From Vreelandella boliviensis LC1 (GTDB lineage Bacteria; Pseudomonadota; Gammaproteobacteria; Pseudomonadales; Halomonadaceae): DNA of 64,000 bases. The DNA lies in contig NZ_JH393258.1 in assembly GCF_000236035.1 (NCBI RefSeq), positions 711,065-775,064 of the forward strand. Direction: 5' to 3'. The notes beneath the pieces were generated by a model. The model saw only the letters and a list, made by a program, of their open reading frames with translations, ran no database searches and was not told the origin of the DNA. Position numbers and translations under genes: made by a program. Below, piece after piece: positions 1-64,000 of this stretch. Positions within the stretch are counted from its first letter, which is position 1. Each line of letters begins with the position of its first letter.

Positions 1-1391
1 CCAAACATCGAGCGCTTCCAGCCGCCAAAGCCGTGCCACGCCATAGGCACTGGAATGGGCACATTGATGCCCACCATGCCGACCTGAATACGGCGGCCAA
101 ACTCACGCGCAACCGTACCGCTTTCGGTAAAGCAGCTAACACCGTTGCCGAACTCGTGGTCGTTAATCAACTGGATCGCGGTGGCAATATCCGGCACCCG
201 CACACAGACCAGCACCGGGCCAAAAATCTCCTCTTTGTAGATCGTCATCTCTGGAGTGACATTGTCAAACAGCGTGCCGCCCATCCAAAACCCGTCGGCG
301 CAGTCCTCCCCCGCCGCTGTGGCGTCAAAGTTGCGGCCATCGACCAACAGTTCGGCGCCTTCAGCCACGCCTTTTTCGATATACCCGGTAATCCGCTGGT
401 GGGCTTGGCGAGTCACAATGGGACCCATTTCTGCATCCAGCTGCATGCCATCTTTTACTTTTAGCGCTTTTGCCCGCTCCGCCAATGCAGGGACGACTTT
501 GTCCGCCACATCGCCGACCAACACCGCCACACTAATTGCCATGCAGCGCTCACCGGCAGAGCCATAGGCAGCACCGATCAGTGCATCGACGGCTTTATCC
601 AAATGCGCATCAGGCATCACTACCATATGATTTTTGGCCCCGCCCAAGGCTTGAATGCGCTTGCCGTTGCGCGCACCGCGCTCGTAGATCAGGTTGGCGA
701 CCGGCGTGGAGCCCACAAACGACAACGCTCTAACGTGTGGGTGGTCGATAAGCGCTTCCACGCAGTCTTTATCACCCTGCACAACGTTGAACACGCCATC
801 GGGCAGGCCCGCCTGCTTTAGCAGATCAGCCATCAGCAGCGAAGCGCTGGGGTCGAGCGGGCTGGGTTTCAAAATAAACGTATTACCAGCCGCAATTGCC
901 AGCGGGAACATCCACATCGGCACCATGGCGGGGAAGTTAAACGGCGTTATACCAGCCACGACGCCTAACGGCTGGCGCAGCGTCCAGTTATCAATCCCGG
1001 TGCTGACTTGCTCGGTATAGTCACCCTTTAACAACTGCGGGATACCGCAGGCAAATTCAACAATATCGATACCGCGGGCCACTTCCCCCTGGGCATCGGT
1101 GAATACTTTGCCGTGCTCCTTGGTAATCGCCTCGGCTAGTTCATCTTTATGGACGTTCAGCAATTCCAAAAACTTGAACATCACCCGGGCGCGACGGATG
1201 GGCGGCGTATCTGCCCAGGCTGGGAAAGCGGCTTGTGCTGCCTCTACCGCCGTATTGACGTCCGCCGGAGACGCTAGCGACACGCGACCGGTCACACGTC
1301 CCGAGGCGGGGTTAAATACGTCCTGGGATTGAGAGGATTCACCAGCGGTGACCTGGCCATTAATAAAGTGCTGAATCGCTGTTGTTGTCAT
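1..1391 (-). CDS. mmsA: CoA-acylating methylmalonate-semialdehyde dehydrogenase, C-terminus cut by window edge
   Basis: The minus-strand frame opens at ATG 1391 and stays open to the window edge, giving about 463 residues of a protein whose family is usually near 500. The family converts methylmalonate or malonate semialdehyde to propionyl- or acetyl-CoA with NAD and CoA, in valine, inositol or beta-alanine breakdown. Visible marks are the N-terminal FINGQ segment, the [14 protein letters not shown] stretch and the catalytic cysteine in GSAGERCMA. The last visible residues, [20 protein letters not shown], are typical of the MmsA C-terminal region, so only a few dozen residues are missing. A LysR-type gene starts divergently 180 bp away and is a plausible regulator. 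The aldehyde dehydrogenase call is firm; the exact substrate is inferred. Confidence 0.88.
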
Positions 1392-1571
1392 GGTATTGCC
1401 TGCTTTTAAAGACGCATATTAAGAACACGCGTGAAGAGCTTGCCTAAAAACGCTTGCTAGCAAGAGTCTAATGTCAGCCTAGCCTACCGTGCGCTGCGAA
1501 CGGATCAATTGAGTTATTTAAAAGCCAGTTATAAGCTTTGCTAATATCACAGCAAGTATTTGAGGGCCATC

Positions 1572-2480
1572 ATGCAAGAATACGCCACACTGCGCGCCTT
1601 CGTGGCCGTTGCACGAACGGGTAGCGTTTCACGCGCCGCAGAACAGCTACACCTGACCCAGCCGGCCATTAGCCTAAAGTTGAAGCAGCTGCAGGCGAAT
1701 ATAGGACTCACGCTGTTTAGTCGGCGCCCTCAGGGTCTAGCGCTGACGGCCGACGGCCATGCGTTGCTACCTGCCGCTGAAAAAGCCCTGACCAGCGCCC
1801 AGGCGTTTGAGCAAACCGCCGGAACACTGCATAGCACGCTGCGCGGCAAGCTCTCAATCGGCACCATTGTCGACCCCGAATTTCTACGTCTAGGCGCATT
1901 TTTGAGCCGATTGATGGCCCGAGCACCGCAGCTAGAAACCGAGCTGCAGCATGGAATGAGCGGCAGCGTGCTTAATCGCATTGAACAAGGTGATTTAGAT
2001 GTGGGGTTTTACCTGGCGCCACCCGGCCAAGGCGCTGGAAAAGGGCATGAGGCGCTGGCTTGGCGTGAGCTAACCCACTTTGATTATCACGTGATTGCCC
2101 CTGCAGGCTGGGAAAACCGACTCACTGATACCCGTTGGGAGCACTTAGCCACGCTGCCCTGGATTGTTACGCCGCAGGATTCCGCCCACCATCGGCTGTT
2201 AAAGCAGGCGCTGGCACCGAGCGGCGCAGTCCCCAATCGAGTAGCCCAGGTGGACCAGGAGGCCTGCATGCTTGATCTAGTGCGCGCAGGCGTTGGTTTA
2301 AGCTTGGCCCGAGACGCCCTGGCGATGACCGAGCGCCAGGAGAGCGGCCTGGCGGTAGCGGATAATATTCGTCTGCCCTGCGCGTTGAGCTTTATTTGGC
2401 GTCACGTCAGCGCCAACGAACCGAGCGTCAACGCTGCGCTCAGTACGCTGGATGAGGTATGGCCCCATCGTCTTGGCTAA
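1572..2480 (+). CDS. LysR-family transcriptional regulator
   Basis: A 302-residue protein with an N-terminal winged helix-turn-helix (about residues 5-65, including RAAEQLHLTQPAISLKLKQL) and a C-terminal periplasmic-binding-like effector domain, the usual LysR layout and length. I place the start at ATG 1572 because GAGG sits about 7 nt upstream. An upstream TTG at 1560 would add four residues but has no ribosome site. The gene is divergent from the mmsA-like dehydrogenase with a 180-bp shared intergenic region, the classic arrangement in which a LysR protein controls its neighbour and itself. The effector is unknown. Confidence 0.9.
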   Translation: MQEYATLRAFVAVARTGSVSRAAEQLHLTQPAISLKLKQLQANIGLTLFSRRPQGLALTADGHALLPAAEKALTSAQAFEQTAGTLHSTLRGKLSIGTIVDPEFLRLGAFLSRLMARAPQLETELQHGMSGSVLNRIEQGDLDVGFYLAPPGQGAGKGHEALAWRELTHFDYHVIAPAGWENRLTDTRWEHLATLPWIVTPQDSAHHRLLKQALAPSGAVPNRVAQVDQEACMLDLVRAGVGLSLARDALAMTERQESGLAVADNIRLPCALSFIWRHVSANEPSVNAALSTLDEVWPHRLG

Positions 2481-2587
2481 GTCATAAAAAAGGGTTGTAA
2501 GAAAGGAGCTGTAAGGAAAGGGAACACCAAGCCACTAATCGACTCAATAATAGGCAGTAACTCGCCCCCGCCCCTGGAGTGCTTGCA

Positions 2588-3256
2588 ATGAACCGACCGT
2601 CCCTTCTGCGTCCATTCACGTTTGTCGCGTTAGCTGCCGCTGGCCTAGCCAGCCCTTCGCTTCAAGCCCAATCCTCTCAAGAACAATCCTCTCAAGAACA
2701 GTCCTCTCAACAACAGAGCAGTGCGGAAGCGACCTTTGCCGGTGGCTGCTTCTGGTGTATGGAGCCGCCTTACGATAACCAACTCGGCGTCAGTGCTACC
2801 ACTTCCGGCTATATCGGTGGCGAGCTTGAGAACCCCAGCTACGAAGATATCACCCGGGGAGACACGGGCCACGCCGAGGTAGTCAAGGTCGAGTACGATT
2901 CAGAGCAGATCAGCTATGAGCAACTGTTAGAAATTTTCTGGCGCAACATCGACCCCTTTGCGGTTGACCGTCAGTTCTGCGATGTGGGCGATCAATACCG
3001 CTCGGCGATCTTCTATCACGACGAAGCCCAGCGTGAACTGGCCGAAGCGTCCAAAGCCGAAATGGAAGCGCGCTTTGACCGGGAGATCGCCACCCAAATA
3101 GTACCAGCCACTACGTTCTGGCCTGCTGAGGAGTACCACCAGGACTATTATCAAAAGAACCCCGTGCGCTATAAGTTCTACCGCTACAGCTGTGGTCGTG
3201 ATGGCCGCCTGGAAGAAGTGTGGGGTGAAGAGGCCGGCGGGCCTACGTTTGAGTAG
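2588..3256 (+). CDS. msrA: Peptide-methionine (S)-S-oxide reductase with signal peptide
   Basis: This enzyme reduces methionine-S-sulfoxide in damaged proteins. The catalytic motif GGCFWCMEPP lies near residue 55, followed by the conserved GYIGG, the TGHAEVVKVEYD segment and a C-terminal YSCGRDG cysteine. The ATG at 2588 gives 222 residues beginning with a hydrophobic export signal ending near LQAQ, so the protein is probably periplasmic, whereas most MsrA proteins are cytoplasmic. A GTG at 2579 is also in frame but would place residues ahead of the signal. Between the signal and the catalytic domain is a low-complexity Q/S/E linker encoded by a 15-bp tandem repeat. The gene stands alone between the LysR gene and the dehydrogenase. 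Confidence 0.9.
   Translation: MNRPSLLRPFTFVALAAAGLASPSLQAQSSQEQSSQEQSSQQQSSAEATFAGGCFWCMEPPYDNQLGVSATTSGYIGGELENPSYEDITRGDTGHAEVVKVEYDSEQISYEQLLEIFWRNIDPFAVDRQFCDVGDQYRSAIFYHDEAQRELAEASKAEMEARFDREIATQIVPATTFWPAEEYHQDYYQKNPVRYKFYRYSCGRDGRLEEVWGEEAGGPTFE
2672..2716 (+). repeat. 15-bp tandem repeat inside msrA
   Basis: Three copies of a TCCTCTCAAGAACAA-like unit encode SSQEQ/SSQEQ/SSQQQ in the linker between signal peptide and MsrA domain. The third copy has drifted. Being in units of 15 bp it can change copy number without breaking the frame. Confidence 0.85.
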
Positions 3257-3441
3257 CAAAGCATCTTATTCGCCTTTCTCGCGGAACTGATACCTTAAAA
3301 CAATGCCCCACTGTGAGTACTTAATTATGCAAACACTCTCATTTGTACTAGAGTGACTGCACATGAGAAGTAGACCGGTCGTCTAAGCGCCCAGGAGCTG
3401 GACGCTTTGACCCAAACGTTGATCTATAGATAGGAGATCTT

Positions 3442-4824
3442 ATGAGCAACAGTATCACGACGATTAATCCCACCAATGGTGAAACCCTTGACACCTACGC
3501 GTTAATGAGTAGCGCGGAAGCCAAGCAGGTAGTGGACGCCTGCTACGAGGCATTCCTCGATTGGCGCCTAGAATCTCTGGAAAGCCGCGCTAAAACGGTC
3601 AAAGCAATTGGCCAAGCGCTGCAAAAGCATAAAGAAGAGCTTGCCGACCTGATGGTCAAAGAGATGGGCAAACTGCCTTCTCAAGCCCGCCAGGAAGTCG
3701 ATCTGTGTACCGGCATCTGTGACTACACTGCTGAACATGGCCCCAACAAGCTAGCCGACGAAGAGCGTCAGCCTGGCAATGGCGAGCGTGGTTTTGTGAC
3801 CTACTCACCAATGGGTGTGATCTACGGCATTCAGCCTTGGAACTTCCCCGCGTATCAGGTGGTACGTTACTCCATCGCCAATATAATGGCGGGTAACGGC
3901 GTGCTGCTAAAACACGCTGAAAACGTAACCGGTAGCGGATTGCTGCTGGAAAAGATCTACCGTGAAGCGGGCCTCCCCGAAAATGTCTTCCGCACGCTAG
4001 TGATCTCTCACGCTATTTCTGACGAGGTGATCGCTCACTCTGCAGTGCGCGGCGTCACGCTAACGGGCAGTGACGGCGCAGGCCGTAAAGTCGGCGCTAA
4101 AGCCGCTGAGAACCTGAAAAAGACGGTACTTGAGCTGGGTTCTAACGACGCTTATCTGGTACTCGATGACGCCGATATGGATGTGGCGATTGATACATGC
4201 GTAACAGGACGTGTCTACAACGGCGGTCAAACCTGCGTCGCGGCCAAGCGTTTTGTAGTGACTGAAAAGAACTATGAAACGTTCAAACAGCGCTACGTAG
4301 AGCGCATGCAGGCGCTGAAAGCGGGTGACCCGACCCAAGAAGACAGCGACCTAGGCCCCATGGCCCGCGTTGATCTGCGTGATGGCCTCCACGATCAAGT
4401 CGAAGAGAGCGTGCGTAAAGGTGCGAAGATTCTTTGCGGTGGCGAAAAACCATCCGGTAAGGGCGCGTTTTACCCGGTTACCGTGCTGGACAACGTCACC
4501 CCCGGTCAGCCCGCTTACGATGACGAGCTGTTTGGCCCCGTCGCTGCGCTGATTCGTGCCAAGGATGACGAAGACGCCATGCGCATTGCTAACGACAGTC
4601 GTTACGGCCTGGGCGGCGGCATTATCTCTAAAGATGTGAAACGCGCCACAGAGCTTGCCAGCAAGTACTTTGATACTGGCATGGTGTTTATCAATGGCTT
4701 TGGTGTTGCTACCCCGGAAATGCCCTTTGGCGGCGTTAAAAACTCCGGCTACGGCCGCGAACACGGTGGCTTCGGTATGCTTGAGTTCGTCAATGTTAAG
4801 TCGGTGATAGTCGTTCAAGAGTAA
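3442..4824 (+). CDS. NAD(P)-dependent aldehyde dehydrogenase, succinate-semialdehyde dehydrogenase type
   Basis: A 460-residue aldehyde dehydrogenase. Seen directly: the nucleotide-binding PWNFPAYQVVRY segment, the catalytic glutamate in VLELGSND, and the catalytic cysteine in NGGQTCVAAKRFVV. The short N-terminus and the GQTCVAAKR context resemble the succinate-semialdehyde dehydrogenases (YneI/Sad type) that feed GABA or putrescine carbon into succinate, so that substrate is my best inference. A ribosome site (TAGGAGA) lies 7-8 nt before ATG 3442. It is a single-gene unit ended by a strong terminator at 4862. Confidence 0.85.
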   Translation: MSNSITTINPTNGETLDTYALMSSAEAKQVVDACYEAFLDWRLESLESRAKTVKAIGQALQKHKEELADLMVKEMGKLPSQARQEVDLCTGICDYTAEHGPNKLADEERQPGNGERGFVTYSPMGVIYGIQPWNFPAYQVVRYSIANIMAGNGVLLKHAENVTGSGLLLEKIYREAGLPENVFRTLVISHAISDEVIAHSAVRGVTLTGSDGAGRKVGAKAAENLKKTVLELGSNDAYLVLDDADMDVAIDTCVTGRVYNGGQTCVAAKRFVVTEKNYETFKQRYVERMQALKAGDPTQEDSDLGPMARVDLRDGLHDQVEESVRKGAKILCGGEKPSGKGAFYPVTVLDNVTPGQPAYDDELFGPVAALIRAKDDEDAMRIANDSRYGLGGGIISKDVKRATELASKYFDTGMVFINGFGVATPEMPFGGVKNSGYGREHGGFGMLEFVNVKSVIVVQE

Positions 4825-4861
4825 TGAAGTAAACGCTCAAAATCGTGAGCGATAACAGAGA

Positions 4862-4899
4862 GCGCCGCTAGCTTTTCATTAGGCTGGCGGCGCTTTTTT
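4862..4899 (+). terminator. Rho-independent terminator after the aldehyde dehydrogenase
   Basis: GCGCCGCTAGC pairs with GCTGGCGGCGC (one G-U wobble) around a 10-nt loop, followed by TTTTTT. It lies between the plus-strand dehydrogenase and the convergent pgpA gene. Confidence 0.85.
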
Positions 4900-4913
4900 C
4901 GTTGCGAGTATTA

Positions 4914-5402
4914 TTAAGAGTTTAACTGTTGTTCACGGGTTCGACGCTGCCAAAGCTTTATCCCAATCGCCATTACTATCCAGGTCACCAACGCGGCGAT
5001 AACATCATCCAAAACAATGCCAAAACCGCCATGAACATACTCTGCCAGATGAATCGGCGGCGGCTTTATCGAATCGAAGAAGCGGTAAACACCGAATGCC
5101 AGCACCATTACCAGCGGATGGCGCGCCGCGGCTAAGCCTATTACCGCCAGCGGAAATGCCAGGTACTCATCGGCAACGATGCTGCCATGATCTAACCCAG
5201 CATAGTGCCTCGCGGCGACGTGGCAAACTGGTACCGCTAGCACCAGTAGCACAGCGATGATAGAGCCCTGCTGAACCAGTGGGCGGCTTAACAACCACCA
5301 CGCCAAAGGGATGCCCAGCAGCGAGCCAAAAGTACCTGGCGCCACCGGCGCTAGCCCCAGCCCAAAGCCGGTGGCTATCCAAAAATTAACCGTATCGAGC
5401 AT
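4914..5402 (-). CDS. pgpA: Phosphatidylglycerophosphatase A
   Basis: A 162-residue inner-membrane enzyme that removes phosphate from phosphatidylglycerophosphate to give phosphatidylglycerol. The family signature is clear in order: GFGLGLAPVAPGTFGSLLGIP near the N-terminus, DHGSIVADEY in the middle, RFFDSIKPPPI, and VHGGFGIVLDDVIAALV near the C-terminus, with four hydrophobic segments. Its ATG at 5402 overlaps the stop of the upstream DUF533 gene by one base (TAATG), so the two are translationally coupled. In many gammaproteobacteria pgpA instead follows thiL/nusB; here it is away from that cluster. Confidence 0.92.
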   Translation of the reverse strand: MLDTVNFWIATGFGLGLAPVAPGTFGSLLGIPLAWWLLSRPLVQQGSIIAVLLVLAVPVCHVAARHYAGLDHGSIVADEYLAFPLAVIGLAAARHPLVMVLAFGVYRFFDSIKPPPIHLAEYVHGGFGIVLDDVIAALVTWIVMAIGIKLWQRRTREQQLNS

Positions 5403-6145
5403 TAACCCGCCTGCTGCGCTTGGCGCTCTAGTTCGGCGGTCATCTCTTTAGGCAAGTTAAGCGCACTGCCCAACTGATCAAGCCAGGCGCGCTCCATGGG
5501 ATTTTGATCGTCAGTCACGGCCACGCTGATCAGGTACATCTCGCGTGCAGCTTGGGGAGAGTCCGCTTCGCGGGCCAGTGCCTGGGCATCCAGCGGTGCG
5601 TTTAGCTGCTGCTCCACCCAGTTATGCATCTCTTGGTCGGCACCTAGGGCGTCAATCTGTTCAGTAATCAGCGCCTGCTCCTGCTCATCAATATTGCCAT
5701 CGGCCCGGGCGGCCATAATCATTGCCTGCAGTAGCTCAAGGCTGCGCCGCTCTTGATACTCACCGCTAAGCACTTCTACCCGCTCGCCCTCTGAGGCATT
5801 TTGGGCGGTATTTTGCTGCGCATTGCCATTTTTCGCCGCCTGGGAGCTCTGCCACGCTTTCCACGCCAGTACGCCCACACCGGCAATGGCACCATATTTC
5901 AGCGCTTTGCCGCCCATGCTGCGTCCACGTTTGGAGCCGATCAACATGCCCATGGCGCCGCCACCGAGCAGGCTTTTAACATCAAAGCCACTGGAGGAGC
6001 CGCTACTTTGACCGCTGCTGCCACCGCCTAGCTGCTTAGAGAGTCCGCTCAGCATGCCTTTAACATCGACACCACTGCTACTGCCGCCCTTCTGGCTACC
6101 GCCAGCTTGCTGCATCAGCTGCTGTAAAATCTTGCTTGCGTTCAT
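5402..6145 (-). CDS. DUF533 (YebE-like) protein with TerB-like helical domain
   Basis: A 247-residue protein. The N-terminal 80 residues are rich in Gly and Ser (repeated GGSSSG and GSSSGFDVK) and surround one glycine-rich hydrophobic stretch near LLGGGAMGMLIG. The C-terminal half (from about residue 130, ELLQAMIMAARADGNIDEQE) is the helical acidic domain shared by DUF533 and TerB proteins, which carries the D-G-x-I-D-x-x-E metal-binding-like motif. E. coli YebE is the named relative; its function is unknown. It is the first gene of a two-gene unit with pgpA. Confidence 0.85.
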   Translation of the reverse strand: MNASKILQQLMQQAGGSQKGGSSSGVDVKGMLSGLSKQLGGGSSGQSSGSSSGFDVKSLLGGGAMGMLIGSKRGRSMGGKALKYGAIAGVGVLAWKAWQSSQAAKNGNAQQNTAQNASEGERVEVLSGEYQERRSLELLQAMIMAARADGNIDEQEQALITEQIDALGADQEMHNWVEQQLNAPLDAQALAREADSPQAAREMYLISVAVTDDQNPMERAWLDQLGSALNLPKEMTAELERQAQQAG

Positions 6146-6250
6146 CCTTGTACTCCTAAGTAAGTATTATCTTTAGGGCTCGTTTAACGATTCACTCACT
6201 TTATAAAACATACTGTATGAACACAGCATTAACTAACGCCGTCTTAGGCA

Positions 6251-9200
6251 TTAAAAAAGAGCGCCCTTTACTTCCACCGAACTCCCCTGGCGGCTGGCAC
6301 ACACTTCTATACGGACTGGCATTTGCTCTTTGAGTTCGCTGACATGGGAGATCACCCCGATCATGCGCCCGCCCATTTGCAGTTCGCTGAGCATAGCGAT
6401 GGCTTGGTCTAGGGCATCCTGATCAAGGCTGCCGAAACCTTCATCGATAAATAGCGTATCCAGTTGAATGCCGCCAGCATACGCCTGCACCACATCCGAA
6501 AGACCCAGCGCCAACGACAGCGCCGCCATAAATGACTCGCCGCCGGAAAGCGTCGCTACCGAGCGGTTCTTTCCGGTGTAGGTGTCGGCCACATCAAGTT
6601 CTAGCCCCGACGCTTTGTTGCCTTTTGAGGGATCTTCCCGGCGTACCAGCTGATAGCGCCCGCGGCTCATGCGCACCAAACGCTCGGAGGCCTGAATCAG
6701 CACGTCATCCAGCAGTACGCCCAACACAAAGCGCTGCAAACTGATGCGATGCCCGGTGCGGCCGTTGGCGACTTCGCTGAGCGTGCCCCACAGCTGGTAC
6801 TGGGCTTCCAGCTCGGCCTGGGCGGCGTGGGCCGCGGCCAGCTTTTGGTGAATGCCTTTAAGTGTGGTTAACCTGCCGTCAAGCGTTCGCCACGCCTCTA
6901 GCTGGGTGCTCTCTTCCGCTTGGGCAGCCTCGGTTAGCCGGGTCAACGCAGCGAGATCTGGCAGCGTTTTATCCGCCAACTGGGTTTGGTAACTCTGCAG
7001 CGCCCCTTCCAGTTCAGCCAGGCGCTGTTGATACGTTTCGACCTGGCGGGTCAGCTCTTGCTGCTGGGTGTCGTCCAACTGCGCCGCCTGAAACGATGCG
7101 TCATCCTCGAAGGGGCTGGCCTGCAGCGCCGCTAGCCACTCAGTTTGCGCCTGCGCTTGCACCTGTTGGCGATGCTCGACGCGTTCGCTAGCGCCGCGTA
7201 ACTGCTCGTCCGACCGTGCCAGCTGGGTTTGAGCAATCGATAGCGCCTGCTGAGCGCTTTCCCAGGCTTTTTCAAGCTGGGCGATTTGCTGTTCAAGCTC
7301 AGCGAGGGTTCGGCGCATAGCCTCTGGGTCGCGGGCATCTTCCGGCAGTGATTGGCTCAACTGGTCACGCTGGCTCTCCAGGCGCAATGCGTTTTCTTTC
7401 GCCTTTTCAACCGTCGGCCGTTGGGTTTTCAGCTGCTTATCCAGCGCGCCCCACTCCCGGCGCAGCGCATCGCGGGCAGCGGTTTGTTGGCGAATTTCAC
7501 CCTCAACGCTTTCCCGACGCTGCGCTTGGCGACGCAATCCTTTGCAGGCATTGTGCAGTTCCATCAGCGCTTGGCTGGCCCACTCACCCAGTTGCTGGGT
7601 AAGCCGCTCAACCTGCTCTGCGTTGTGACTAATCTGCTGGGCGAGCTGATGGTGATGACGTTCAGCGGCTTGCTGCGCCTGGCGGTTTTTTTCCAGGGCA
7701 GCGCGCGCCGTTTCTACCTGCGCCTGGGTAACGACAGCTGCGTTTTGAACCGCTGGAGCTGGGTGGTCACGGCTGCCACACACCGGGCAAGGGGCGCCCA
7801 CTTCAAGGCTAAGCGCTAACAGCGAAGCCTGCCCCTGGTGCCAGCGCATCTCCTGCTCTGTGGCATGACGCTGCGCTTGCGCTGCTTCGCTTTGTTGACG
7901 GTTGAGTGCGTCCGTTGCCTGCTGCTGTTGGACGGTCAACTCCCGCTCCTGCCGGGTCAGTTCATCCAGCTCTTGGCGCTGCTTGAGCAGGCTTTCATGG
8001 CGGCTTAACTCTGCGGGGGCGCTGGCCAGTTGCTGAAACTCTGTCTGCAAACGCTCCAGATTAACGCCTATCGCTTCGCCCTGCTGGCGAATGCTGTCTA
8101 GCTGCTTTTCATCCCGTTTAAGCGCAGCATCGGCTTGTTGCCAGGCGGCCTGCGCCGTTTGAAAACACGTCTGCAGCTCGCTTAGCTGCTGGCCTTTGTG
8201 GATAAACTCCCCCAACTGGCGGTGCCGCTCACGCAGTGTGGGAAGCTCCGTCTGACGCTGGCGTGCCGTTTCCAGCGCTTGTTGCGCCTGTTCTGCCTTA
8301 GCCCGTTGGGTGGTTAACCCGGCTTGCGCCTGGCGCTGCTCTGCTTGAGCGGTGGTTAACGCCTGCTGCGCTTGGGCGAGCGCAGTGCTCTGCGGACGTA
8401 GCGCCTGGGCGTGGGCGCTTTGCGCTAAACGCGCCTTAATGCTTTGTATATGGGCGTGCTGCTCAAGATGGCGGGCCTTATCCGCCGCAAGCGACTCTTG
8501 GGCCGCAAATTGGCGCTGCAGCGCCTGGGCTTCGTCGCGCTGCTGTTCGGCATGGCGGCGCTGCTGCTGGGCGGTGTCAAAGCGTTGCCGTGCCTGTTCC
8601 ACCTGAGGCGCCAGCGTCTCTTGCTCCTGCACTAACGCGGCTTCGCTTTCCAGCTCACCACCGGCGAGAATGCCGCTAATATGCTGGCGATGGTCATTCA
8701 CCGCCCGCTCGATTTGATTGGCCTGGGTACGCAGGCGCTCTTCGATGCGCTGAAAAATTTGGGTTTGGAACAGCTGGGAAAAAATCACTTCGCGCTCTTT
8801 GGAACCTGCCAATAGCAGTTCGCGAAACTTGCCCTGGGGCAATACCATTACCTGACGAAACTGGTTGGCATCCAGCCCTATCAAAGTTTGCAGTTCTGCG
8901 GTGGCATCATTGACCTTGCGTGCTACCAGGCAGGTTTCCTGCTCACCCTGTGCGTTCAAGCGCCACAGCTGGGCTTCCGCGTTATGGGTGGTGGTGCCTT
9001 CGCCGCGCGCTTTGGGGCGCTCCTGCTGGGGCACGCGACGCACCCGGTAATCAACGCCACGTAAGCGAAAATCCAGCGTGACTTCGGTCAGCAGCGTGGC
9101 ATTGGCCTGGTCGCAGCGCATCTGGGTAGGGTCGCGTTCATTGCCGGTGGTTTGGCCGTAGAGCGCAAAACACAGCGCATCGAGAATCGAGCTTTTACCG

Positions 9201-9316
9201 GCGCCGGTAGGCCCGTTGATCAGAAACAGGGGGCTTCTGCCTAGCGCGGTGAAATCGATGGTCTCACTACCCGCGAAAGGCCCAAACGCCTGCATGGTGA
9301 GGACTAATGGCGTCAT
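6251..9316 (-). CDS. sbcC: SbcC, ATPase/coiled-coil subunit of the SbcCD nuclease
   Basis: A 1,021-residue SMC/Rad50-type ATPase. Walker A GPTGAGKS is at residues 35-42. Two very long Gln/Ala/Glu-rich coiled-coil arms flank a zinc hook, CPVCGSRDHP near residue 506. The ABC signature LSGGES (about 922) and Walker B FIDEGFGSLD (about 955) lie at the C-terminus. With SbcD it cleaves DNA hairpins and protein-blocked ends at the replication fork. Its ATG overlaps the sbcD stop by 4 nt (ATGA), so the two subunits are made together. Family length is normal and every ATPase motif is present. Confidence 0.96.
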   Translation of the reverse strand: MTPLVLTMQAFGPFAGSETIDFTALGRSPLFLINGPTGAGKSSILDALCFALYGQTTGNERDPTQMRCDQANATLLTEVTLDFRLRGVDYRVRRVPQQERPKARGEGTTTHNAEAQLWRLNAQGEQETCLVARKVNDATAELQTLIGLDANQFRQVMVLPQGKFRELLLAGSKEREVIFSQLFQTQIFQRIEERLRTQANQIERAVNDHRQHISGILAGGELESEAALVQEQETLAPQVEQARQRFDTAQQQRRHAEQQRDEAQALQRQFAAQESLAADKARHLEQHAHIQSIKARLAQSAHAQALRPQSTALAQAQQALTTAQAEQRQAQAGLTTQRAKAEQAQQALETARQRQTELPTLRERHRQLGEFIHKGQQLSELQTCFQTAQAAWQQADAALKRDEKQLDSIRQQGEAIGVNLERLQTEFQQLASAPAELSRHESLLKQRQELDELTRQERELTVQQQQATDALNRQQSEAAQAQRHATEQEMRWHQGQASLLALSLEVGAPCPVCGSRDHPAPAVQNAAVVTQAQVETARAALEKNRQAQQAAERHHHQLAQQISHNAEQVERLTQQLGEWASQALMELHNACKGLRRQAQRRESVEGEIRQQTAARDALRREWGALDKQLKTQRPTVEKAKENALRLESQRDQLSQSLPEDARDPEAMRRTLAELEQQIAQLEKAWESAQQALSIAQTQLARSDEQLRGASERVEHRQQVQAQAQTEWLAALQASPFEDDASFQAAQLDDTQQQELTRQVETYQQRLAELEGALQSYQTQLADKTLPDLAALTRLTEAAQAEESTQLEAWRTLDGRLTTLKGIHQKLAAAHAAQAELEAQYQLWGTLSEVANGRTGHRISLQRFVLGVLLDDVLIQASERLVRMSRGRYQLVRREDPSKGNKASGLELDVADTYTGKNRSVATLSGGESFMAALSLALGLSDVVQAYAGGIQLDTLFIDEGFGSLDQDALDQAIAMLSELQMGGRMIGVISHVSELKEQMPVRIEVCASRQGSSVEVKGALF

Positions 9317-10458
9317 TGCTGGGCCTCATCGCGCTGCAGTTGGGTAATTAATTCCGCCATGGCGCTAGCCTGCTCATCGCTCATGGCCTCCCCGCTGGTT
9401 TGATTAAAGAAGTCGCTGAACATATCCAGGGCATCAAAGCGCTGCCGCTCGCGATCAAGCTGCTGTTTACCCCGCGCGTCCAGCATGCCGGGCTTCTCCA
9501 GATGCAGTACGTTGGGATACACCTCACGCAGCTTGCCCATGGGGTCAAGTATCGCGTGGCGATCCGTTAGCCGCACCAGCAGGTAGTCATCGGCGTGTGG
9601 GTCTGTTCGCCCCTGGGCGATCAAGGTATCAATCTCGCCCTCTAACACGCGCACTTCACGGCTGGGTATCAGCGGGATCTGTTCGATCTGGGTGACGCCG
9701 GACACGTCGATATCCACCAGCGTAACGCCTTTGCGCTGATTGGCTTCAGAAAAGCTGTATTTGAGCAGCGAGCCGCTGTAGCGAATATGCTCACCGCCGC
9801 GGTACTGCGGGCCGTGGAGATGGCCAAGCGCCACGTAATCAAAGCCTTGCATCGGCTCCCAGGCGACGCTTTCGGCACCACCTAAGGTCAGTGGGCGCTC
9901 GGAATCAGAAGCGCTGCCGCCATCCACAAAGCAGTGGCTCATCAGTACGCAGGGGCGTGTAGGGTGGCGCTGTTCGCTAATGCGCTCAACCAGATAGCGG
10001 TGGGCAGCGTCAAAATCACGCGTATCGACCTCAAACTGGCTACGCACATGTTCAGGGTCAGCGTAGGGAATGCCGAACACATCGACCTCAATGCCCTTAA
10101 TCGTCAGCGTGACAGGGGTAGCGTAATCGGCGAGGTCGGAAAGAATATGCAGCCCGGCCTGGCGAAGATGGCGGGCACCAAAGCGTAACCGTTCGGCACC
10201 GTCGTGGTTGCCTGAGATCATAATCACCGGCAGTTTGCGCTCTTCGCAGAGCGCGTGGAGCACCTCATCCAGCAACGTTACCGCCGCCGAAGGAGGCACC
10301 GAGCGGTCGTAGATATCCCCCGCAATCAACACCGCATCGACGTTTTCGCGGTCGATGATCTCAATAAGTTGGTCGAGCACATGGCGCTGATCATCCAGCA
10401 GCGAAAGGTTGTGGAACAGACGCCCTAGGTGCCAATCAGCGGTGTGAAGTAGGCGCAT
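9313..10458 (-). CDS. sbcD: SbcD, nuclease subunit of SbcCD
   Basis: A metallophosphoesterase nuclease of 381 residues. The phosphoesterase motifs are visible in order: HTADWHLGR (4-12), AGDIYDR, SGNHDG, MSHCFV and GHLHGPQ. I start it at ATG 10458, which yields the canonical MRLLHTADWHLGR N-terminus; the open frame extends 13 codons further upstream, but those residues do not belong to the family. It is the first gene of the sbcDC operon and overlaps sbcC by 4 nt. Confidence 0.95.
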   Translation of the reverse strand: MRLLHTADWHLGRLFHNLSLLDDQRHVLDQLIEIIDRENVDAVLIAGDIYDRSVPPSAAVTLLDEVLHALCEERKLPVIMISGNHDGAERLRFGARHLRQAGLHILSDLADYATPVTLTIKGIEVDVFGIPYADPEHVRSQFEVDTRDFDAAHRYLVERISEQRHPTRPCVLMSHCFVDGGSASDSERPLTLGGAESVAWEPMQGFDYVALGHLHGPQYRGGEHIRYSGSLLKYSFSEANQRKGVTLVDIDVSGVTQIEQIPLIPSREVRVLEGEIDTLIAQGRTDPHADDYLLVRLTDRHAILDPMGKLREVYPNVLHLEKPGMLDARGKQQLDRERQRFDALDMFSDFFNQTSGEAMSDEQASAMAELITQLQRDEAQQ

Positions 10459-10535
10459 AACAAACTCAATAAAAAGTGTGTAGCGGCATGATAACAACCA
10501 GATACTCTATCTACCCACAAAACTCCATCTCTCCA

Positions 10536-10563
10536 CAAAAAAGCCCCGCTCGAGGGCGGGGCT
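10536..10563 (-). terminator. Rho-independent terminator for the DASS transporter
   Basis: Read on the minus strand, AGCCCCGC pairs with GCGGGGCT around a 6-nt loop and is followed by a run of T. It lies about 90 nt beyond the transporter stop, with the 13-bp repeat array between. Confidence 0.85.
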
Positions 10564-10575
10564 AGTCGGGACTAA

Positions 10576-10640
10576 GCATCAGTACTGGGCATCAGTACTG
10601 GGCATCAGTACTGGGCATCAGTACTGGACAGCAGTACTGG
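10576..10640. repeat. 13-bp tandem repeat with palindromic core
   Basis: Four exact copies of GCATCAGTACTGG (10576-10627) and one diverged copy (10628-10640), with a trace of a sixth. Each unit carries the perfect 8-bp palindrome CAGTACTG. The array lies in the 3' untranslated region of the transporter, between its stop codon and its terminator. Confidence 0.9.
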
Positions 10641-10649
10641 GCAGCATTA

Positions 10650-12299
10650 CTAACGACGTAAGGCGTCGGGATACGTGGTTAGATCGACCCCCCACATTAC
10701 TGGCAGCAGGAAGTAAACCGCGGCCACAATCAGCAACATGGCAATAATGTTGATCCAGAAGCCGGTGCGCACCATTTCAATGATTTTGATCTTGCCGGTG
10801 GCAAAAATAATCGCGTTGGGTGGGGTGCCCACTGGTAGCATAAAGGCGCAGTTGGCGGCCATGGCGGCGGGCACCATGAGTACAAAGGGGTGAACATCCA
10901 GCGCCAGCGCCAGCGATGCCAGCACCGGCAGGATCATGGTGGCCGTGGCGGTATTCGAGGTAATTTCGGTTAAGAACAGCACCATCCCGGTCGCCAGCAG
11001 AATGACCAGCAGGAAGTTAACGCCTTCCAGCACACTCATCTGCCCGCCGATCCATTCCGCCAGACCGGATGAGCCAAAGCCTGCGGCAATCGCTAAGCCG
11101 CCGCCGAACAGTAGCAAAATACCCCAAGGTACATCTTTGGCGATATCCCACCCCAGCAGGCAGCCCCCTTTATTTTTGGAAGGAATCAGAAATAGCAGCA
11201 GCGCCGCGACAATCGCGATCATGGTGTCGTTAATGCCGGGGATATTAATGATCTGCCCCTGCCACAAGAACGAGCGGGTGATCCACATAAAGGCCGCAAA
11301 CAGGAAAACAGCCAGCACTGCTTTCTCTTCAAAACTGGTTGAACCTAAGGCGTCTTTCTCTTTATTGATCAGCTCTCGCCCGCCCGGTAGATGGCTAAAT
11401 TTAACCGGGAAAAACACCCGCGTCAGCAGCAACCAAGCGCTAAATAGCAGCACCACCACAACGGGAAAGGCAAACATCATCCACCCGGCGAAAGAAATCT
11501 CAATGCCAAACAGCTCGTTGATAATCGCGGCAAGAATAATATTGGGCGGGGTGCCAATCAGCGTCCCTAAACCACCAATGGTACCGCCGTAGCCGATAGC
11601 AAAAATCAGCGCTTTACTGAATTTTTCGATTTCGACACTGTGGTCGCCGTCGCTTTTAGCCAGTTCCTGGCTTACCTGGTACACGATAGCGGTACCGATA
11701 GGCAGCATCATCATGACCGACGCGGTGTTGGAGACCCACATCGACAAAAAACCGGTCGCGGCCATAAAGCCGAACACAATGCTGTTAATACTGGTACCTA
11801 GGACGGCGATAATCGACAGCGCGATACGCTTGTGCAGATCCCACTTTTCCATCGCCAGGGCAATCATAAAACCGCCCAAAAACAGGAAAATAATCGGATT
11901 GCCATAAGCGGCCGTCACCGCACTGCTCTCCAGCGTGCCGGTAATCGGCAACAGCACGATAGGCAGCAGCGAAGTGGCGGGGATAGGAATGGCTTCAGTA
12001 ATCCACCACACCGCTACCCATAAGGTAGTGGCCAGCACCATGCGGCCTTCAAAACTTAAATCTTCAGGGTGAAAAAACAGCGCAATCAAGGCGAACAGCA
12101 GCGGGCCAAGCACCAAGCCAACCTTCTGAGGTGTGGTGTAGGCGGGCGGCTTGGGCTGAGGGGAAGGGTTGCGCTTGGTATTGGAAGCTGCGGCGTGGGC
12201 GGCTCCACCCGTTGGCAGCGCGCACATCAATAGGTTTTTGGCTTGGTAGTGGGAATGCCATAGCTGATCCCATACCGTCATCAGGGTGGTTTTATACAT
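10650..12299 (-). CDS. DASS-family (SLC13-like) sodium/dicarboxylate or anion symporter
   Basis: A polytopic membrane protein of about 549 residues from ATG 12299. Features of the divalent anion:Na+ symporter family are visible: WWITEAIPIPATSLLPIVLLP, the GLGTLIGTPPNII motif in the middle and a second TNTATATMILPV ... LPVGTPPNAIIFATG motif near the C-terminus, each in a re-entrant hairpin. The frame is open 41 codons further upstream to 12422, but those residues are basic and not conserved-looking, so I prefer the internal start; no strong ribosome site decides it. Likely substrates are C4-dicarboxylates, citrate or sulfate; the sequence alone does not tell which. Confidence 0.85.
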   Translation of the reverse strand: MYKTTLMTVWDQLWHSHYQAKNLLMCALPTGGAAHAAASNTKRNPSPQPKPPAYTTPQKVGLVLGPLLFALIALFFHPEDLSFEGRMVLATTLWVAVWWITEAIPIPATSLLPIVLLPITGTLESSAVTAAYGNPIIFLFLGGFMIALAMEKWDLHKRIALSIIAVLGTSINSIVFGFMAATGFLSMWVSNTASVMMMLPIGTAIVYQVSQELAKSDGDHSVEIEKFSKALIFAIGYGGTIGGLGTLIGTPPNIILAAIINELFGIEISFAGWMMFAFPVVVVLLFSAWLLLTRVFFPVKFSHLPGGRELINKEKDALGSTSFEEKAVLAVFLFAAFMWITRSFLWQGQIINIPGINDTMIAIVAALLLFLIPSKNKGGCLLGWDIAKDVPWGILLLFGGGLAIAAGFGSSGLAEWIGGQMSVLEGVNFLLVILLATGMVLFLTEITSNTATATMILPVLASLALALDVHPFVLMVPAAMAANCAFMLPVGTPPNAIIFATGKIKIIEMVRTGFWINIIAMLLIVAAVYFLLPVMWGVDLTTYPDALRR

Positions 12300-12817
12300 A
12301 CAATTTGCGCCACTTACGGTCAGAGTGAAAAGAACAAATCGAGGGTAGGCATCCAGGTAAACAAGCCACCCGAGGGCAACGCGGAACCTCCTTTGGCGCC
12401 CTTTATTAACTGCAATAGGCAATTAGTCCAGTTAATTACTTATAATTACAACCAAAGTCTAACAACTTTAGTTTAACTATTAACTAAACCTCTATTACTG
12501 CGGCGAACTCGAAGGTGCCAAAACCGTGTTGGCGCTGGTGATTTTTTACCTGAACTCAGAATACTACCCAATCTTGACTATACTTTTTACTACTGCCTGC
12601 CTTATCACTACGGTAACGGGACTGCGGGGAGGCTACCGAACACTGCACAGGCATGAATCAGTCTAGATAGTGCCGCTCTACGATCTCTAAGCTTGTATGG
12701 CCTGCCCAGCGCAGTTAATAAGCGCTATGTGTGCTAGCGAACGGACGCCCCCCTTTGGCACGACCATTGTTCTGGTAAGGAAGCAACGGTTGTGCACGAA
12801 AGTGCACTCTGACCAGG
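12300..12817. other. Intergenic region between DASS transporter and glucan synthase
   Basis: About 518 bp with no convincing gene. It must hold the divergent promoters of the transporter and the glucan synthase. A TTGACT at 12574 is a possible -35 box but I see no clear -10. The one distinct element is the hairpin at 12792-12807. Confidence 0.5.
12792..12807 (+). promoter_or_regulatory. GAAA-tetraloop hairpin just upstream of the glucan synthase start
   Basis: GTGCAC-GAAA-GTGCAC forms a perfect 6-bp stem capped by a GNRA tetraloop, ending 10 nt before ATG 12818 and 19 nt before GTG 12827. It could tune access to the ribosome site. The role is inferred; only the structure is seen. Confidence 0.4.
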
Positions 12818-15800
12818 ATGGAATCTGTGAAACAACTTCGCCGTTTTGTGCTATCGCAGCCTACGTTTGCAGCACCGTGGAACTCTACTGCCCCTGTTAG
12901 GGAAGAGCTTTTCAGCGCAGAGCGACTTGAACAGCACGCAGGCAGCTTGGCACTTAACCAATCAGTGACCAGCACGCCCCCCAAGGTAGTGTCGTTAACT
13001 CGAAGGCTCAACGATAACGCTAACACCCTGCTAGACGTTTACCGCGCCAGTGCCTCGGCGCTGGCGAGTGGTCGCGAAATAGTACCTGCCGCCGCTTGGC
13101 TGCTCGACAATTACCACCTTATTGAAGCTCAAATTCGTGAGATACGCAGCGACCTCCCCCCCGGTTATTACCGCCAGTTACCGAAGCTAGCCAACGGGCC
13201 TTTTGCGGGATACCCAAGGGTATTCGGTATCGCCTGGGCCTTTGTGGCGCATACCGACAGCCATATTGACCTGGAGAATTTGCAAAACTTTATAACCGCT
13301 TATCAGCGCGTTCAGCCACTGACCATTGGCGAATTATGGGCGGTAGCGATCACACTGCGTATTGTGCTAATCGAGAACCTTCGACGCCTTGCCGACCAAA
13401 TTGTCAGCGAACAAACGGCACGAGACGAAGCCGATGCATTGGCGGCAAAATGGCTAACACCCACCGATCAGCAAACATCCCAGGCACGCCACACCTTTCA
13501 TCTGGAGGCCAGCAGTCTTCGCTTTCACACTGGCCCCCTGGCGGAACCCTTCACCGCTCAGCTTGCGAAGCGGCTGCGCGGCTTAGACCCGCGCAGCAGC
13601 CCGCTGGTTGACTGGCTCGATGAGCAGCTTAGCCGTGAGGGTGAAACTATCGACGAGATGGTTCAACACGCCCAGCAGCGCCAAGGCGCCGCCAACGTTA
13701 CCGTGCGAAATATCATTACCAGCATGCGCTTTGTTTCCAGTATCGACTGGGCTGAGCTGTTTGAAAGTGTCAGTTTGGTAGATACACGACTACGCCAGCA
13801 GAGTCACTTTGATCAACTTGATTTCCCCACCCGCAATCAGTACCGCAGCGCCATAGAGCAGATCGCCCGAGGATCTCGTTACAGCGAGCTTGAGGTAGTC
13901 GAAGCGGCGCTCTCCCTCTCCCACCAGGCAGCGGCTGCCACCAGCGACACAGCCGAAGCTACACGCTGGGGAGACCCCGGCTATTTCTTGATTGGCTCAG
14001 GTCGCTTAACCCTTGAGCACAAAGTTCAATTTACCCCTTCCTCCCGTCAGTGGCTGCGCCGGACGCTCATTCACCAAGGTATTCGCAGTTATATTGTATT
14101 GATGGCTGTGGTCACACTGACCCTGATGACGCTGGCAGGTGGATTACTGCTTTCGTTGCCGCTGGCGATAGGCGATGTGCCGTTACCTTGGCTCATTCTG
14201 CTAGGGGCGTTGGGTTTTCTGCCCATTATGGAAGTCGCAACGCTGATCGTTAACCGCCTGATTATCTATGCTATCGACGCTCATCCACTGCCAGGACTCG
14301 ACCTTGCCAAAGGGGTCCCACCCCAGCTGCGAACCCTGGTGGCTGTACCTACATTGCTGACCAGCGAAGAAGATCTGCGCGAACAGATTGAGCGTCTTGA
14401 AGTGCACCACTTATCCAGCGGTGATGGGGCGCTTAGCTATGCGTTGCTGCTTGACGGCATGGATGCCCCCCAAGCGGAACTACCCCATGAGGCCGCGCTG
14501 TTAACGGCGGCTCAAGCAGCGTTCGAGCAGTTAAATAAGCGTTACTGCCCTCTCGCTCTCGATAGCGATAAACGCTTCTTTCTGCTGCACCGGCGGCGTG
14601 TATTTAACGCCAGCGAGGACACCTGGATGGGCTGGGAGCGTAAGCGTGGCAAGCTGCACGAGCTAAACCGCTTGTTACGTGGCGCCACAGACACCACCTT
14701 TATCGACCCGCCGCCGCTGCCCAGTAACGTGCGCTACGTCATCACCCTGGATGCCGACACCCGCCTACCCCGGGGCGCAGCAAGCCGACTGATCGGAAAA
14801 ATGGCACATCCGCTAAACCAGCCACGTATGGATCTAAAGCTATGCCGGGTTGTGGAGGGGTACGCAATACTGCAGCCTCGCGTTACTCCTTCACTGCCCG
14901 CTGGAGGCGAAGGCTCCATCTACCAGCGGCTATTCTCATCGCCAGGGGGCATTGACCCTTACGCCGCCGCTATCTCAGATCTCTACCAGGATCTGGTCGG
15001 CGAAGGCTCGTTCGCCGGTAAAGGTATTTATGAGGTGGATGCCTTTGAAGCATCGCTGGCTGGCCGTGTGCCCGACAATAGTCTGCTCAGCCACGATTTG
15101 TTCGAGGGTGTGTTTGCCCGTGCGGGACTCGCCTCCGATATCGAAGTAATTGAAGACTTTCCGGCTCGCTATGACGTGGCCGCCAAGCGCCAGCACCGCT
15201 GGACACGCGGCGACTGGCAGTTGCTCCCCTGGCTAATAGCACCGGCGCTGCCGCTCACCGGGCGACTGAAAATGCTCGGCAACCTGCGCCGCTCGGTGAC
15301 GCCGCCGTTAGTCCTGGCAAGCCTTGTGATTAGTTGGCAGCTGCCGCTGAGCATGGCCATCACCAGCACACTGCTATTACTGGCCGTTGTCGGCGCACCG
15401 GTGTTGCTCTCCCTGGCGGCCTCATTCATTCCCTTCCGGGCGTGGTCTAAACTACGCCACCACTACCACCTTTGGTTTGATGAGCTTAAGGTGGGTAGCG
15501 CGCAAATTCTGCTACTGATCCTTTTTCTGCCCGACCAGGCGTGGCGCATGCTGGATGCCATAGCCAGAACCTTAGTCCGTCTGCTGATCACCCACCAGCG
15601 GCTGCTTGAGTGGACATCCGCCGCCCAGTCGATGAAAAGCCCGCCGCTGACGGTACTAGGGTTCTATCAGCGCATGGCACCAGGCACCGCACTGGGGCTA
15701 GCGGTAGCCATTAGTGCACTCTTGACCGCTAGCCACACATGGCCAATCGCACTGCCCATGGCGCTACTTTGGTTGGCCGCGCCGGCAGTGGCGTCGTGGT

Positions 15801-18800
15801 TAAGCAGCAGCACAAGCGTCGTTGTCCAAATTACCATCTCAGAAGAAGAAGCATTTGAGCTACGGGTCATTGCCCGACGAACCTGGCGCTATTTCGAAAC
15901 CTTTGTGACCGCCACCGATAACCGCTTACCGCCGGATAACTTTCAAGAAGATCCCCAACCCGTCCTCGCCCAGCGCACCTCGCCGACCAATATGGGGCTC
16001 TATCTACTCTCCACCCTGGCAGCTCGGGATTTCGGCTGGATAGGCACTCATGAGACGCTTGAGCGGCTTGAAACAACCCTAGGCGTGATGCTGGGACTAC
16101 CCCGATACCGGGGGCACTTCTATAACTGGTACGCCACCCAAGACCTGCGCCCCCTTAACCCTCGCTACGTATCAACGGTGGATAGCGGCAACCTGGCAGG
16201 GCACCTTATCGCTATCGCTAATGCCTGCGAAACCTGGCAGGCGACAAGCTATCTAGCTGACCCACGCATAGGCATTGCCGACACGCTAAACCTGGCTCGT
16301 CAAACAATTAAGCAAGCGTCAACCTTGTCAGAAAAGCTCACAGTTCAGCTAAGCGTGCAGTTAGAAGTCATAGACGCCCAGTTGAAGAGCGAAGAGATGT
16401 CATCGGTATTCTTGGCAAATATGGCTGCGCTGACGGATAGCACGTTAACGCTGGCGCGCACTCCTCTCAACGAGCATAGCGACCCACATAGCAAAGACCT
16501 GCTGTTTTGGTTGGAAGCCCTGCACGCTTCAGTGGCGCAACACTGCCATGACCGAGAAACCCAGCCCAACCTTGAAGAGGGTTCACTCGCCCTACGCCTG
16601 CAACAGCTTGCGGACTCTGCGCGACGCCTGGCACTGGGCATGGATTTCGCCTTTCTGCTCGATAGCGAGCGCCAACTACTGTCGATTGGTTATTCGCTGG
16701 ATGACAACTGCCTGGATACCAGCTGCTACGACTTGCTGGCTTCCGAGGCACGGCTGGCCAGCCTGTTTGCGATTGCCAAAGGCGATATTCCCACCCGCCA
16801 CTGGTTCAAGCTTGGCCGCGCAGCCACCCCCGTTACCTTTGGCTCGGCGCTGATTTCCTGGTCGGGGTCGATGTTTGAGTACCTGATGCCGTCGCTGGTG
16901 ATGCGTGCCCCAGGGGGCAGCCTGCTGGAGCAAACCAACCGGCTGGTGGTGAAACGCCAAGAGACCTACGCCGCCCAGCTCTCCGCCCCTTGGGGGATCT
17001 CCGAATCTGCATATAACGCCCGGGATATGGAGTTTACTTATCAGTACTCTAATTTTGGGGTGCCGGGTTTGGGGCTCAAACGGGGACTATCTGCCGACCT
17101 GGTGATCGCGCCCTATGCCACCGGGTTAGCCGCCATGGTTGACCCCAGCGGCGCCTGTCGCAACTTCAAACGCTTAACGGAAATGGGCGCATTAGGTCGC
17201 TACGGCTTCTATGAAGCGCTCGACTTCACTCGTTCACGGCTGCCCGCAGGGGAAAGCGTGGTGATTGTGCGCAGCTTTATGGCCCATCATCAGGGCATGA
17301 CCATCGCGGCCATTGCAAACACCCTGCACCACGGCCAGATGCGCGCCCGCTTTCACCGCGAGCCGATGATTCAAGCCAGCGAGCTACTGCTCCAAGAGCG
17401 GGTTCCGCGTAACGTGGCGATTGCCCATCCCCGCGCTGAAGAAGTGAAGTCCACCGCCAGTCAGACGATAAATGAGGCACAAACCATTCGCCGGGCGTCA
17501 ACGGCAGCCAGTGGCCCGCCCGTTACCCATTTACTCTCTAACGGCTGGTACTCGGTGATGCTAACGGCCACCGGCAGCGGCTACAGCAGATGGCGCAACG
17601 TTGCCATTAGCCGCTGGCTGCCGGACGCCACCCGCGACCACTTAGGCAGCTTTATTTTTCTGCGCGACACCCGGCACCCCGGCGTGTGGACAGCCACGGG
17701 GCAAACGGCGGCAAACCCAGCCGGTGCAACCGATGAGCACAGCCATGCCATATTTGCCGAGGATTATGCACGCTACAGCCATCGTCACGACGATATCACC
17801 AGCCATATGGAGGTGCTGGTTTCCGGCGAGGACGACAGCGAAGTTCGCCACCTTTCGCTAACCAACAGCGGCCGTCACGCCCGCGATATCACGATCACCT
17901 CCTATTTAGAGTTAGTCTTAACGTCACCCAATGCCGACAATGCGCACCCCGCTTTTGCCAAAATGTTTGTGGTGACCGAGTATCTGGAAGCTTTCAACGC
18001 GCTAATCGCCACAAGACGGCGGCGCTCACCCGATGAAGAGCAGGTGTGGGCGGCTCACTTTGCTGTGGTAGAGGGCGACATCGTGGGCAAGCTGGAGTTC
18101 GAGACTGACCGTGCCCAGTTTTTAGGCCGCGGCCGAAGCACACTGCACGCCTCAGCGCTGGCAGAGGGACAGCACCTTTCTGGCAGTGTCGGTAGCGTAC
18201 TGGATCCTATTTTTGCGCTGCGCTACTGCCTACGCGTGGCCCCCGGCAAAGCCGCCCGAATCGCTTACTGGACTGTCGTCGCCCCATCCCGTGAAGCGCT
18301 GATGGATCTGATTGATAAACATCACGACCGCAGTGCTTTTGAGCGCGCTAAAACCCTCGCCTGGACTCAGGCACAAGTTCAGCTTCGCCATTTGGGTATT
18401 CAGCCTGAAGAAGCCGCTGACTTTCAGCGCTTGGCCGCGCCGATTCTTTACCCTGATGCCCGCTTTAGAGCGCCTGCAGAGGCCATTGAACGCGGTGCCG
18501 GGCCGCAGTCGAGGCTTTGGCAGCACGGCATTTCTGGTGATCTGCCAATCATTCTGATGCGCATCGATAGCGTCGATGACATCGGCCAAATACATCAACT
18601 ACTGCGCGCTCACGAATATTGGCGTATGAAGCGGCTTGGCGTGGATGTGGTGATTATCAATGAGCGCTCCTCCTCCTATATTCAGGATCTACAGCAAGCC
18701 ATTGAAACCGCCGTGCTTAGCAGCCAAACCCAACCTCGTTTTAAAAAGGATTTCGCTCAAGGTTCCGTGACTGCATTGCGTGCCGACTTGATGAGTTTGG

Positions 18801-21439
18801 AAGTGCGCACACAGCTTCAGTCGATAGCATGCATAGCGTTAATGGCCCATCGCGGCAGCATAGCGAACCAGTTAGCCCTGACGCTGCCCGCAATCCGCGC
18901 GACTACACCACTCCAATCGCTCATCAAACGTCCCCTACCCAAGTACGTACCACTCAATGCCATTGAAACTCCACTCCCTGCGCTTGAGTTTTTTAATGGG
19001 CTGGGCGGCTTTGCCCAGGATGGTCGCGAGTATGTAACGGTACTTGAGGCAGGGAGCTCAACGCCTGCCCCGTGGATAAATGTGATCGCCAACGCGAGCT
19101 TCGGCTTTCAGGTGTCAGCAGAGGGCGCAGGCTATGTCTGGGCGGATAACAGCCGTGAAAACCAGCTGACAGCGTGGTCAAACGACCCTGTTATGGATCC
19201 GAGTGGCGATGTGATCTATGTTCGCGATGAAGAGTCGATGGCGCTCTTCACCGCCACTGCCCGCCCTTCACGCGACCATGGCCGCTACTTGGCGCGGCAC
19301 GGCTTCGGCTATAGTCAGTTCGAGCACCAAGCGGATGGGATTGCCCTTGCGCTACTGCACTTCGTGCCGTTAGACGACCCGCTTAGGATTTCGCGGCTAC
19401 GCCTAGCCAATCATTCCGGACGGCCACGCAAGCTCTCCGTGACGGCCTATGCAGAGTGGGTGCTGGGTACTTCGCGCAGTGGCTCGGCGCCTTTTCTTAT
19501 CTCGCACCCAGACGCCGACAGCGGCGCGCTACTGGTCGAGAACCCTTGGAATATGAATTTCCCTGGCCGGGTAGCGTTTCTGGATATCGGTACCCAACCT
19601 ACTTCCTGGACGGCTGACCGCTGCGAATTTATCGGCCACGGCGGCAGCCTAGCAGCGCCAGCGGGGCTTAGAGGCCACGTTCCACTTTCCGGCGCCCACG
19701 GTGCGGGGTTGGATCCTTGTGCCGCGCTTAACCGCAGCGTAACGCTAGCAGCAGGTGAAAGCGTCGATATCGTTGTATTAATGGGTCAAAGCAGCTCAAC
19801 CGCAGAAGCCAAAACGCTGATTGCGCGGTATCGCGAAAAGGATATTGACGCCGAGCTCGCCATGGTAACTGCGCACTGGCAAACGCAGCTTAACGCGGTA
19901 CAAGTGGCCACCCCTGACCGCGCTATGGACATTATGCTTAACGGCTGGCTGATGTACCAAACCATTGCCTGCCGGATCACTGCGCGCTCCGGGTTCTACC
20001 AAGCCAGCGGCGCCTATGGCTTCCGCGACCAGTTACAGGATGGCATGGCGTTAACCTTCACCAGCCCCGAAACCACTCGCGCGCACTTACTGCGTGCCGC
20101 TTCCCGCCAGTTTGTTGAAGGCGATGTTCAGCATTGGTGGCTGCCCCACTCCGGCCAAGGGGTGCGTACGCGCATTTCTGATGATCGGGTGTGGTTAGCC
20201 TATGCATGCGCCTGCTATATCGCTACCTCCCACGACGCCGCCGTGCTGGATGAGCAGGTAAGCTTTCTGGAAGGCGCTGAATTAGCCCCTGGCGAGCACG
20301 ACAGTTTTTTCCAACCGATGATCGCGGAGGAGACCGCCTCGCTGTTTGAGCACTGCGCCCGCGGCTTAGATCAGAGCATTGAGTTAACCGGCGAGCACGG
20401 CTTGCCGTTGATCGTTGGCGGTGATTGGAACGATGGCATGAACCGCGTTGGCGAAGCTGGCAAAGGTGAAAGCGTGTGGCTAGGCTGGCTGCTGTTGCAT
20501 ACGCTGGAGCTATTTCTACCCTTTGCCAATCAGCGCGAAAAACAAGCGCTTTCAGCGACAACGGACTCAGCCACAATGGACACTCCACGCGTTGAGCGTT
20601 GGCGTGCCCATGCCATTGCGTTGCGTACTGCGCTGGAAAGCAACGCTTGGGATGGCCAGTGGTACAGACGGGCGACCTTCGATGACGGCAGTTGGTTGGG
20701 CAGCAAAGAGAGTGACGCGTGCAAAATTGATTCGATTGCCCAGACCTGGGCGGTACTCTCGGGTGCGGCAGAGCCCCACCGAGCGGTGCTCGCCATGGGT
20801 TCGCTGGAGCGTGAGCTGATCAGACACAATGAGCAACTTGCGCTACTGTTCTGGCCCCCTTTCGATCAGCCCCAACGCGACCCCGGCTATATTGGCGGCT
20901 ACCCACCCGGCATGCGCGAAAACGGTGGGCAATATAGCCACGCCGCGATGTGGGCCATCCTGGCCTTTGCCAAGCTCGGCGAGGGCAGCAAAGCGCATGA
21001 GCTCTTTTCGCTACTCAACCCGATCAATCATGCCCGTACCGCTGAGGAGGCCGCTCGTTATCACGTAGAACCCTATGTGGTCGCCGCGGATGTTTATTCG
21101 GTTGCGCCTCACACTGGGCGAGGCGGATGGACATGGTACACGGGCTCAGCGGGTTGGATGTACCGTGCCGGTATTGAGGGCATTCTGGGTATCCGTCGGG
21201 AGGGTGGTTGGCTGGTAATTGCTCCCTGTCTCCCTCACGACTGGCCAGGTTTTAGTGCAACGCTGACCATTGCCGCTACGCACTACTCGGTTGAGGTCAT
21301 CACCACTGATGAGGCGCCCAGCGTGCAGCTTGATGGCCGACTAATGACACGCCAGCAAGGCGAAGTACGCATTCCGCTGGATGGCAAACAGCACCAGTTA
21401 GAGGTATTTATAAAGCCAAACGCAACCGCTGAGGAGTAG
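12818..21439 (+). CDS. ndvB: Cyclic beta-1,2-glucan synthase-type protein (GT84 + GH94-like)
   Basis: At 2,873 residues this matches the size of Brucella Cgs and rhizobial NdvB, membrane enzymes that make and cyclise periplasmic beta-1,2-glucans. A first membrane cluster lies at about 424-490. The GT84 glycosyltransferase follows, with YVITLDADTRLP near 640 and the QRHRWTRGDWQ motif near 790. More membrane segments run at about 815-990, then two GH94-type supersandwich regions, and a C-terminal catalytic barrel with GGDWNDGMNRVG near 2,534, which resembles beta-glucan phosphorylases and sets ring length. The start is ambiguous: ATG 12818 touches the AGG, whereas GTG 12827 has AGGATGGA at normal spacing. 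Such glucans often serve osmoadaptation. Confidence 0.9.
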   Translation: MESVKQLRRFVLSQPTFAAPWNSTAPVREELFSAERLEQHAGSLALNQSVTSTPPKVVSLTRRLNDNANTLLDVYRASASALASGREIVPAAAWLLDNYHLIEAQIREIRSDLPPGYYRQLPKLANGPFAGYPRVFGIAWAFVAHTDSHIDLENLQNFITAYQRVQPLTIGELWAVAITLRIVLIENLRRLADQIVSEQTARDEADALAAKWLTPTDQQTSQARHTFHLEASSLRFHTGPLAEPFTAQLAKRLRGLDPRSSPLVDWLDEQLSREGETIDEMVQHAQQRQGAANVTVRNIITSMRFVSSIDWAELFESVSLVDTRLRQQSHFDQLDFPTRNQYRSAIEQIARGSRYSELEVVEAALSLSHQAAAATSDTAEATRWGDPGYFLIGSGRLTLEHKVQFTPSSRQWLRRTLIHQGIRSYIVLMAVVTLTLMTLAGGLLLSLPLAIGDVPLPWLILLGALGFLPIMEVATLIVNRLIIYAIDAHPLPGLDLAKGVPPQLRTLVAVPTLLTSEEDLREQIERLEVHHLSSGDGALSYALLLDGMDAPQAELPHEAALLTAAQAAFEQLNKRYCPLALDSDKRFFLLHRRRVFNASEDTWMGWERKRGKLHELNRLLRGATDTTFIDPPPLPSNVRYVITLDADTRLPRGAASRLIGKMAHPLNQPRMDLKLCRVVEGYAILQPRVTPSLPAGGEGSIYQRLFSSPGGIDPYAAAISDLYQDLVGEGSFAGKGIYEVDAFEASLAGRVPDNSLLSHDLFEGVFARAGLASDIEVIEDFPARYDVAAKRQHRWTRGDWQLLPWLIAPALPLTGRLKMLGNLRRSVTPPLVLASLVISWQLPLSMAITSTLLLLAVVGAPVLLSLAASFIPFRAWSKLRHHYHLWFDELKVGSAQILLLILFLPDQAWRMLDAIARTLVRLLITHQRLLEWTSAAQSMKSPPLTVLGFYQRMAPGTALGLAVAISALLTASHTWPIALPMALLWLAAPAVASWLSSSTSVVVQITISEEEAFELRVIARRTWRYFETFVTATDNRLPPDNFQEDPQPVLAQRTSPTNMGLYLLSTLAARDFGWIGTHETLERLETTLGVMLGLPRYRGHFYNWYATQDLRPLNPRYVSTVDSGNLAGHLIAIANACETWQATSYLADPRIGIADTLNLARQTIKQASTLSEKLTVQLSVQLEVIDAQLKSEEMSSVFLANMAALTDSTLTLARTPLNEHSDPHSKDLLFWLEALHASVAQHCHDRETQPNLEEGSLALRLQQLADSARRLALGMDFAFLLDSERQLLSIGYSLDDNCLDTSCYDLLASEARLASLFAIAKGDIPTRHWFKLGRAATPVTFGSALISWSGSMFEYLMPSLVMRAPGGSLLEQTNRLVVKRQETYAAQLSAPWGISESAYNARDMEFTYQYSNFGVPGLGLKRGLSADLVIAPYATGLAAMVDPSGACRNFKRLTEMGALGRYGFYEALDFTRSRLPAGESVVIVRSFMAHHQGMTIAAIANTLHHGQMRARFHREPMIQASELLLQERVPRNVAIAHPRAEEVKSTASQTINEAQTIRRASTAASGPPVTHLLSNGWYSVMLTATGSGYSRWRNVAISRWLPDATRDHLGSFIFLRDTRHPGVWTATGQTAANPAGATDEHSHAIFAEDYARYSHRHDDITSHMEVLVSGEDDSEVRHLSLTNSGRHARDITITSYLELVLTSPNADNAHPAFAKMFVVTEYLEAFNALIATRRRRSPDEEQVWAAHFAVVEGDIVGKLEFETDRAQFLGRGRSTLHASALAEGQHLSGSVGSVLDPIFALRYCLRVAPGKAARIAYWTVVAPSREALMDLIDKHHDRSAFERAKTLAWTQAQVQLRHLGIQPEEAADFQRLAAPILYPDARFRAPAEAIERGAGPQSRLWQHGISGDLPIILMRIDSVDDIGQIHQLLRAHEYWRMKRLGVDVVIINERSSSYIQDLQQAIETAVLSSQTQPRFKKDFAQGSVTALRADLMSLEVRTQLQSIACIALMAHRGSIANQLALTLPAIRATTPLQSLIKRPLPKYVPLNAIETPLPALEFFNGLGGFAQDGREYVTVLEAGSSTPAPWINVIANASFGFQVSAEGAGYVWADNSRENQLTAWSNDPVMDPSGDVIYVRDEESMALFTATARPSRDHGRYLARHGFGYSQFEHQADGIALALLHFVPLDDPLRISRLRLANHSGRPRKLSVTAYAEWVLGTSRSGSAPFLISHPDADSGALLVENPWNMNFPGRVAFLDIGTQPTSWTADRCEFIGHGGSLAAPAGLRGHVPLSGAHGAGLDPCAALNRSVTLAAGESVDIVVLMGQSSSTAEAKTLIARYREKDIDAELAMVTAHWQTQLNAVQVATPDRAMDIMLNGWLMYQTIACRITARSGFYQASGAYGFRDQLQDGMALTFTSPETTRAHLLRAASRQFVEGDVQHWWLPHSGQGVRTRISDDRVWLAYACACYIATSHDAAVLDEQVSFLEGAELAPGEHDSFFQPMIAEETASLFEHCARGLDQSIELTGEHGLPLIVGGDWNDGMNRVGEAGKGESVWLGWLLLHTLELFLPFANQREKQALSATTDSATMDTPRVERWRAHAIALRTALESNAWDGQWYRRATFDDGSWLGSKESDACKIDSIAQTWAVLSGAAEPHRAVLAMGSLERELIRHNEQLALLFWPPFDQPQRDPGYIGGYPPGMRENGGQYSHAAMWAILAFAKLGEGSKAHELFSLLNPINHARTAEEAARYHVEPYVVAADVYSVAPHTGRGGWTWYTGSAGWMYRAGIEGILGIRREGGWLVIAPCLPHDWPGFSATLTIAATHYSVEVITTDEAPSVQLDGRLMTRQQGEVRIPLDGKQHQLEVFIKPNATAEE

Positions 21440-21580
21440 CCTTTTGACGCATGCTTTTCGCATTTGCTTCTCACTCACGGCTATATTAAGCTCGCCTACG
21501 TACAACACAGGTACCATTCAAATTCAGGCGGTTATCCCAGGTTAATCGCCGTCCCATTCGCAATCACACGGAGCCGTGAT

Positions 21581-21874
21581 ATGCATAGCGAAACGTCAAG
21601 CGACCTTTCCCTGGCGGGCCTTAACATCGCCATTCAAGACATCAAGGATGAATTATTCGACACTCCCGAGTGCGACTACGCCATTGCCCAACTGCTTACT
21701 CGCTGGGGACAGGCTGAAAAAGCCGAGCAACTGCTGGATGAGATGCTGATGAAGTGGGGTACTTCGCCTGAAGTACTTGCTTTAACGCAGCTCGGTTATG
21801 CAGAGAAAGACGGAACAGATCTTTACCCTTCAGATAAAACTGCCATAGCGCCCTTCGGGGTCGTAGCGGCCTAA
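21581..21874 (+). CDS. Small hypothetical protein
   Basis: A 97-residue soluble protein starting at ATG 21581, chosen because GGAG lies 7 nt upstream; the frame is open 39 codons further but those residues are not protein-like. It begins MHSETSSDLSLAGLNIAIQD, then has an alternating helical segment (YAIAQLLTRWGQAEKAEQLLDEMLMKWG) with the look of a single TPR-like helix pair. No signal peptide or catalytic motif is seen. It ends at a strong terminator and follows the glucan synthase by 140 bp, so it could be co-transcribed. I do not recognise the family. Confidence 0.65.
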   Translation: MHSETSSDLSLAGLNIAIQDIKDELFDTPECDYAIAQLLTRWGQAEKAEQLLDEMLMKWGTSPEVLALTQLGYAEKDGTDLYPSDKTAIAPFGVVAA

Positions 21875-21926
21875 TCGGCTAATTCAGCACTGCTAGATTG
21901 TCTAGTGCAAAAAGCATCATCTATCA

Positions 21927-21965
21927 ATGCCCCTTCCCGCTGACGCGGCGGGGCATTTTTATTGT
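21927..21965 (+). terminator. Rho-independent terminator after the small hypothetical gene
   Basis: ATGCCCC pairs with GGGGCAT, with an inner CGC/GCG extension around TGAC, followed by TTTTTATT. It separates convergent genes. Confidence 0.8.
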
Positions 21966-21978
21966 ATGAATGCAGGCG

Positions 21979-22308
21979 TTAGTCCAAGTGATCCAACGTG
22001 ACAATGATGTCTTGTGTTGAGACATCCACGTTCCAGAAGGTATAGCGGTCGTTATCTTCATCAACGAGACGAATATCGAAGTAGGGATTGGTATACCCCG
22101 TTAAGGTTACTCGCTGGGTATCCCCGTTCATCAATACATCACTGCCTAACACATCCTCTTCCCAACTTTTTGAGCTCCCTGGGCTTACGTACATGTAGTA
22201 AATGGTGTAACCAGTTCGGTTGGTGATATCTACGTAGTAGTCAGCGGCCATCGCCAGCGATGAAGCACATAGAGCTACAAGCGCAATTAACAACGTTCTG
22301 ATTCGCAT
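21979..22308 (-). CDS. Small exported protein of unknown function
   Basis: A 109-residue protein from ATG 22308, chosen because AGGGAA lies just upstream and because this gives a clean export signal, MRIRTLLIALVALCASSLAMA, cut before ADYYV. The mature 87 residues are rich in Tyr, Asp and Thr and contain ITNRTGYTIYYMYVSPGSSKSWEEDVLG, which resembles a widespread uncharacterised family of small periplasmic beta-rich proteins. No catalytic residues stand out. It is transcribed alone, divergently from sstT. Confidence 0.75.
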   Translation of the reverse strand: MRIRTLLIALVALCASSLAMAADYYVDITNRTGYTIYYMYVSPGSSKSWEEDVLGSDVLMNGDTQRVTLTGYTNPYFDIRLVDEDNDRYTFWNVDVSTQDIIVTLDHLD

Positions 22309-22527
22309 TGTAAAGTTCCCTGATCTTTTTTTAGAAGTAAACAGTAAGTTGCGGGCTAAGTGAAATTTAGTATTCACACTCAACGGCGGGAGCAGTATAT
22401 CGCCTGCGAGTTTTTTTACCCAGTCGCCCGCGGCATGCCGGTAGCTGATAGAATACCGCCCCTTTCAGGCACGTTAGCGGCCCATCGCCACAACGCCACC
22501 CACCATTTACTACCTGAGAGTTGCGCA

Positions 22528-23751
22528 ATGATCGCCACCGCCCGCACCGTTTTCCGGCCACTTTTACGGCTGGGCCTTATCCCGCAGATTTTAATCGGTA
22601 TCGTTGCCGGGGTATTGCTCGCCCTGTTTACACCGGGCATTGCTAGCGATGTGGCCCTGCTTGGCCAGCTATTTATCGCCGCTCTGCAGGCGGTAGCGCC
22701 CATTTTGGTGTTTGTACTGGTAGCCGCGGCGATCTCTACTCATCAAAAAGGCCAACCCACCCACATTCGCCCCGTGCTGGTGCTGTATGTGGTTGGCACG
22801 TTAATCGCCGCGCTCATTGCGGTGGCAGCCAGCTTTCTATTTCCCACCGAACTTTCATTGACTGCAGGCCAGGTTGACGGCAACCCGCCCGGCGATATTT
22901 TTAGCGTTCTGCGCGACCTACTGTTGAACGCGGTGGCCAACCCGGTTAGCGCGCTGGTGGAAGCCAACTTTATCGCCATTTTGGCCTGGGCCATCGGCCT
23001 GGGTTTGGCGCTGCGTCAAGCCAGCGACACCACCCGCCAAGCGCTAAATGACTTATCTGCGGCGGTCACCCGCATTGTGACGCTGGTGATTCGTTTAGCT
23101 CCGCTGGGTATCTTTGGCTTGGTGGCAGGCACACTGGCAGAATCTGGCGTTGAGGCGCTACTTAACTACGCCCAGCTGCTGGGTGTGATTGTGGGCTGCA
23201 TGCTGTTTGTCGCGCTAGTGAGTAATCCGCTGTTGGTTTACTTCACCACCCGGCAAAATCCGTATCCACTGGTGTTTACGTGCCTGCGTGGCAGTGCGAT
23301 TACCGCCTTTTTCACCCGTAGCTCGGCAGCGAATATACCGGTGAACTTGGAGCTTTGCCGCCGCCTAAAACTCGACCCTGACACCTACTCCATTTCCATT
23401 CCGCTGGGCGCAACAATCAATATGTGTGGTGCGGCCATCACCATTACGGTCATCACTCTGGCGACTACTCATACGCTGGGCATTAGCGTTGACTTCCCTA
23501 CGGCGCTGCTGCTGTGCGTGGTTTCAGCACTGGCGGCCTGCGGCGTTTCAGGCGTGGCGGGCGGGTCACTGATGCTGATTCCCATGGCCGCCAACCTGTT
23601 CGGGATTCCCACGGAAGTGGCCATGCAGGCGGTGGCGATTGGCTTTGTGATCAGCGTGGTGCAGGACTCCACCGAAACCGCGCTTAACTCTTCTACCGAT
23701 GTGCTGTTCACCGCGGCAGCTTGCCAGGCGCAAGAAGGCAAACGCGCTTAA
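22528..23751 (+). CDS. sstT: Serine/threonine:Na+ symporter
   Basis: A 407-residue member of the dicarboxylate/amino acid:cation symporter family, the usual SstT length. The start at ATG 22528 removes a spurious 56-residue upstream extension. Recognisable stretches are the N-terminal [18 protein letters not shown], the serine-rich re-entrant loop [20 protein letters not shown] and the substrate-binding [21 protein letters not shown]. It should bring in serine and threonine with sodium, fitting a salt-adapted host. It appears to be a single-gene unit. Confidence 0.9.
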
Positions 23752-23767
23752 CCGTTCAGCTTTTAAC

Positions 23768-23812
23768 CATCCACCTTTTTACCGTTTACCTTTTACCATT
23801 TACCATTTACCT
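23768..23812 (+). repeat. Short imperfect TTTACC-type heptad repeats
   Basis: About six degenerate 7-nt units of the form NTTTACC (for example CGTTTACC, TTTTACC, ATTTACC, ATTTACC) between sstT and the convergent MFS gene. Pyrimidine-rich, no coding potential. Confidence 0.6.
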
Positions 23813-23815
23813 TGG

Positions 23816-23842
23816 GGAGTGGCTTCTAATAACAGCCACTCC
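23816..23842. terminator. Hairpin between convergent sstT and MFS genes
   Basis: GGAGTGGCT and AGCCACTCC form a perfect 9-bp stem around a 9-nt loop. There is no T tract directly after it on either strand, so it may be a weak or factor-assisted bidirectional terminator. Confidence 0.45.
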
Positions 23843-23876
23843 TCCTATATCAGCCCATCCCCTGGGCGCTCGCGTA

Positions 23877-25181
23877 TTAACTATTGGATGCATTAACAAG
23901 CCTCGCTAAACGCTCCCGTTCATCCTCCTCATAAAAACTCGGGTCGTCGAATAGGTCGCGCTGGGTATCATCGAGGATCATTTTCAACACTTCTGCACTA
24001 CTTTGTACCATCGGCTCAAAGTGTGCGGTATGAGTGACCAATGCCCTGACGCGGCGGCGACGGTAGAGGGCATAGATACCCAACAGGGTGAACACGCAGG
24101 CAATATAAATCGGCAGGCCGTGGCCCCCCACTAACGTCATCAGCGAACCTGCCGCTATCGGCGCCACGGCACAGCCCGCACCGTGCATGACCAGCATATC
24201 CGCCGAGCCGGAAACAATTTCATCCGTGTGAAGTTGATCGATCAGCTGCGCTACCGCCAGCGGGTAGAGCGAAAACGCCAAACCGCCCCAGATAAAATAC
24301 AGCCCCAGCAGCACCTCGTGGCTGGGCGCAAAGGGCATGGCCGCGGCAATCAATGCCGCGAGCAGCACCACCCAGATCATCACCTTAGGCCGGTCGTGCT
24401 TATCGGAGAAGCGCCCGATGGGTATCTGCAGCAGTGCCCCACCGATAATCGCTACGCTCATTACCAAGCCAACACCGCCAATATCAAACCCCAATTGCGT
24501 GGCGTATATCGGCGTCATCGACCAGAACGCCCCCATGGCAAGCCCTGATAACGCAGCGGAAGCCACCGCCAGCGGCGCAAAGCCCAGCAATGCACGTAGG
24601 CTGCTTTTGGGCCGTTCGGAAATTTTGGGCTGAACGCGACGGGTCAAAGTAATGGGTAACAGCGCCCAACTGATCAAAATAGAGATCACCACAAACAGCA
24701 AAAAACCCTCTGGTGAAGAGAGCCTTAGCAGCTGTTGAGCCAGCGCTAACGCGCCCAGGTTGACCACCATATAGACAGCGAAAATCCGCCCCCGCTCGTG
24801 TCCTGCCGCCTGGCTGTTCAGCCAGCTCTCAATCACGGTAATCAAGGTAATAAACGCAAGCCCGTAAACCACCCGCAACGGCAGCCATACCCACGGGTCG
24901 ATAAACACCAGATGCAGTAGCGCCACCGATGAACAAATAGACGCGCAGAAGCCAAAGGTGCGAATGTGCCCCATACGCCGTATTAAGCGCCCGCTCACCC
25001 AGGTGCCGCAGATAAAGCCGACAAAATAGCCGGACATGATGATCCCCAACACCGCGCTTGAAAAACCTTCCGCCGTACCTCGCAAGGTGAGCAGCGTGTT
25101 GAGCAAGCCGTTGCCCAGCAACAAAAGTGCCACACTGCGTAGTATCGATTTAACGGGATTGAGCATGGCCAATGAATACAT
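23877..25181 (-). CDS. MFS transporter (YcaD-like)
   Basis: A 434-residue carrier with about 12 membrane segments and the MFS loop motifs GTWVSGRLIRRMGHIRTF (between segments 2 and 3) and GRFSDKHDRPKVM (between 8 and 9). A charged cytoplasmic tail of about 60 residues (DDTQRDLFDDPSFYEEDERER) follows the last segment. The pattern fits the YcaD-type subgroup. The start could be ATG 25181 or ATG 25166. It is divergent from the XRE-cupin/azlCD operon, and two palindromic operators lie in the shared intergenic region, so it may be under the same regulator. Substrate unknown. Confidence 0.82.
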   Translation of the reverse strand: MYSLAMLNPVKSILRSVALLLLGNGLLNTLLTLRGTAEGFSSAVLGIIMSGYFVGFICGTWVSGRLIRRMGHIRTFGFCASICSSVALLHLVFIDPWVWLPLRVVYGLAFITLITVIESWLNSQAAGHERGRIFAVYMVVNLGALALAQQLLRLSSPEGFLLFVVISILISWALLPITLTRRVQPKISERPKSSLRALLGFAPLAVASAALSGLAMGAFWSMTPIYATQLGFDIGGVGLVMSVAIIGGALLQIPIGRFSDKHDRPKVMIWVVLLAALIAAAMPFAPSHEVLLGLYFIWGGLAFSLYPLAVAQLIDQLHTDEIVSGSADMLVMHGAGCAVAPIAAGSLMTLVGGHGLPIYIACVFTLLGIYALYRRRRVRALVTHTAHFEPMVQSSAEVLKMILDDTQRDLFDDPSFYEEDERERLARLVNASNS

Positions 25182-25283
25182 TGCGCTTCCTCGTAGCAGA
25201 CTCGCTATAGGTCATGCATAAAGGATGCCACTGAAAGTCTTCGAGATTACCGTGTTGACCGATGAGATCGTTGACAAGCTATC

Positions 25284-25331
25284 GTTCTTTATATAGAACG
25301 TTGTTTATATAAAGCGTTCTATATAAAGAAC
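25284..25331. promoter_or_regulatory. Twin palindromic operator upstream of the XRE-cupin regulator
   Basis: Two copies of GTTCT-N6-AGAAC (25284-25299 and 25316-25331), themselves arranged as a perfect 17-bp inverted repeat around a 14-nt spacer. Their centres are 32 bp apart, three helical turns. The right copy ends 10 nt before ATG 25342. This is a strong candidate for the autoregulatory binding site of the neighbouring XRE-cupin protein, inferred from position and symmetry. Confidence 0.75.
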
Positions 25332-25341
25332 AGCTCAACGG

Positions 25342-25887
25342 ATGGCGGGCAGCCTTATGGATAAACTCTCACTCAACACGCTGGGCCAGCATCTTCAAGC
25401 ACTTCGCCTTGAGCGAGGCTGGTCGCTTTCGCAATTAGCCAATGAGGCGGGCATCGCCAAGTCCAACCTGTGTCGCTTGGAGCAAGGCAACGGCAATCCC
25501 ACCATCGATACCATTTGGCGGCTTGCAGTGCAGCTCAATGTGCCCTTCGGCACCCTGGTGGCCCCCATCAGCGTGCCACTGGGCGAAGACGGTGTGCAGG
25601 TGCGCTTAATTGACCAAGGCAAAGACTCACCCCAGGTGGATGCCTACTGGATGCGCTGCGCACCGCATACGTTGCGTCATGCTGAAGCCCATACACCGGG
25701 CACCCGCGAATCGCTTACGCTGATTAGCGGCTGGCTGGAAGCGGGGCCAGAAGGTGCCACCACGCAGCTAACCCCGGGGAACACTGTGACCTTCCCCGCC
25801 GACCAGCCACACCTTTATCGCACCCAAGCAGCGGAGGCCACGTTGATAATGACCATCACCTACGGTGCAGAAGGCCAAACTTCATGA
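25342..25887 (+). CDS. XRE-family regulator with C-terminal cupin domain
   Basis: A 181-residue protein (176 if ATG 25357 is used). The N-terminal XRE helix-turn-helix covers about residues 14-70 (LGQHLQALRLERGWSLSQLA, AKSNLCRLEQGNGNPTIDTIWRLA). The C-terminal half is a small cupin barrel with ESLTLISGWLEAGPEG and VTFPADQPHLY. Such regulators sense a small ligand through the cupin and often govern an adjacent transporter. Its stop overlaps the azlC start by 4 nt, so it is the first gene of a regulator-azlC-azlD operon. The twin operator directly upstream suggests negative autoregulation. Confidence 0.88.
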   Translation: MAGSLMDKLSLNTLGQHLQALRLERGWSLSQLANEAGIAKSNLCRLEQGNGNPTIDTIWRLAVQLNVPFGTLVAPISVPLGEDGVQVRLIDQGKDSPQVDAYWMRCAPHTLRHAEAHTPGTRESLTLISGWLEAGPEGATTQLTPGNTVTFPADQPHLYRTQAAEATLIMTITYGAEGQTS

Positions 25888-26606
25888 ACCAAGCTGCCAG
25901 TCACTCTCCACTGCGTAGCGCGCTGCAGGGCGTACGCGAAGCCATTCCGCTCCTCGGCGGCTACATTCCGGTGGCGCTGTCGTTTGGCTTGGTCGCCACC
26001 CAGGCAGGCTTTAGCACTCTGGAAGCCACGGCTATTTCAGCGCTGATTTACGCCGGGGCCTCGCAGTTTCTGTTTGTGGGCATGATCGCTACCGGCGCAC
26101 CGCTGTGGTTGGTGGTGGCGATGACGCTGCTGATTAACGTTCGTCATGTGGTGTACGGCCCTAACCTGGCGGCGTTATTGCCACGCAGCCGCCACTGGCC
26201 CTGGCTGATGCATGGCCTCACCGATCAGGTATTTGCTCTGGCCTTAACCCGGCTACCCCAGCTGCCTGAGGTTAAGCGCTTTAGTTGGTTTGTGGGTGCA
26301 TCGCTGCTGGCCTGGGGCGCCTGGATCATCGGTACCGCGGTAGGCGCCACCGCAGGCGAAGCGTTTACCGCTCGCTGGCCGCTGCTGGGTGAGATTATGC
26401 CCTTCGCCCTGCCCGCGCTGTTTCTGACTATGGTGGCACCACGCTTTACCGATAAGCGCTGGGCCGTGGCCATGGGCTGCACCATTCTGGCGGCACTCGG
26501 TTTAACGCTGGTCGGCTGGAGCAATGTGGCGATTCCCCTAGCGGCTGCCTGCGGCGCGCTGTGCTTCTATATGGTCACGTTTGAAACGAGGAGGCGTACA
26601 TCATGA
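25884..26606 (+). CDS. azlC: AzlC-type branched-chain amino acid exporter, large subunit
   Basis: A 240-residue membrane protein beginning with the family-typical GVREAIPLLGGYIPVALSFGLVATQAGFS and containing LIYAGASQFLFVGMI and LLINVRHVVYGPNLA. With AzlD (YgaZH in E. coli) it exports branched-chain amino acids such as valine. ATGA overlaps with both neighbours show a compact operon. Export direction and substrate follow from the family, not from anything specific here. Confidence 0.9.
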   Translation: MNQAASHSPLRSALQGVREAIPLLGGYIPVALSFGLVATQAGFSTLEATAISALIYAGASQFLFVGMIATGAPLWLVVAMTLLINVRHVVYGPNLAALLPRSRHWPWLMHGLTDQVFALALTRLPQLPEVKRFSWFVGASLLAWGAWIIGTAVGATAGEAFTARWPLLGEIMPFALPALFLTMVAPRFTDKRWAVAMGCTILAALGLTLVGWSNVAIPLAAACGALCFYMVTFETRRRTS

Positions 26607-26938
26607 GCACCGCACTTTGGTTAGCCGTTGTCGTGTCTGCCCTGGGCACCTTGCTGATGCGGGTCGTGCCTTTTTTATGGATGCAGCGACGACTCAATAG
26701 CTCTACCGGCCTTAATAACATGCCCCAGTGGCTGGGTATTCTTGGCCCGCTGATGATTGCCGCCGTACTGGGGGTGTCCATTGTGCCGGTTAACCCCAGC
26801 GCTGTTTCCTGGATCGCCACCGTCATCGGGCTTTCTGTCACGCTACTGGTGTGGTCGCGGGTACGCTCATTGGGCTGGCCGGTCGCTGCCGGAGTGGCGG
26901 TGTTTGGGTTGGTGGAGGTCACGGCCCTCATTTGGTAA
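26603..26938 (+). CDS. azlD: AzlD-type branched-chain amino acid exporter, small subunit
   Basis: A 111-residue protein with four hydrophobic segments and the family-typical GTLLMRVVPFLWMQRRL and GPLMIAAVLGVSIV. It overlaps azlC by 4 nt and partners with it. A short hairpin (TAATGC/GCATTA) with GCTTTT directly at its stop codon could end the operon. Confidence 0.88.
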   Translation: MSTALWLAVVVSALGTLLMRVVPFLWMQRRLNSSTGLNNMPQWLGILGPLMIAAVLGVSIVPVNPSAVSWIATVIGLSVTLLVWSRVRSLGWPVAAGVAVFGLVEVTALIW

Positions 26939-26956
26939 TGCTTTGCATTAGCTTTT
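26936..26956 (+). terminator. Weak hairpin terminator after azlD
   Basis: TAATGC-TTT-GCATTA followed by GCTTTTA; a 6-bp stem starting in the azlD stop codon. Weak, but in the right place. Confidence 0.4.
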
Positions 26957-27046
26957 ACGCCATGCCATCATCCTGACTTTTCACTCCAGGGCAGTCGTAA
27001 AGTGACCTTAATGTTAAAAGCACACACCCATGGCAAGAAGGTTTTA

Positions 27047-27964
27047 ATGCGTGTGTTGCTGATAACGCTGGCGGCGCTAATTCACTCTATATCGACCGCT
27101 AACACGCCAAACAGCCCCCCTGAATCGCCACGCATTGTGACGCTTTACCAGGGGGCTACTGACAGCGCCGTAGCCCTTGGACTTACACCTATTGGCGTAG
27201 TCGATTCATGGCTGGAAAAACCCATGTACCGCTACCTGCGTGATCCGCTTGATGGCGTCGAGCATGTGGGGCTGGAAACCCAACCCAACCTGGAAAAGAT
27301 TGCCTGGCTGAAGCCTGACCTGGTGATTGCCAGCGATTTTCGCCATGCGCGCATAGCGCCGCTATTAAGTGCTATTGCCCCCACGGTATCAGCGCCTACG
27401 GTATTTAACTTCAAGACCACACTCACGATGGTGGCTAATGCCACTGGCCGCGAAGCGCAGGCGAATGAGCTTCTTCAGCTATGGAGTGATCGTGTCGCCG
27501 ACTTTCGTCAGCAGATTGCCGCCAGGCTAGGCAGCGAGTGGCCGCAAAAAGTGGCCGTGGTACGGTTTAAAAGCGATCACGTACGTATCTATACCAGCGG
27601 CTTTGCGGGCTCGATTCTTGATGAGCTGGGCTTTGCGCAACCGGATACCCTGCAAAGCCAGAGCTGGGGAATGAAGCTTTCCAGTACTGAAAACATCCCG
27701 GTGCTGGATGCCAACGCCCTGTTTATTCTGCTTGAGCCGGATGACCCCGCCATTGCTGATAATTACCAGCACTGGGCTTCCCACCCTCTCTGGCAACAGC
27801 TATCCGCAGTCCAAAGCGGACGTGTTTTTGAAGTTGATCCAGTCAGTTGGATGATGGGCGGCGGTGTATTAGCGGCCAACGCCATGCTGGATGATCTCTA
27901 TAGCCACTATGGATTAGCTTGCCACACCCCCTTGCCAAACCGCGGCGAGGAACCCTCATGCTAA
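27047..27964 (+). CDS. Iron-siderophore ABC transporter substrate-binding protein
   Basis: A 305-residue periplasmic binding protein (FecB/FhuD fold). I choose ATG 27047: AAGAAGG precedes it at good spacing and it gives an export signal (MRVLLITLAALIHSISTANT); in-frame starts at 27002 and 27011 lack this. PRIVTLYQGATDSAVALGLTPIGVVDSW and IAWLKPDLVIASDF are typical of the Fe3+-siderophore binding family. It lacks a lipobox, so it should be soluble in the periplasm. The stop overlaps the next permease start by 7 nt. No clear Fur box is seen directly upstream. Confidence 0.87.
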   Translation: MRVLLITLAALIHSISTANTPNSPPESPRIVTLYQGATDSAVALGLTPIGVVDSWLEKPMYRYLRDPLDGVEHVGLETQPNLEKIAWLKPDLVIASDFRHARIAPLLSAIAPTVSAPTVFNFKTTLTMVANATGREAQANELLQLWSDRVADFRQQIAARLGSEWPQKVAVVRFKSDHVRIYTSGFAGSILDELGFAQPDTLQSQSWGMKLSSTENIPVLDANALFILLEPDDPAIADNYQHWASHPLWQQLSAVQSGRVFEVDPVSWMMGGGVLAANAMLDDLYSHYGLACHTPLPNRGEEPSC

Positions 27965-28962
27965 ACAGCGCCGCCGCGAAAAGTATTGGCCTGCTGTTGG
28001 GGGCGCTGGTGGCGCTGGGCGCCTTTTTCGCCAGCGTGATGCTAGGCACCACAGAGATCGCCCTCTCCTCTCTGTTCGGTTCGTTCGCCCATTACGACCC
28101 CACCAATATCGCCCACATCATTCTCTTAACCGAGCGCCTGCCCCGCGCGGTGATCGCCGCTCTGGTGGGCGCCAGCCTGGCGATTGCCGGGGCACTGATG
28201 CAGACCATGACGCGTAACCCGCTGGCGTCACCGGGCATTCTGGGCATTAACGCTGGCGCGATGTTTTTTGTCGTGGTCGCGGTGTCCCTTTTGCCACTGC
28301 ATACACCTGCCCACTACGTATGGGCCGCGTTGTTAGGCGCGCTGGTCGCTGCCGTACTGGTGGTGGTGCTTAGCCGCGGCCGCCACGGTGAGCTCTCCCC
28401 ACTGCGGGTTGTGCTGGCAGGAGTGGCGGTAACGGCGATGTTTGTATCTTTCAGCCAAGGGCTGCTGGTGGTCGATCAGCAAAGTTTTGAAAGCGTGCTC
28501 TACTGGCTGGCGGGTTCGGTGTCAGGACGCGATCTTTCATTGGTAGCGCCCTTGCTACCGCTCTTCGGTGGGGCGCTTTTACTTAGCGCACTGCTCGTCC
28601 GCCACGCCAATGCGCTGTTACTGGGCGATGATATGGTCACCGGGCTCGGCATGCAGGCCACCACTATCAAGCTGCTACTCGGGTTGATTGTGATTGTACT
28701 GGCGGGTAGCTCCGTGGCGCTGGCAGGCATGATTGGGTTTGTGGGTCTGATTGTGCCCCATATGGCGCGGGGGCTGTTTGGCATCGACCACCGCTGGCTG
28801 CTGCCGGCCTGCGCCTTGCTCGGTGCCTGTTTGCTGCTGCTGGCCGATCTCGCCTCGCGCTTTTTAATGCCCCCCCAGGAGATACCGGTGGGTGTAATGA
28901 CGGCGCTGATCGGCACGCCCTTCTTTATCTATCTAGCGCGACGCAAGATGGCAGGCCAATGA
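27958..28962 (+). CDS. Iron-siderophore ABC permease (FecC/BtuC type), first subunit
   Basis: A 334-residue FecCD-family permease starting at ATG 27958, with GAGG upstream; an earlier in-frame ATG at 27919 would place a hydrophilic tail before the first membrane segment. Family marks are RLPRAVIAALVGASLAIAGALMQ, RNPLASPGILGINAGA and GLIVPHMARGLFG near the C-terminus, with about ten membrane segments. It pairs with the next permease, overlapping it by 4 nt (ATGA). Confidence 0.9.
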   Translation: MLNSAAAKSIGLLLGALVALGAFFASVMLGTTEIALSSLFGSFAHYDPTNIAHIILLTERLPRAVIAALVGASLAIAGALMQTMTRNPLASPGILGINAGAMFFVVVAVSLLPLHTPAHYVWAALLGALVAAVLVVVLSRGRHGELSPLRVVLAGVAVTAMFVSFSQGLLVVDQQSFESVLYWLAGSVSGRDLSLVAPLLPLFGGALLLSALLVRHANALLLGDDMVTGLGMQATTIKLLLGLIVIVLAGSSVALAGMIGFVGLIVPHMARGLFGIDHRWLLPACALLGACLLLLADLASRFLMPPQEIPVGVMTALIGTPFFIYLARRKMAGQ

Positions 28963-29996
28963 GACAAACAGTAACGTTAACCCTCGATAGCAAGGTGCAG
29001 AGCGACAGTAAACGCTTACTGCACAGCCTCATAATGCTAAGCCTTTTATTGGTCGCCAGCGTCGGGCTGTCGCTCTGCTTAGGCAGTTTTCCCACATCGT
29101 TCACCCAAGTACTACACGCCCTCGCCGCGCCACAAAGTAGCGATATCACTTTTATCATTTGGGAGTTAAGGCTGCCCAGAATTCTACTGGCCATACTGGT
29201 CGGTGCCGCCCTGGCAATAGCGGGGGCAATTCTACAAAGCATTGTGCGTAACCCTCTGGCTTCCCCAGACGTGATCGGCATTACCAGCGGCGCGGCGCTG
29301 GCGGCGGTGCTGTTTTTAGCGTTATTGAGCACCACCTTAAGCATTCACTGGCTGCCCGTGGCGGCCATGCTGGGGGCGCTGGTGTCAGCATTGCTGGTAG
29401 TCAGCCTCGCCTGGAAAGGCGGCATCAGCCCATCGCGGATGGTGCTGGTGGGCATTGGCCTTGCAGCAGCCATGGGCGCAGGCACTACGCTATTAATCGT
29501 GATCAGCGATGACTCCGCCGCCATGACTGCCTATGTCTGGCTCACCGGCAGCCTTTACGCTGCACAATGGGACGATGTTCGCGGTCTACTGCCGTGGCTA
29601 GTCATTGCCGTGCCGATCAGCCTAGCCTTCGCCCGGCATGCCGATGCCATGGCGCTGGGCGACGCCGTTGCCGAAGGGCTGGGGGTGGCGATTCTGCGCA
29701 GCCGATTAGTATTGCTAGCCTGCAGCGTGGCGCTGGCCGGTGCCGCGGTGGCGTTTGCAGGGGGCTTAAGCTTTGTGGGGTTAATTGCCCCCCACCTGGC
29801 AGCCAGGCTGGTGGGGCGCAATATGGCACGGCTGGTGCCCGCATCCGCGCTGGTCGGCGCGCTGATTGTGCTTTACGCCGACCTGCTGGGCCGAGTGGCC
29901 TTTTTACCCAAAGACCTGCCTGCGGGCATTTTCGTTGCCGGGATAGGCGCGCCCTTTTTTGTCTATTTGTTGCATAGATCACGAGCGCGCTTTTAA
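28959..29996 (+). CDS. Iron-siderophore ABC permease (FecD type), second subunit
   Basis: A 345-residue FecCD-family permease, with LRLPRILLAILVGAALAIAG, RNPLASPDVIGITSGAAL and FVGLIAPHLAARLVG as family marks. It is the last gene of the three-gene uptake operon. The ATPase of the system is not next to it but lies beyond the convergent TonB receptor, at 32431, so the importer is encoded by two transcription units. Confidence 0.9.
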   Translation: MRQTVTLTLDSKVQSDSKRLLHSLIMLSLLLVASVGLSLCLGSFPTSFTQVLHALAAPQSSDITFIIWELRLPRILLAILVGAALAIAGAILQSIVRNPLASPDVIGITSGAALAAVLFLALLSTTLSIHWLPVAAMLGALVSALLVVSLAWKGGISPSRMVLVGIGLAAAMGAGTTLLIVISDDSAAMTAYVWLTGSLYAAQWDDVRGLLPWLVIAVPISLAFARHADAMALGDAVAEGLGVAILRSRLVLLACSVALAGAAVAFAGGLSFVGLIAPHLAARLVGRNMARLVPASALVGALIVLYADLLGRVAFLPKDLPAGIFVAGIGAPFFVYLLHRSRARF

Positions 29997-30007
29997 AATC
30001 TGCTGAC

Positions 30008-30035
30008 AAAAAAAGCGTCGCCCTCGGGGCGCCGC
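30008..30035 (-). terminator. Rho-independent terminator of the TonB receptor gene
   Basis: On the minus strand a 9-bp stem with one mismatch (GCGGCGCCC/GGGCGACGC, 3-nt loop) is followed by seven T. Located about 50 nt after the receptor stop. Confidence 0.8.
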
Positions 30036-30086
30036 CAAACAGTATCGAGCATAGAAAATCAATAATAAAAAACAGAAAGCGGCTGA

Positions 30087-32225
30087 TTAGAAATCTAGCT
30101 TGTACCCCAGCGTGAAGGTGCGGCCACGCCCGGTGAAGTAGTACTCGTCGCTAATCCGCGCGGCTTGGGAGTAGTAAGTGATGTAGTCTTCATCGGTTAG
30201 GTTTTCGATACCCACTGATACTCTGCCGGTGGGCAGGCGATAGGCTAACGAAGCATCCACTAAGCCGTAGCCGTCAAAATCGAGCTCAGGGTTATCGACG
30301 CTGCGATCGAAGTAGTAGCTACCCTGTAAGCGCGTGGAAACACGCTCGTTCCAGGTGGCGCTCCAGCCCAGTTTGAGTGTATCCGGGGCGATATTGATAC
30401 CGGTGAGTTTGGTATCCACGCTACCGTCGCCATCCTGATCCGATTTGCCCTCGGTATGGGCGTAAGAGAGCGACAGATCATGCTTGTCCGCCACCTGCAT
30501 GTCACCAGTAATCTCAACGCCCTGGATCTCGGTTTTCTCTCGGCTGCCTACCCAGGTGCCATTCTGTTCGGTCAGCCGTTGGCCGTAATCCGAGTTCGAC
30601 TCGTAATAGCTGATCTCTAACCCATAACCATCCCAGTCAAAGCGCGCGCCGATCTCGTGGTTTTCGGTCACAATCGGCTGAAGCTGCAGTAAGCTATCCA
30701 CATCCTGGCCCGCCGTGCCAATACCGCGCAGCACCCGGCCCACATCGGGCATGCCAAAGCCTTCCGAGTAGTTGGCATACAGCTGGGCCCAGTCGGTGGC
30801 TTGATAGGTTAAACCGACGTTATACAGCGTCTCATCGAAGCTGGGCTTGCCACCGTCCACGCTGACGTTGTCTTGAGTGACATTGCTGCGATCAATCGTT
30901 TGGAAGCTATCCACCTCAAGCTCAGCGTGCTCGTGACGCACCCCCGCATGCAGCGTCAGCGGATCCGCTAGTTTAAACTGACCTTGCAGGAACGGCGCCA
31001 AATTACGGAAGCGACTTTCCGGCACGTAAGTACGCCCGGTATGCACGAGCATTTGGCTTGTCTCGTCTTCCAATACATCCAAACCCACCGTCACACCCAA
31101 GCGGTCGTCCAGCATACCGTCACGGTTCAAGGTGAATTTAGCGCCCGTTTTGTCAGACTCATTGCGCGTCTGATCGAATTGGGTATCGCCCGCACTATCC
31201 AGGTAAGGGAAAAACGGCGTAGTCGCGAAGCGCGCGCGAAAACGCTGGTGATAGACCTGGGCATCTAGCTCATTGCCAAACCAATCAGCGTGGGAGTAGG
31301 AAAGCCGCGCCGAGGTCACTTCGTTAAACCCTGGCTCGCCCTCACGGCTGCCTTTGCGCGCTGTGGTCGGCACACCTGCCGCACGATCACCCGCTACCGG
31401 CACGTAGTCGTTGCCCTCTTGCAAATCGAAATGATTAAGCGAGAACTCAACATTCTGGTTATCGTCGATCCAGTAACCCAGCTTGCCGAACAGATCGTAG
31501 CTTTCCGAGTTCTGCAGCTCGCCGGGGTAGGCAATACCGACCACCTCGTCGTTGCCATCGTAAAAGACCCCGCGCTCCTGACGAGTGGCTGCGGCAACGA
31601 AATCCCAGTCGCCCTGCTGCCCGCTAATACGGTAGTCCAGCTTGTGGCCCAGTCCACCGGACTGGAAATCATCGTCCGTGGTCAGGCTGATGCCCGCGTG
31701 CTGGCTAATGCCGCCACCTTCAGCGCGCCGGGTCACCAAGTTGATCAAACCACCGGTGGCACCTAAACCATGCTCGGCGCTGGCGCCGTGGATGACTTCA
31801 ATGCGCTCAACCATGGAAAGGTCAATGGTATAGCTATCCCGTGAGCTGTCGCGCAGCGGGTTGGACTGGGGCACCCCATCAATCAGAAAAAGCGCATCGC
31901 GACCACGAAATGTCTCCCCCGCATTGGAGAGCTTTTGGCGGCTAGGTGAGTAAGAGGGAATCAAGTTGCTGAGCACCTGGCCCGGGTCATCGGTAATCGC
32001 TAGCTGTTGCTCAATCTGCTCGCGGGTGATGATCGTTACTCGCTGCGGCGTTTGCCCCGCTTCGCTGTGGCTGCGGGTGGCGGTCACCACCATGGTCGAG
32101 TCGGCATCACTGGCGACGCCTTGTGACTCAGCCGTTGTTGACTCCTGCGCGTGAGCTTGACTGATCGCCACCAAACCGGCGAGCGTCACCGTGTGCCACA
32201 ATACTGGACGAGTCTTAATGCGCAT
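30087..32225 (-). CDS. TonB-dependent siderophore receptor
   Basis: A 712-residue outer-membrane receptor with an export signal (to about residue 26, SQAHA), a TonB-box region, the plug domain (VVTATRSHSEAGQTPQRVTI, ETFRGRDALFLIDGVP, IEVIHGASAEHGLGATGGLIN) and a 22-strand barrel ending in GYKLDF with a terminal Phe. The plug stretch LIPSYSPSRQKLSNAGETFRG reminds me of vibrioferrin-type (PvuA) carboxylate siderophore receptors; treat that ligand as a guess. Convergent to the permease operon and divergent from the ATPase, with Fur-box-like sites in the 200-bp divergent region. Confidence 0.92.
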   Translation of the reverse strand: MRIKTRPVLWHTVTLAGLVAISQAHAQESTTAESQGVASDADSTMVVTATRSHSEAGQTPQRVTIITREQIEQQLAITDDPGQVLSNLIPSYSPSRQKLSNAGETFRGRDALFLIDGVPQSNPLRDSSRDSYTIDLSMVERIEVIHGASAEHGLGATGGLINLVTRRAEGGGISQHAGISLTTDDDFQSGGLGHKLDYRISGQQGDWDFVAAATRQERGVFYDGNDEVVGIAYPGELQNSESYDLFGKLGYWIDDNQNVEFSLNHFDLQEGNDYVPVAGDRAAGVPTTARKGSREGEPGFNEVTSARLSYSHADWFGNELDAQVYHQRFRARFATTPFFPYLDSAGDTQFDQTRNESDKTGAKFTLNRDGMLDDRLGVTVGLDVLEDETSQMLVHTGRTYVPESRFRNLAPFLQGQFKLADPLTLHAGVRHEHAELEVDSFQTIDRSNVTQDNVSVDGGKPSFDETLYNVGLTYQATDWAQLYANYSEGFGMPDVGRVLRGIGTAGQDVDSLLQLQPIVTENHEIGARFDWDGYGLEISYYESNSDYGQRLTEQNGTWVGSREKTEIQGVEITGDMQVADKHDLSLSYAHTEGKSDQDGDGSVDTKLTGINIAPDTLKLGWSATWNERVSTRLQGSYYFDRSVDNPELDFDGYGLVDASLAYRLPTGRVSVGIENLTDEDYITYYSQAARISDEYYFTGRGRTFTLGYKLDF

Positions 32226-32275
32226 TTTTTACCTTTTGAGTGAACGATTCCCAGAAAACGTAATACATATCTAAA

Positions 32276-32290
32276 TGATAATGATTGTAT
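32276..32290. promoter_or_regulatory. Fur-box-like site between receptor and ATPase
   Basis: TGATAATGATTGTAT matches the 7-1-7 Fur pattern (TGATAAT-N-ATTATCA) perfectly in the left half and in four of seven positions on the right. It lies 50 nt before the receptor start on the minus strand. Confidence 0.6.
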
Positions 32291-32369
32291 TATCCACATA
32301 AAGACATAAAGGTCTACTCCGCGAGGAAAAACAGGTTGGAGCAGCGAACAACTGCCAGTAGCAAATATT

Positions 32370-32388
32370 GAAAATGAGAATATTTTGG
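32370..32388. promoter_or_regulatory. Second Fur-box-like site upstream of the ATPase
   Basis: GAAAATGAGAATATTTTGG resembles the 19-bp Fur consensus in its first two hexamers. It lies 43 nt upstream of ATG 32431, which supports that start over the longer reading frame that would translate through it. Confidence 0.5.
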
Positions 32389-32430
32389 CTTACGGTTCTG
32401 CCTGCTTTAGCAACCTCAACGAGCACATCC

Positions 32431-33282
32431 ATGACACAACCTTCTCACCAGCCACCTCGTTTGACGGGCGAAGCCCTACAAGCGGGCTATGACACTCGAC
32501 GTGTATTGGATGGTGTCGACATAGCGATTGAGGAAGGCAAGCTCACGGTACTGTTGGGCCCCAACGGCAGTGGCAAGTCGACCCTGCTGAAAACCCTTGC
32601 CCGCACGCTTACGCCTAGTGACGGGCATGTGTATTTGGACGGCAAGGATATTCATCGCAGCAAAACGCGGGAGGTCGCCAAGCGCCTGGGGATTCTGCCC
32701 CAAGGCCCGGTGGCGCCAGAGGGGCTGAGCGTGAAGCAGTTGGTGGCGATGGGGCGGTTTCCGCACCAAGGGTTATGGCAGAAGAATGCTCAGCAGGACG
32801 CCGAGGCCATTCGTGAAGCCATGACTTATACCCACGTAACGGAGTTTGCCGAGCGCAACGTCGATGCGCTCTCCGGCGGCCAGCGCCAGCGCTGCTGGAT
32901 TGCCATGGTACTGGCCCAGCAAACCGACCTGATCCTGCTTGATGAGCCCACGACTTTTCTAGACCTTAAGGTACAGGTTGATTTGCTGGAATTACTTTCG
33001 CGCCTAGCTCATGAGAAAGGCCGCACCCTGCTACTAGTGCTTCATGATCTAAACTTGGCCGCCGCCTACGCCGATCAGTTAGTAATGATGTGCGATGGCC
33101 GAATTGTCACCAGCGGCGCGCCTAGCGAAGTTTTTACCGCGCCCAATCTCAAGCGCGTGTTTGACCTGGATGCTCATGTTATCCACGACCCAGAAAGCGG
33201 CAGCCCGATTTGTGTACCGCGCAAGCGGAACCAGCCCGCCACTGAATCGGATGTGCTTGCTCTACAACGCTGCGCAATGTGA
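32431..33282 (+). CDS. Iron-siderophore ABC transporter ATPase (FecE type)
   Basis: A 283-residue ABC ATPase with Walker A GPNGSGKST, Q-loop ILPQGPVAPEGLSVKQLV, signature LSGGQRQR, Walker B LILLDEPTTFLD and H-loop VLHDLN. The Q-loop/PEGLSV stretch is typical of siderophore importers. I start it at ATG 32431; the frame is open to a TTG at 32368, but that stretch overlaps a Fur-box-like site and would read as leader. It should energise the binding protein and permeases at 27047-29996. Transcribed divergently from the receptor. Confidence 0.9.
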   Translation: MTQPSHQPPRLTGEALQAGYDTRRVLDGVDIAIEEGKLTVLLGPNGSGKSTLLKTLARTLTPSDGHVYLDGKDIHRSKTREVAKRLGILPQGPVAPEGLSVKQLVAMGRFPHQGLWQKNAQQDAEAIREAMTYTHVTEFAERNVDALSGGQRQRCWIAMVLAQQTDLILLDEPTTFLDLKVQVDLLELLSRLAHEKGRTLLLVLHDLNLAAAYADQLVMMCDGRIVTSGAPSEVFTAPNLKRVFDLDAHVIHDPESGSPICVPRKRNQPATESDVLALQRCAM

Positions 33283-33343
33283 GTCATATACCTGTTTTCA
33301 TTAGCACCGTAGAGAATGGACACGCGACTCGTCCCACTCTGGC

Positions 33344-34687
33344 CTAAGGGGCCTTCTCCAACAAATACTCGGCAACCGCTTGATAGGCTGGGAGCGAGGA
33401 GGGATCGTTGGCGGCATTACTTGCCACCGGATGAGAGGCAAAGCGTACTATCACCATCTCAGCGGTGGGATCGATATATATCGTTTGCCCATGCACACCA
33501 CGGGCAGCAAACGCACCATGTTCGTTATGCAGTGACCACCACATGCCACGGTAGCTACCGCCAGGTAAATAGCGATAGCCTGCAGCGGCAAACGCTTGCC
33601 TATCGCCACCTTGACGGATGCGTTCTACCGCGGCAGCGGGAAACAGTCGCTCGCCGTTAATAACACCTTCATTCAACACCAACTGGCCTACTCTGGCCAT
33701 ATCCCGTAGGCCTGCACTTAAACCACCACCGGCAAACGGTGTTCCGATGGAGTCGACGGTAAAGTAGCCATCCTGCTCAGCGCCTATACGCTGCCAAATT
33801 CGCGATGACAGCAACGACGTCACCGATTCGCCACTGGTGCGCGCTATTACCCAACCCAGCGCATCTGTATTGATTGTTTTGTAGCCAAATACCTGCCCAT
33901 GCTCACCTTCGGGCTGCACGGTGGCTAAATACTCATAGTAAGTACGCGGCCCAGAATAGCTTTCTGGCTTGGGGAGCGGGTTTGCCGCTGCATTGTACGC
34001 CCATATTTCTGCATTGGGATCGCTGTAATCTTCGCTGTAGGCAAGGCCTGTGGTCATTTCTAACAACTGCTGCACGGTAGCGTTGCCAAAAGCGCTATCG
34101 GCCAGCTCTGGAAGTATGTCACCGACGAGCGCCTCTTCATCCAATGCACCTTCAGCTACCAGGATTTCTCCCAACAGGCCGGTCATCGATTTAGTGACCG
34201 ACATAGCCCCATGCTTGCCTGCTTCATCTAGACAGCCAGCGTAGTACTCATACACCACTTGGCCCTGATGAAGAATCAGCAGGCCATCGATGTAATTCTC
34301 ATTCAGCGACGCCTGCCACGACATGGGTTCATTACCGCCAAGCGGGGTAAACATCACATCGTTGATAGCGTCATCCAGTGCGTAGGTGAGCGGCACAGGC
34401 GCGGCTAACCCACGGCTTACCTGTTTAGTGGGCAGCAATTCGCGAAAATGGCACACCGTCCAGCGCATTTTAGGAAAGCTAAAGTAGTTGGCGTCAGGTT
34501 GGCCAATGACCCGTTCAGAAGCAGGGGGAAAGCCTTGCATCCAGCCTAACCGGTTAGGGTCTGATTCTTCGGCAGTTAACACGTCACTGTTAAGCGACTG
34601 CGCGGTGGCGGGTGCTGCCCAAGCAACTAATATGACCGGCAGCGTAAACAGTAAAACGCTGATAAATCGACGGGGTAAACGTGGCAT
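33344..34687 (-). CDS. Exported serine hydrolase of the beta-lactamase (class C-like) family
   Basis: A 447-residue protein with export signal (cut near PATAQ) and a penicillin-binding-type fold. The active-site tetrad SVTK (SMTKS-like, in GAMSVTKSMTGLLGE), the second motif YKTIN and the late HGQT motif are visible, as in 6-aminohexanoate-oligomer hydrolases and esterases of this family. ATG 34687 is chosen because AGGAG lies 6 nt upstream; the frame's TTG at 34693 is too close to it. The natural substrate cannot be read from the sequence; antibiotic hydrolysis should not be assumed. Confidence 0.85.
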   Translation of the reverse strand: MPRLPRRFISVLLFTLPVILVAWAAPATAQSLNSDVLTAEESDPNRLGWMQGFPPASERVIGQPDANYFSFPKMRWTVCHFRELLPTKQVSRGLAAPVPLTYALDDAINDVMFTPLGGNEPMSWQASLNENYIDGLLILHQGQVVYEYYAGCLDEAGKHGAMSVTKSMTGLLGEILVAEGALDEEALVGDILPELADSAFGNATVQQLLEMTTGLAYSEDYSDPNAEIWAYNAAANPLPKPESYSGPRTYYEYLATVQPEGEHGQVFGYKTINTDALGWVIARTSGESVTSLLSSRIWQRIGAEQDGYFTVDSIGTPFAGGGLSAGLRDMARVGQLVLNEGVINGERLFPAAAVERIRQGGDRQAFAAAGYRYLPGGSYRGMWWSLHNEHGAFAARGVHGQTIYIDPTAEMVIVRFASHPVASNAANDPSSLPAYQAVAEYLLEKAP

Positions 34688-35142
34688 GACCAACTCCTGG
34701 GTGAGCTATTTCGCACAAAGATACACAGCCACCTTGCTCAGTATAGCTAGAAATTCTACCTAGCTTCTCTGAATGATTGAATTTAAAGAAAGTCGTTTTT
34801 CCTTGCAGTGCTTTGATAAGTACTTCAAAGCGTTACGGCTAGACAACGCATGTCGATTAAAACCTCGAAATCTGGTCACTGCACTCTCCCACTACCGACC
34901 TAGACTTTAGTCTCAATAATTTCAATTAAACTCCCCGTTTCCGTTCCGGTGCATCACCTAGCAGCAATCTTAACTACTTATTTTTCACTCAATTAAGTAC
35001 CCAGGTGAGATGGCTTCTCTGCTGTTTTGCACAGGCTTCACAAAGTTTTTAGAATATTGTATAAGATATAAAAAACGGAAAATGAATACTTAAGCTGCTA
35101 TCTTCACCATTAATCACCCATGCCAAAAATCACAGGTGCTCC
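34688..35142. other. AT-rich intergenic region before the hydroxyproline genes
   Basis: About 455 bp, visibly richer in A and T than its flanks, with no credible gene. It should carry the promoters of the serine hydrolase and of the hydroxyproline operon. A GTATAAGATATA stretch near 35058-35070 loosely resembles the sequence in front of the GntR gene and could be a shared operator. Confidence 0.4.
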
Positions 35143-36078
35143 ATGAAACATGTGCGCGTCATCGACTCCCATACTGCGGGTGAACCGACAAGGCTGGTGA
35201 TGGAGGGGTTCCCCGACCTGCCTGGCACCACCATGGCGGAGAAACGCGACGCCCTGCGCGAATCCCACGACCAGTGGAGGCGCGCCTGCATGTTAGAGCC
35301 TCGCGGGCATGACGTGCTGGTTGGGGCGCTTTACTGCGCGCCCGAGTCGCCGGATGCGACCTGCGGGGTCATCTTCTTCAACAATACCGGGTACCTGGGT
35401 ATGTGCGGTCACGGCACCATCGGCTTGGTGGCCTCTCTGCATCATCTGGGTCTGATATCCCCCGGAGATCACAAAATCGACACGCCAGTTGGCCCGATCA
35501 GTGCAACCCTGCATGAAGACGGCGCCGTTACCGTGCGCAATGTCCTCGCCTATCGCTATCGCCAGCAAGTTCCCATTGAAGTACCCGGTTTCGGTCAGGT
35601 ACACGGCGATATTGCCTGGGGTGGCAACTGGTTTTTCCTGATTAGCGACCATGGCCAATCATTGACCCTGGATAACGTCGAGGCGCTGACGAATTTCACC
35701 TGGGCCGTTCGTCAGGCACTAGAAGCGGCGGCCATCACCGGCGATAACGGTGGCGTGATTGACCATATCGAACTATTTGCTGACGACGCTGTGGCCGATA
35801 GCCGTAATTTCGTACTCTGCCCCGGCAAGGCCTATGACCGTTCCCCCTGTGGTACCGGCACCAGCGCCAAGCTGGCGTGCCTAGCAGCGGATGGCAAGCT
35901 ATCACCCGGCGCAACCTGGGTGCAGGCAAGTATCTGTGACAGCCAGTTTGAGGGGTACTACGAGTGGGAGGGTGATCGCATTCGTCCCTACATTAAGGGT
36001 CGCGCCTATCTGAGTGCCGACACCACCCTGTTGATTGATGAGCAAGACCCGTTCGCTTGGGGAATCACTGCCTCGTAA
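35143..36078 (+). CDS. lhpA: 4-hydroxyproline 2-epimerase (proline racemase family)
   Basis: A 311-residue proline racemase-like enzyme that interconverts trans-4-hydroxy-L-proline and cis-4-hydroxy-D-proline in the cytoplasm. Both catalytic cysteines are present, Cys88 in GMCGHGTIG and Cys236 in [12 protein letters not shown]. Having cysteine at both sites argues for an epimerase and against trans-3-hydroxyproline dehydratase, which has a threonine at the second. The next genes encode the downstream deaminase and D-hydroxyproline oxidase, which makes this assignment strong. It leads the catabolic operon. Confidence 0.9.
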
Positions 36079-36157
36079 TCATTGACCATCGACTGCCCCG
36101 CTTTCGAACCCAGCGCCAACTCCAATTACTGATAACACCAAACGAAAAGGAACAACG

Positions 36158-37096
36158 ATGAGCGATAACATTTTTACTGGCTGCATACCGGCATTAATGA
36201 CCCCTTGCAGCGCTGACCGGCAACCTGATTTCGACGCCCTGGTAGCTAAAGGCCGTTCACTGGTAGATCTGGGCATGAGTGGCGTGGTGTATTGTGGCTC
36301 CATGGGCGATTGGCCGCTACTCAGCGAAGCGCAGCGCCAGGAGGGCGTCGCGCGCTTGGTTGAGGCTGGCGTTCCAACGATTGTGGGTACCGGTGCCATC
36401 AACACACGGGAGGCTGTTTCCCATGCGGCTCACGCCGCTAACGTAGGCGCCCAAGGGCTGATGGTGATTCCGCGCGTGCTTTCACGAGGCACCTCGGCGG
36501 CTGCGCAGAAGTCACACTTTTCGGCTATTTTGGACGCGGCGCCCAAGCTACCGGCGGTGATTTATAATAGCCCCTATTACGGCTTCGCCACCCGTGCCGA
36601 CTTATTCTTTGAACTACGCCGCCAGTACCCCAACCTGATTGGCTTTAAAGAGTTTGGCGGCGTCGATGATCTCCGCTATGCGGCGGAAAACATTACCTCT
36701 CAAGACGAAGATGTCACTCTGATGGTCGGTGTCGACACCACTGTTTACCATGGTTTCGTCAACTGTGGCGCCACGGGCGCTATCACCGGTATCGGCAACG
36801 CGCTGCCCCGAGAGGTATTGCAGCTTGTCTCGCTCAGCCAACAAGCCGCCAAAGGGGACGTCAAAGCACGGCGTTTGGCCATGGAGCTAGAGGAAGCACT
36901 GGGTGTGCTCTCCTCTTTCGACGAAGGCGGCGACCTAGTTCTCTACTACAAGCACCTGATGGTGCTCAATGGCGATAGCGAATACGCCCTGCACTTTAAT
37001 GAAACCGACGCGCTCAGCGATTCACAACGCCACTATGTAGAGTCCCAGTACGCGCTTTTCCGTTCTTGGTATGCGGGCTGGTCTGCCTCGTTATGA
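36158..37096 (+). CDS. lhpC: 1-pyrroline-4-hydroxy-2-carboxylate deaminase (DHDPS family)
   Basis: A 312-residue class I Schiff-base aldolase-fold protein of the dihydrodipicolinate synthase family. The Schiff-base lysine is Lys164 in LIGFKEFGG, the catalytic tyrosine lies in VIYNSPYYG, and the N-terminal GCIPALMTPC and GMSGVVYCGSMGDWPLL are typical. In hydroxyproline catabolism it deaminates 1-pyrroline-4-hydroxy-2-carboxylate to alpha-ketoglutarate semialdehyde. The genomic setting between an epimerase and a D-amino acid oxidase supports this role over lysine biosynthesis. AAAGGAAC precedes the ATG. Overlaps the next gene by 4 nt. Confidence 0.88.
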   Translation: MSDNIFTGCIPALMTPCSADRQPDFDALVAKGRSLVDLGMSGVVYCGSMGDWPLLSEAQRQEGVARLVEAGVPTIVGTGAINTREAVSHAAHAANVGAQGLMVIPRVLSRGTSAAAQKSHFSAILDAAPKLPAVIYNSPYYGFATRADLFFELRRQYPNLIGFKEFGGVDDLRYAAENITSQDEDVTLMVGVDTTVYHGFVNCGATGAITGIGNALPREVLQLVSLSQQAAKGDVKARRLAMELEEALGVLSSFDEGGDLVLYYKHLMVLNGDSEYALHFNETDALSDSQRHYVESQYALFRSWYAGWSASL

Positions 37097-38397
37097 AGCC
37101 AGAGATCACCACGGGCGCACACCCCCAGGCTACCAGCGACCCTAATGTAGCGGCTGATATCGTCGTTATCGGTGCAGGCATTATCGGCACCGCTTGCGCC
37201 ATGGCGTTAAGTCAACAAGGTCTGCGGGTCGTGGTGCTGGATAGCCAGCCTCCCGGGATGGGGGCCTCCTATGGCAATGCTGGGCATATGGCAACGGAGC
37301 AGGTCTTCCCCATTGCCGATGCCGCCATCGTAAAGCAACTGCCTAAGATGCTGCTCGACCCCATGGGACCACTGCGGCTGGATTGGCGCTATATGCCGAA
37401 AGCGCTGCCCTGGTTCACTCGGTTACTCTGGAACCTGCGCCCAGCCCCCTATCAGGCTAGCGTGGCCGGCATTCGTGCACTCAATGAGCAGAGTTTGGCC
37501 GCCTGGCAGCGACTTCTCGACCGTGTCGATAGCAGGCACTTGTTAAAAGAAGAAGGCTCGTTCCTGGTATACGAAAAAGCCGACGCTGCCGAGGAGCTGG
37601 AGGCGCTGCGGGCACGAATGGTCGAGCAGCAAGTCCCGGTAGAGGGCTGGACGGGTGATGCCATTCGCGACGTTGCCCCTCAATTGTCAGATAACATTCA
37701 AGGGGGCCTGTTTTTCCCAGGTACCGCCCATGTTATCAACCCCTGGCAGGTAGTTAACTCGCTGGTGCGGGCCGCCGAAGCGAACGGGGTAGAGTTCAGG
37801 CAGTCCACGGTGCTAACGGGACATGTCAATGATCAAGGCGTCACTCTACAGACTGACAACGCATCGCCCATGACGGCCAGCAAAGTAGTGTTAGCCTGCG
37901 GCGCCCACTCTGCCAAGTTAGCCGCCGTGCTAACGGGTATACGTATTCCGCTGGATACCGAGCGGGGCTACCACCTGATGCTGCCAAATGAACGAGGTCG
38001 CCTCCCGGTAGCGGTGACGTCGTTGGAGCGCCGCTTTATCATGACGCCAATGGATGAGGGGCTGCGCCTGGCAGGAACAGTTGAATTTGCCGGCCTTCAG
38101 CGGCCAGCCAATATGCAGCGCGCCTGGCAACTACATAAACTCAGCCAAGGGCTATTTAGAAGTGAGCTGGATGCCACTGATGCCACCCCTTGGATGGGCT
38201 TTCGCCCCTCCCTACCTGACTCACTGCCGATCATCGACAGTGTCAAAGACGGCAAGGTTTTACTGGCCTTCGGGCATCACCACCTTGGCTTGACCCAGGC
38301 AGCGCTGACCGCAGAGATTATTGCCGACCTAGCAGCGCGCTCTCACTCTCAGCAGGTGGCTGACTTATCGCCCTACCGGTTAAGCCGTTTTAGCTGA
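37093..38397 (+). CDS. lhpB: FAD-dependent D-amino acid (cis-4-hydroxy-D-proline) oxidoreductase
   Basis: A 434-residue DadA-like flavoprotein. The FAD-binding DIVVIGAGIIGTACAMALSQ is at residues 22-41 and the C-terminal GFRPSLPDSLPIID closes the FAD domain. It should oxidise cis-4-hydroxy-D-proline from the epimerase into 1-pyrroline-4-hydroxy-2-carboxylate for the deaminase. The start at ATG 37093 overlaps the deaminase stop (ATGA). It is a single-subunit type, unlike the hetero-oligomeric LhpBEF of Pseudomonas putida, so the gene symbol is functional only. Confidence 0.85.
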   Translation: MKPEITTGAHPQATSDPNVAADIVVIGAGIIGTACAMALSQQGLRVVVLDSQPPGMGASYGNAGHMATEQVFPIADAAIVKQLPKMLLDPMGPLRLDWRYMPKALPWFTRLLWNLRPAPYQASVAGIRALNEQSLAAWQRLLDRVDSRHLLKEEGSFLVYEKADAAEELEALRARMVEQQVPVEGWTGDAIRDVAPQLSDNIQGGLFFPGTAHVINPWQVVNSLVRAAEANGVEFRQSTVLTGHVNDQGVTLQTDNASPMTASKVVLACGAHSAKLAAVLTGIRIPLDTERGYHLMLPNERGRLPVAVTSLERRFIMTPMDEGLRLAGTVEFAGLQRPANMQRAWQLHKLSQGLFRSELDATDATPWMGFRPSLPDSLPIIDSVKDGKVLLAFGHHHLGLTQAALTAEIIADLAARSHSQQVADLSPYRLSRFS

Positions 38398-38540
38398 CAG
38401 GAAAAAATCGACAACATTTCAGAAAGCTTAACTATTAAGCTGCGCCTTTAGGGCAAAAAAATAAATCGCAAAATACCGAGTTGGTATACAGTATCTCGTA
38501 TATTTCTCTCACCTACGGATTCTTATAGTTGTCATTTACC

Positions 38541-39206
38541 ATGTTTAACGCACCTAACCTCGGCATTACCCCTTCAACTTCTGAGGTGATCGTCAAGCAC
38601 CTGCGCGAAGCCATTATTGCTGGCCAACTCGAAGAGGGTGAGCCAATTCGCCAGGATGATATTGCCAATAAATTCAATGTCAGCAAAATTCCTGTACGGG
38701 AGGCTCTAAAGCGCCTGGAAGCAGAGGGGTTGGTGCTTTTCCAGCGTAACAAGGGCGCCGTTGTGACGAAGATCTCTGAACCCGAGCTGGCCCAGATGTT
38801 TGAAGTCCGCGTCCTGTTAGAGGTAGAAGCCATTCGACTCGCAGTCCCCAATATGGGCCAAGCTACCTTCGACAATGCCGAGCGCATTTGCGACGAGTTC
38901 AACAATGAGGACAACGTGGGCCGATGGGCCGCATTGAACTGGGAGCTCCACGCCTGCCTTTACGAGCCCGCGCAGCGCCCCTTTATGATGGGTCTGATTC
39001 GATCTATCCACGATAAGGTTGAACGCTATCTCCGCTTGCAGTTGAGCTTGTCCAAGGGCAAAGCACGCGCCGACAAAGAGCACCGCGCTATTATCGCCGC
39101 CTGCCGCAAAGGAGACGCCGACGAAGCTGCAGCGCTGGTTGAACGCCATATTATCGGCGTGTGTCGGACACTGTACGATCACCTGCCTAACCGACTTGCC
39201 GAATAG
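38541..39206 (+). CDS. GntR-family regulator with FCD domain
   Basis: A 221-residue regulator: N-terminal winged helix (about 10-75, with IRQDDIANKFNVSKIPVREALKRLEAEGLV) and an all-helical FCD effector domain (MFEVRVLLEVEAIRLAV, then NWELHACLYEPA and a late DKEHRAIIAACRKGDADEAAALVERHI carrying the usual metal-binding His/Asp). A TTG at 38529 would add four residues. Its place between the catabolic genes and the uptake operon makes it the likely hydroxyproline-responsive repressor. A GGTATACAGTATCTCGTATA stretch just upstream is a candidate operator. Confidence 0.88.
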   Translation: MFNAPNLGITPSTSEVIVKHLREAIIAGQLEEGEPIRQDDIANKFNVSKIPVREALKRLEAEGLVLFQRNKGAVVTKISEPELAQMFEVRVLLEVEAIRLAVPNMGQATFDNAERICDEFNNEDNVGRWAALNWELHACLYEPAQRPFMMGLIRSIHDKVERYLRLQLSLSKGKARADKEHRAIIAACRKGDADEAAALVERHIIGVCRTLYDHLPNRLAE

Positions 39207-39261
39207 CCGCTGACTTTTCAGGCTGGGTTTAGATCACTAAGCCCCGCCCTCTTAATCTGCA

Positions 39262-39287
39262 GGGCAGCGATACTCTAATCGCTGCCC
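39262..39287 (+). terminator. Hairpin after the GntR regulator gene
   Basis: GGGCAGCGAT and ATCGCTGCCC form a perfect 10-bp stem with a 6-nt loop, 56 nt after the stop. T residues follow only some 15 nt later, so termination strength is uncertain. It is the one distinct element in the 346-bp region before the binding-protein gene. Confidence 0.5.
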
Positions 39288-39552
39288 AACCCAGCAGTAT
39301 TTTATGTTTGCCCCTTGCGTGATCTGTTTCAACGCTACGGCTCAAAAGTAGTGATATCGCGGCTTCTGCCCACATTCTTATTAATACTTTATCGCACACC
39401 GCCACTCAAATTTTCTATTTAAAGCAATTAAAACAATACGTTATCTTTAAATCAGAATTAATGACTGCAAAACTTGCAAATCGTATCCGAAATAATAAAT
39501 ACTAAGTTTGCTGTCTCTTGCAGCCAAGCAAAGCCCATCTAGGAGGTCAAAA

Positions 39553-40365
39553 ATGATAAACAAGACCGCTCCATTAGCGCTTTCCGCTATCTTGAGTGTA
39601 TCCGTCATCGGCCAGGCACAGGCTGATAAACTCGATGAAATAATTAGCTCTGGAACCCTACGTTGCGCCGTTACCCTCGACTTCCCCCCCATGGGGTTTC
39701 GCGACGATAACAACCAACCTGCTGGTTTTGACGTTGATTACTGCAACGATCTGGCCAATGTCCTCGAAGTCGATGCTGAAATCGTTGAAACCCCCTTCCC
39801 CGATCGTATTCCTGCCTTGGTCTCCGGCCGTGCCGATGTCATCGTCGCCTCGACGTCTGACACCCTGGGGCGTGCCAAAACCGTTGGCATGACCATTCCC
39901 TACTTCGCCTTCCAGATGGTCGTCCTGACCCGTGAAGACACCGGCGTCGAGGGCTACGATGATCTTCATGGTCGGCCGGTAGGCAACACCAGCGGCACTT
40001 ATGAGGCCATGGCGTTGGAGGAGGATGTAGACGAATGGGGCGATGGCAGCTTCCGCGCTTATCAAACCCAGAACGACACTATTCTCGCTGTTGCGCAGGG
40101 CCATATCGACGCCACCGTGGTCACCAACACGGTTGCCTCCTCGACTCTCGAATCCGGCAAATATGAGGGGCTAAAAATTGCGGGTGAAGCGCCCTACGTC
40201 ATTGACTACGTCTCCCTAGCCGCCAACCGCACCGAGTATGGCCTGCTGAATTACCTCAACCTATTCGTCAACCAGCAGGTGCGCACCGGACGCTACGCAG
40301 AACTCTACGACAAGTGGGTGGGTGGTGAGCCGGTCGACCTGACCGTCCCTCACGTCTATTACTAA
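39553..40365 (+). CDS. Amino acid (probably hydroxyproline) ABC transporter substrate-binding protein
   Basis: A 270-residue family-3 solute-binding protein. It starts at ATG 39553 behind a near-perfect AGGAGG. An export signal ends near GQAQA, followed by LRCAVTLDFPPMGFRDDNNQPAGFDVDYCNDLA and later FPDRIPALVSGRADVIVAS, the standard amino acid-binding pattern. The rest of the importer (two permeases, ATPase) follows the AcnX-type enzyme in the same operon. The substrate is inferred from the hydroxyproline context. Confidence 0.88.
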   Translation: MINKTAPLALSAILSVSVIGQAQADKLDEIISSGTLRCAVTLDFPPMGFRDDNNQPAGFDVDYCNDLANVLEVDAEIVETPFPDRIPALVSGRADVIVASTSDTLGRAKTVGMTIPYFAFQMVVLTREDTGVEGYDDLHGRPVGNTSGTYEAMALEEDVDEWGDGSFRAYQTQNDTILAVAQGHIDATVVTNTVASSTLESGKYEGLKIAGEAPYVIDYVSLAANRTEYGLLNYLNLFVNQQVRTGRYAELYDKWVGGEPVDLTVPHVYY

Positions 40366-40434
40366 TAGCTCAATAATAACCATGTACCGCGCGCCGCTCT
40401 GGCGGCGCGCCCTTCCCAACGACGAGATGACGCT

Positions 40435-42204
40435 ATGTCTGATGTTTCGCTCACCGGTCGTAGCCTGGTGCGGGGTTCAGCGCAGGGCGAACTACTGTAT
40501 GCCGACGTTGGCTTGAGCTTTTGGGGCGGTGTCGACCCGTTCAGCGGTGAGATCATTGACCGCCATCACCCATTGAGCGGCCAGTGCCTTGCCGGACGCC
40601 TACTTGCCCTACCCAGCGGGCGCGGCTCCTGTACCGGCAGCAGCGTGCTTATGGAATTACTGACCGGCGATCACGCCCCCGCCGCGCTGATATTCGCCGA
40701 TCAAGAAGAGATCCTGACGCTCGGTGTCATCATTGCTGAAACGCTATTTAACTCAACTATTCCGGTCGTGTGCGTCGGCCCAGAGGCGTTTGCCAAACTG
40801 CGCCAACGACGCTTTGCACGTGTTGAAGATGACAAAATATGCCTTTTCGACTCGCTTCCCCAAAGTAGGGGAACGTCAGCGACGACTCGCAACGATGCTC
40901 AGCCAGTCCCCTATAGCGTATCGCTTAGCGAAAGTGACCATGCGCTCCTTGATGGTCACTACGGCAAAGCGGCCCAGGAGGCGATGCGCATCGTGCTGCG
41001 AATGGCCGAGCTCCAAGGCGCCGACCAACTAATTGACATCAGCCAAGCGCATATAGATGGCTGTATTTATACCGGCCCAGCCAGTTTGCGCTTCGCTGAG
41101 CAGTTAGTGGAATGGGGCGCGCAAGTGCGCGTACCAACCACACTCAACTCTATATCGGTTGATCAGTGCCGCTGGCGGGCGCAGGGCATCGACCCCGCTT
41201 TCGGCGAGCCTGCAAGCGCCCTAGGCAATGCTTACATGGCCATGGGCGCGCAACTCAGTTACACCTGCGCGCCCTATTTACTCGACAGCGCCCCTAAAGC
41301 AGGCGAACAGATCGTCTGGGCGGAATCCAACGCCGTCGTTTATGCCAACAGTGTGCTGGCGGCACGAACGCTGAAATACCCTGACTATCTGGATATCTGC
41401 ATCGCCTTAACGGGTCGCGCGCCCTTCGTTGGGACGCACCGAGACCAGGGGCGTTTCGCCACGCTGCGTATCGACATCAAGCCACTCGACACACTGGATG
41501 ACGCTTTCTGGCCATTGCTGGGGTATCACGTCGGGCTGCTCTGCGGCAGCGAAATACCGTTGCTTTGCGGTCTGGAGGAGACAGCGCCCAGCCGCGATGA
41601 TCTCAAAGCGTTTGGCGCGGCTTTCGCCACCACCTCTGCCGCACCGATGTTTCATATCAACCAGATTACCCCAGAAGCGACGAGCGAATCCCAAGCCTTT
41701 GGTGACCTCCCGCCCTCGCGCGTGTTGGTCATTGAGCCCGACGACCTACTCGCTAGCTGGTACGAACTGGATCACGCTGAAACACCCCAGGTAGATCTTG
41801 TCTCCTTGGGCAACCCCCACTTCTCATTGAGCGAATGCGCAGCACTGGCGGCGCTCTGTTCAGGACGCCGTAAACATCCCGATGTGGCCATGGCGGTCAC
41901 CTTGGGGCGGGCGGTTTATGCCGACGCTAGTGAGGCGGGGTACGTCACCACTCTGGAGCGTTTCGGTGCCCAGCTTATCAACGATACCTGCTGGTGCATG
42001 CTGGGTGAGCCCGTAGTACCGCCAACGGCGCGTACCATCATGACCAATTCGGGCAAATATGCCCACTACGCCCCCGGGTTAGTCGGTCGCCAGGTGCACT
42101 TCGGTAATCTTGCCGAGTGTGTCGAGACCGCCTGCAGTGGAGAGGCCAGTGGTCGGCTACCCACCTGGTTAACAGCCGCTGCAACTCGCCAAGGAGCACA
42201 CTGA
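40435..42204 (+). CDS. Fused aconitase-X enzyme, probable cis-3-hydroxy-L-proline dehydratase
   Basis: A 589-residue protein that fuses a small swivelling domain (DUF126, about residues 1-140, with RGSAQGELLYADVGLSFWGG, DRHHPLSGQCLAGR and LPSGRGSCTGSSVL) to the large aconitase X catalytic domain (DUF521, about 160-580, with TNSGKYAHYAPG near the end). Bacterial AcnX proteins include dehydratases acting on cis-3-hydroxy-L-proline, giving pyrroline-2-carboxylate. Being embedded in an amino acid ABC operon beside 4-hydroxyproline genes, that role is likely. In other lineages the two domains are separate proteins. Confidence 0.85.
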   Translation: MSDVSLTGRSLVRGSAQGELLYADVGLSFWGGVDPFSGEIIDRHHPLSGQCLAGRLLALPSGRGSCTGSSVLMELLTGDHAPAALIFADQEEILTLGVIIAETLFNSTIPVVCVGPEAFAKLRQRRFARVEDDKICLFDSLPQSRGTSATTRNDAQPVPYSVSLSESDHALLDGHYGKAAQEAMRIVLRMAELQGADQLIDISQAHIDGCIYTGPASLRFAEQLVEWGAQVRVPTTLNSISVDQCRWRAQGIDPAFGEPASALGNAYMAMGAQLSYTCAPYLLDSAPKAGEQIVWAESNAVVYANSVLAARTLKYPDYLDICIALTGRAPFVGTHRDQGRFATLRIDIKPLDTLDDAFWPLLGYHVGLLCGSEIPLLCGLEETAPSRDDLKAFGAAFATTSAAPMFHINQITPEATSESQAFGDLPPSRVLVIEPDDLLASWYELDHAETPQVDLVSLGNPHFSLSECAALAALCSGRRKHPDVAMAVTLGRAVYADASEAGYVTTLERFGAQLINDTCWCMLGEPVVPPTARTIMTNSGKYAHYAPGLVGRQVHFGNLAECVETACSGEASGRLPTWLTAAATRQGAH

Positions 42205-42207
42205 GCC

Positions 42208-42873
42208 ATGTTTGATTATACCTTCCAGTGGCGAACTGCCTTAAGAGCCCTGCCGGATATGCTCGAAGGCGCTGTTGTCACCTTTGAGACCGCGGCGCTA
42301 TCGATGATCTTCGGTGTCTTGATCGCTCTTGCCTTGCTGGCGATGCGGGAGACCCCCAACCTTGCCACGCGGGCAGTAGCAGGCACCTGGGTATCAATCG
42401 CCCGCAACACCCCTGCGCTATTCCAGATCTACATCGTCTATTTCGGCCTGGGCGCTATCGGTTTGCATGTCAGTTCCTGGGCTGCCTTGCTGGCCGGGAT
42501 CACCTTCAACAACGCGGGTTATCTGGCTGAGAATTTCCGTGGCGGCCTTAAAGCGATTCCCGACACCCAAGTCCGTGCGGCCCGTTCCTTGGGGATGAGC
42601 AGCTTCCAGGCGTATCGATTGGTGGTAGTGCCGCAACTCCTGCGGATCGTTTTTTACCCCATCACGAACCAGATGGTGTGGGCAGTATTAATGACGTCGT
42701 TGGGGGTTATCGTTGGCCTGAATAACGACCTCACTGGCGTAACCCAGGATTACAACGTCAGGACGTTTCGCACCTTTGAATTATTTGCGCTGGCAGCGGT
42801 GATCTATTACCTGATCGCCAAACTAATCGTAGCGATAGCCCGGCTGCTGGCCTGGCGGCTATTCCGCTATTGA
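42208..42873 (+). CDS. Amino acid ABC transporter permease, first
   Basis: A 221-residue HisM/GlnP-type permease starting 3 nt after the AcnX stop. The cytoplasmic coupling motif is ENFRGGLKAIPDTQVRAARSLGMSSFQAYRLVVVPQ, and VSIARNTPALFQIYIVYFG is the family-typical N-terminal segment. About five membrane segments. It should pair with the following permease. Confidence 0.9.
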   Translation: MFDYTFQWRTALRALPDMLEGAVVTFETAALSMIFGVLIALALLAMRETPNLATRAVAGTWVSIARNTPALFQIYIVYFGLGAIGLHVSSWAALLAGITFNNAGYLAENFRGGLKAIPDTQVRAARSLGMSSFQAYRLVVVPQLLRIVFYPITNQMVWAVLMTSLGVIVGLNNDLTGVTQDYNVRTFRTFELFALAAVIYYLIAKLIVAIARLLAWRLFRY

Positions 42874-42883
42874 GGGCCTGACT

Positions 42884-43552
42884 ATGTTTTCAACCGGCTT
42901 TACGTTTTCAACCAGTTTCACCTGGAACGACCTACTATTTTTGCTTCAAGGGGCTTGGGTCACGCTGCTACTGACCTTCTGGTCGATGCTGCTAGGTACC
43001 TTTATGGGCGTCTCCTGCGGGCTACTGCGGGCCCTGCTACCTCGGGCGACTATCCCGCTAGGGTGGTTTTTGGATATCTTTCGCAGTGTACCGTTGCTCA
43101 TCCAGTTTGTACTTTTCAACTCGCTCAAGAGCATTGTGGGGCTGGACTGGAGTGCATTCACCGTTGGCTGTGTGGTACTGGGCGTCTATGTAGCCGCCTT
43201 CTGCACCGAGATTGTGCGCAGCGGTGTGCTCTCAGTGCCCCAGAACCTGCGCTTGGCCAGCCGTTCGCTGGGCATGACCTACTGGCAAGACCTGCGTTAC
43301 GTGGTGATGCCGCTCGCAACCCGAGTAGCCTTTCCCGGCTGGCTCAACCTCTCCCTCTCGGCCATGAAAGATACCGCACTGGTGATGTGGATCGGCATCA
43401 TCGAATTGCTCCGTGCCTCCCAGGCCATCGTTACGCGCATTCAGGAGCCATTGCTGGTGCTGTGCATCGCAGGGCTAATCTATTACCTCATCAGCTTGGT
43501 GGTATCCCGCCTAGGTGCCCAAGTGGAAAAAAGGTGGCAGCAGAATGATTGA
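42884..43552 (+). CDS. Amino acid ABC transporter permease, second
   Basis: A 222-residue permease of the same family, with DIFRSVPLLIQFVLFNSLK and the coupling motif CTEIVRSGVLSVPQNLRLASRSLGMTYWQDLRYVVMPL. It starts 10 nt after the first permease and its end overlaps the ATPase start by 8 nt, so the operon is compact. Confidence 0.9.
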   Translation: MFSTGFTFSTSFTWNDLLFLLQGAWVTLLLTFWSMLLGTFMGVSCGLLRALLPRATIPLGWFLDIFRSVPLLIQFVLFNSLKSIVGLDWSAFTVGCVVLGVYVAAFCTEIVRSGVLSVPQNLRLASRSLGMTYWQDLRYVVMPLATRVAFPGWLNLSLSAMKDTALVMWIGIIELLRASQAIVTRIQEPLLVLCIAGLIYYLISLVVSRLGAQVEKRWQQND

Positions 43553-44267
43553 GATTGAAAAGGTACATAAGTCGTTTAAAGACCTGGAAGTGATCAAGGG
43601 TGTCGACCTAACCGTCCAAAAGGGCGAAGTGGTTTCCATTGTGGGGGGCTCTGGCTCTGGGAAATCGACCCTGCTTATGTGCATCAACGGCCTGGAAAAT
43701 ATCCAGAGTGGATCGATTCGCGTTGATGGCACCGAGGTACATGCCAAGGGCACCGATATCAATAAGTTGCGCCAGAAAATAGGCATTGTTTTCCAGCAGT
43801 GGAATGCCTTTCCGCACCTGAATGTGCTGGAGAACGTGATGCTCGCACCGCGTAAAGTACTGGGCAAGAGCCGGGCTGAAGCTGAAGAGCTCGCCGTCAA
43901 GCAGCTCACCCATGTGGGTCTTGCGGATAAGCTCAAGGTATTTCCCGGCAAGCTCTCCGGTGGCCAGCAACAGCGCATGGCGATTGCCCGGGCGCTGGCC
44001 ATGTCGCCGGACTATATGCTCTTCGACGAAGCCACCTCGGCCCTCGACCCGCAGTTGGTAGGCGAGGTGCTCGATACCATGCGCCTACTGGCTGAAGACG
44101 GCATGACGATGATTCTGGTGACCCATGAGATCCCGTTTGCCCGGGACGTATCCGACCGCGTGGCCTTTTTCCGTGAAGGCTTAGTTCACGAGATTGGCCC
44201 TCCCGATCAGGTGATCGATAACCCACAGAAACCGGAAACCGCAGCCTTTTTAAAGTCGGTTGTCTAG
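43545..44267 (+). CDS. Amino acid ABC transporter ATPase
   Basis: A 240-residue ATPase starting at ATG 43545. Walker A GGSGSGKST, Q-loop FQQWNAFPHLNVLENV, signature LSGGQQQRMAIARAL, Walker B YMLFDEATSALDP and H-loop VTHEIPFARDVSD are all present and typical of polar amino acid importers (GlnQ/HisP). The open frame ten codons upstream lies inside the permease gene. It ends the operon that starts at 39553. Confidence 0.92.
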   Translation: MIEIEKVHKSFKDLEVIKGVDLTVQKGEVVSIVGGSGSGKSTLLMCINGLENIQSGSIRVDGTEVHAKGTDINKLRQKIGIVFQQWNAFPHLNVLENVMLAPRKVLGKSRAEAEELAVKQLTHVGLADKLKVFPGKLSGGQQQRMAIARALAMSPDYMLFDEATSALDPQLVGEVLDTMRLLAEDGMTMILVTHEIPFARDVSDRVAFFREGLVHEIGPPDQVIDNPQKPETAAFLKSVV

Positions 44268-44284
44268 TCTGCCGTTAACGCACT

Positions 44285-44320
44285 CACGACCTGCACAAAC
44301 CGCAGGTCGTGGCTGTCTTA
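44285..44320 (+). terminator. Terminator after the amino acid ABC operon
   Basis: CACGACCTGC and GCAGGTCGTG form a perfect 10-bp stem with a 7-nt loop, 18 nt after the ATPase stop, followed by the weakly T-rich GCTGTCTTA. Confidence 0.65.
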
Positions 44321-44356
44321 GGCGGATCAAAAGCCTTAGCCAGATCGAAAGTTTTA

Positions 44357-45050
44357 TCAACTATATTTGACGCTACTCATCACGCTGCGGGATTCACCGT
44401 AGTAGCACCAGTATTCATAGCTAGCCACGTATTCTTTATCGGTGAGGTTATTGACGTTGACCTGGGCCTGCCAGCCGTCGTAACGCCCACTGGGTACGAT
44501 TATTTTTTATCGTAACCCGGCTCGCTTACGGTTGCCAAACTGCAAATTAACCTCGCCTTGAGGCGTCCCGGTCGGACGCTTGCTCACCGCATTAATCAGC
44601 CCTTGGAGGCGTTTCACCGTAAAGGATAGAAGATGGACCATTAAAGATATCCATGCGCCCCAAGCCGAATGGCTCGGGTAGCTACTGATAAAACCCTTCG
44701 CGGTAAATACGTAAATCATCTTGATAAGTGGACAGATCAAAACCGCGCACTTTAAACCAATCGGTGTTGTTTTCGCTGCCGTAATGACCCGACAGCACAC
44801 CCGCGCGATAGCGGAACGTTTCATCCAACTGCTGAACGTTACGAGTTTCTAGCTCTTCTCGGTCAACGCTTGAGACTGGGCGTGGTGCCTCTACCCGCGG
44901 GGTATCGACTTTCAGCGGCGTGGTCGTGACCACCACGGTATCATTGGACGTAGACGTTTCTTAAACATAGGCAGATGCACAAAAGATCGCTGCGGTGATG
45001 GGAATCATTGAGCGCGACAAAGGACGACGAGCAAACGGCAGACGAGGCAT
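44357..45050 (-). pseudogene. Decayed TonB-dependent siderophore receptor
   Basis: Pieces of a ferrichrome/siderophore receptor remain in order on the minus strand. An export signal starts at ATG 45050 (MPRLPFARRPLSRSMIPITA) and hits an in-frame TAA at 44961-44963. Next comes the plug start (VVVTTTPLKVDTPRVEAP, then ELETRNVQQLDETFRYRAGV) to about 44682, where a stop is met. A shifted frame follows, with GLINAVSKRPTGTPQGEVNL. Finally a C-terminal scrap reads VNVNNLTDKEYVASYEYW and ends in KYS. Roughly 500 barrel residues have been deleted. At 694 bp against about 2.1 kb for an intact gene, with stop, frameshift and deletion, it is not functional. Confidence 0.88.
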
Positions 45051-45105
45051 GAGGTGGTCTCAATTGGATTTAAGAGCAAAGAGTAAGAATAAAAATAAGC
45101 ATCAT

Positions 45106-45124
45106 GATAATCGTTGCCATTAGC
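45106..45124. promoter_or_regulatory. Residual Fur-box-like site of the dead receptor gene
   Basis: GATAATCGTTGCCATTAGC agrees with the 19-bp Fur consensus at 13 positions and lies 56 nt upstream of the pseudogene's old start. Confidence 0.5.
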
Positions 45125-45614
45125 ACTAATGATGGCGCTTTTAAATAATTGTTTTCAATGGCCTAATGAGAGGACTTTCAACACTGCCTGACAGCGATAC
45201 CAACATGTATACCATGCATAATGCATCTCAACTGCCAACATGCTGGTGGTAGTTAAGACCTAAGAAGGGAGGCGCCGCGTTTCCTGCAGCGCAAAGTGCG
45301 ACATCCTGTTTAGGCATACCTGTTGCCTCACTTGTACGTACCCTAGACGGTATATAATCGTCTGACTGTGCGCTGGCGAACACTGGTGGAAAAACTCTAC
45401 AGTATCTATTCTTCTATTATACAACTCGGGGTTCCTTGGCCTGCGTTACCCCATTATGTTCGTTAGCGTACAGATTACGCCTTGAGATAGCCTATACTTG
45501 AAAGATATATCTCTAACGACTTGAGATACCAGTCAAAAGTACCAGAAGTCGGTACCTCACATAGGCGACTGTAGTCAAAATGCGCGACAGCCAGCAACAA
45601 GCGGGGAATATTCA
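45125..45614. other. Intergenic region before the first Crp/Fnr-like gene
   Basis: About 490 bp without a credible gene. I see no tRNA or hairpin terminator here. It should contain the promoter of the regulator at 45615. Confidence 0.4.
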
Positions 45615-46334
45615 ATGCCAGTGCCTTGTGATTTCCAGCAGAATGCCTTACTTGGCTTACTGCCTGCGGAGGAACTGAATCGTCTGCTGCCTGATTTAGA
45701 GAGGGTAACGCTGACATTGGGCCAATCGCTGTGTGAATCTGGACAGCATATGAAGCATGTCTACTTTCCACTGGATTCCATCATCTCGTTGCTGTGTGTG
45801 ATGGAAAATGGCGCCTCGACAGAAATTGCCGTTGTCGGCTATGAAGGATTGGTGGGAGTCTCGCTATTCATGGGCGGTGAGACTACGCCCAGCCGAGCGA
45901 TCGTTCAGAGTGCTGGCCAAGCGTTACGACTCAAGGGACAACTGCTCAAAAACGAATTCTACCGTGCCGGTCCAATGCAACGACTGCTCTTGCGCTATAC
46001 CCAAGCTCTGCTGACACAGATGGCGCAGACAGCGGTGTGCAATCGCCATCACAATGTCGATCAGCAGCTATGTCGTTGGTTGCTGCTTAGCATTGACAGG
46101 CTGCCGGGCAATGAACTGATCATGACCCAGGAATTAATAGCCAACATGCTGGGCGTGCGACGTGAAGGCGTGACCGAGTCTGCGGGTAAGCTCCAAAAGG
46201 CGGGCCTGATCTCCTACAATCGTGGGCATATCAAGATTATTGACCGCCCGGGACTGGAGGCGCGTGTCTGCGAGTGCTATACGGTGGTCAAGGAAGAGTA
46301 CGACCGTCTGCTCAATCACAACATCGTTATGTGA
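45615..46334 (+). CDS. Crp/Fnr-family transcriptional regulator, copy 1
   Basis: A 239-residue regulator: N-terminal cyclic-nucleotide-binding-type beta barrel (about 10-140; HVYFPLDSIISLLCVMENGASTEIAVVGYEGLVG) and a C-terminal winged helix (about 150-225; LIMTQELIANMLGVRREGVTESAGKLQKAGLISY). It lacks the N-terminal cysteine cluster of Fnr and the clear cAMP-binding pattern of Crp, so its signal is unknown. Followed by a paralogue at 46533. No dedicated target is evident. Confidence 0.87.
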   Translation: MPVPCDFQQNALLGLLPAEELNRLLPDLERVTLTLGQSLCESGQHMKHVYFPLDSIISLLCVMENGASTEIAVVGYEGLVGVSLFMGGETTPSRAIVQSAGQALRLKGQLLKNEFYRAGPMQRLLLRYTQALLTQMAQTAVCNRHHNVDQQLCRWLLLSIDRLPGNELIMTQELIANMLGVRREGVTESAGKLQKAGLISYNRGHIKIIDRPGLEARVCECYTVVKEEYDRLLNHNIVM

Positions 46335-46532
46335 GTGATCAAGTCATGCTAGCGACCTATTAAAAAAACAGACATCTTAGCGCTATGTACGCTAGCGTGC
46401 CGACGCTTTATTTACCCAGTGTTAATATGTAGATAGGTCATCAGCGTTCATGATGGCCGTTCTGCAGCCGACATCAAAATGATTTAAACCTTCATTGTGC
46501 CGTTTGCCAGGTTCTTTCAGCCGGAGAGGCAC

Positions 46533-47246
46533 ATGACGTCTTTTTTTCACGTCCTCAATGCCAATAGACTGCTTACTGAGCTACCGACCGTCGAGCGGGA
46601 TGGCTTTATGGCCGTTTGCGAAAACGTAGAGCTTTCATTTGGCGAAGTACTCTTCCAGCCTACCGAGACGATTACCCACGCCTATTTTCCTATTGATAGC
46701 TTCATTTCACTGATTGTTGTACTCGACTCTGATAACCGGCTAGAGGTCGCGATGGCAGGCCGTGAGGGCATGCTGGGCAGCTCCCTAGTGTTGGGCATCG
46801 AAGAAACGCCACTTCTTGCGCTGGTCCAAGGGGCGGGGTCGGCCCTTCGCATCACTGCTGAAAATTTTCAACAACTACTACTTTGCAGTCCTGTATTACA
46901 TCAGCGTCTAAAGCGATATATCTATGTAGTAATGAAGCAACTGGCAACTTCAGCGGCATGTAATCATTTCCATCGGATTGAAGGGCGCCTGGCAAGGTGG
47001 CTGCTGATGACTCAGGATCGGGCAGGGTCTGATCAATTGAATCTGACCCATGAATTTCTGGCCATGATGCTCGGGGTTAGACGTGCAGGAATTACGCTTG
47101 CGGCGATAGCCCTGCAGGCGCGCGGACTAATCCGTTACCAGCGTGGAACAATCACGGTGCTTGATCGGCTTGGCCTAATCGAGGCGTCCTGCGAGTGCTA
47201 TAACGAAGATTGCGCGCTATACGCCAAAATGTTGCCGGTGTTATAG
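46533..47246 (+). CDS. Crp/Fnr-family transcriptional regulator, copy 2
   Basis: A 237-residue protein of the same layout as its upstream neighbour, starting at ATG 46533 behind GGAGAGG; the open frame begins 12 codons earlier at a GTG (46497). Shared pattern: AYFPIDSFISLIVVLDSDNRLEVAMAGREGMLG in the sensor and LTHEFLAMMLGVRRAGITLAAIAL in the DNA-reading helix. The two are clear but diverged paralogues in tandem, separated by about 200 bp, so this copy may have its own promoter. It is the last host gene before the island. Confidence 0.87.
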   Translation: MTSFFHVLNANRLLTELPTVERDGFMAVCENVELSFGEVLFQPTETITHAYFPIDSFISLIVVLDSDNRLEVAMAGREGMLGSSLVLGIEETPLLALVQGAGSALRITAENFQQLLLCSPVLHQRLKRYIYVVMKQLATSAACNHFHRIEGRLARWLLMTQDRAGSDQLNLTHEFLAMMLGVRRAGITLAAIALQARGLIRYQRGTITVLDRLGLIEASCECYNEDCALYAKMLPVL

Positions 47247-47758
47247 AGGGGGATAACTTAGAGATAGCTCTGCTTTTTCCCAGGAGTTGAAGCTGAGCCC
47301 GACCATCCGTAGAAGTGCAAAGATTACATCGCTAATGGATTAGAACTTATTAGCGTCAGTTGTTAAGCGCAAACAAGATGGAAGAGGACACGGGGAAAGG
47401 AATCAAGCAGTTGATATACCGAAGTCCAAGGGACTCATAATCGCCTACTTTAAAAATAGATAAATATAGAAATGGTGGGCCCAGTAGGACTTGAACCTAC
47501 GACCAAGGGATTATGAGTTAGAATGTTAAGCTACAAGCCTAGGAAAATCAAGGATAGCCTACCGTAAGCTAGATCAGCCAAAAGTAATTGTGTGACAGTA
47601 GGTTAGCGTAACTTTGCGAAGGTGGCCAGAGCGGATAAGTGTACCGCTCATGTACCTGAGCGCTAGCAGAGCTGCCTTGCGTTCTCCAGGCATTTCCCTC
47701 CAGCCCAGATCCTTAGACAAGGTATCCACTCCATAGCTTTTGGGTTACGCTAGGTATC
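47247..47758. other. Junction region holding the left island boundary
   Basis: No gene is seen in these 512 bp. They contain the left attachment repeat (47471-47518). At 47430-47442 there is also an inverted 13-nt copy of the tRNA anticodon region (GGGACTCATAATC). Everything right of 47518 is island DNA and turns AT-rich. Confidence 0.6.
47471..47518. repeat. Left attachment site (attL-type) of the island
   Basis: A 48-bp stretch identical to 55960-56007. That right copy is the 3' part of the CAU tRNA gene from the anticodon loop through CCA plus two flanking bases. Identity stops sharply at both ends. The left copy lacks the 5' half of the tRNA and cannot be a functional tRNA. Confidence 0.93.
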
Positions 47759-47983
47759 ATGCACACTAGGCTGTCTGCGCTTAATGAGAGCTTATTAGAT
47801 GCCAAAAGAAAAAGGCGTTATGTCAGATATGCCAGGAAAGCAGACATATCCTGCGAGGCTCTATACCGCGCTTTGTCATCCAGTAGCTACCCGACGATTA
47901 AAACTTTAGTTCCTGTCATGAGTGTTATGGGCTTAGGCCTCTTTGTCACAAATATTAAGATTAGCGTCCAGGGCGATGACTAG
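47759..47983 (+). CDS. Small HTH protein heading the ABC-three-component operon
   Basis: A 74-residue protein, MHTRLSALNESLLDAKRKRR then a short helix-turn-helix-like core (YARKADISCEALYRALSSSSYPTIKTLVPVMSVMGLGL). The PTIKTLVPVMSVMGLGL end is like HigA/addiction-module antidote-type DNA-binding proteins. It lies 2 nt upstream of the nuclease gene and is certainly co-transcribed with it. It probably represses the operon or acts as an antitoxin-like control; that is inference. No strong ribosome site is visible. Confidence 0.7.
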   Translation: MHTRLSALNESLLDAKRKRRYVRYARKADISCEALYRALSSSSYPTIKTLVPVMSVMGLGLFVTNIKISVQGDD

Positions 47984-47985
47984 GT

Positions 47986-48945
47986 ATGAAATATGACTAT
48001 GAAGACATGAGTGATGAGCAGTTTGAGAAGCTAGTCACCTTTCTTTGCCAAGAAATTCTAGGGATCGCTACTCAGGGCTTTACAAAAGGGCCTGATGGGG
48101 GAAGGGATGCAAAGTTTGTTGGCACTGCTGATCTATACCCAAGTACAAGCAATCCTTGGAGTGGAATTACAGTCATCCAGGCAAAGCATACTAACGGATA
48201 TAACAAACACTTTTCCGAGCCTGATTTCTACAGCAAGAATGGTAGCTCAAGCGTACTGCATGAAGAAATAATAAGAATAAACAAGCTGCGCGCGATGAAC
48301 CAGATTGACCATTACATGTTATTTTCTAATAGGCGGCTTTCTGCAAACGCTGAGACCGAAATTCGTGCTTATCTTTCAAAGCAGTGTAACATCCCTGAGT
48401 CTTCCATTTGTCTATGTGGAATTGAACTGTTAGAAACATGGCTTAAAAGATTCCCTAAAGCAGCTGAGCTAGCTGATTTAGACAAGGTGGACTCTCCCCT
48501 TATTGTAAGCCCAGATGACCTATCTGATGTTGTATATGCACTGTCAGCACAGCTAGACTCAGGGCTAGAAATTGAGGATGACCCTCCTACACCACGTATA
48601 CCTTATCAAGAAAAAAACACGATCAACAATATGTCTAAAGAGTATGCGGATACTCTTCGGAAAAGATATTTAAAAGAGACGGCACAGATTCAGGCATTTT
48701 TATCATCTCCTGAAAATCTAGAACTTTTGCAGCTCTACGAAAATGTCGTCGATGAGTTTCAGTTGAAGATCATTGCAAAGAGAAAGGAGTATCAGAATTT
48801 TGATAGCGTAATGAACTATCTTTTTGACTTGCTCTTTGCACGCGACCCAGTCCTTAGGGGAAACAAGAAGCTGACAAAGGTAATGGTATTTTACATGTAC
48901 TGGAACTGCGATATTGGGAGCGAAGAACATGCTACGCCCAACTAA
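47986..48945 (+). CDS. Mrr-like nuclease component of an ABC-three-component system
   Basis: A 319-residue protein. The N-terminal 150 residues are an Mrr-type restriction endonuclease fold: FEKLVTFLCQEILG, then the active-site pattern GPDGGRD (35-41) and VIQAKHT (64-69, the Q-x-K variant of PD-(D/E)xK). The remaining half has no known motif by eye and is mostly helical (LRKRYLKETAQIQAFLSSPENLELLQLYENVVDEF); in ABC-3C systems such a C-terminal domain links the effector to the partner proteins. Its end overlaps the middle component by 17 nt. It should be the DNA-cutting effector. Confidence 0.82.
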   Translation: MKYDYEDMSDEQFEKLVTFLCQEILGIATQGFTKGPDGGRDAKFVGTADLYPSTSNPWSGITVIQAKHTNGYNKHFSEPDFYSKNGSSSVLHEEIIRINKLRAMNQIDHYMLFSNRRLSANAETEIRAYLSKQCNIPESSICLCGIELLETWLKRFPKAAELADLDKVDSPLIVSPDDLSDVVYALSAQLDSGLEIEDDPPTPRIPYQEKNTINNMSKEYADTLRKRYLKETAQIQAFLSSPENLELLQLYENVVDEFQLKIIAKRKEYQNFDSVMNYLFDLLFARDPVLRGNKKLTKVMVFYMYWNCDIGSEEHATPN

Positions 48946-49177
48946 GCACTCACATCCTGACCAAACAGTAATAAACGCTGCTCTTGTCATTTTGGTGCGG
49001 CTGAGAAAAGTTAGAATTGACAGCTACAGCGACCTTCTTTCATATGCAAAGAAAAGCATAAAAGGTGGTGAGTTTCTATTTCTCCCAGCATTGAATTTTT
49101 TATTTCTAACGGGAGTAGTAGAGTATCGAAAAAAAACAGACTCAATTGAGTTTATAGTCGACAATGATTCTATCTAA
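48929..49177 (+). CDS. Small middle component of the ABC-three-component system
   Basis: An 82-residue protein from ATG 48929 (a TTG at 48914 is also in frame). It reads as a small winged-helix-like domain (NAALVILVRLRKVRIDSYSDLLSYAKKS, FLFLPALNFLFLTGVVEYR) and sits between the nuclease and the ABC ATPase, overlapping both. Position, size and pattern fit the middle-component subunits of ABC-3C systems, thought to bridge effector and ATPase. The fold is my reading, not proved. Confidence 0.7.
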   Translation: MLRPTKHSHPDQTVINAALVILVRLRKVRIDSYSDLLSYAKKSIKGGEFLFLPALNFLFLTGVVEYRKKTDSIEFIVDNDSI

Positions 49178-50960
49178 ACTTTACACAGACAAAGGCTCAT
49201 TCTTTGAGCCCATATTTTTCAAAGATGGTCTCAACGTGATTTATGGTGAGATCCGTCTTCCAGAAAATAGAGATAAAGATACTCACAATCTTGGGAAGAG
49301 TACTTTAGGTAGAGTAATAGACTTTTCTCTTTTATCCAAGAAGGATCCAAGATCCTTCCTTTTCAAGCATGAGAAAATCTTTTCAGGCTTCACTTTTTTT
49401 ATAGAAATAAAACTTAAAAAAGGTAGCTACTTAACGGTAAAAAGAAGCGTAGCGCAAGCCTCAAAAGTTTCCTTTAAAAAGCATAACAATCACTACCAAG
49501 ACTTTTCTTTTCTTGGGGATGAAGGTTGGGATCATATCAATGTACCTTTTGATAGAGCCAAAGATCTTCTGGATAGCCTTTTAAATCTATCATATATAAA
49601 ACCATGGACTTTCAGGAATGCTCTTGGGTACCTCATACGCTCTCAAGATGATTATAACGACGTATTTAAGCTCAGAAAGTTTGGATCACGTGATGCTCAC
49701 TGGAAACCTTATCTAGCACATATACTTGGCTTCAATGCCGAATTAATATCTGAGCATTACAAAAAAGAAGAAGAACTAAGCAAAAAAGAAGTTGATGAGA
49801 GCACAATTCGAAAAGAGCTGGGGGGCTCAGTTGAAGATATAAGCAAAATAGAAGGTATTCTTCTTATCAAACAAAAAGACGCTGATAAAAAACAGAATCT
49901 TTTGGATGCCTTTGATTTTCGTGAGCAAGATAAAGAAACAACAAAAAATTTAGTCGACGGAATCGATGAGAGAATTGCTGAGCTAAACAAAAAGCGCTAC
50001 TCTCTAAAGCAAGAAAGAAAAAAAATACTCAAGTCGTTAGAAGAAGATAAAATCAACTTCCGCACTAGTGATGCAGAAAAAATATTCGAAGATGTAGGCA
50101 TTCTTTTCCCAAATCAGCTTAAGAAAGACTTTGATCAACTTATTTCTTTTAACAAAGCTATCACCGAAGAGCGAATTAGCTATCTATTAATTGAAAAAGA
50201 TGAATTAGAATCCGAAATCGTCCAAATAAATAGCGAGCTTAATCGTCTCGGACAGCAGAGATCAGAATCACTTTCCTTCTTAAGTGACACTGAGATTTTC
50301 AATAAATATAAAGCGTTATCAAACCAGCTGATCATACTCCGTACAGACATAGAGACATTGGAAAGACAAAAAAAACAGGTTCATCGACTTCAAGAGCTAA
50401 GAGGAGAGATCAGAAAACTCTCTGAGAAGTGTAGTCAGCTTCAATCTCAGATCGAAGAAAACACTGAAGAACAGAACTCTGACAAAGATAGTATTTTTTC
50501 TCAGATAAGGTTTCACTTCAGCGAAATCGTAGATGATGTCATAAACAGAAAAGCGCTCCTAAGTGCTTCACCTAACTCGAAAGGACACTTACAGTTTAAA
50601 GCAGAGATATTAGACGAATCAGGAAACGCAACAAGCGCTGACATGGGTCATACATATCGAAAGCTGTTATGTATCGCTTTCGATCTTGCTGTGCTAAGAG
50701 CCCATCTAAACGACACATTTCCTCGCTTTGTGTTTCATGATGGCATTTTCGAATCGCTCGACAGCAGGAAAAAGGAAAATCTATTATCTGTCGCCCGCCA
50801 GTATTCGGACATGGGTGTCCAGTCAATAATTACAGTCATTGACTCAGATTTACCTAAAAGAGAAGAAGAAGATCTCCCTGTTTTTGACGAATCAGAGATT
50901 ATTCTTCAACTTCATGATGAAAATGAAAGCGGACGGCTATTCAAAATGAAGGCTTGGTAA
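49164..50960 (+). CDS. DUF2326-like ABC/SMC-type ATPase of the three-component system
   Basis: A 598-residue SMC-like ATPase. The P-loop is unusual: after GLNVIYGE comes an inserted loop (IRLPENRDKDTH) before NLGKSTLGR (42-50), which is the DUF2326 pattern. A long charged coiled coil follows (about 190-430, EE/KK-rich). The C-terminal half closes the ATPase with DMGHTYRKLLCIAFDLAVL and a Walker B of the form FVFHDGIFESLD near 522-533. It overlaps the middle component by 14 nt. It is the presumed sensor or motor that licenses the nuclease when it meets foreign nucleic acid. Confidence 0.85.
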   Translation: MILSKLYTDKGSFFEPIFFKDGLNVIYGEIRLPENRDKDTHNLGKSTLGRVIDFSLLSKKDPRSFLFKHEKIFSGFTFFIEIKLKKGSYLTVKRSVAQASKVSFKKHNNHYQDFSFLGDEGWDHINVPFDRAKDLLDSLLNLSYIKPWTFRNALGYLIRSQDDYNDVFKLRKFGSRDAHWKPYLAHILGFNAELISEHYKKEEELSKKEVDESTIRKELGGSVEDISKIEGILLIKQKDADKKQNLLDAFDFREQDKETTKNLVDGIDERIAELNKKRYSLKQERKKILKSLEEDKINFRTSDAEKIFEDVGILFPNQLKKDFDQLISFNKAITEERISYLLIEKDELESEIVQINSELNRLGQQRSESLSFLSDTEIFNKYKALSNQLIILRTDIETLERQKKQVHRLQELRGEIRKLSEKCSQLQSQIEENTEEQNSDKDSIFSQIRFHFSEIVDDVINRKALLSASPNSKGHLQFKAEILDESGNATSADMGHTYRKLLCIAFDLAVLRAHLNDTFPRFVFHDGIFESLDSRKKENLLSVARQYSDMGVQSIITVIDSDLPKREEEDLPVFDESEIILQLHDENESGRLFKMKAW

Positions 50961-51208
50961 TAGCAATAACCTCCCAAAAACTATCATAGAAACTTGGGCT
51001 AAACGGTAGAGGTGAGGTGTCTGGCAACGACTCCCTCTCCACTCTATCGTTTAAATGCAATGAGAATCTTAGTTGCGCGTCAGTAAATCACCATCATGTC
51101 TATTACACTTCTGCTGCTCCGCTATACAAATCACTAAAAGCAATACTATCTATTTTTTTCTTTTGGTTAGCAGAACTCGTCGAGCCCATCAGGGCGAGTA
51201 AGTTACAG

Positions 51209-51260
51209 GTAATTGCTAGACCGGCGCTTGCGGCGGTATAGCAATTACACATCCTGCCCG
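51209..51260 (+). other. oriT: Candidate IncP-type (MOBP) origin of transfer
   Basis: GTAATTGCTAGACC (51209-51222) and GGTATAGCAATTAC (51235-51248) are inverted repeats matching at 13 of 14 positions around a 12-nt loop. Exactly 8 nt after the right arm lies ACATCCTG followed by CCCG. RP4 oriT has the same plan: an imperfect inverted repeat, right arm ending 8 nt before the nick, and the nick inside TATCCTG/CCCGG. The predicted nick is between 51256 and 51257. A TraK-like gene lies downstream on the same side as in RP4. RP4 comparison is from memory. Confidence 0.75.
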
Positions 51261-51278
51261 CTTCAGCTACTGCACAAT

Positions 51279-51408
51279 AAGGACACTATAACCGCACAAT
51301 CAGTGTATGAAGGACACTATGTATGTATTATTGTCTTTGTGTCGCTGATTACACAGATTGTGCGGAAAATTATTCATTTAGTGTCCTTAAATATTCAAAT
51401 AGTGTCCT
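51279..51408. repeat. Interlaced direct and inverted repeats beside oriT
   Basis: AAGGACACTAT occurs at 51279-51289 and 51310-51320, and in inverse at 51379-51388 (TAGTGTCCTT) and 51399-51408 (ATAGTGTCCT). Inside lies a second inverted repeat, CCGCACAATCAGTGTA (51292-51307) against TACACAGATTGTGCGG (51350-51365), matching at 15 of 16. The whole block can fold into one large cruciform or serve as a multi-site binding array. Confidence 0.85.
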
Positions 51409-51568
51409 AAAATATTTAAAATATGTCTTTAATGTGTATTCCAAAGGCTTAATTACGCTAGATTTCTTTTGCAATATAATACCGGTTGACAGAATATAAA
51501 ATGCAATCAAAAATAATACTCTATAGATAACCTTACCACCTCAAAAAGATATCAAAGGCATATATTTT

Positions 51569-51796
51569 ATGAATTACTCAGAATTGATTGAAGGCTTAAA
51601 AAGAGAGGATGAAGAAAAAGCTAAGACCTATGGAAGGTATGCTTTTCTCAAATTTCGCGATGAAATAAAAGAAGCTCTTGATAATGGGTACTCAGCCATA
51701 GCCATATGGGAGCATTTATCTGAAAGCGGTGATATGCCGGTAAAATACAACCAATTCACCGTATACATAAGAAAATTTATTACGAAAAAATTATAA
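51569..51796 (+). CDS. TraK-like relaxosome accessory protein, short form
   Basis: A 75-residue protein with FRDEIKEALDNGYSAIAIWE (34-53) and then a MPVKYNQFTVYIRKFI tail, the pattern of the N-terminal half of IncP TraK (DV-x-AAL-x-x-GY-x-x-x-x-IW-x-x-x ... Y-x-x-F-x-x-x-V-x-R). TraK binds bent DNA next to the nick and helps the relaxosome. RP4 TraK is about 130 residues; this lacks the Pro/Lys-rich C-terminal tail, as do other island-borne versions. Together with the oriT candidate 300 bp upstream it argues for a mobilisation function. No relaxase is nearby. Confidence 0.68.
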   Translation: MNYSELIEGLKREDEEKAKTYGRYAFLKFRDEIKEALDNGYSAIAIWEHLSESGDMPVKYNQFTVYIRKFITKKL

Positions 51797-52121
51797 GTGT
51801 TAAAGTAACGAACACTAAAACTAATAATAGTAGCCAGCATGAGATAGCAGACAGCTCATTAGATATGACATCATCATTAAAAATGATAAACGCCAAAAAT
51901 AATGAGATCATTCTGATCCAAATAAGATGACATTCAGCACTCATCATTAACTGAATAACTAGATTTAGTTATCGAATTGGGCCGTGTTTACGTTCGTATC
52001 GCCACTTTAAAAAAAGCCCCGTGCCAATAGGTACGCCAAGCACAGCAATAAGAATTGCGAATTCAACATAATAGTTCAATTTGCCGCCCCCTATTCTCTG
52101 AACGATGTCTTATCAGAATGC
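51797..52121. other. Spacer between TraK-like gene and the IS-split HTH gene
   Basis: AT-rich, about 325 bp. It holds only a possible small minus-strand gene (51969-52079). Confidence 0.4.
51969..52079 (-). CDS. Possible 36-residue single-span membrane protein
   Basis: From TTG 52079, behind AGGGGG at good spacing, the frame gives LNYYVEFAILIAVLGVPIGT, then GLFLKWRYERKHGPIR and a stop: one hydrophobic segment and a basic tail. Such small membrane proteins are common in islands. The opposing plus-strand frame is also open here, so this is uncertain. Confidence 0.35.
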   Translation of the reverse strand: MNYYVEFAILIAVLGVPIGTGLFLKWRYERKHGPIR

Positions 52122-52235
52122 ATGTACGGGAATTATTGTAGCACTTTCATGCGTAATATCTTTTGGGCTTGCTTGATAGATAACCAAAATGGTCACCAGG
52201 AAAAGGTGGTTACAGCTCTGTGCAGCACCCGACGT
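52122..52235 (+). pseudogene. 5' fragment of an HTH gene split by IS3
   Basis: If the IS and one copy of the 4-bp target duplication are removed, this stretch joins in frame to 53432-53731 across ...ACC CGA CGT / CGT CGC CAT.... The frame is open well upstream, with possible ATG starts at 52122 and 52149; neither has a convincing ribosome site. The reconstructed protein would be about 128-137 residues. Confidence 0.35.
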
Positions 52236-52296
52236 CACCCCCTGATTGAGTAGCGCTACACTTTAGAGTCCGATCCTATGGGTAAGGAGATTGGAC

Positions 52297-52560
52297 ATGA
52301 AGAAGCGTTTCAGCGAAGAACAGATCATTGGTTTCCTGGGCGAAGCAGAAGCAGGACTCCCCATCAAGGAGCTATGCCGTCGGCACGGCTTCTCAGAAGC
52401 CAGTTACTATCTATGGCGCAGCAAGTTTGGCGGTATGAGCGTGCCCGATGCCAAGCGACTCAAAGAACTTGAAGCCGAAAATGGACGCCTGAAAAAGCTG
52501 CTCGCGGAGTCGCTACTGGAAATGGAGGTCACTCGCGAGGCACTGAGAAAAAAGTGGTGA
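52297..52560 (+). CDS. IS3-family transposase OrfA
   Basis: An 87-residue protein, MKKRFSEEQIIGFLGEAEAG, with the HTH core IKELCRRHGFSEASYYLWRSKFGG and a leucine-zipper-like helix (LKELEAENGRLKKLLAESLL). It binds the IS ends. Its last codons run through GAGAAAAAAGTGGTGA, where an A6G slippery run would allow -1 frameshifting into OrfB to make the full transposase. Confidence 0.92.
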   Translation: MKKRFSEEQIIGFLGEAEAGLPIKELCRRHGFSEASYYLWRSKFGGMSVPDAKRLKELEAENGRLKKLLAESLLEMEVTREALRKKW

Positions 52561-53417
52561 GCGCCCCTGCACGCCGAGAGGTGGTGCACTTTATGGTGTC
52601 ACGTGGCCTGAGTGAGCGCCGGGCGCTCCGTGTCGTCCGCATGAGTGCCAGTGCATTGCGCTATCAAGCGGCCCCAGACCGCAATGAAGCATTGCATGAA
52701 CGCATTGTGGCCTTGGCATATCGGCATCGTCGCTACGGCGCTGGCATGATCTACCTGAAGCTGCGCCAAGCCGGTGAACAGGTCAATCATAAGCGCGTCG
52801 AGCGTCTCTATGCCGCGGCTCGGTTGCAGGTGAAGCGACGCAAGCGTAAGAAGGTTCCCACGTCTGAACGAAAGCCCCTTGGCCGACCTTGTGCCGCCAA
52901 CCAAGTCTGGTCGATGGATTTTGTTTTTGACCGTACGGCGGAAGGTCGCGTGATCAAGAACCTCACCGTTGTCGATGACGCCACCCATGAAGCCGTGGCT
53001 ATCGTACCTGAACGCGCCATTGGTGGGCTGTCGTTAACACGGATACTGGATCATCTAGCTGTACACCGTGGGCTCCCTAACGCCATTCGTATAGATAATG
53101 GCAAGGAATTCTGTGGGCGGGCCATGGTGGCGTGGGCTTATCTACGTGGCATTGCCCTGTTTTTAATCGAACCTGGAAAACCCAATCAAAACGCCTATAT
53201 CGAATCGTTTAACGGGCGCTTTCGAGATGAATGCCTGAACGAGCACTGGTTCACCAGCCTGCATCACGCCAGAGTTGTCATCGAGGCATGGCGACGGGAA
53301 TACAACGAGGAACGACCTAAGAAGGGACTGGGAGGATTAACGCCTTCCGCCTATGCCGAGCAACTGGCGTTAAAAAACGATAAAGTAACTTCAGACTCTA
53401 AACCCGGGTGCTACTGA
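52554..53417 (+). CDS. IS3-family transposase OrfB (DDE integrase domain)
   Basis: A 287-residue protein. The HTH_21-type RRYGAGMIYLKLRQAG segment is followed by the retroviral integrase-like core with Asp122 (VWSMDFVFD), Asp181 (AIRIDNGKEF) and Glu217 (AYIESFNGRFRDECLNEHWF), a DD(35)E triad. The protein ends with GLTPSAYAEQL. It overlaps OrfA in the -1 frame and is normally made as a fusion. All catalytic residues are intact, so the element may still be active. Confidence 0.93.
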   Translation: MVSAPARREVVHFMVSRGLSERRALRVVRMSASALRYQAAPDRNEALHERIVALAYRHRRYGAGMIYLKLRQAGEQVNHKRVERLYAAARLQVKRRKRKKVPTSERKPLGRPCAANQVWSMDFVFDRTAEGRVIKNLTVVDDATHEAVAIVPERAIGGLSLTRILDHLAVHRGLPNAIRIDNGKEFCGRAMVAWAYLRGIALFLIEPGKPNQNAYIESFNGRFRDECLNEHWFTSLHHARVVIEAWRREYNEERPKKGLGGLTPSAYAEQLALKNDKVTSDSKPGCY

Positions 53418-53431
53418 GGATGGGGTGACGT

Positions 53432-53731
53432 CGTCGCCATCGAAAAAATTTTGAACAATGGTTAGAAACTTTAGGCGCAAAAAAAGAGTTTCCTCCTTTT
53501 TCAGAACCGACTGATCAAATACCTATTAGGAGAAAAGCTTATGATTTTTCACATGCTAAGCTTTCAGAAAGGAGAATAAAAATTCTAAAATTGTATGCAG
53601 CGGGATCAACCCAAGCTGAAATAGCAAGGCAGCTTGGAGTTTCAAGGCAAGCAGTCTCAAAGTCACTTTTCAAGTTAAGGGGATATTTTAATACTTGGGG
53701 AGAAATTTCACTTAAGAGTCTGATAAAATAA
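53432..53731 (+). pseudogene. 3' fragment of an HTH gene split by IS3
   Basis: One hundred codons open from the IS boundary, ending in TAA at 53729-53731. The translation has FEQWLETLGAKKEFPPFSEP and a clear helix-turn-helix (LKLYAAGSTQAEIARQLGVS then RQAVSKSLFKLRGYF), like the C-terminal reading head of sigma-factor region 4 or KorA-type regulators. The start has been lost to the IS, so it is truncated. It may have been an island regulator or transfer-region repressor; that is a guess. Confidence 0.65.
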
Positions 53732-53794
53732 GACAAACAAAAAAGCATCATAAATATCATATTTCTAAGCATTCAGAATGCTCTCCACTTATTC

Positions 53795-54124
53795 TTAGAT
53801 GGGATCCTGGTTGCCAAGCCGTCTCCAAAAACCATTTACAAAATCTCTATCTTTAGCTTTCATTGAGTGAAGAGATACATTTCCTTCTCGACAATTAACA
53901 AAAGAACAATCTTCTTTTCGCTCAGCCAAAATAAAGCCTTGAGTTGAAAACTCCGTTAAAACAGCGAGGGTCTTACTGGATCTTTTCATTGCAAAAATTT
54001 CCAAGTGACCCCGAACAAAATGCTTAAGAGCTTCAGCGGAAAAATGTCTATAAGTTTCGAAGCTAGTTTGTAAAATCGGCATAGCGTCAGGATTTAAAAT
54101 ATCCGTTAAATTTAAAGCAACCAT
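53795..54124 (-). pseudogene. C-terminal part of a frameshifted nuclease-like gene
   Basis: The frame (109 residues from an internal ATG at 54124, open further upstream) is the continuation of the gene at 54174-54770. Just beyond that gene's stop the other frame reads EANKQLESSFLIDKNHLSRG and runs straight into this segment. One extra base in the four-A run (TTTT at 54185-54188 on the plus strand) accounts for the break. The segment ends SMKAKDRDFVNGFWRRLG. No separate ribosome site is evident, so I do not read it as an independent gene. Confidence 0.7.
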
Positions 54125-54173
54125 ACCTCTTGAAAGATGATTCTTGTCAATTAAAAAGCTACTTTCAAGCTGT

Positions 54174-54770
54174 TTATTTGCCTCTTTTCTCTAGCTGACG
54201 CTGTGATTTTATCCTTTTGCATTCTACGTAAAGCGTCCTTCCATTTACTTGTGCGACCAAATCAGCTATATTATTTAGCTCAACGTAATATCCCGCCTTA
54301 ATAAATCTTGTTGCAACACCTAGCTCAAATGCAAAGTCTCTTGACTGATCTTTTTTGCTCCCAGTGCGAAACTTTTGACCCGAAACAGCCTTTTTTATTG
54401 AATCGAGATCGATCAACTCTTTATGCTTATCAAAAACATTTTTTATTCTTATTAATTCATTTGCTTCTAAATGTGCATTAAAAAAAACCCTTAAACTTTC
54501 TTTAGCTTCCACCTTTCCTTTCTTATTCAAAAATTCTACAAAATCTCTTTCATAGTCTCCAAATCGAGTTTTTTGATAATCTATACCGTATGAACTTATC
54601 CATTCGCATGCGAACTGGTACTCTTCTTTTAACTTTTCAGCATCAAAAATAAATTTATCATAACCTGGGTCTATATATTTCACGCTTAACTCCACAAGCC
54701 TTAAATTAGGTCTCTTTACCTTTCCAAATATGATAAAGAATGCACTTTCTTTATTAGAAAAGAAAAGCAT
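54174..54770 (-). pseudogene. N-terminal part of a frameshifted PD-(D/E)XK nuclease-like gene
   Basis: A 198-residue frame ending early. It shows a helical N-terminal region (LKEEYQFACEWISSYGIDYQ) and, near the end, a PD-(D/E)XK-like nuclease core: ELGVATRFIKAGYYVELNN, then IADLVAQVNGRTLYVECKR with Asp and E-x-K correctly spaced. The active site is therefore complete, but the reading frame breaks 10 residues later. The restored protein would be about 324 residues. It follows the integrase gene by 29 nt on the same strand and could be expressed with it. Family not recognised beyond the nuclease motif. Confidence 0.72.
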
Positions 54771-54799
54771 CTGACTTTATTACTCGAATGGTATAAAAA

Positions 54800-55864
54800 C
54801 TATTTATAAGTTTTTAAGTTATCTAGTTTATTTACCAAATCCTCAGCCCGCAGATGCGTGTACCGCCTTAACATCTGCATCGATTTATGACCACTTATCG
54901 CCGCAACCTCCTGATCGGATAGACCTGCCTCTACTAATCGGCTGACTGCCTCATGTCTTAAATCATGGAAGCGAAAATCATCGAGCTCTGCCTTCTTCTT
55001 GGCCTGATTCCAAATTTTCGTATAGACATAAGGGCCCCGCTTGCCTTCTTTGCCTGGCTCACCGAAAAACACCAGGTTGCAGTCAAGTGGGCACACTGGG
55101 TTGTTCAGGGCCTGCTTGAACGTTTCTGTCGCGGCTTGAGTTAGCGGCACAAGGCGGGCTTCGTTGTTTTTGGTGTCTGTAAGGCGCACCAGTCGGCGTT
55201 TAACGTCTACCTGGCTGCGAGTGAGGGTTAGGATCTCCGACGAGCGCATACCCGTCTCTAGAGCGATTCTGGCGATCCATGCAAGCATAGGGTTACTGTG
55301 CTGGCGTAACACGGCGAACAGCCGCTTCTCTTCCTGGGAATCAAGACGTCTACTCCGGCCCTCACCTGGGCTAGGTTTGCGGATATTCTGAACAGGGTTA
55401 TACGTCAGGCCCAGCCCCCACTCTTGAATCGACACTGTAAACAGGTGGCCAAGCAGGGCAAGCTCTAGACGCACGGTATTGGGGCTGATTAGCTCACCTC
55501 GGCGTCCCAAACTGTTTAAGCGCTTATCACGGTAGTTGGCGACTAGTTCTGGCGTAAGGGCTGCTAGAGAGTATTTACCCAAATGTTCGATCAGCGTATT
55601 GGCCTTGAGGCGTTCGCTTTTCTGGCTGCTGGGTTTCTTGGTAGGGGTAATGTCGGCTAAGTAGCGCTTTAGCGCTGCTTCAAGCGTCATTCTTTCTGAG
55701 GCACTACGCTGGATATAAAGGCCGCGCACCATTTCATCTTCAGTGCGGCGTGCCCAATCTTGGGCGTCACGTTTGGTTCGGAAGGTCTTTGCGATGGTTG
55801 GCCAACCCGACTTGCGGATGACGGCTTTCCAGGTTGCAGAAGGGGTCTTGACGATGGTGGCCAC
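54800..55864 (-). CDS. int: Tyrosine recombinase integrase of the island
   Basis: A 354-residue phage-type integrase. An N-terminal arm-binding domain (WKAVIRKSGWPTIAKTFRTK) and a SAM-like core-binding domain lead to the catalytic domain with Arg207 (ETGMRSSE), His300-x-x-Arg303 (FHDLRHEA), His326 (ISGHKS) and nucleophile Tyr335 (RRYTHL). The full R-H-R-H-Y set is present, so it should be active. It starts about 95 bp from the right attachment site and points away from the tRNA, the usual layout. It should integrate and excise the island at the tRNA 3' end. Confidence 0.95.
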   Translation of the reverse strand: MATIVKTPSATWKAVIRKSGWPTIAKTFRTKRDAQDWARRTEDEMVRGLYIQRSASERMTLEAALKRYLADITPTKKPSSQKSERLKANTLIEHLGKYSLAALTPELVANYRDKRLNSLGRRGELISPNTVRLELALLGHLFTVSIQEWGLGLTYNPVQNIRKPSPGEGRSRRLDSQEEKRLFAVLRQHSNPMLAWIARIALETGMRSSEILTLTRSQVDVKRRLVRLTDTKNNEARLVPLTQAATETFKQALNNPVCPLDCNLVFFGEPGKEGKRGPYVYTKIWNQAKKKAELDDFRFHDLRHEAVSRLVEAGLSDQEVAAISGHKSMQMLRRYTHLRAEDLVNKLDNLKTYK

Positions 55865-55959
55865 AAAAAATCTCCAGGGTCTGAAAGATCGGCGCTGTAC
55901 CGAAACTGTACCCTTGGACTAGGGGACTCACCAGAGACAATTGCTAAGTTACTGATTTT

Positions 55960-56038
<79 letters not shown>

Positions 56039-56165
56039 GAAAAGTGTGCATATCATAGCGAATGTGACCGAGTGAGGCTAGCCCCATTGCGCTATCTTGA
56101 TGTCATTACGGCACTTTATGTGGATTGGGCAGTCTGGTGAGTAGTTCTTTATGCGGAGACGCGCT

Positions 56166-56741
56166 GTGAAAGCATTGATTGCTCTATTCCCCTTATTGTT
56201 GGCGATGCCCGTGCACGCTGACTGGCAACTTGATCCTGGCCAGTCGCGGGTGCAGGCGTCGATTACCCAGCTCAACGGCGAGGCGCCGCAAACCCATCAC
56301 CATCAGGTGCGCGATCTGCAGGGCGATATCTCCAGCGATGGCACTCTTCGCTTGCCGTTAAAGCTCAGCCAAACGGATGTACTTGAACGCTTTGGCGAGC
56401 TGCCGCCGTGGATAGGCTTGTTGGCGAACACCACCTTGGTGACGCTCGAGGCGCAAATGCCGCCAGAGAGATTGGATGGCTTGGATATTGGTGAGTCGTT
56501 AGTGGAGACGCTGACCTTTAGCGTTCAGTCAAACATGGTTAACCAACAGGAATCCGTACCACTGCGGTTTACCCGCGAAGGCTTGAATGAGATACGCGTT
56601 ACCCACGCCGAGCCTATGGCGATGGACGGCAGAGCGCTGATGGCAAACAGCACGGTGCGAACCGTGCTGTCCATGCTGGGCTATCAAGAGATTGACGAGC
56701 ATGTGCCCGTCACCCTCAATGCGCTGCTAGTTAACCGTTAA
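56166..56741 (+). CDS. YceI-like exported protein
   Basis: A 191-residue protein from GTG 56166, preferred because GGAG lies 8-9 nt upstream and the export signal then begins cleanly (KALIALFPLLLAMPVHA, cut before DWQLD); ATG 56151 would add five basic residues. The mature part has DWQLDPGQSRVQASITQLNG, RLPLKLSQTDVLER and VTLEAQMPPERLDGL, with the look of the YceI lipocalin-like beta barrel that binds isoprenoids in the periplasm. The match is moderate. Convergent with the ABC exporter, 3 nt apart. Confidence 0.72.
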   Translation: MKALIALFPLLLAMPVHADWQLDPGQSRVQASITQLNGEAPQTHHHQVRDLQGDISSDGTLRLPLKLSQTDVLERFGELPPWIGLLANTTLVTLEAQMPPERLDGLDIGESLVETLTFSVQSNMVNQQESVPLRFTREGLNEIRVTHAEPMAMDGRALMANSTVRTVLSMLGYQEIDEHVPVTLNALLVNR

Positions 56742-56744
56742 AGG

Positions 56745-58559
56745 TTAGCTACTGAGTACTTCTACATCCCCCGCCTGGGCTTCGCCGGTTTGAACCCTCC
56801 ACTGGGCGGCGTAGTGGCCATTAGCAGCTAACAGGCTTGAGTGGGAACCCCGCTCGGCCACTTGGCCTTTCTCAATCACCACGATTTCATCGGCGTGAAC
56901 AATAGTGGAAAGGCGGTGGGCAATCATAATCACCGTGCGGCCATGGGCAATGTGCTTAAGCGAGCGCTGAATGGCCGCTTCGGTTTCGTTATCCACTGCG
57001 CTGGTGGCCTCATCCAGCACAAGAATCGGAGGGTCTTTAAGTAGCGCCCTGGCTAATGAAAGCCGCTGGCGCTGGCCGCCGGAAAGCCGCACGCCCCGCT
57101 CCCCTACCGGCGTATCCAACCCTTGGGGCAGCGTTTCGATAAAGCTCCACGCCTCGGCTGTTTTTGCTGCGTCTGTAATCGCGGCTTCATCGGCGTCGGG
57201 TTTGCCGTAGGCAATATTGTCGCGAATGCTGCCTTCAAACAGGTAAACATCCTGGCTGACCAAGCCAATTGACTGGCGTAGCGAGTTCATGCTGACGTCG
57301 GTAATCGGCTGGTCGTCAATTAGAATGCGTCCGTTTTCAGGGTCGTAAAAGCGCAGCAGCAGTTTGATCAGGGTTGATTTACCCGACCCAGTCGCCCCGA
57401 CCAGCGCCAGGGTGCTGCCTGCGGGCGCGTTTAGCTGAATGCCTTCCACACCAACGCCGCTGGTAGCGTAGTGAAAGCTCACATTGTCGATGGTCACTTC
57501 GCCACGCACCGGCTGAGCGAGCGGTGTGGTGCTGTCGTCTTTGACGGTAATCGGCACTTCCAGTAGATCGAGAATGCGCCGCGTGCTGGCCATGGCACGC
57601 TCAAACAGGTCGATCACCTGAGCCAAGCCAGTGAGCGGCCAGAGAAGCCGCTGAGTCAGGAATACCAGCACGCCGTAAGCGCCCACATTTAGCGAGCCAT
57701 TGAGCGCCATCATGCCGCCGACGGTAAAGGTGGCAAGAAAGCCTGCCAAAATCGCCATGCGGATCACCGGAATAAACGCAGAGCTGACCTTGATCGCCTT
57801 TCTGTTGGCTTCTACGTAGGCTTCGCTGGCATCGCGCAGGCGTTCGGCTTCGCGCTCTTCACTGGTAAAGCTTTTAATCGTCGCAATACCGCTGAGGTTG
57901 TTGGATAACCGGCTGGCCAAATCACCGACTTTTTCACGCACATCGCTATACAGCGGCCCGGCTTTACGCTGGAAGAAGAACGCGCCCCAAATGATCAGCG
58001 GGATAGGCGTAAACGCCAGCAAAGCAATTAGCGGCGAAAGCACAAAGAACACCGCGCCAACCGCCACCACGGTGACGACCACCTGAATAATCGAATTAGC
58101 CCCGCCGTCTAGAAAGCGCTCGAGCTGATTGACGTCGTCGTTCATGGTGGCCACAAGCTGGCCGGAGCTTTTCGATTCAAAGAACGCCATATCCAGCCGC
58201 TGGGCGTGCTCATAGGTATCCTGGCGCATATCCGCTTGTAAACGTTGAGCTAAATTACGCCAAAGAATTTGAAACAGGTACTCAAACAGCGACTCCCCCG
58301 CCCAGATAAAGAACGTCAGCACCGCCAGCATGGTGATCTGCTGTTGAGGCGTCTCAAACCCCAGGCTGGCCACAAAGCTCTGCTCTTGGTTGACCACCAC
58401 ATCGATGGCGACACCAATCAAAATCTCTGGAGCAATATCAAACAGCTTGTTGATAATCGAGCAGGCGGTGGCGGCAATGATGCGCCGCCGGTAGCCTTTG
58501 GCGTAGCGCAGTAGCCGCACCAGAGCTTGAAAACTGTGTGCAGGAGAGGACACAAGCAT
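56745..58559 (-). CDS. ABC exporter, fused membrane and ATPase domains
   Basis: A 604-residue half-transporter. Six membrane segments span about 20-310. The ATPase has Walker A VGATGSGKST, Q-loop GLVSQDVYLFEGSIRDNIAYG, signature RLSGGQRQRLSLARALLKDP, Walker B ILVLDEATSAVDNETE and H-loop IAHRLSTI. The type resembles MsbA and the YbtP/YbtQ siderophore-cluster exporters. It lies 27 nt behind the siderophore ATPase gene on the same strand and so is probably the last gene of that Fur-regulated operon, suggesting a role in siderophore handling. Confidence 0.88.
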   Translation of the reverse strand: MLVSSPAHSFQALVRLLRYAKGYRRRIIAATACSIINKLFDIAPEILIGVAIDVVVNQEQSFVASLGFETPQQQITMLAVLTFFIWAGESLFEYLFQILWRNLAQRLQADMRQDTYEHAQRLDMAFFESKSSGQLVATMNDDVNQLERFLDGGANSIIQVVVTVVAVGAVFFVLSPLIALLAFTPIPLIIWGAFFFQRKAGPLYSDVREKVGDLASRLSNNLSGIATIKSFTSEEREAERLRDASEAYVEANRKAIKVSSAFIPVIRMAILAGFLATFTVGGMMALNGSLNVGAYGVLVFLTQRLLWPLTGLAQVIDLFERAMASTRRILDLLEVPITVKDDSTTPLAQPVRGEVTIDNVSFHYATSGVGVEGIQLNAPAGSTLALVGATGSGKSTLIKLLLRFYDPENGRILIDDQPITDVSMNSLRQSIGLVSQDVYLFEGSIRDNIAYGKPDADEAAITDAAKTAEAWSFIETLPQGLDTPVGERGVRLSGGQRQRLSLARALLKDPPILVLDEATSAVDNETEAAIQRSLKHIAHGRTVIMIAHRLSTIVHADEIVVIEKGQVAERGSHSSLLAANGHYAAQWRVQTGEAQAGDVEVLSS

Positions 58560-58586
58560 TCCTTACTGAAATTTTTTGTGGATTGA

Positions 58587-59402
58587 CTAGTTGCTCGCTT
58601 GGATGCGCCGCACATTGGTCAGTAACGGGCAGCCGGTAGCGGGGTCGGTTAATAATGAGCATTCTACCTGATAAAGCATTCGCACCAAGTCTGGGGTGAC
58701 CACCTTGGCAGGCTGCCCTTCTGCGATAATCTGACCTTCGCGCATGGCGATTAGATGGTCAGCGTAGCGGCAGGCGCTGGCGAGATCGTGCAGCACCATC
58801 ACCACCGTACGGCCGTGGTGGGCAAGGTGCTTCACCAGCTCGAACACTTCAATCTGGTGGCCCAGATCCAGTGCTGAAGTGGGTTCATCCAGCAACAGCA
58901 GCGGAGTTTGTTGGGCGATGGTCATGGCGATCCAGGCGCGTTGGCGCTGACCGCCGGAAAGCGCATCAATTGGCCGATCAGCGAGCTGTTCAAGCCCTGC
59001 CGCCGCTAGCGCGTGCTGCACCACGCGCTGGTCTTCTGCTGACCACTGGCGCAGCCAGCCCTGGTGGGGCTGACGACCAAAGCGGATTAGCTCGGTCACG
59101 GTGAGCCCCTCCGGCGCGACGGCTTCCTGAGGCAGTAGCGCCAGTTGAGTGGCCAGTTGACGGGTGGGCAAGCGCTGAATATCGGCGCCATCGAGCAATA
59201 CGGCACCGCTATCGGGTTTGTGTAAACGAGCAAGCCCGGCCAACAACGTCGATTTTCCGCAGCCGTTGGGGCCCACAATGGCGGTGACTTGGCCGCTGGG
59301 CAGGGTGATATCCAAGCTATCAATCACCTGCCGGGAGCCATAACTCATGCCGAGCGACTGCGTGGCAAGAGAAGGCATGGTGGGTGTTGGAGATTGGCTC
59401 AT
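58587..59402 (-). CDS. Siderophore ABC importer ATPase (FepC/FecE type)
   Basis: A 271-residue ATPase from ATG 59402, with GGAG upstream; the frame extends 11 codons further inside the permease gene. Walker A GPNGCGKST, Q-loop LLPQEAVAPEGLTVTELI, signature LSGGQRQRAWIAM, Walker B LLLLDEPTSALDL and H-loop VLHDLASA. The Q-loop/PEGLTV run is typical of siderophore uptake. Overlaps the permease stop by 4 nt (ATGA). Confidence 0.92.
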   Translation of the reverse strand: MSQSPTPTMPSLATQSLGMSYGSRQVIDSLDITLPSGQVTAIVGPNGCGKSTLLAGLARLHKPDSGAVLLDGADIQRLPTRQLATQLALLPQEAVAPEGLTVTELIRFGRQPHQGWLRQWSAEDQRVVQHALAAAGLEQLADRPIDALSGGQRQRAWIAMTIAQQTPLLLLDEPTSALDLGHQIEVFELVKHLAHHGRTVVMVLHDLASACRYADHLIAMREGQIIAEGQPAKVVTPDLVRMLYQVECSLLTDPATGCPLLTNVRRIQASN

Positions 59403-60583
59403 GTAAAACTCCGTTGGGGACGCATTAATATCCAAAGTAACCAGGGCCCGCCGACCACGGCGGTAACGATACCCACCGGAATCTCGATAGGCGCCAGCAG
59501 CGTACGCCCGGCCAAGTCGGCGAGCACCATGACCAGCGCCCCCGCCAGCGTTGCCGCCAAAACCGGCACGCTACGGGAGCTCGACAGCGAGCGAGCTATC
59601 TCCGGGCCAATCAGCCCCACCATGCCCACCGGCCCGGCAACAGCGACCGCCAAACCCGTCAACGCGACAGACAGCAGCAGCACTTCCAACCGGCGTCGCC
59701 TCACGTTTACGCCTAACCCGCTGGCGGTGGCATCCTTGAAACGCAGTAGCGTTAGCGAGCGGGCTAACGCCATTGCAGTGGCCAGCCCTAACGCCAAGCC
59801 GAACATCAGTAATTGAAGCGCGCCGCTGGGGCGGGCATTGAGCGAACCTACCGTCCATGGGTAGGCGGCATTGGCGGTGTCAATGGCGACTCGCGCCAGC
59901 ATCAGTTGCGTCACCGCGCCAAACACCGCGCCCACGCCAATCCCCGCCACGATAAAGCGATAGCCCTGGGTGCCGCTGCCCGCGGCGAGCCCGAAAGTGA
60001 GTACCGCAGCGGTGGTCGCCCCGGCTAACGCCATGGCTGGCGGCGCGATGGAAAAGCCGACACCCACTATGGAGGCCACTGCAAACGCTGTCGCGCCATT
60101 ATCAATGCCGATAATACCAGGTGTCGCCAAGCGATTACGGGCCAGGGTTTGCATCAGTATGCCCGCTAATGCGAAGGCCGCCCCGGTACTTACGGCGGCG
60201 GCCAAACGCGGCAAGCGTAGCTCTTGCACCACAAAACTCGCCATCATATCGGCGTTGCCAAACAGCGCCTGCAGCACTGCCATTGGGGCAACCTTAACGC
60301 TGCCCAGGCTTAGGTAAATAACACTGGCAAGCAGTAGCGCGCCAAATAGGCCCAGGTTGACCACCACCGCACGCTGTTCAAACATCAGGCTGTTCGCACC
60401 GTGGCGACCTTGCCAGGCGAAACGCCAGTAACCTTGCAGTGGCGGTACGCTGTCATTTTCGCCCCCACCCGACAGGATGCCATAAAAAGCAGGCATATCA
60501 GCTGGCCTGCCAGATGAGGCATTGCCAGATGAGGCATTGCTAGATGAAGAACGAATAGATGTGGTTTTCATAAACCCACTCAT
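59399..60583 (-). CDS. Siderophore ABC importer permease with extended N-terminus
   Basis: A 394-residue FecCD-family permease from ATG 60583, which overlaps the upstream permease stop (ATGA); an alternative is ATG 60571. Membrane part: EQRAVVVNLGLFGALLLASV, RLPRLAAAVSTGAAFALAGI, RNRLATPGIIGIDNGA and GMVGLIGPEIARSL. Before the first membrane segment lies an unusual hydrophilic stretch of about 65 residues rich in Ser, Asn and Gly (SSSSNASSGNASSGRP), partly encoded by a 15-bp tandem repeat. FecCD permeases normally have only a short tail there. Confidence 0.87.
   Translation of the reverse strand: MSGFMKTTSIRSSSSNASSGNASSGRPADMPAFYGILSGGGENDSVPPLQGYWRFAWQGRHGANSLMFEQRAVVVNLGLFGALLLASVIYLSLGSVKVAPMAVLQALFGNADMMASFVVQELRLPRLAAAVSTGAAFALAGILMQTLARNRLATPGIIGIDNGATAFAVASIVGVGFSIAPPAMALAGATTAAVLTFGLAAGSGTQGYRFIVAGIGVGAVFGAVTQLMLARVAIDTANAAYPWTVGSLNARPSGALQLLMFGLALGLATAMALARSLTLLRFKDATASGLGVNVRRRRLEVLLLSVALTGLAVAVAGPVGMVGLIGPEIARSLSSSRSVPVLAATLAGALVMVLADLAGRTLLAPIEIPVGIVTAVVGGPWLLWILMRPQRSFT
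60509..60538. repeat. 15-bp tandem repeat in the permease N-terminus
   Basis: Two exact copies of GCCAGATGAGGCATT followed by a diverged partial copy. On the minus strand they encode the NASSG repeats. In-frame length change is possible. Confidence 0.85.
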
Positions 60584-61605
60584 AACATCGGTAGGCGGCG
60601 CGCACGCACGACCGCTATTAGTACGGGTGCGCCGCACAGAGCAGTGAGTACGCCCAACGGTAATTCTGAAGGGGCAACCACCACGCGCGAGATGATATCC
60701 GCCGCGAGCACCATCAGCGGCCCGATGGGCAGACAAAACCATAGCGTGCGACGAATATCAGGCCCGGCAAAGGCCCGCGCGACAAACGGCACCACCAACC
60801 CTACAAAGGCAATTGGCCCTGCGATGGCAGTGGCAGCCCCGACCAGTAGCGCCACGCAGGCGACGACCAACCATCGAATAAGCTTGGGGTGATGGCCCAA
60901 CCCCGAGGCCACTCTTTCGCCTAGCGCCAGGGCAGCTAACGGCCGAGCAATCAGCGCAACCACCACTGACGCGATCAGCATACTGGGTAGCACGGCGAAC
61001 AGGTCGTCCAAGCGGCGGCCGGCCAAGCTGCCAATCACCCAGAAACGAATTTCATCAGCGGCACGCTGGTCGTAAAGCAGTATCAACGAGGTTAATGAAG
61101 CGAGCAGACCAGAAAAAGCAGCCCCGGCAAGCACGAGCCGGATAGGGTCGTTACCCACACCGCGAAAGCGCGCCACGCTCAATACACACACGCAGCCCAC
61201 CAGCGCACCTAACTGCGCGACCGGAATACGTAAGGTGGCGGCGCTGGCACCCAGCACTAAGGCCAACGCCACAGCAAACGCCGCCCCCGCGCTAACCCCT
61301 AGCAGACCCGGCTCGGCCAGCGGATTGCGGGCCACCGCTTGTAATAAGGCCCCCGCCACACCCAACGCCATGCCCACCGCAATGCCTATCAAGGTGCGCG
61401 GTGCGCGCAGCTCCCAGACGATGAAGCGCGCCTCACTGTCCTGAGCACCGCTAAGTAGCGCCAGGGCTCTGCCGGGGCCAACGCTACCCGCGCCGATTAA
61501 TAGACTAACGAGACTCACCGCCATAAGGGCGGTGAGTAGTAGTATCATTAGCGTGCGGGGAGTAGCACGCCTAACGCTAGTCGTTGCAAAACGTGGAACC
61601 GTCAC
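60580..61605 (-). CDS. Siderophore ABC importer permease (FecC type)
   Basis: A 341-residue FecCD-family permease with LRAPRTLIGIAVGMALGVAG, RNPLAEPGLLGVSAGAAF and AFVGLVVPFVARAFAG. It overlaps both the binding protein stop and the next permease start by 4 nt. About nine or ten membrane segments; length normal. Confidence 0.92.
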   Translation of the reverse strand: MTVPRFATTSVRRATPRTLMILLLTALMAVSLVSLLIGAGSVGPGRALALLSGAQDSEARFIVWELRAPRTLIGIAVGMALGVAGALLQAVARNPLAEPGLLGVSAGAAFAVALALVLGASAATLRIPVAQLGALVGCVCVLSVARFRGVGNDPIRLVLAGAAFSGLLASLTSLILLYDQRAADEIRFWVIGSLAGRRLDDLFAVLPSMLIASVVVALIARPLAALALGERVASGLGHHPKLIRWLVVACVALLVGAATAIAGPIAFVGLVVPFVARAFAGPDIRRTLWFCLPIGPLMVLAADIISRVVVAPSELPLGVLTALCGAPVLIAVVRARRLPML

Positions 61606-62573
61606 GGCAACAGCGCTGCCTCTATATCGTCAAGAATCGCCTGGGCGGCCAGCGGGCCATTGGCGCTTGTCCATAACTGGCCATCCACCGGCACTACGTG
61701 GTCTTGCTGTACCACGTTTAGGCGCGTAAAGGCACTGCTCTGCTTGGCCGCGTCCACCGCCGCTTGGCCATCTTCGTTGAGCGTTGCCAGGAACAGCCAG
61801 TCGCCGTCCACTTGGGAAAGGTTTTCCAGGCTGAGCACATCGCTATGCACACCGCGCTCGCCAATTAGGCCTCCGTCCTGAACATCCAACCCCACTTGGG
61901 CTAACAAGCCTGCAGCGAAAAGGTTTTCCGACATCACCATGGGTCCACCGGGCATCCAGCGCACTAAGAAGGTGCTACCACCCACATCGGCCTTTTCTAA
62001 TGCCTCAGCGACCTCGGCGGCGCGATCCTCCACGGCCTCAATCGCTTCTGCAATGGCGGCTTGGCGATTGAGCGCTTCGCCGTAAAGACGGGCTTCGTCT
62101 TTCCAGTTATCCGAAGCAAGTGGCTGGGTCAGTGGCACCACCGTGGGCGCAATACGTGACAGCAGTTGATACTGCTCATCCGAAAGCTGGGCGGGCGCCA
62201 AAATTAGATCCGGCTGCTGCGCCAGCACGGCTTCGATATTGATCTCGCGTACCACGCCCATAATGGCGAGCAGGTTTTCGCCAAGATGCGCTTCAATATA
62301 GCCTGCCACGTTGTCGCCACCCCGTGTGGTGACGGCACCTAGCGGGGTTACGCCTGCCGCTACGGCGGCGTCCAGGGCGCCTTCGTAGAGTGTTACAACG
62401 CGCTCTGGGGTTCCCTCAATATCTACGTCGCCAAAGGCGGTTTCCAGCGTGCGAGCTTGCGCAGTGCCTGCCACTAAGGCACTTAGCAACATGCAAAGCA
62501 TGCCTAAGCACCCGCTTTTAATAAAAATTGCTGACATTGATCTCGTTTTAAACAGCGTCGTTTTAACCCGCAT
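61602..62573 (-). CDS. Iron-siderophore ABC transporter substrate-binding protein
   Basis: A 323-residue periplasmic binding protein (311 from the second ATG at 62537). An export signal with core GCLGMLCMLLSALVAGTAQA is followed by RVVTLYEGALDAAVAAGVTPLGAV and VLAQQPDLILAPAQLSDEQ, typical of siderophore-binding proteins. It heads the binding protein-permease-permease-ATPase-exporter operon. A perfect inverted repeat containing a Fur-type site lies 23 nt upstream. Confidence 0.9.
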   Translation of the reverse strand: MRVKTTLFKTRSMSAIFIKSGCLGMLCMLLSALVAGTAQARTLETAFGDVDIEGTPERVVTLYEGALDAAVAAGVTPLGAVTTRGGDNVAGYIEAHLGENLLAIMGVVREINIEAVLAQQPDLILAPAQLSDEQYQLLSRIAPTVVPLTQPLASDNWKDEARLYGEALNRQAAIAEAIEAVEDRAAEVAEALEKADVGGSTFLVRWMPGGPMVMSENLFAAGLLAQVGLDVQDGGLIGERGVHSDVLSLENLSQVDGDWLFLATLNEDGQAAVDAAKQSSAFTRLNVVQQDHVVPVDGQLWTSANGPLAAQAILDDIEAALLP

Positions 62574-62595
62574 AAGTTTCTCTCAATACGATACA

Positions 62596-62627
62596 GTGCT
62601 TTTGATAATAACGATTATCAAAAGCAC
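62596..62627. promoter_or_regulatory. Fur-type operator as perfect 14-bp inverted repeat
   Basis: GTGCTTTTGATAAT and ATTATCAAAAGCAC are perfect inverse copies around AACG. The GATAAT/ATTATC core is the Fur half-site. It lies just upstream of the binding-protein start on the minus strand. Confidence 0.7.
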
Positions 62628-62769
62628 TTGCACTACTATTCCGCTGAATAACGTGTTCCATTTTGCGCAACGCCTCTACCGCCTCCCTGTTTCAGTTTAC
62701 GCAACGCAACGTTCCTCGATAACACCCTCGCGTTTGAGAACTTTTCTTCTTAGACTCCCCGGCTCATTT

Positions 62770-62788
62770 GATAATTAATATCATTAGC
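62770..62788. promoter_or_regulatory. Fur box before the second TonB receptor
   Basis: GATAATTAATATCATTAGC agrees with the 19-bp Fur consensus at 15 positions and lies 29 nt before ATG 62818. Confidence 0.75.
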
Positions 62789-62817
62789 TAACAATTATCG
62801 TAACCAAGGGGAATGAC

Positions 62818-64000
62818 ATGCCACGCTTTACTCGCTCTGTTCTGGCTAGCGCCGTCACGCTCGCTGTTTCTGCAGGCACCGCCTCCGCCCAAGAAAATCA
62901 GCAGCTGGACAACATCGTTGTCTCGGCCAGCGGGTTTGAACAGGCGATGGCCGATGCCCCCGCCAGCATCTCGGTGATCTCGCGCGAGGAGCTTTCACGT
63001 AAACGGGTTACCAGTATTGCCGATGCATTGCGCGACGTTGAAGGGGTGGATGTCGGTGGGTCGGTGGGCAAAACCGGCGGTAGTAATATTAGTATCCGTG
63101 GAATGCCCAGCGACTACACTCTGATCCTAATCGATGGTCGCCGACAAAACGCAGCGGGCAGCGTGACACCCAATGGCTTTGGCGAAACCTCAACCAGCTT
63201 CTTTCCGCCCATTTCCAGTATTGAGCGTATTGAAGTCATCCGTGGGCCGATGTCAACACTGTATGGCTCTGATGCCATGGGCGGCGTAATCAACATTATT
63301 ACCCGTCGGGTTGACCGCGAGTGGACAGGCTCAATTGGGGTCGAAAGTACCTTTAACGAAGACCGCGACTTCGGTGACCGCCGCGAGATTAACCTCTACA
63401 CCAGTGGCCCGCTTATTGAAGATACGCTGGGCATTCAACTGCGCGGGCGGATTTATGAGCGCGATGCATCCGAGCTTACCTATACCGACAACAACGGCGA
63501 CCCGATTGACGTCGACCAGCGCGGCCCCAGCCCAGTGGAAGGCGATACCTATAGTTTGGGCGGCAAACTGACCTGGACGCCTAACAATGACAACGACCTA
63601 TGGCTGGATGGTGAAGTCAGCCGTCAGCGCTACGACAACGATGAGTGCCAGCTAGGCACTCTAGATGGCCGCTCGCGCAGCTGCGAACCCGAGCCCGGCG
63701 AGGCTTTCGGGTACTCCGACGAACTGCGTTTTGAGCGCGAGCAAATCGCCATTGGCCATACCGGACGCTTTGCCTCGGGCACATTGGAATCGAGCCTGAT
63801 GCGCAACACCACCGAAACCAAAGGCCGCACGATCCCTGGCGATATGGGCGTCGCTTATGAGGGCTTCCCTAGCATTGTCGGCGGAGCACCGCGGGAGTTG
63901 GAAACTACCAATACCGTGCTCGATAGCAAATTCATCATGCCGTTAGACAATCATATGGCCACCGTGGGAATGCAGTGGTGGGATGCAGAGCTTGACGATG
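62818..64000 (+). CDS. TonB-dependent siderophore receptor, 3' end beyond the window
   Basis: The first 394 residues of an outer-membrane receptor of the FepA/CirA type. Export signal to about residue 24 (GTASA), TonB-box-like NIVVSASGFEQ, then the plug: SISVISREELSRKRVTSIAD, GGSNISIRGMPSDYTLILID, SIERIEVIRGPMSTLYGSDA and GGVINIITRR. Barrel strands follow to the window end. AAGGGG lies 9 nt upstream of ATG 62818, and a good Fur box precedes it. It is divergent from the importer operon and is surely its outer-membrane partner. Open at the window edge, so its C-terminus cannot be judged. Confidence 0.93.
   Translation, partial: MPRFTRSVLASAVTLAVSAGTASAQENQQLDNIVVSASGFEQAMADAPASISVISREELSRKRVTSIADALRDVEGVDVGGSVGKTGGSNISIRGMPSDYTLILIDGRRQNAAGSVTPNGFGETSTSFFPPISSIERIEVIRGPMSTLYGSDAMGGVINIITRRVDREWTGSIGVESTFNEDRDFGDRREINLYTSGPLIEDTLGIQLRGRIYERDASELTYTDNNGDPIDVDQRGPSPVEGDTYSLGGKLTWTPNNDNDLWLDGEVSRQRYDNDECQLGTLDGRSRSCEPEPGEAFGYSDELRFEREQIAIGHTGRFASGTLESSLMRNTTETKGRTIPGDMGVAYEGFPSIVGGAPRELETTNTVLDSKFIMPLDNHMATVGMQWWDAELDD

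Follow-up and report, generated by a model that had tools for sequence, protein, structure and literature searches.

A probable IncP-family origin of transfer in a relaxase-less, defence-carrying tRNA-Met island of Vreelandella boliviensis allied to GIsul2

The stretch of DNA analysed here (64,000 nucleotides of Vreelandella boliviensis LC1, hereafter the window) contains an island at coordinates 47471-56007 with perfect 48-bp att repeats at both ends. The left repeat (47471-47518) is identical to the right one (55960-56007), which lies within the 3′ part of the attachment gene, a reverse-strand tRNA-Met (CAT; 55962-56038). A 16-nt inverted att-like fragment (47427-47442) sits just left of the left repeat and matches 55998-56013 at 94%; of two relatives searched, neither gave a clean empty site. 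The island carries an ABC-3C-type operon, a putative origin of transfer (oriT), a traK-like gene, an IS3 copy, two ORFs, and a reverse-strand gene for a tyrosine integrase of a tRNA-Met island family (54800-55864; PF00589, 8.4e-33). The operon consists of three forward-strand genes: an ABC-3C-type gene with an Mrr-like nuclease domain and CTD12 (47986-48945; PF20279, 5.8e-63; PF04471, 0.0015, below cut-off), the middle component MC8 (48914-49177; PF20295, 1e-22), and an ABC-3C-type ATPase (49164-50960; DUF2326, PF10088, 5e-31; PADLOC PDC-M68B and LmuB-like, 2.2e-57 and 8.7e-18), and it is predicted to be an anti-phage defence system. Both ORFs are on the reverse strand, one of 109 aa (53795-54124) that matches no family and one of 198 aa (54174-54770) with a weak nuclease-like match (Hjc, 0.019, below cut-off). 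In the genome (4.2 Mb, 21 contigs), neither VirB4 (PF03135) nor PF03432, the one relaxase profile used, found a match, in keeping with the original prediction of an island with an integrase and no relaxase. With its integrase and att repeats, and an oriT present without relaxase or MPF as judged by these two profiles, the island fits the term iOriT, as used in passages of PMC11389934.

The putative oriT (51170-51265, forward strand) is composed of an outer frame, an inverted repeat, and a nic region. The arms of the repeat are 19 nt each (left, 51209-51227; right, 51230-51248), are separated by the loop TT, and are complementary at 17/19 positions, with two pairs that do not match; within the outer 14 nt 13 match, and the 13/14 repeat of the original prediction is present and extends further than had been claimed. 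The right arm, a predicted TraJ/NikA site, is followed by the spacer ACATCCTG (51249-51256) and, also as claimed, ends exactly 8 nt 5′ of the predicted nick (51256/51257, positioned by reference to RP4) in the nic region ATCCTG/CCCG (51251-51260). This is the IncP-type (MOBP) geometry, as the RP4 oriT is described in passages of PMC7314908 as having a 19-bp repeat 8 bp from nic that is bound by TraJ, and the likeness in layout to the RP4/R751 nick region holds. ATCCTG occurs 29 times on the two strands of the window, and the oriT site has a repeat score of 13 with the runner-up at 4; among the 5386 ATCCTG sites in 200 dinucleotide shuffles none reached a score of 10, the highest being 8. As single-stranded DNA the hairpin has a predicted energy of -17.7 kcal/mol vs a shuffled mean of -7.1 (z -5.7).

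A profile of nine IncP oriTs (plasmids L013-L018, the same-genus contigs L009 and L012, and GIsul2), built without the window and without any tRNA-Met island oriT, finds 51170-51265 at E=3.6e-7, with the next match at 1.2, and the comparison with known MOBP oriTs that had been proposed as a check thus turned out positive. The match spans the outer frame, the repeat, and the nic region, and the outer frame GAGCCCATCAGGGCGAGTAAGTT is the counterpart of GAGCACCGCAGGTGCGAATAAGG in RP4-type sites. By blastn the window oriT matches the sites in Halomonas icarae and Bisbaumannia pacifica at 87%, L027 at 86%, and L033 at 77%. The repeat arms GTAATTGCTA..TAGCAATTAC differ from those of RP4/R751 and from the GTGAAG..CTTCAC of most IncP-type plasmids read, such that the family layout of the predicted RP4-like oriT stands but the arms are not RP4-like; the nearest arm sequences come from four relatives (H. 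icarae, B. pacifica, Marinobacter excellens, and G206), from IncI plasmids, from the Thiothrix plasmid pTunz1, and from a conjugative contig of Kiloniellaceae. Among the matches that blastn of the arms listed, pTunz1 and the IncI plasmids came nearest, and scanning the species-genome collection with a pattern found the Kiloniellaceae contig, M. excellens HL-55, H. icarae, and B. pacifica.

Homologous sites with paired arm changes are present in B. pacifica, H. icarae, M. excellens, and G206, whose genomes have no match to PF03432, and the original view that this is an independently kept site and not a plasmid fragment agrees with this. Pairs were counted in seven oriTs of equal geometry (set A2), six of the 13 aligned (A1) having been left out for their other geometry in the MAFFT alignment, and L033 is outside the set. 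In A2 91% of cells are paired, and changes on both sides occur at four pairs (6/39, 10/35, 11/34, and 20/25). The covariation score is 0.261 vs 0.156 in shuffles (reached in 0/500) and at most 0.087 with the partners slid, a comparison in which kinship among sequences can outscore shuffles even without structure. Two weaker measures are not decisive, as 41/500 shuffles equal the count of both-side changes and 184/500 the number of pair types. The arms are under constraint as seen in the paired changes and the covariation.

The traK-like gene (51569-51796, forward strand; 75 aa) matches DUF5338 (PF17273, 5.9e-17), a family that also includes annotated plasmid TraK proteins, and it lies on the leading side of the oriT, where a TraK-like gene had been reported. 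PF17273 is found in only 5 of the 275 family genomes, so that TraK is rare in the family, and a search for the same oriT-traK arrangement found it again in H. icarae, B. pacifica, and M. excellens. The window and H. icarae TraK proteins share 75% aa identity, and over 67 codons there are 58 nucleotide differences (14/9/35 by codon position), with dN about 0.2 and dS either 1.3 (YN00) or saturated (NG86); the gene is under purifying selection between islands. Between nic and traK is a candidate TraK-binding region (51279-51408), in which AGGACACT occurs four times, twice on each strand, alongside a 16-nt inverted repeat (51292-51307/51350-51365). Among 11 nic-traK regions, 8-mers repeated at least three times are present in the window, L012, and L017, and weakly in L009. 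A general repeat code for TraK is unsupported, because no such 8-mers were found in the other seven regions (L010, L063, L013, L014, L016, L018, and L033).

The integrase is present at E<=1e-100 in 55 of the 275 family genomes, and neighbourhoods were read in 44 of these (40 fetched, plus G259, G065, G003, and the window) and in M. excellens; several of these 45 loci are cut by contig ends, and the other 11 genomes were left out for contig ends or partial genes. Twelve of the 45 loci have a MOBP relaxase, NikA-, TrbJ-, and TrbL-like genes, and an RP4-type oriT with arms AGTGAAG..CTTCAC, unlike those of the window; these oriTs were missed by the ungapped repeat scan, and seven were read upstream of nikA and all 12 by core string plus profile. 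A further nine loci (the window, L011, L063, L093, L095, L115, L117, L126, and L130) have an oriT without a relaxase, and PF03432 has no match in their genomes, with a relaxase-island control genome positive. There is no oriT match at 24/45 loci. The oriT profile positive at 21/45 loci contains its own targets, with only L095 outside the model, and is thus descriptive.

Fuller relatives show what such an island can contain. The B. pacifica island (L011) combines an integrase and RepA with a small HTH gene at the position of AlpA, a RepC-position gene, TrbL, a TrbK-like ORF, TrbJ, TraK, and the oriT. In H. icarae (L010) the oriT is on a separate 16.6-kb contig, apart from the integrase contig; one end of this contig is att-like, and it encodes an intact NikA (PF21983, 4.8e-19). 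Among L010, L011, and L063, TrbJ and TrbL are above the NCBIfam cut-offs in H. icarae (TrbJ_Ti, 3e-42; TrbL_P, 1.4e-55) with TrbK below, TrbJ is also found in L063, and TrbK is assigned by position; RepA is present in L011, L062, and L063, and no family scores over the cut-off for the genes in the AlpA and RepC positions of L011. The H. icarae TrbJ (L010:13457-15919) scores best with the Ti-plasmid TrbJ family and not the IncP-1 type, which would suit a non-classical helper. Seven of ten proteins from related oriT-bearing DNA match PADLOC defence models at E<=1e-10, all with predicted roles. Four are in H. icarae (PDC-S28, LmuB, HamA/LmuA, and, more weakly, PDC-S41/AbiO), and the others are methyltransferases of type II in B. 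pacifica and of type III in M. excellens and a type IIG match in G206. In G206 the window arm type occurs with no TraK match in the genome, and its same-genus island (L093:12229) has the type IIG match together with a toxin-antitoxin-like pair. The B. pacifica island has at its far end a broken second integrase (L011:3978-4646; 66-67% to that of the window) and an att copy (4735-4781), which suggests stacked islands. In the relative G238 a perfect att scar of 52 bp lies close to the left-flank gene (L160:2931-2982), so that other islands have probably used the same site.

At least four arm types are present among these islands, and all keep an imperfect paired repeat: the RP4-like arms with their own relaxase; TAGCAAWTAC, which occurs with TraK and in some cases with NikA and TrbJ/TrbL; GTAAACG..CGTTTAC; and GCATTG..CAATGC. 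The third type is found in three islands beside the integrase (L063, L095, and L117), about 140-150 bp past its stop codon, and the fourth in L115, L126, and L130, of which two (L115 and L130) have NikA and none has a PF03432 match in its genome. L063 (5853-5941, forward; 11733-11852, reverse) and L117 have two oriTs each, and beside the second oriT of L117 (G134; oriented 4578-4706) there is a TraK-like stretch of 44 aa at 68%, negative for PF17273 and probably a broken gene. We propose tentatively, at somewhat less than even odds, that in this family the IncP oriT is a fixed socket with exchangeable arms, in which the frame and nic are constant and the arm type would set the usable helper. 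If so, relaxase-less, defence-carrying satellites of P-type conjugation would form a wide-ranging parallel to SGI1 beyond the context of resistance.

Between traK and the integrase gene the window island has a 1204-bp IS3-family insertion sequence (52230-53433, forward strand) that abuts the last third of an HTH regulator (53435-53713, forward strand), truncated to its C-terminal end and whole in B. pacifica (tblastn, aa 197-289 of 301, 61%). The window copy has no target duplication; another copy in the genome (C3) has GAGT/GAGT. No matches to rep- or trb-like genes, including trbJ, trbK, and trbL, were found in 44001-58000. Searches for an xis-like protein were negative for both the island and the genome, the whole-genome search having been run without a positive control. 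The simplest reading of the junction is an IS-associated deletion, which probably removed the TrbJ, TrbL, TrbK-like ORF, RepA, and AlpA- and RepC-position genes of the fuller relatives. The island looks trimmed by the insertion sequence, its present mobility is therefore doubtful, and the lack of an xis-like protein together with the missing target duplication means that the window copy may be stranded; its own excision may be weak or need an excisionase in trans.

As to the helper, none is known in the V. boliviensis genome itself. The candidate, the Kiloniellaceae contig (137.7 kb), encodes TraK, NikA, a TraI-type relaxase, TraG, ParB-type and ArdC-type proteins, and VirB4, VirB6, VirB8, VirB9, and VirB11-type proteins; one VirB5 candidate falls below cut-off. 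Over CGGCGGTATAGCAAATACACATCCTG the contig and H. icarae agree in right arm and nic, and the window differs there by one base; the left arm of the contig has diverged and pairs poorly with its own right arm (ungapped score 0). Among four TrbL/VirB6 proteins compared with H. icarae TrbL, the Kiloniellaceae VirB6 is the best (161 bits vs 122, 121, and 111), and the H. icarae NikA is 38% identical to the candidate helper's and not especially similar. We also count against this candidate that its host, going by the title, is presumably alphaproteobacterial. NikA and arm similarity show a correlation that we regard as equivocal (Mantel r 0.58, 0/9999 permutations, n=14/16), as the test is inflated by kinship and the pair of most concern, L010/L033, is not among the most similar; the comparison took in the final 14 nt of each arm, L108 and L122 were left out as near-duplicates of L098, and the L017 arm was padded by one letter.

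Searches of 72,556 plasmid records for oriT similarity gave mainly IncI-type plasmids and pTunz1 among the matches listed. The pTunz1 oriT (Thiothrix unzii; L006:16253-16319) has the island-type right arm TATAGCAAATACACATCTTG, and this plasmid is typed as non-mobilizable and has no relaxase annotation. E. coli genomes gave 433 places, 431 of them on plasmids, and phage records gave two weak matches (E 0.8). The species-genome scan gave 24 loci, four with the island-type right arm (L027, L033, L035, and L037), 11 IncI-like (L021, L022, L024, L028, L029, L032, L034, L036, and L041-L043), and nine without the repeat; IMG/VR gave three, one IncI-like and two without the repeat.

We conclude, with a probability of roughly 0.8, that 51170-51265 is an IncP (MOBP)-family oriT in a relaxase-less integrative mobilizable element with an ABC-3C-type predicted defence operon, and to judge from its sequence this element is very probably allied to GIsul2, because the related DNA of H. 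icarae, B. pacifica, and M. excellens has retained, next to TrbJ and TrbL genes, both TraK and an oriT whose arms show paired changes, and the RepA of B. pacifica is 86% identical to that of GIsul2. Lacking an enzyme of its own to work the site, the island could probably spread only by riding the conjugation machinery of another element, as GIsul2 is thought to do. From these features we infer excision, TraK binding, nicking, transfer, and the kind of helper as follows. The integrase would excise 47471-56007 from the tRNA-Met gene, and the island's TraK would bind the leading side of the oriT; an incoming helper would contribute a protein of TraJ/NikA type that fits the arms, together with a MOBP relaxase to make the nick at 51256/51257, and its coupling protein and type IV channel would export the strand. 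The original proposal of a parasite of IncP-type (MOBP) conjugation survives in that a relaxase-less island with an IncP-family oriT would presumably depend on a helper, but a classical IncP plasmid is doubtful in that role and may not be the helper, since the arms differ from those of RP4, whose TraJ acts through the repeat.

A chance resemblance, or a hairpin that serves as a terminator or regulator site, is very improbable; the core ATCCTGYCCG is on its own unremarkable (one in the window, 0.27 expected), but the shuffle test, the match of a profile lacking the window's group, and the conserved traK neighbour all speak for an oriT. The oriT could be a relic, a real IncP-family site in an island unable to excise after the IS3 event removed the excisionase, regulator, rep, and trb genes and left oriT and TraK as leftovers; this agrees with our main reading on the origin of the site and not on its present function. 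The IS3 copy without target duplication next to the truncated regulator fits it, as do the failed searches for xis-like, trbJ, trbK, trbL, and rep genes, but the integrase, traK, the arms, and both att repeats are intact, and TraK has been under purifying selection between islands, although part of that may predate the IS event. On balance we consider the relic possible but somewhat improbable.

A functional oriT might instead be served by a classical IncP plasmid or by the MOBP relaxase of the sister tRNA-Met islands, which also encode NikA, TrbJ, and TrbL. The 12 relaxase-bearing loci have their oriT next to NikA and share the att site, the outer frame, and nic with the window island, but their RP4-type arms are unlike those of the window and RP4 TraJ acts through the arms (passages of PMC7314908), which makes this alternative unlikely. 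The reading that we prefer, a GIsul2-allied element moved by a helper with matching arms, gives a testable route between cells to one of the tRNA islands in which defence genes are often found, and it offers a prediction of the helper through the match of the right oriT arm to the helper's NikA/TraJ.

Several known systems resemble the island in part. It shares with RP4/R751 the outer frame, the 19-bp repeat, the 8-nt spacing, ATCCTG/CCCG, and traK on the leading side (for the layout, passages of PMC7314908) but differs in arm and loop sequence and in having neither traJ nor traI. The IncI (R64-type) oriT of p85 (L008) and of a Salmonella plasmid (L007) has similar arms (AATTG..CAATTACACATCCTG) and gives blastn matches, but differs in the upstream sequence and in TCCCG after nic, and no TraK is annotated beside it in L008. 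The integrated Burkholderia glumae IncP island has an IncP-derived mob region with TraK, and IncP helpers have been proposed for it (passages of section 3.3 of PMC5704250), but it encodes a MobP relaxase and TraJ, neither of which is found in the window island; the 12 relaxase-bearing sister islands resemble this type. SGI1 and the SXT-type MGIs are relaxase-less and helper-moved like the window island but have F-type helpers and other oriT families (passages of PMC5704250). Relaxase-less IMEs as a class are treated in passages of section 3.2 of the same review (Guedon et al. 2017).

The closest comparison is with GIsul2, described by Nigro and Hall and by Harmer et al. (as cited in passages of PMC5704250 and PMC9376610), which has been proposed to use MobP helpers and reshape their channel (Guedon et al., passages of PMC5704250). 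In pAB3 its order is int-alpA-repA-repC-trbJ-trbK-trbL, and we find an IncP-type oriT between repC and trbJ, with arms AGTGAAGATAG..CTAACTTCACCCATCCTGCCCG (pAB3 85142-85197; L136:35142-35197, reverse strand); its position is not given in the passages of PMC5704250 on GIsul2, and the word oriT does not occur in the main text of the GIsul2-integrase paper (PMC9376610); we claim no priority for this site. Over 264 aa the RepA proteins of GIsul2 and B. pacifica share 86% identity, and the TrbL of GIsul2 is about 32-33% identical to that of H. icarae; blastp gave no match between the TrbJ proteins of GIsul2 and H. icarae or between the AlpA- and RepC-position genes of L011 and those of GIsul2, and tblastn none to TraK in GIsul2. 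The two elements differ in their integrases (unrelated; 26% over 185 of 400 aa), targets (guaA vs tRNA-Met), oriT arms, and cargo (sul2 vs defence), and TraK is present only in the window island. By its gene content the window island is not a full GIsul2-type member, because the trb genes (no matches to TrbJ, TrbK, or TrbL) and the AlpA, RepA, and RepC block are absent. Like GIsul2 it is integrative, lacks a relaxase, and has an IncP-type oriT, which we locate in GIsul2 itself, and we join the island to the GIsul2 group.
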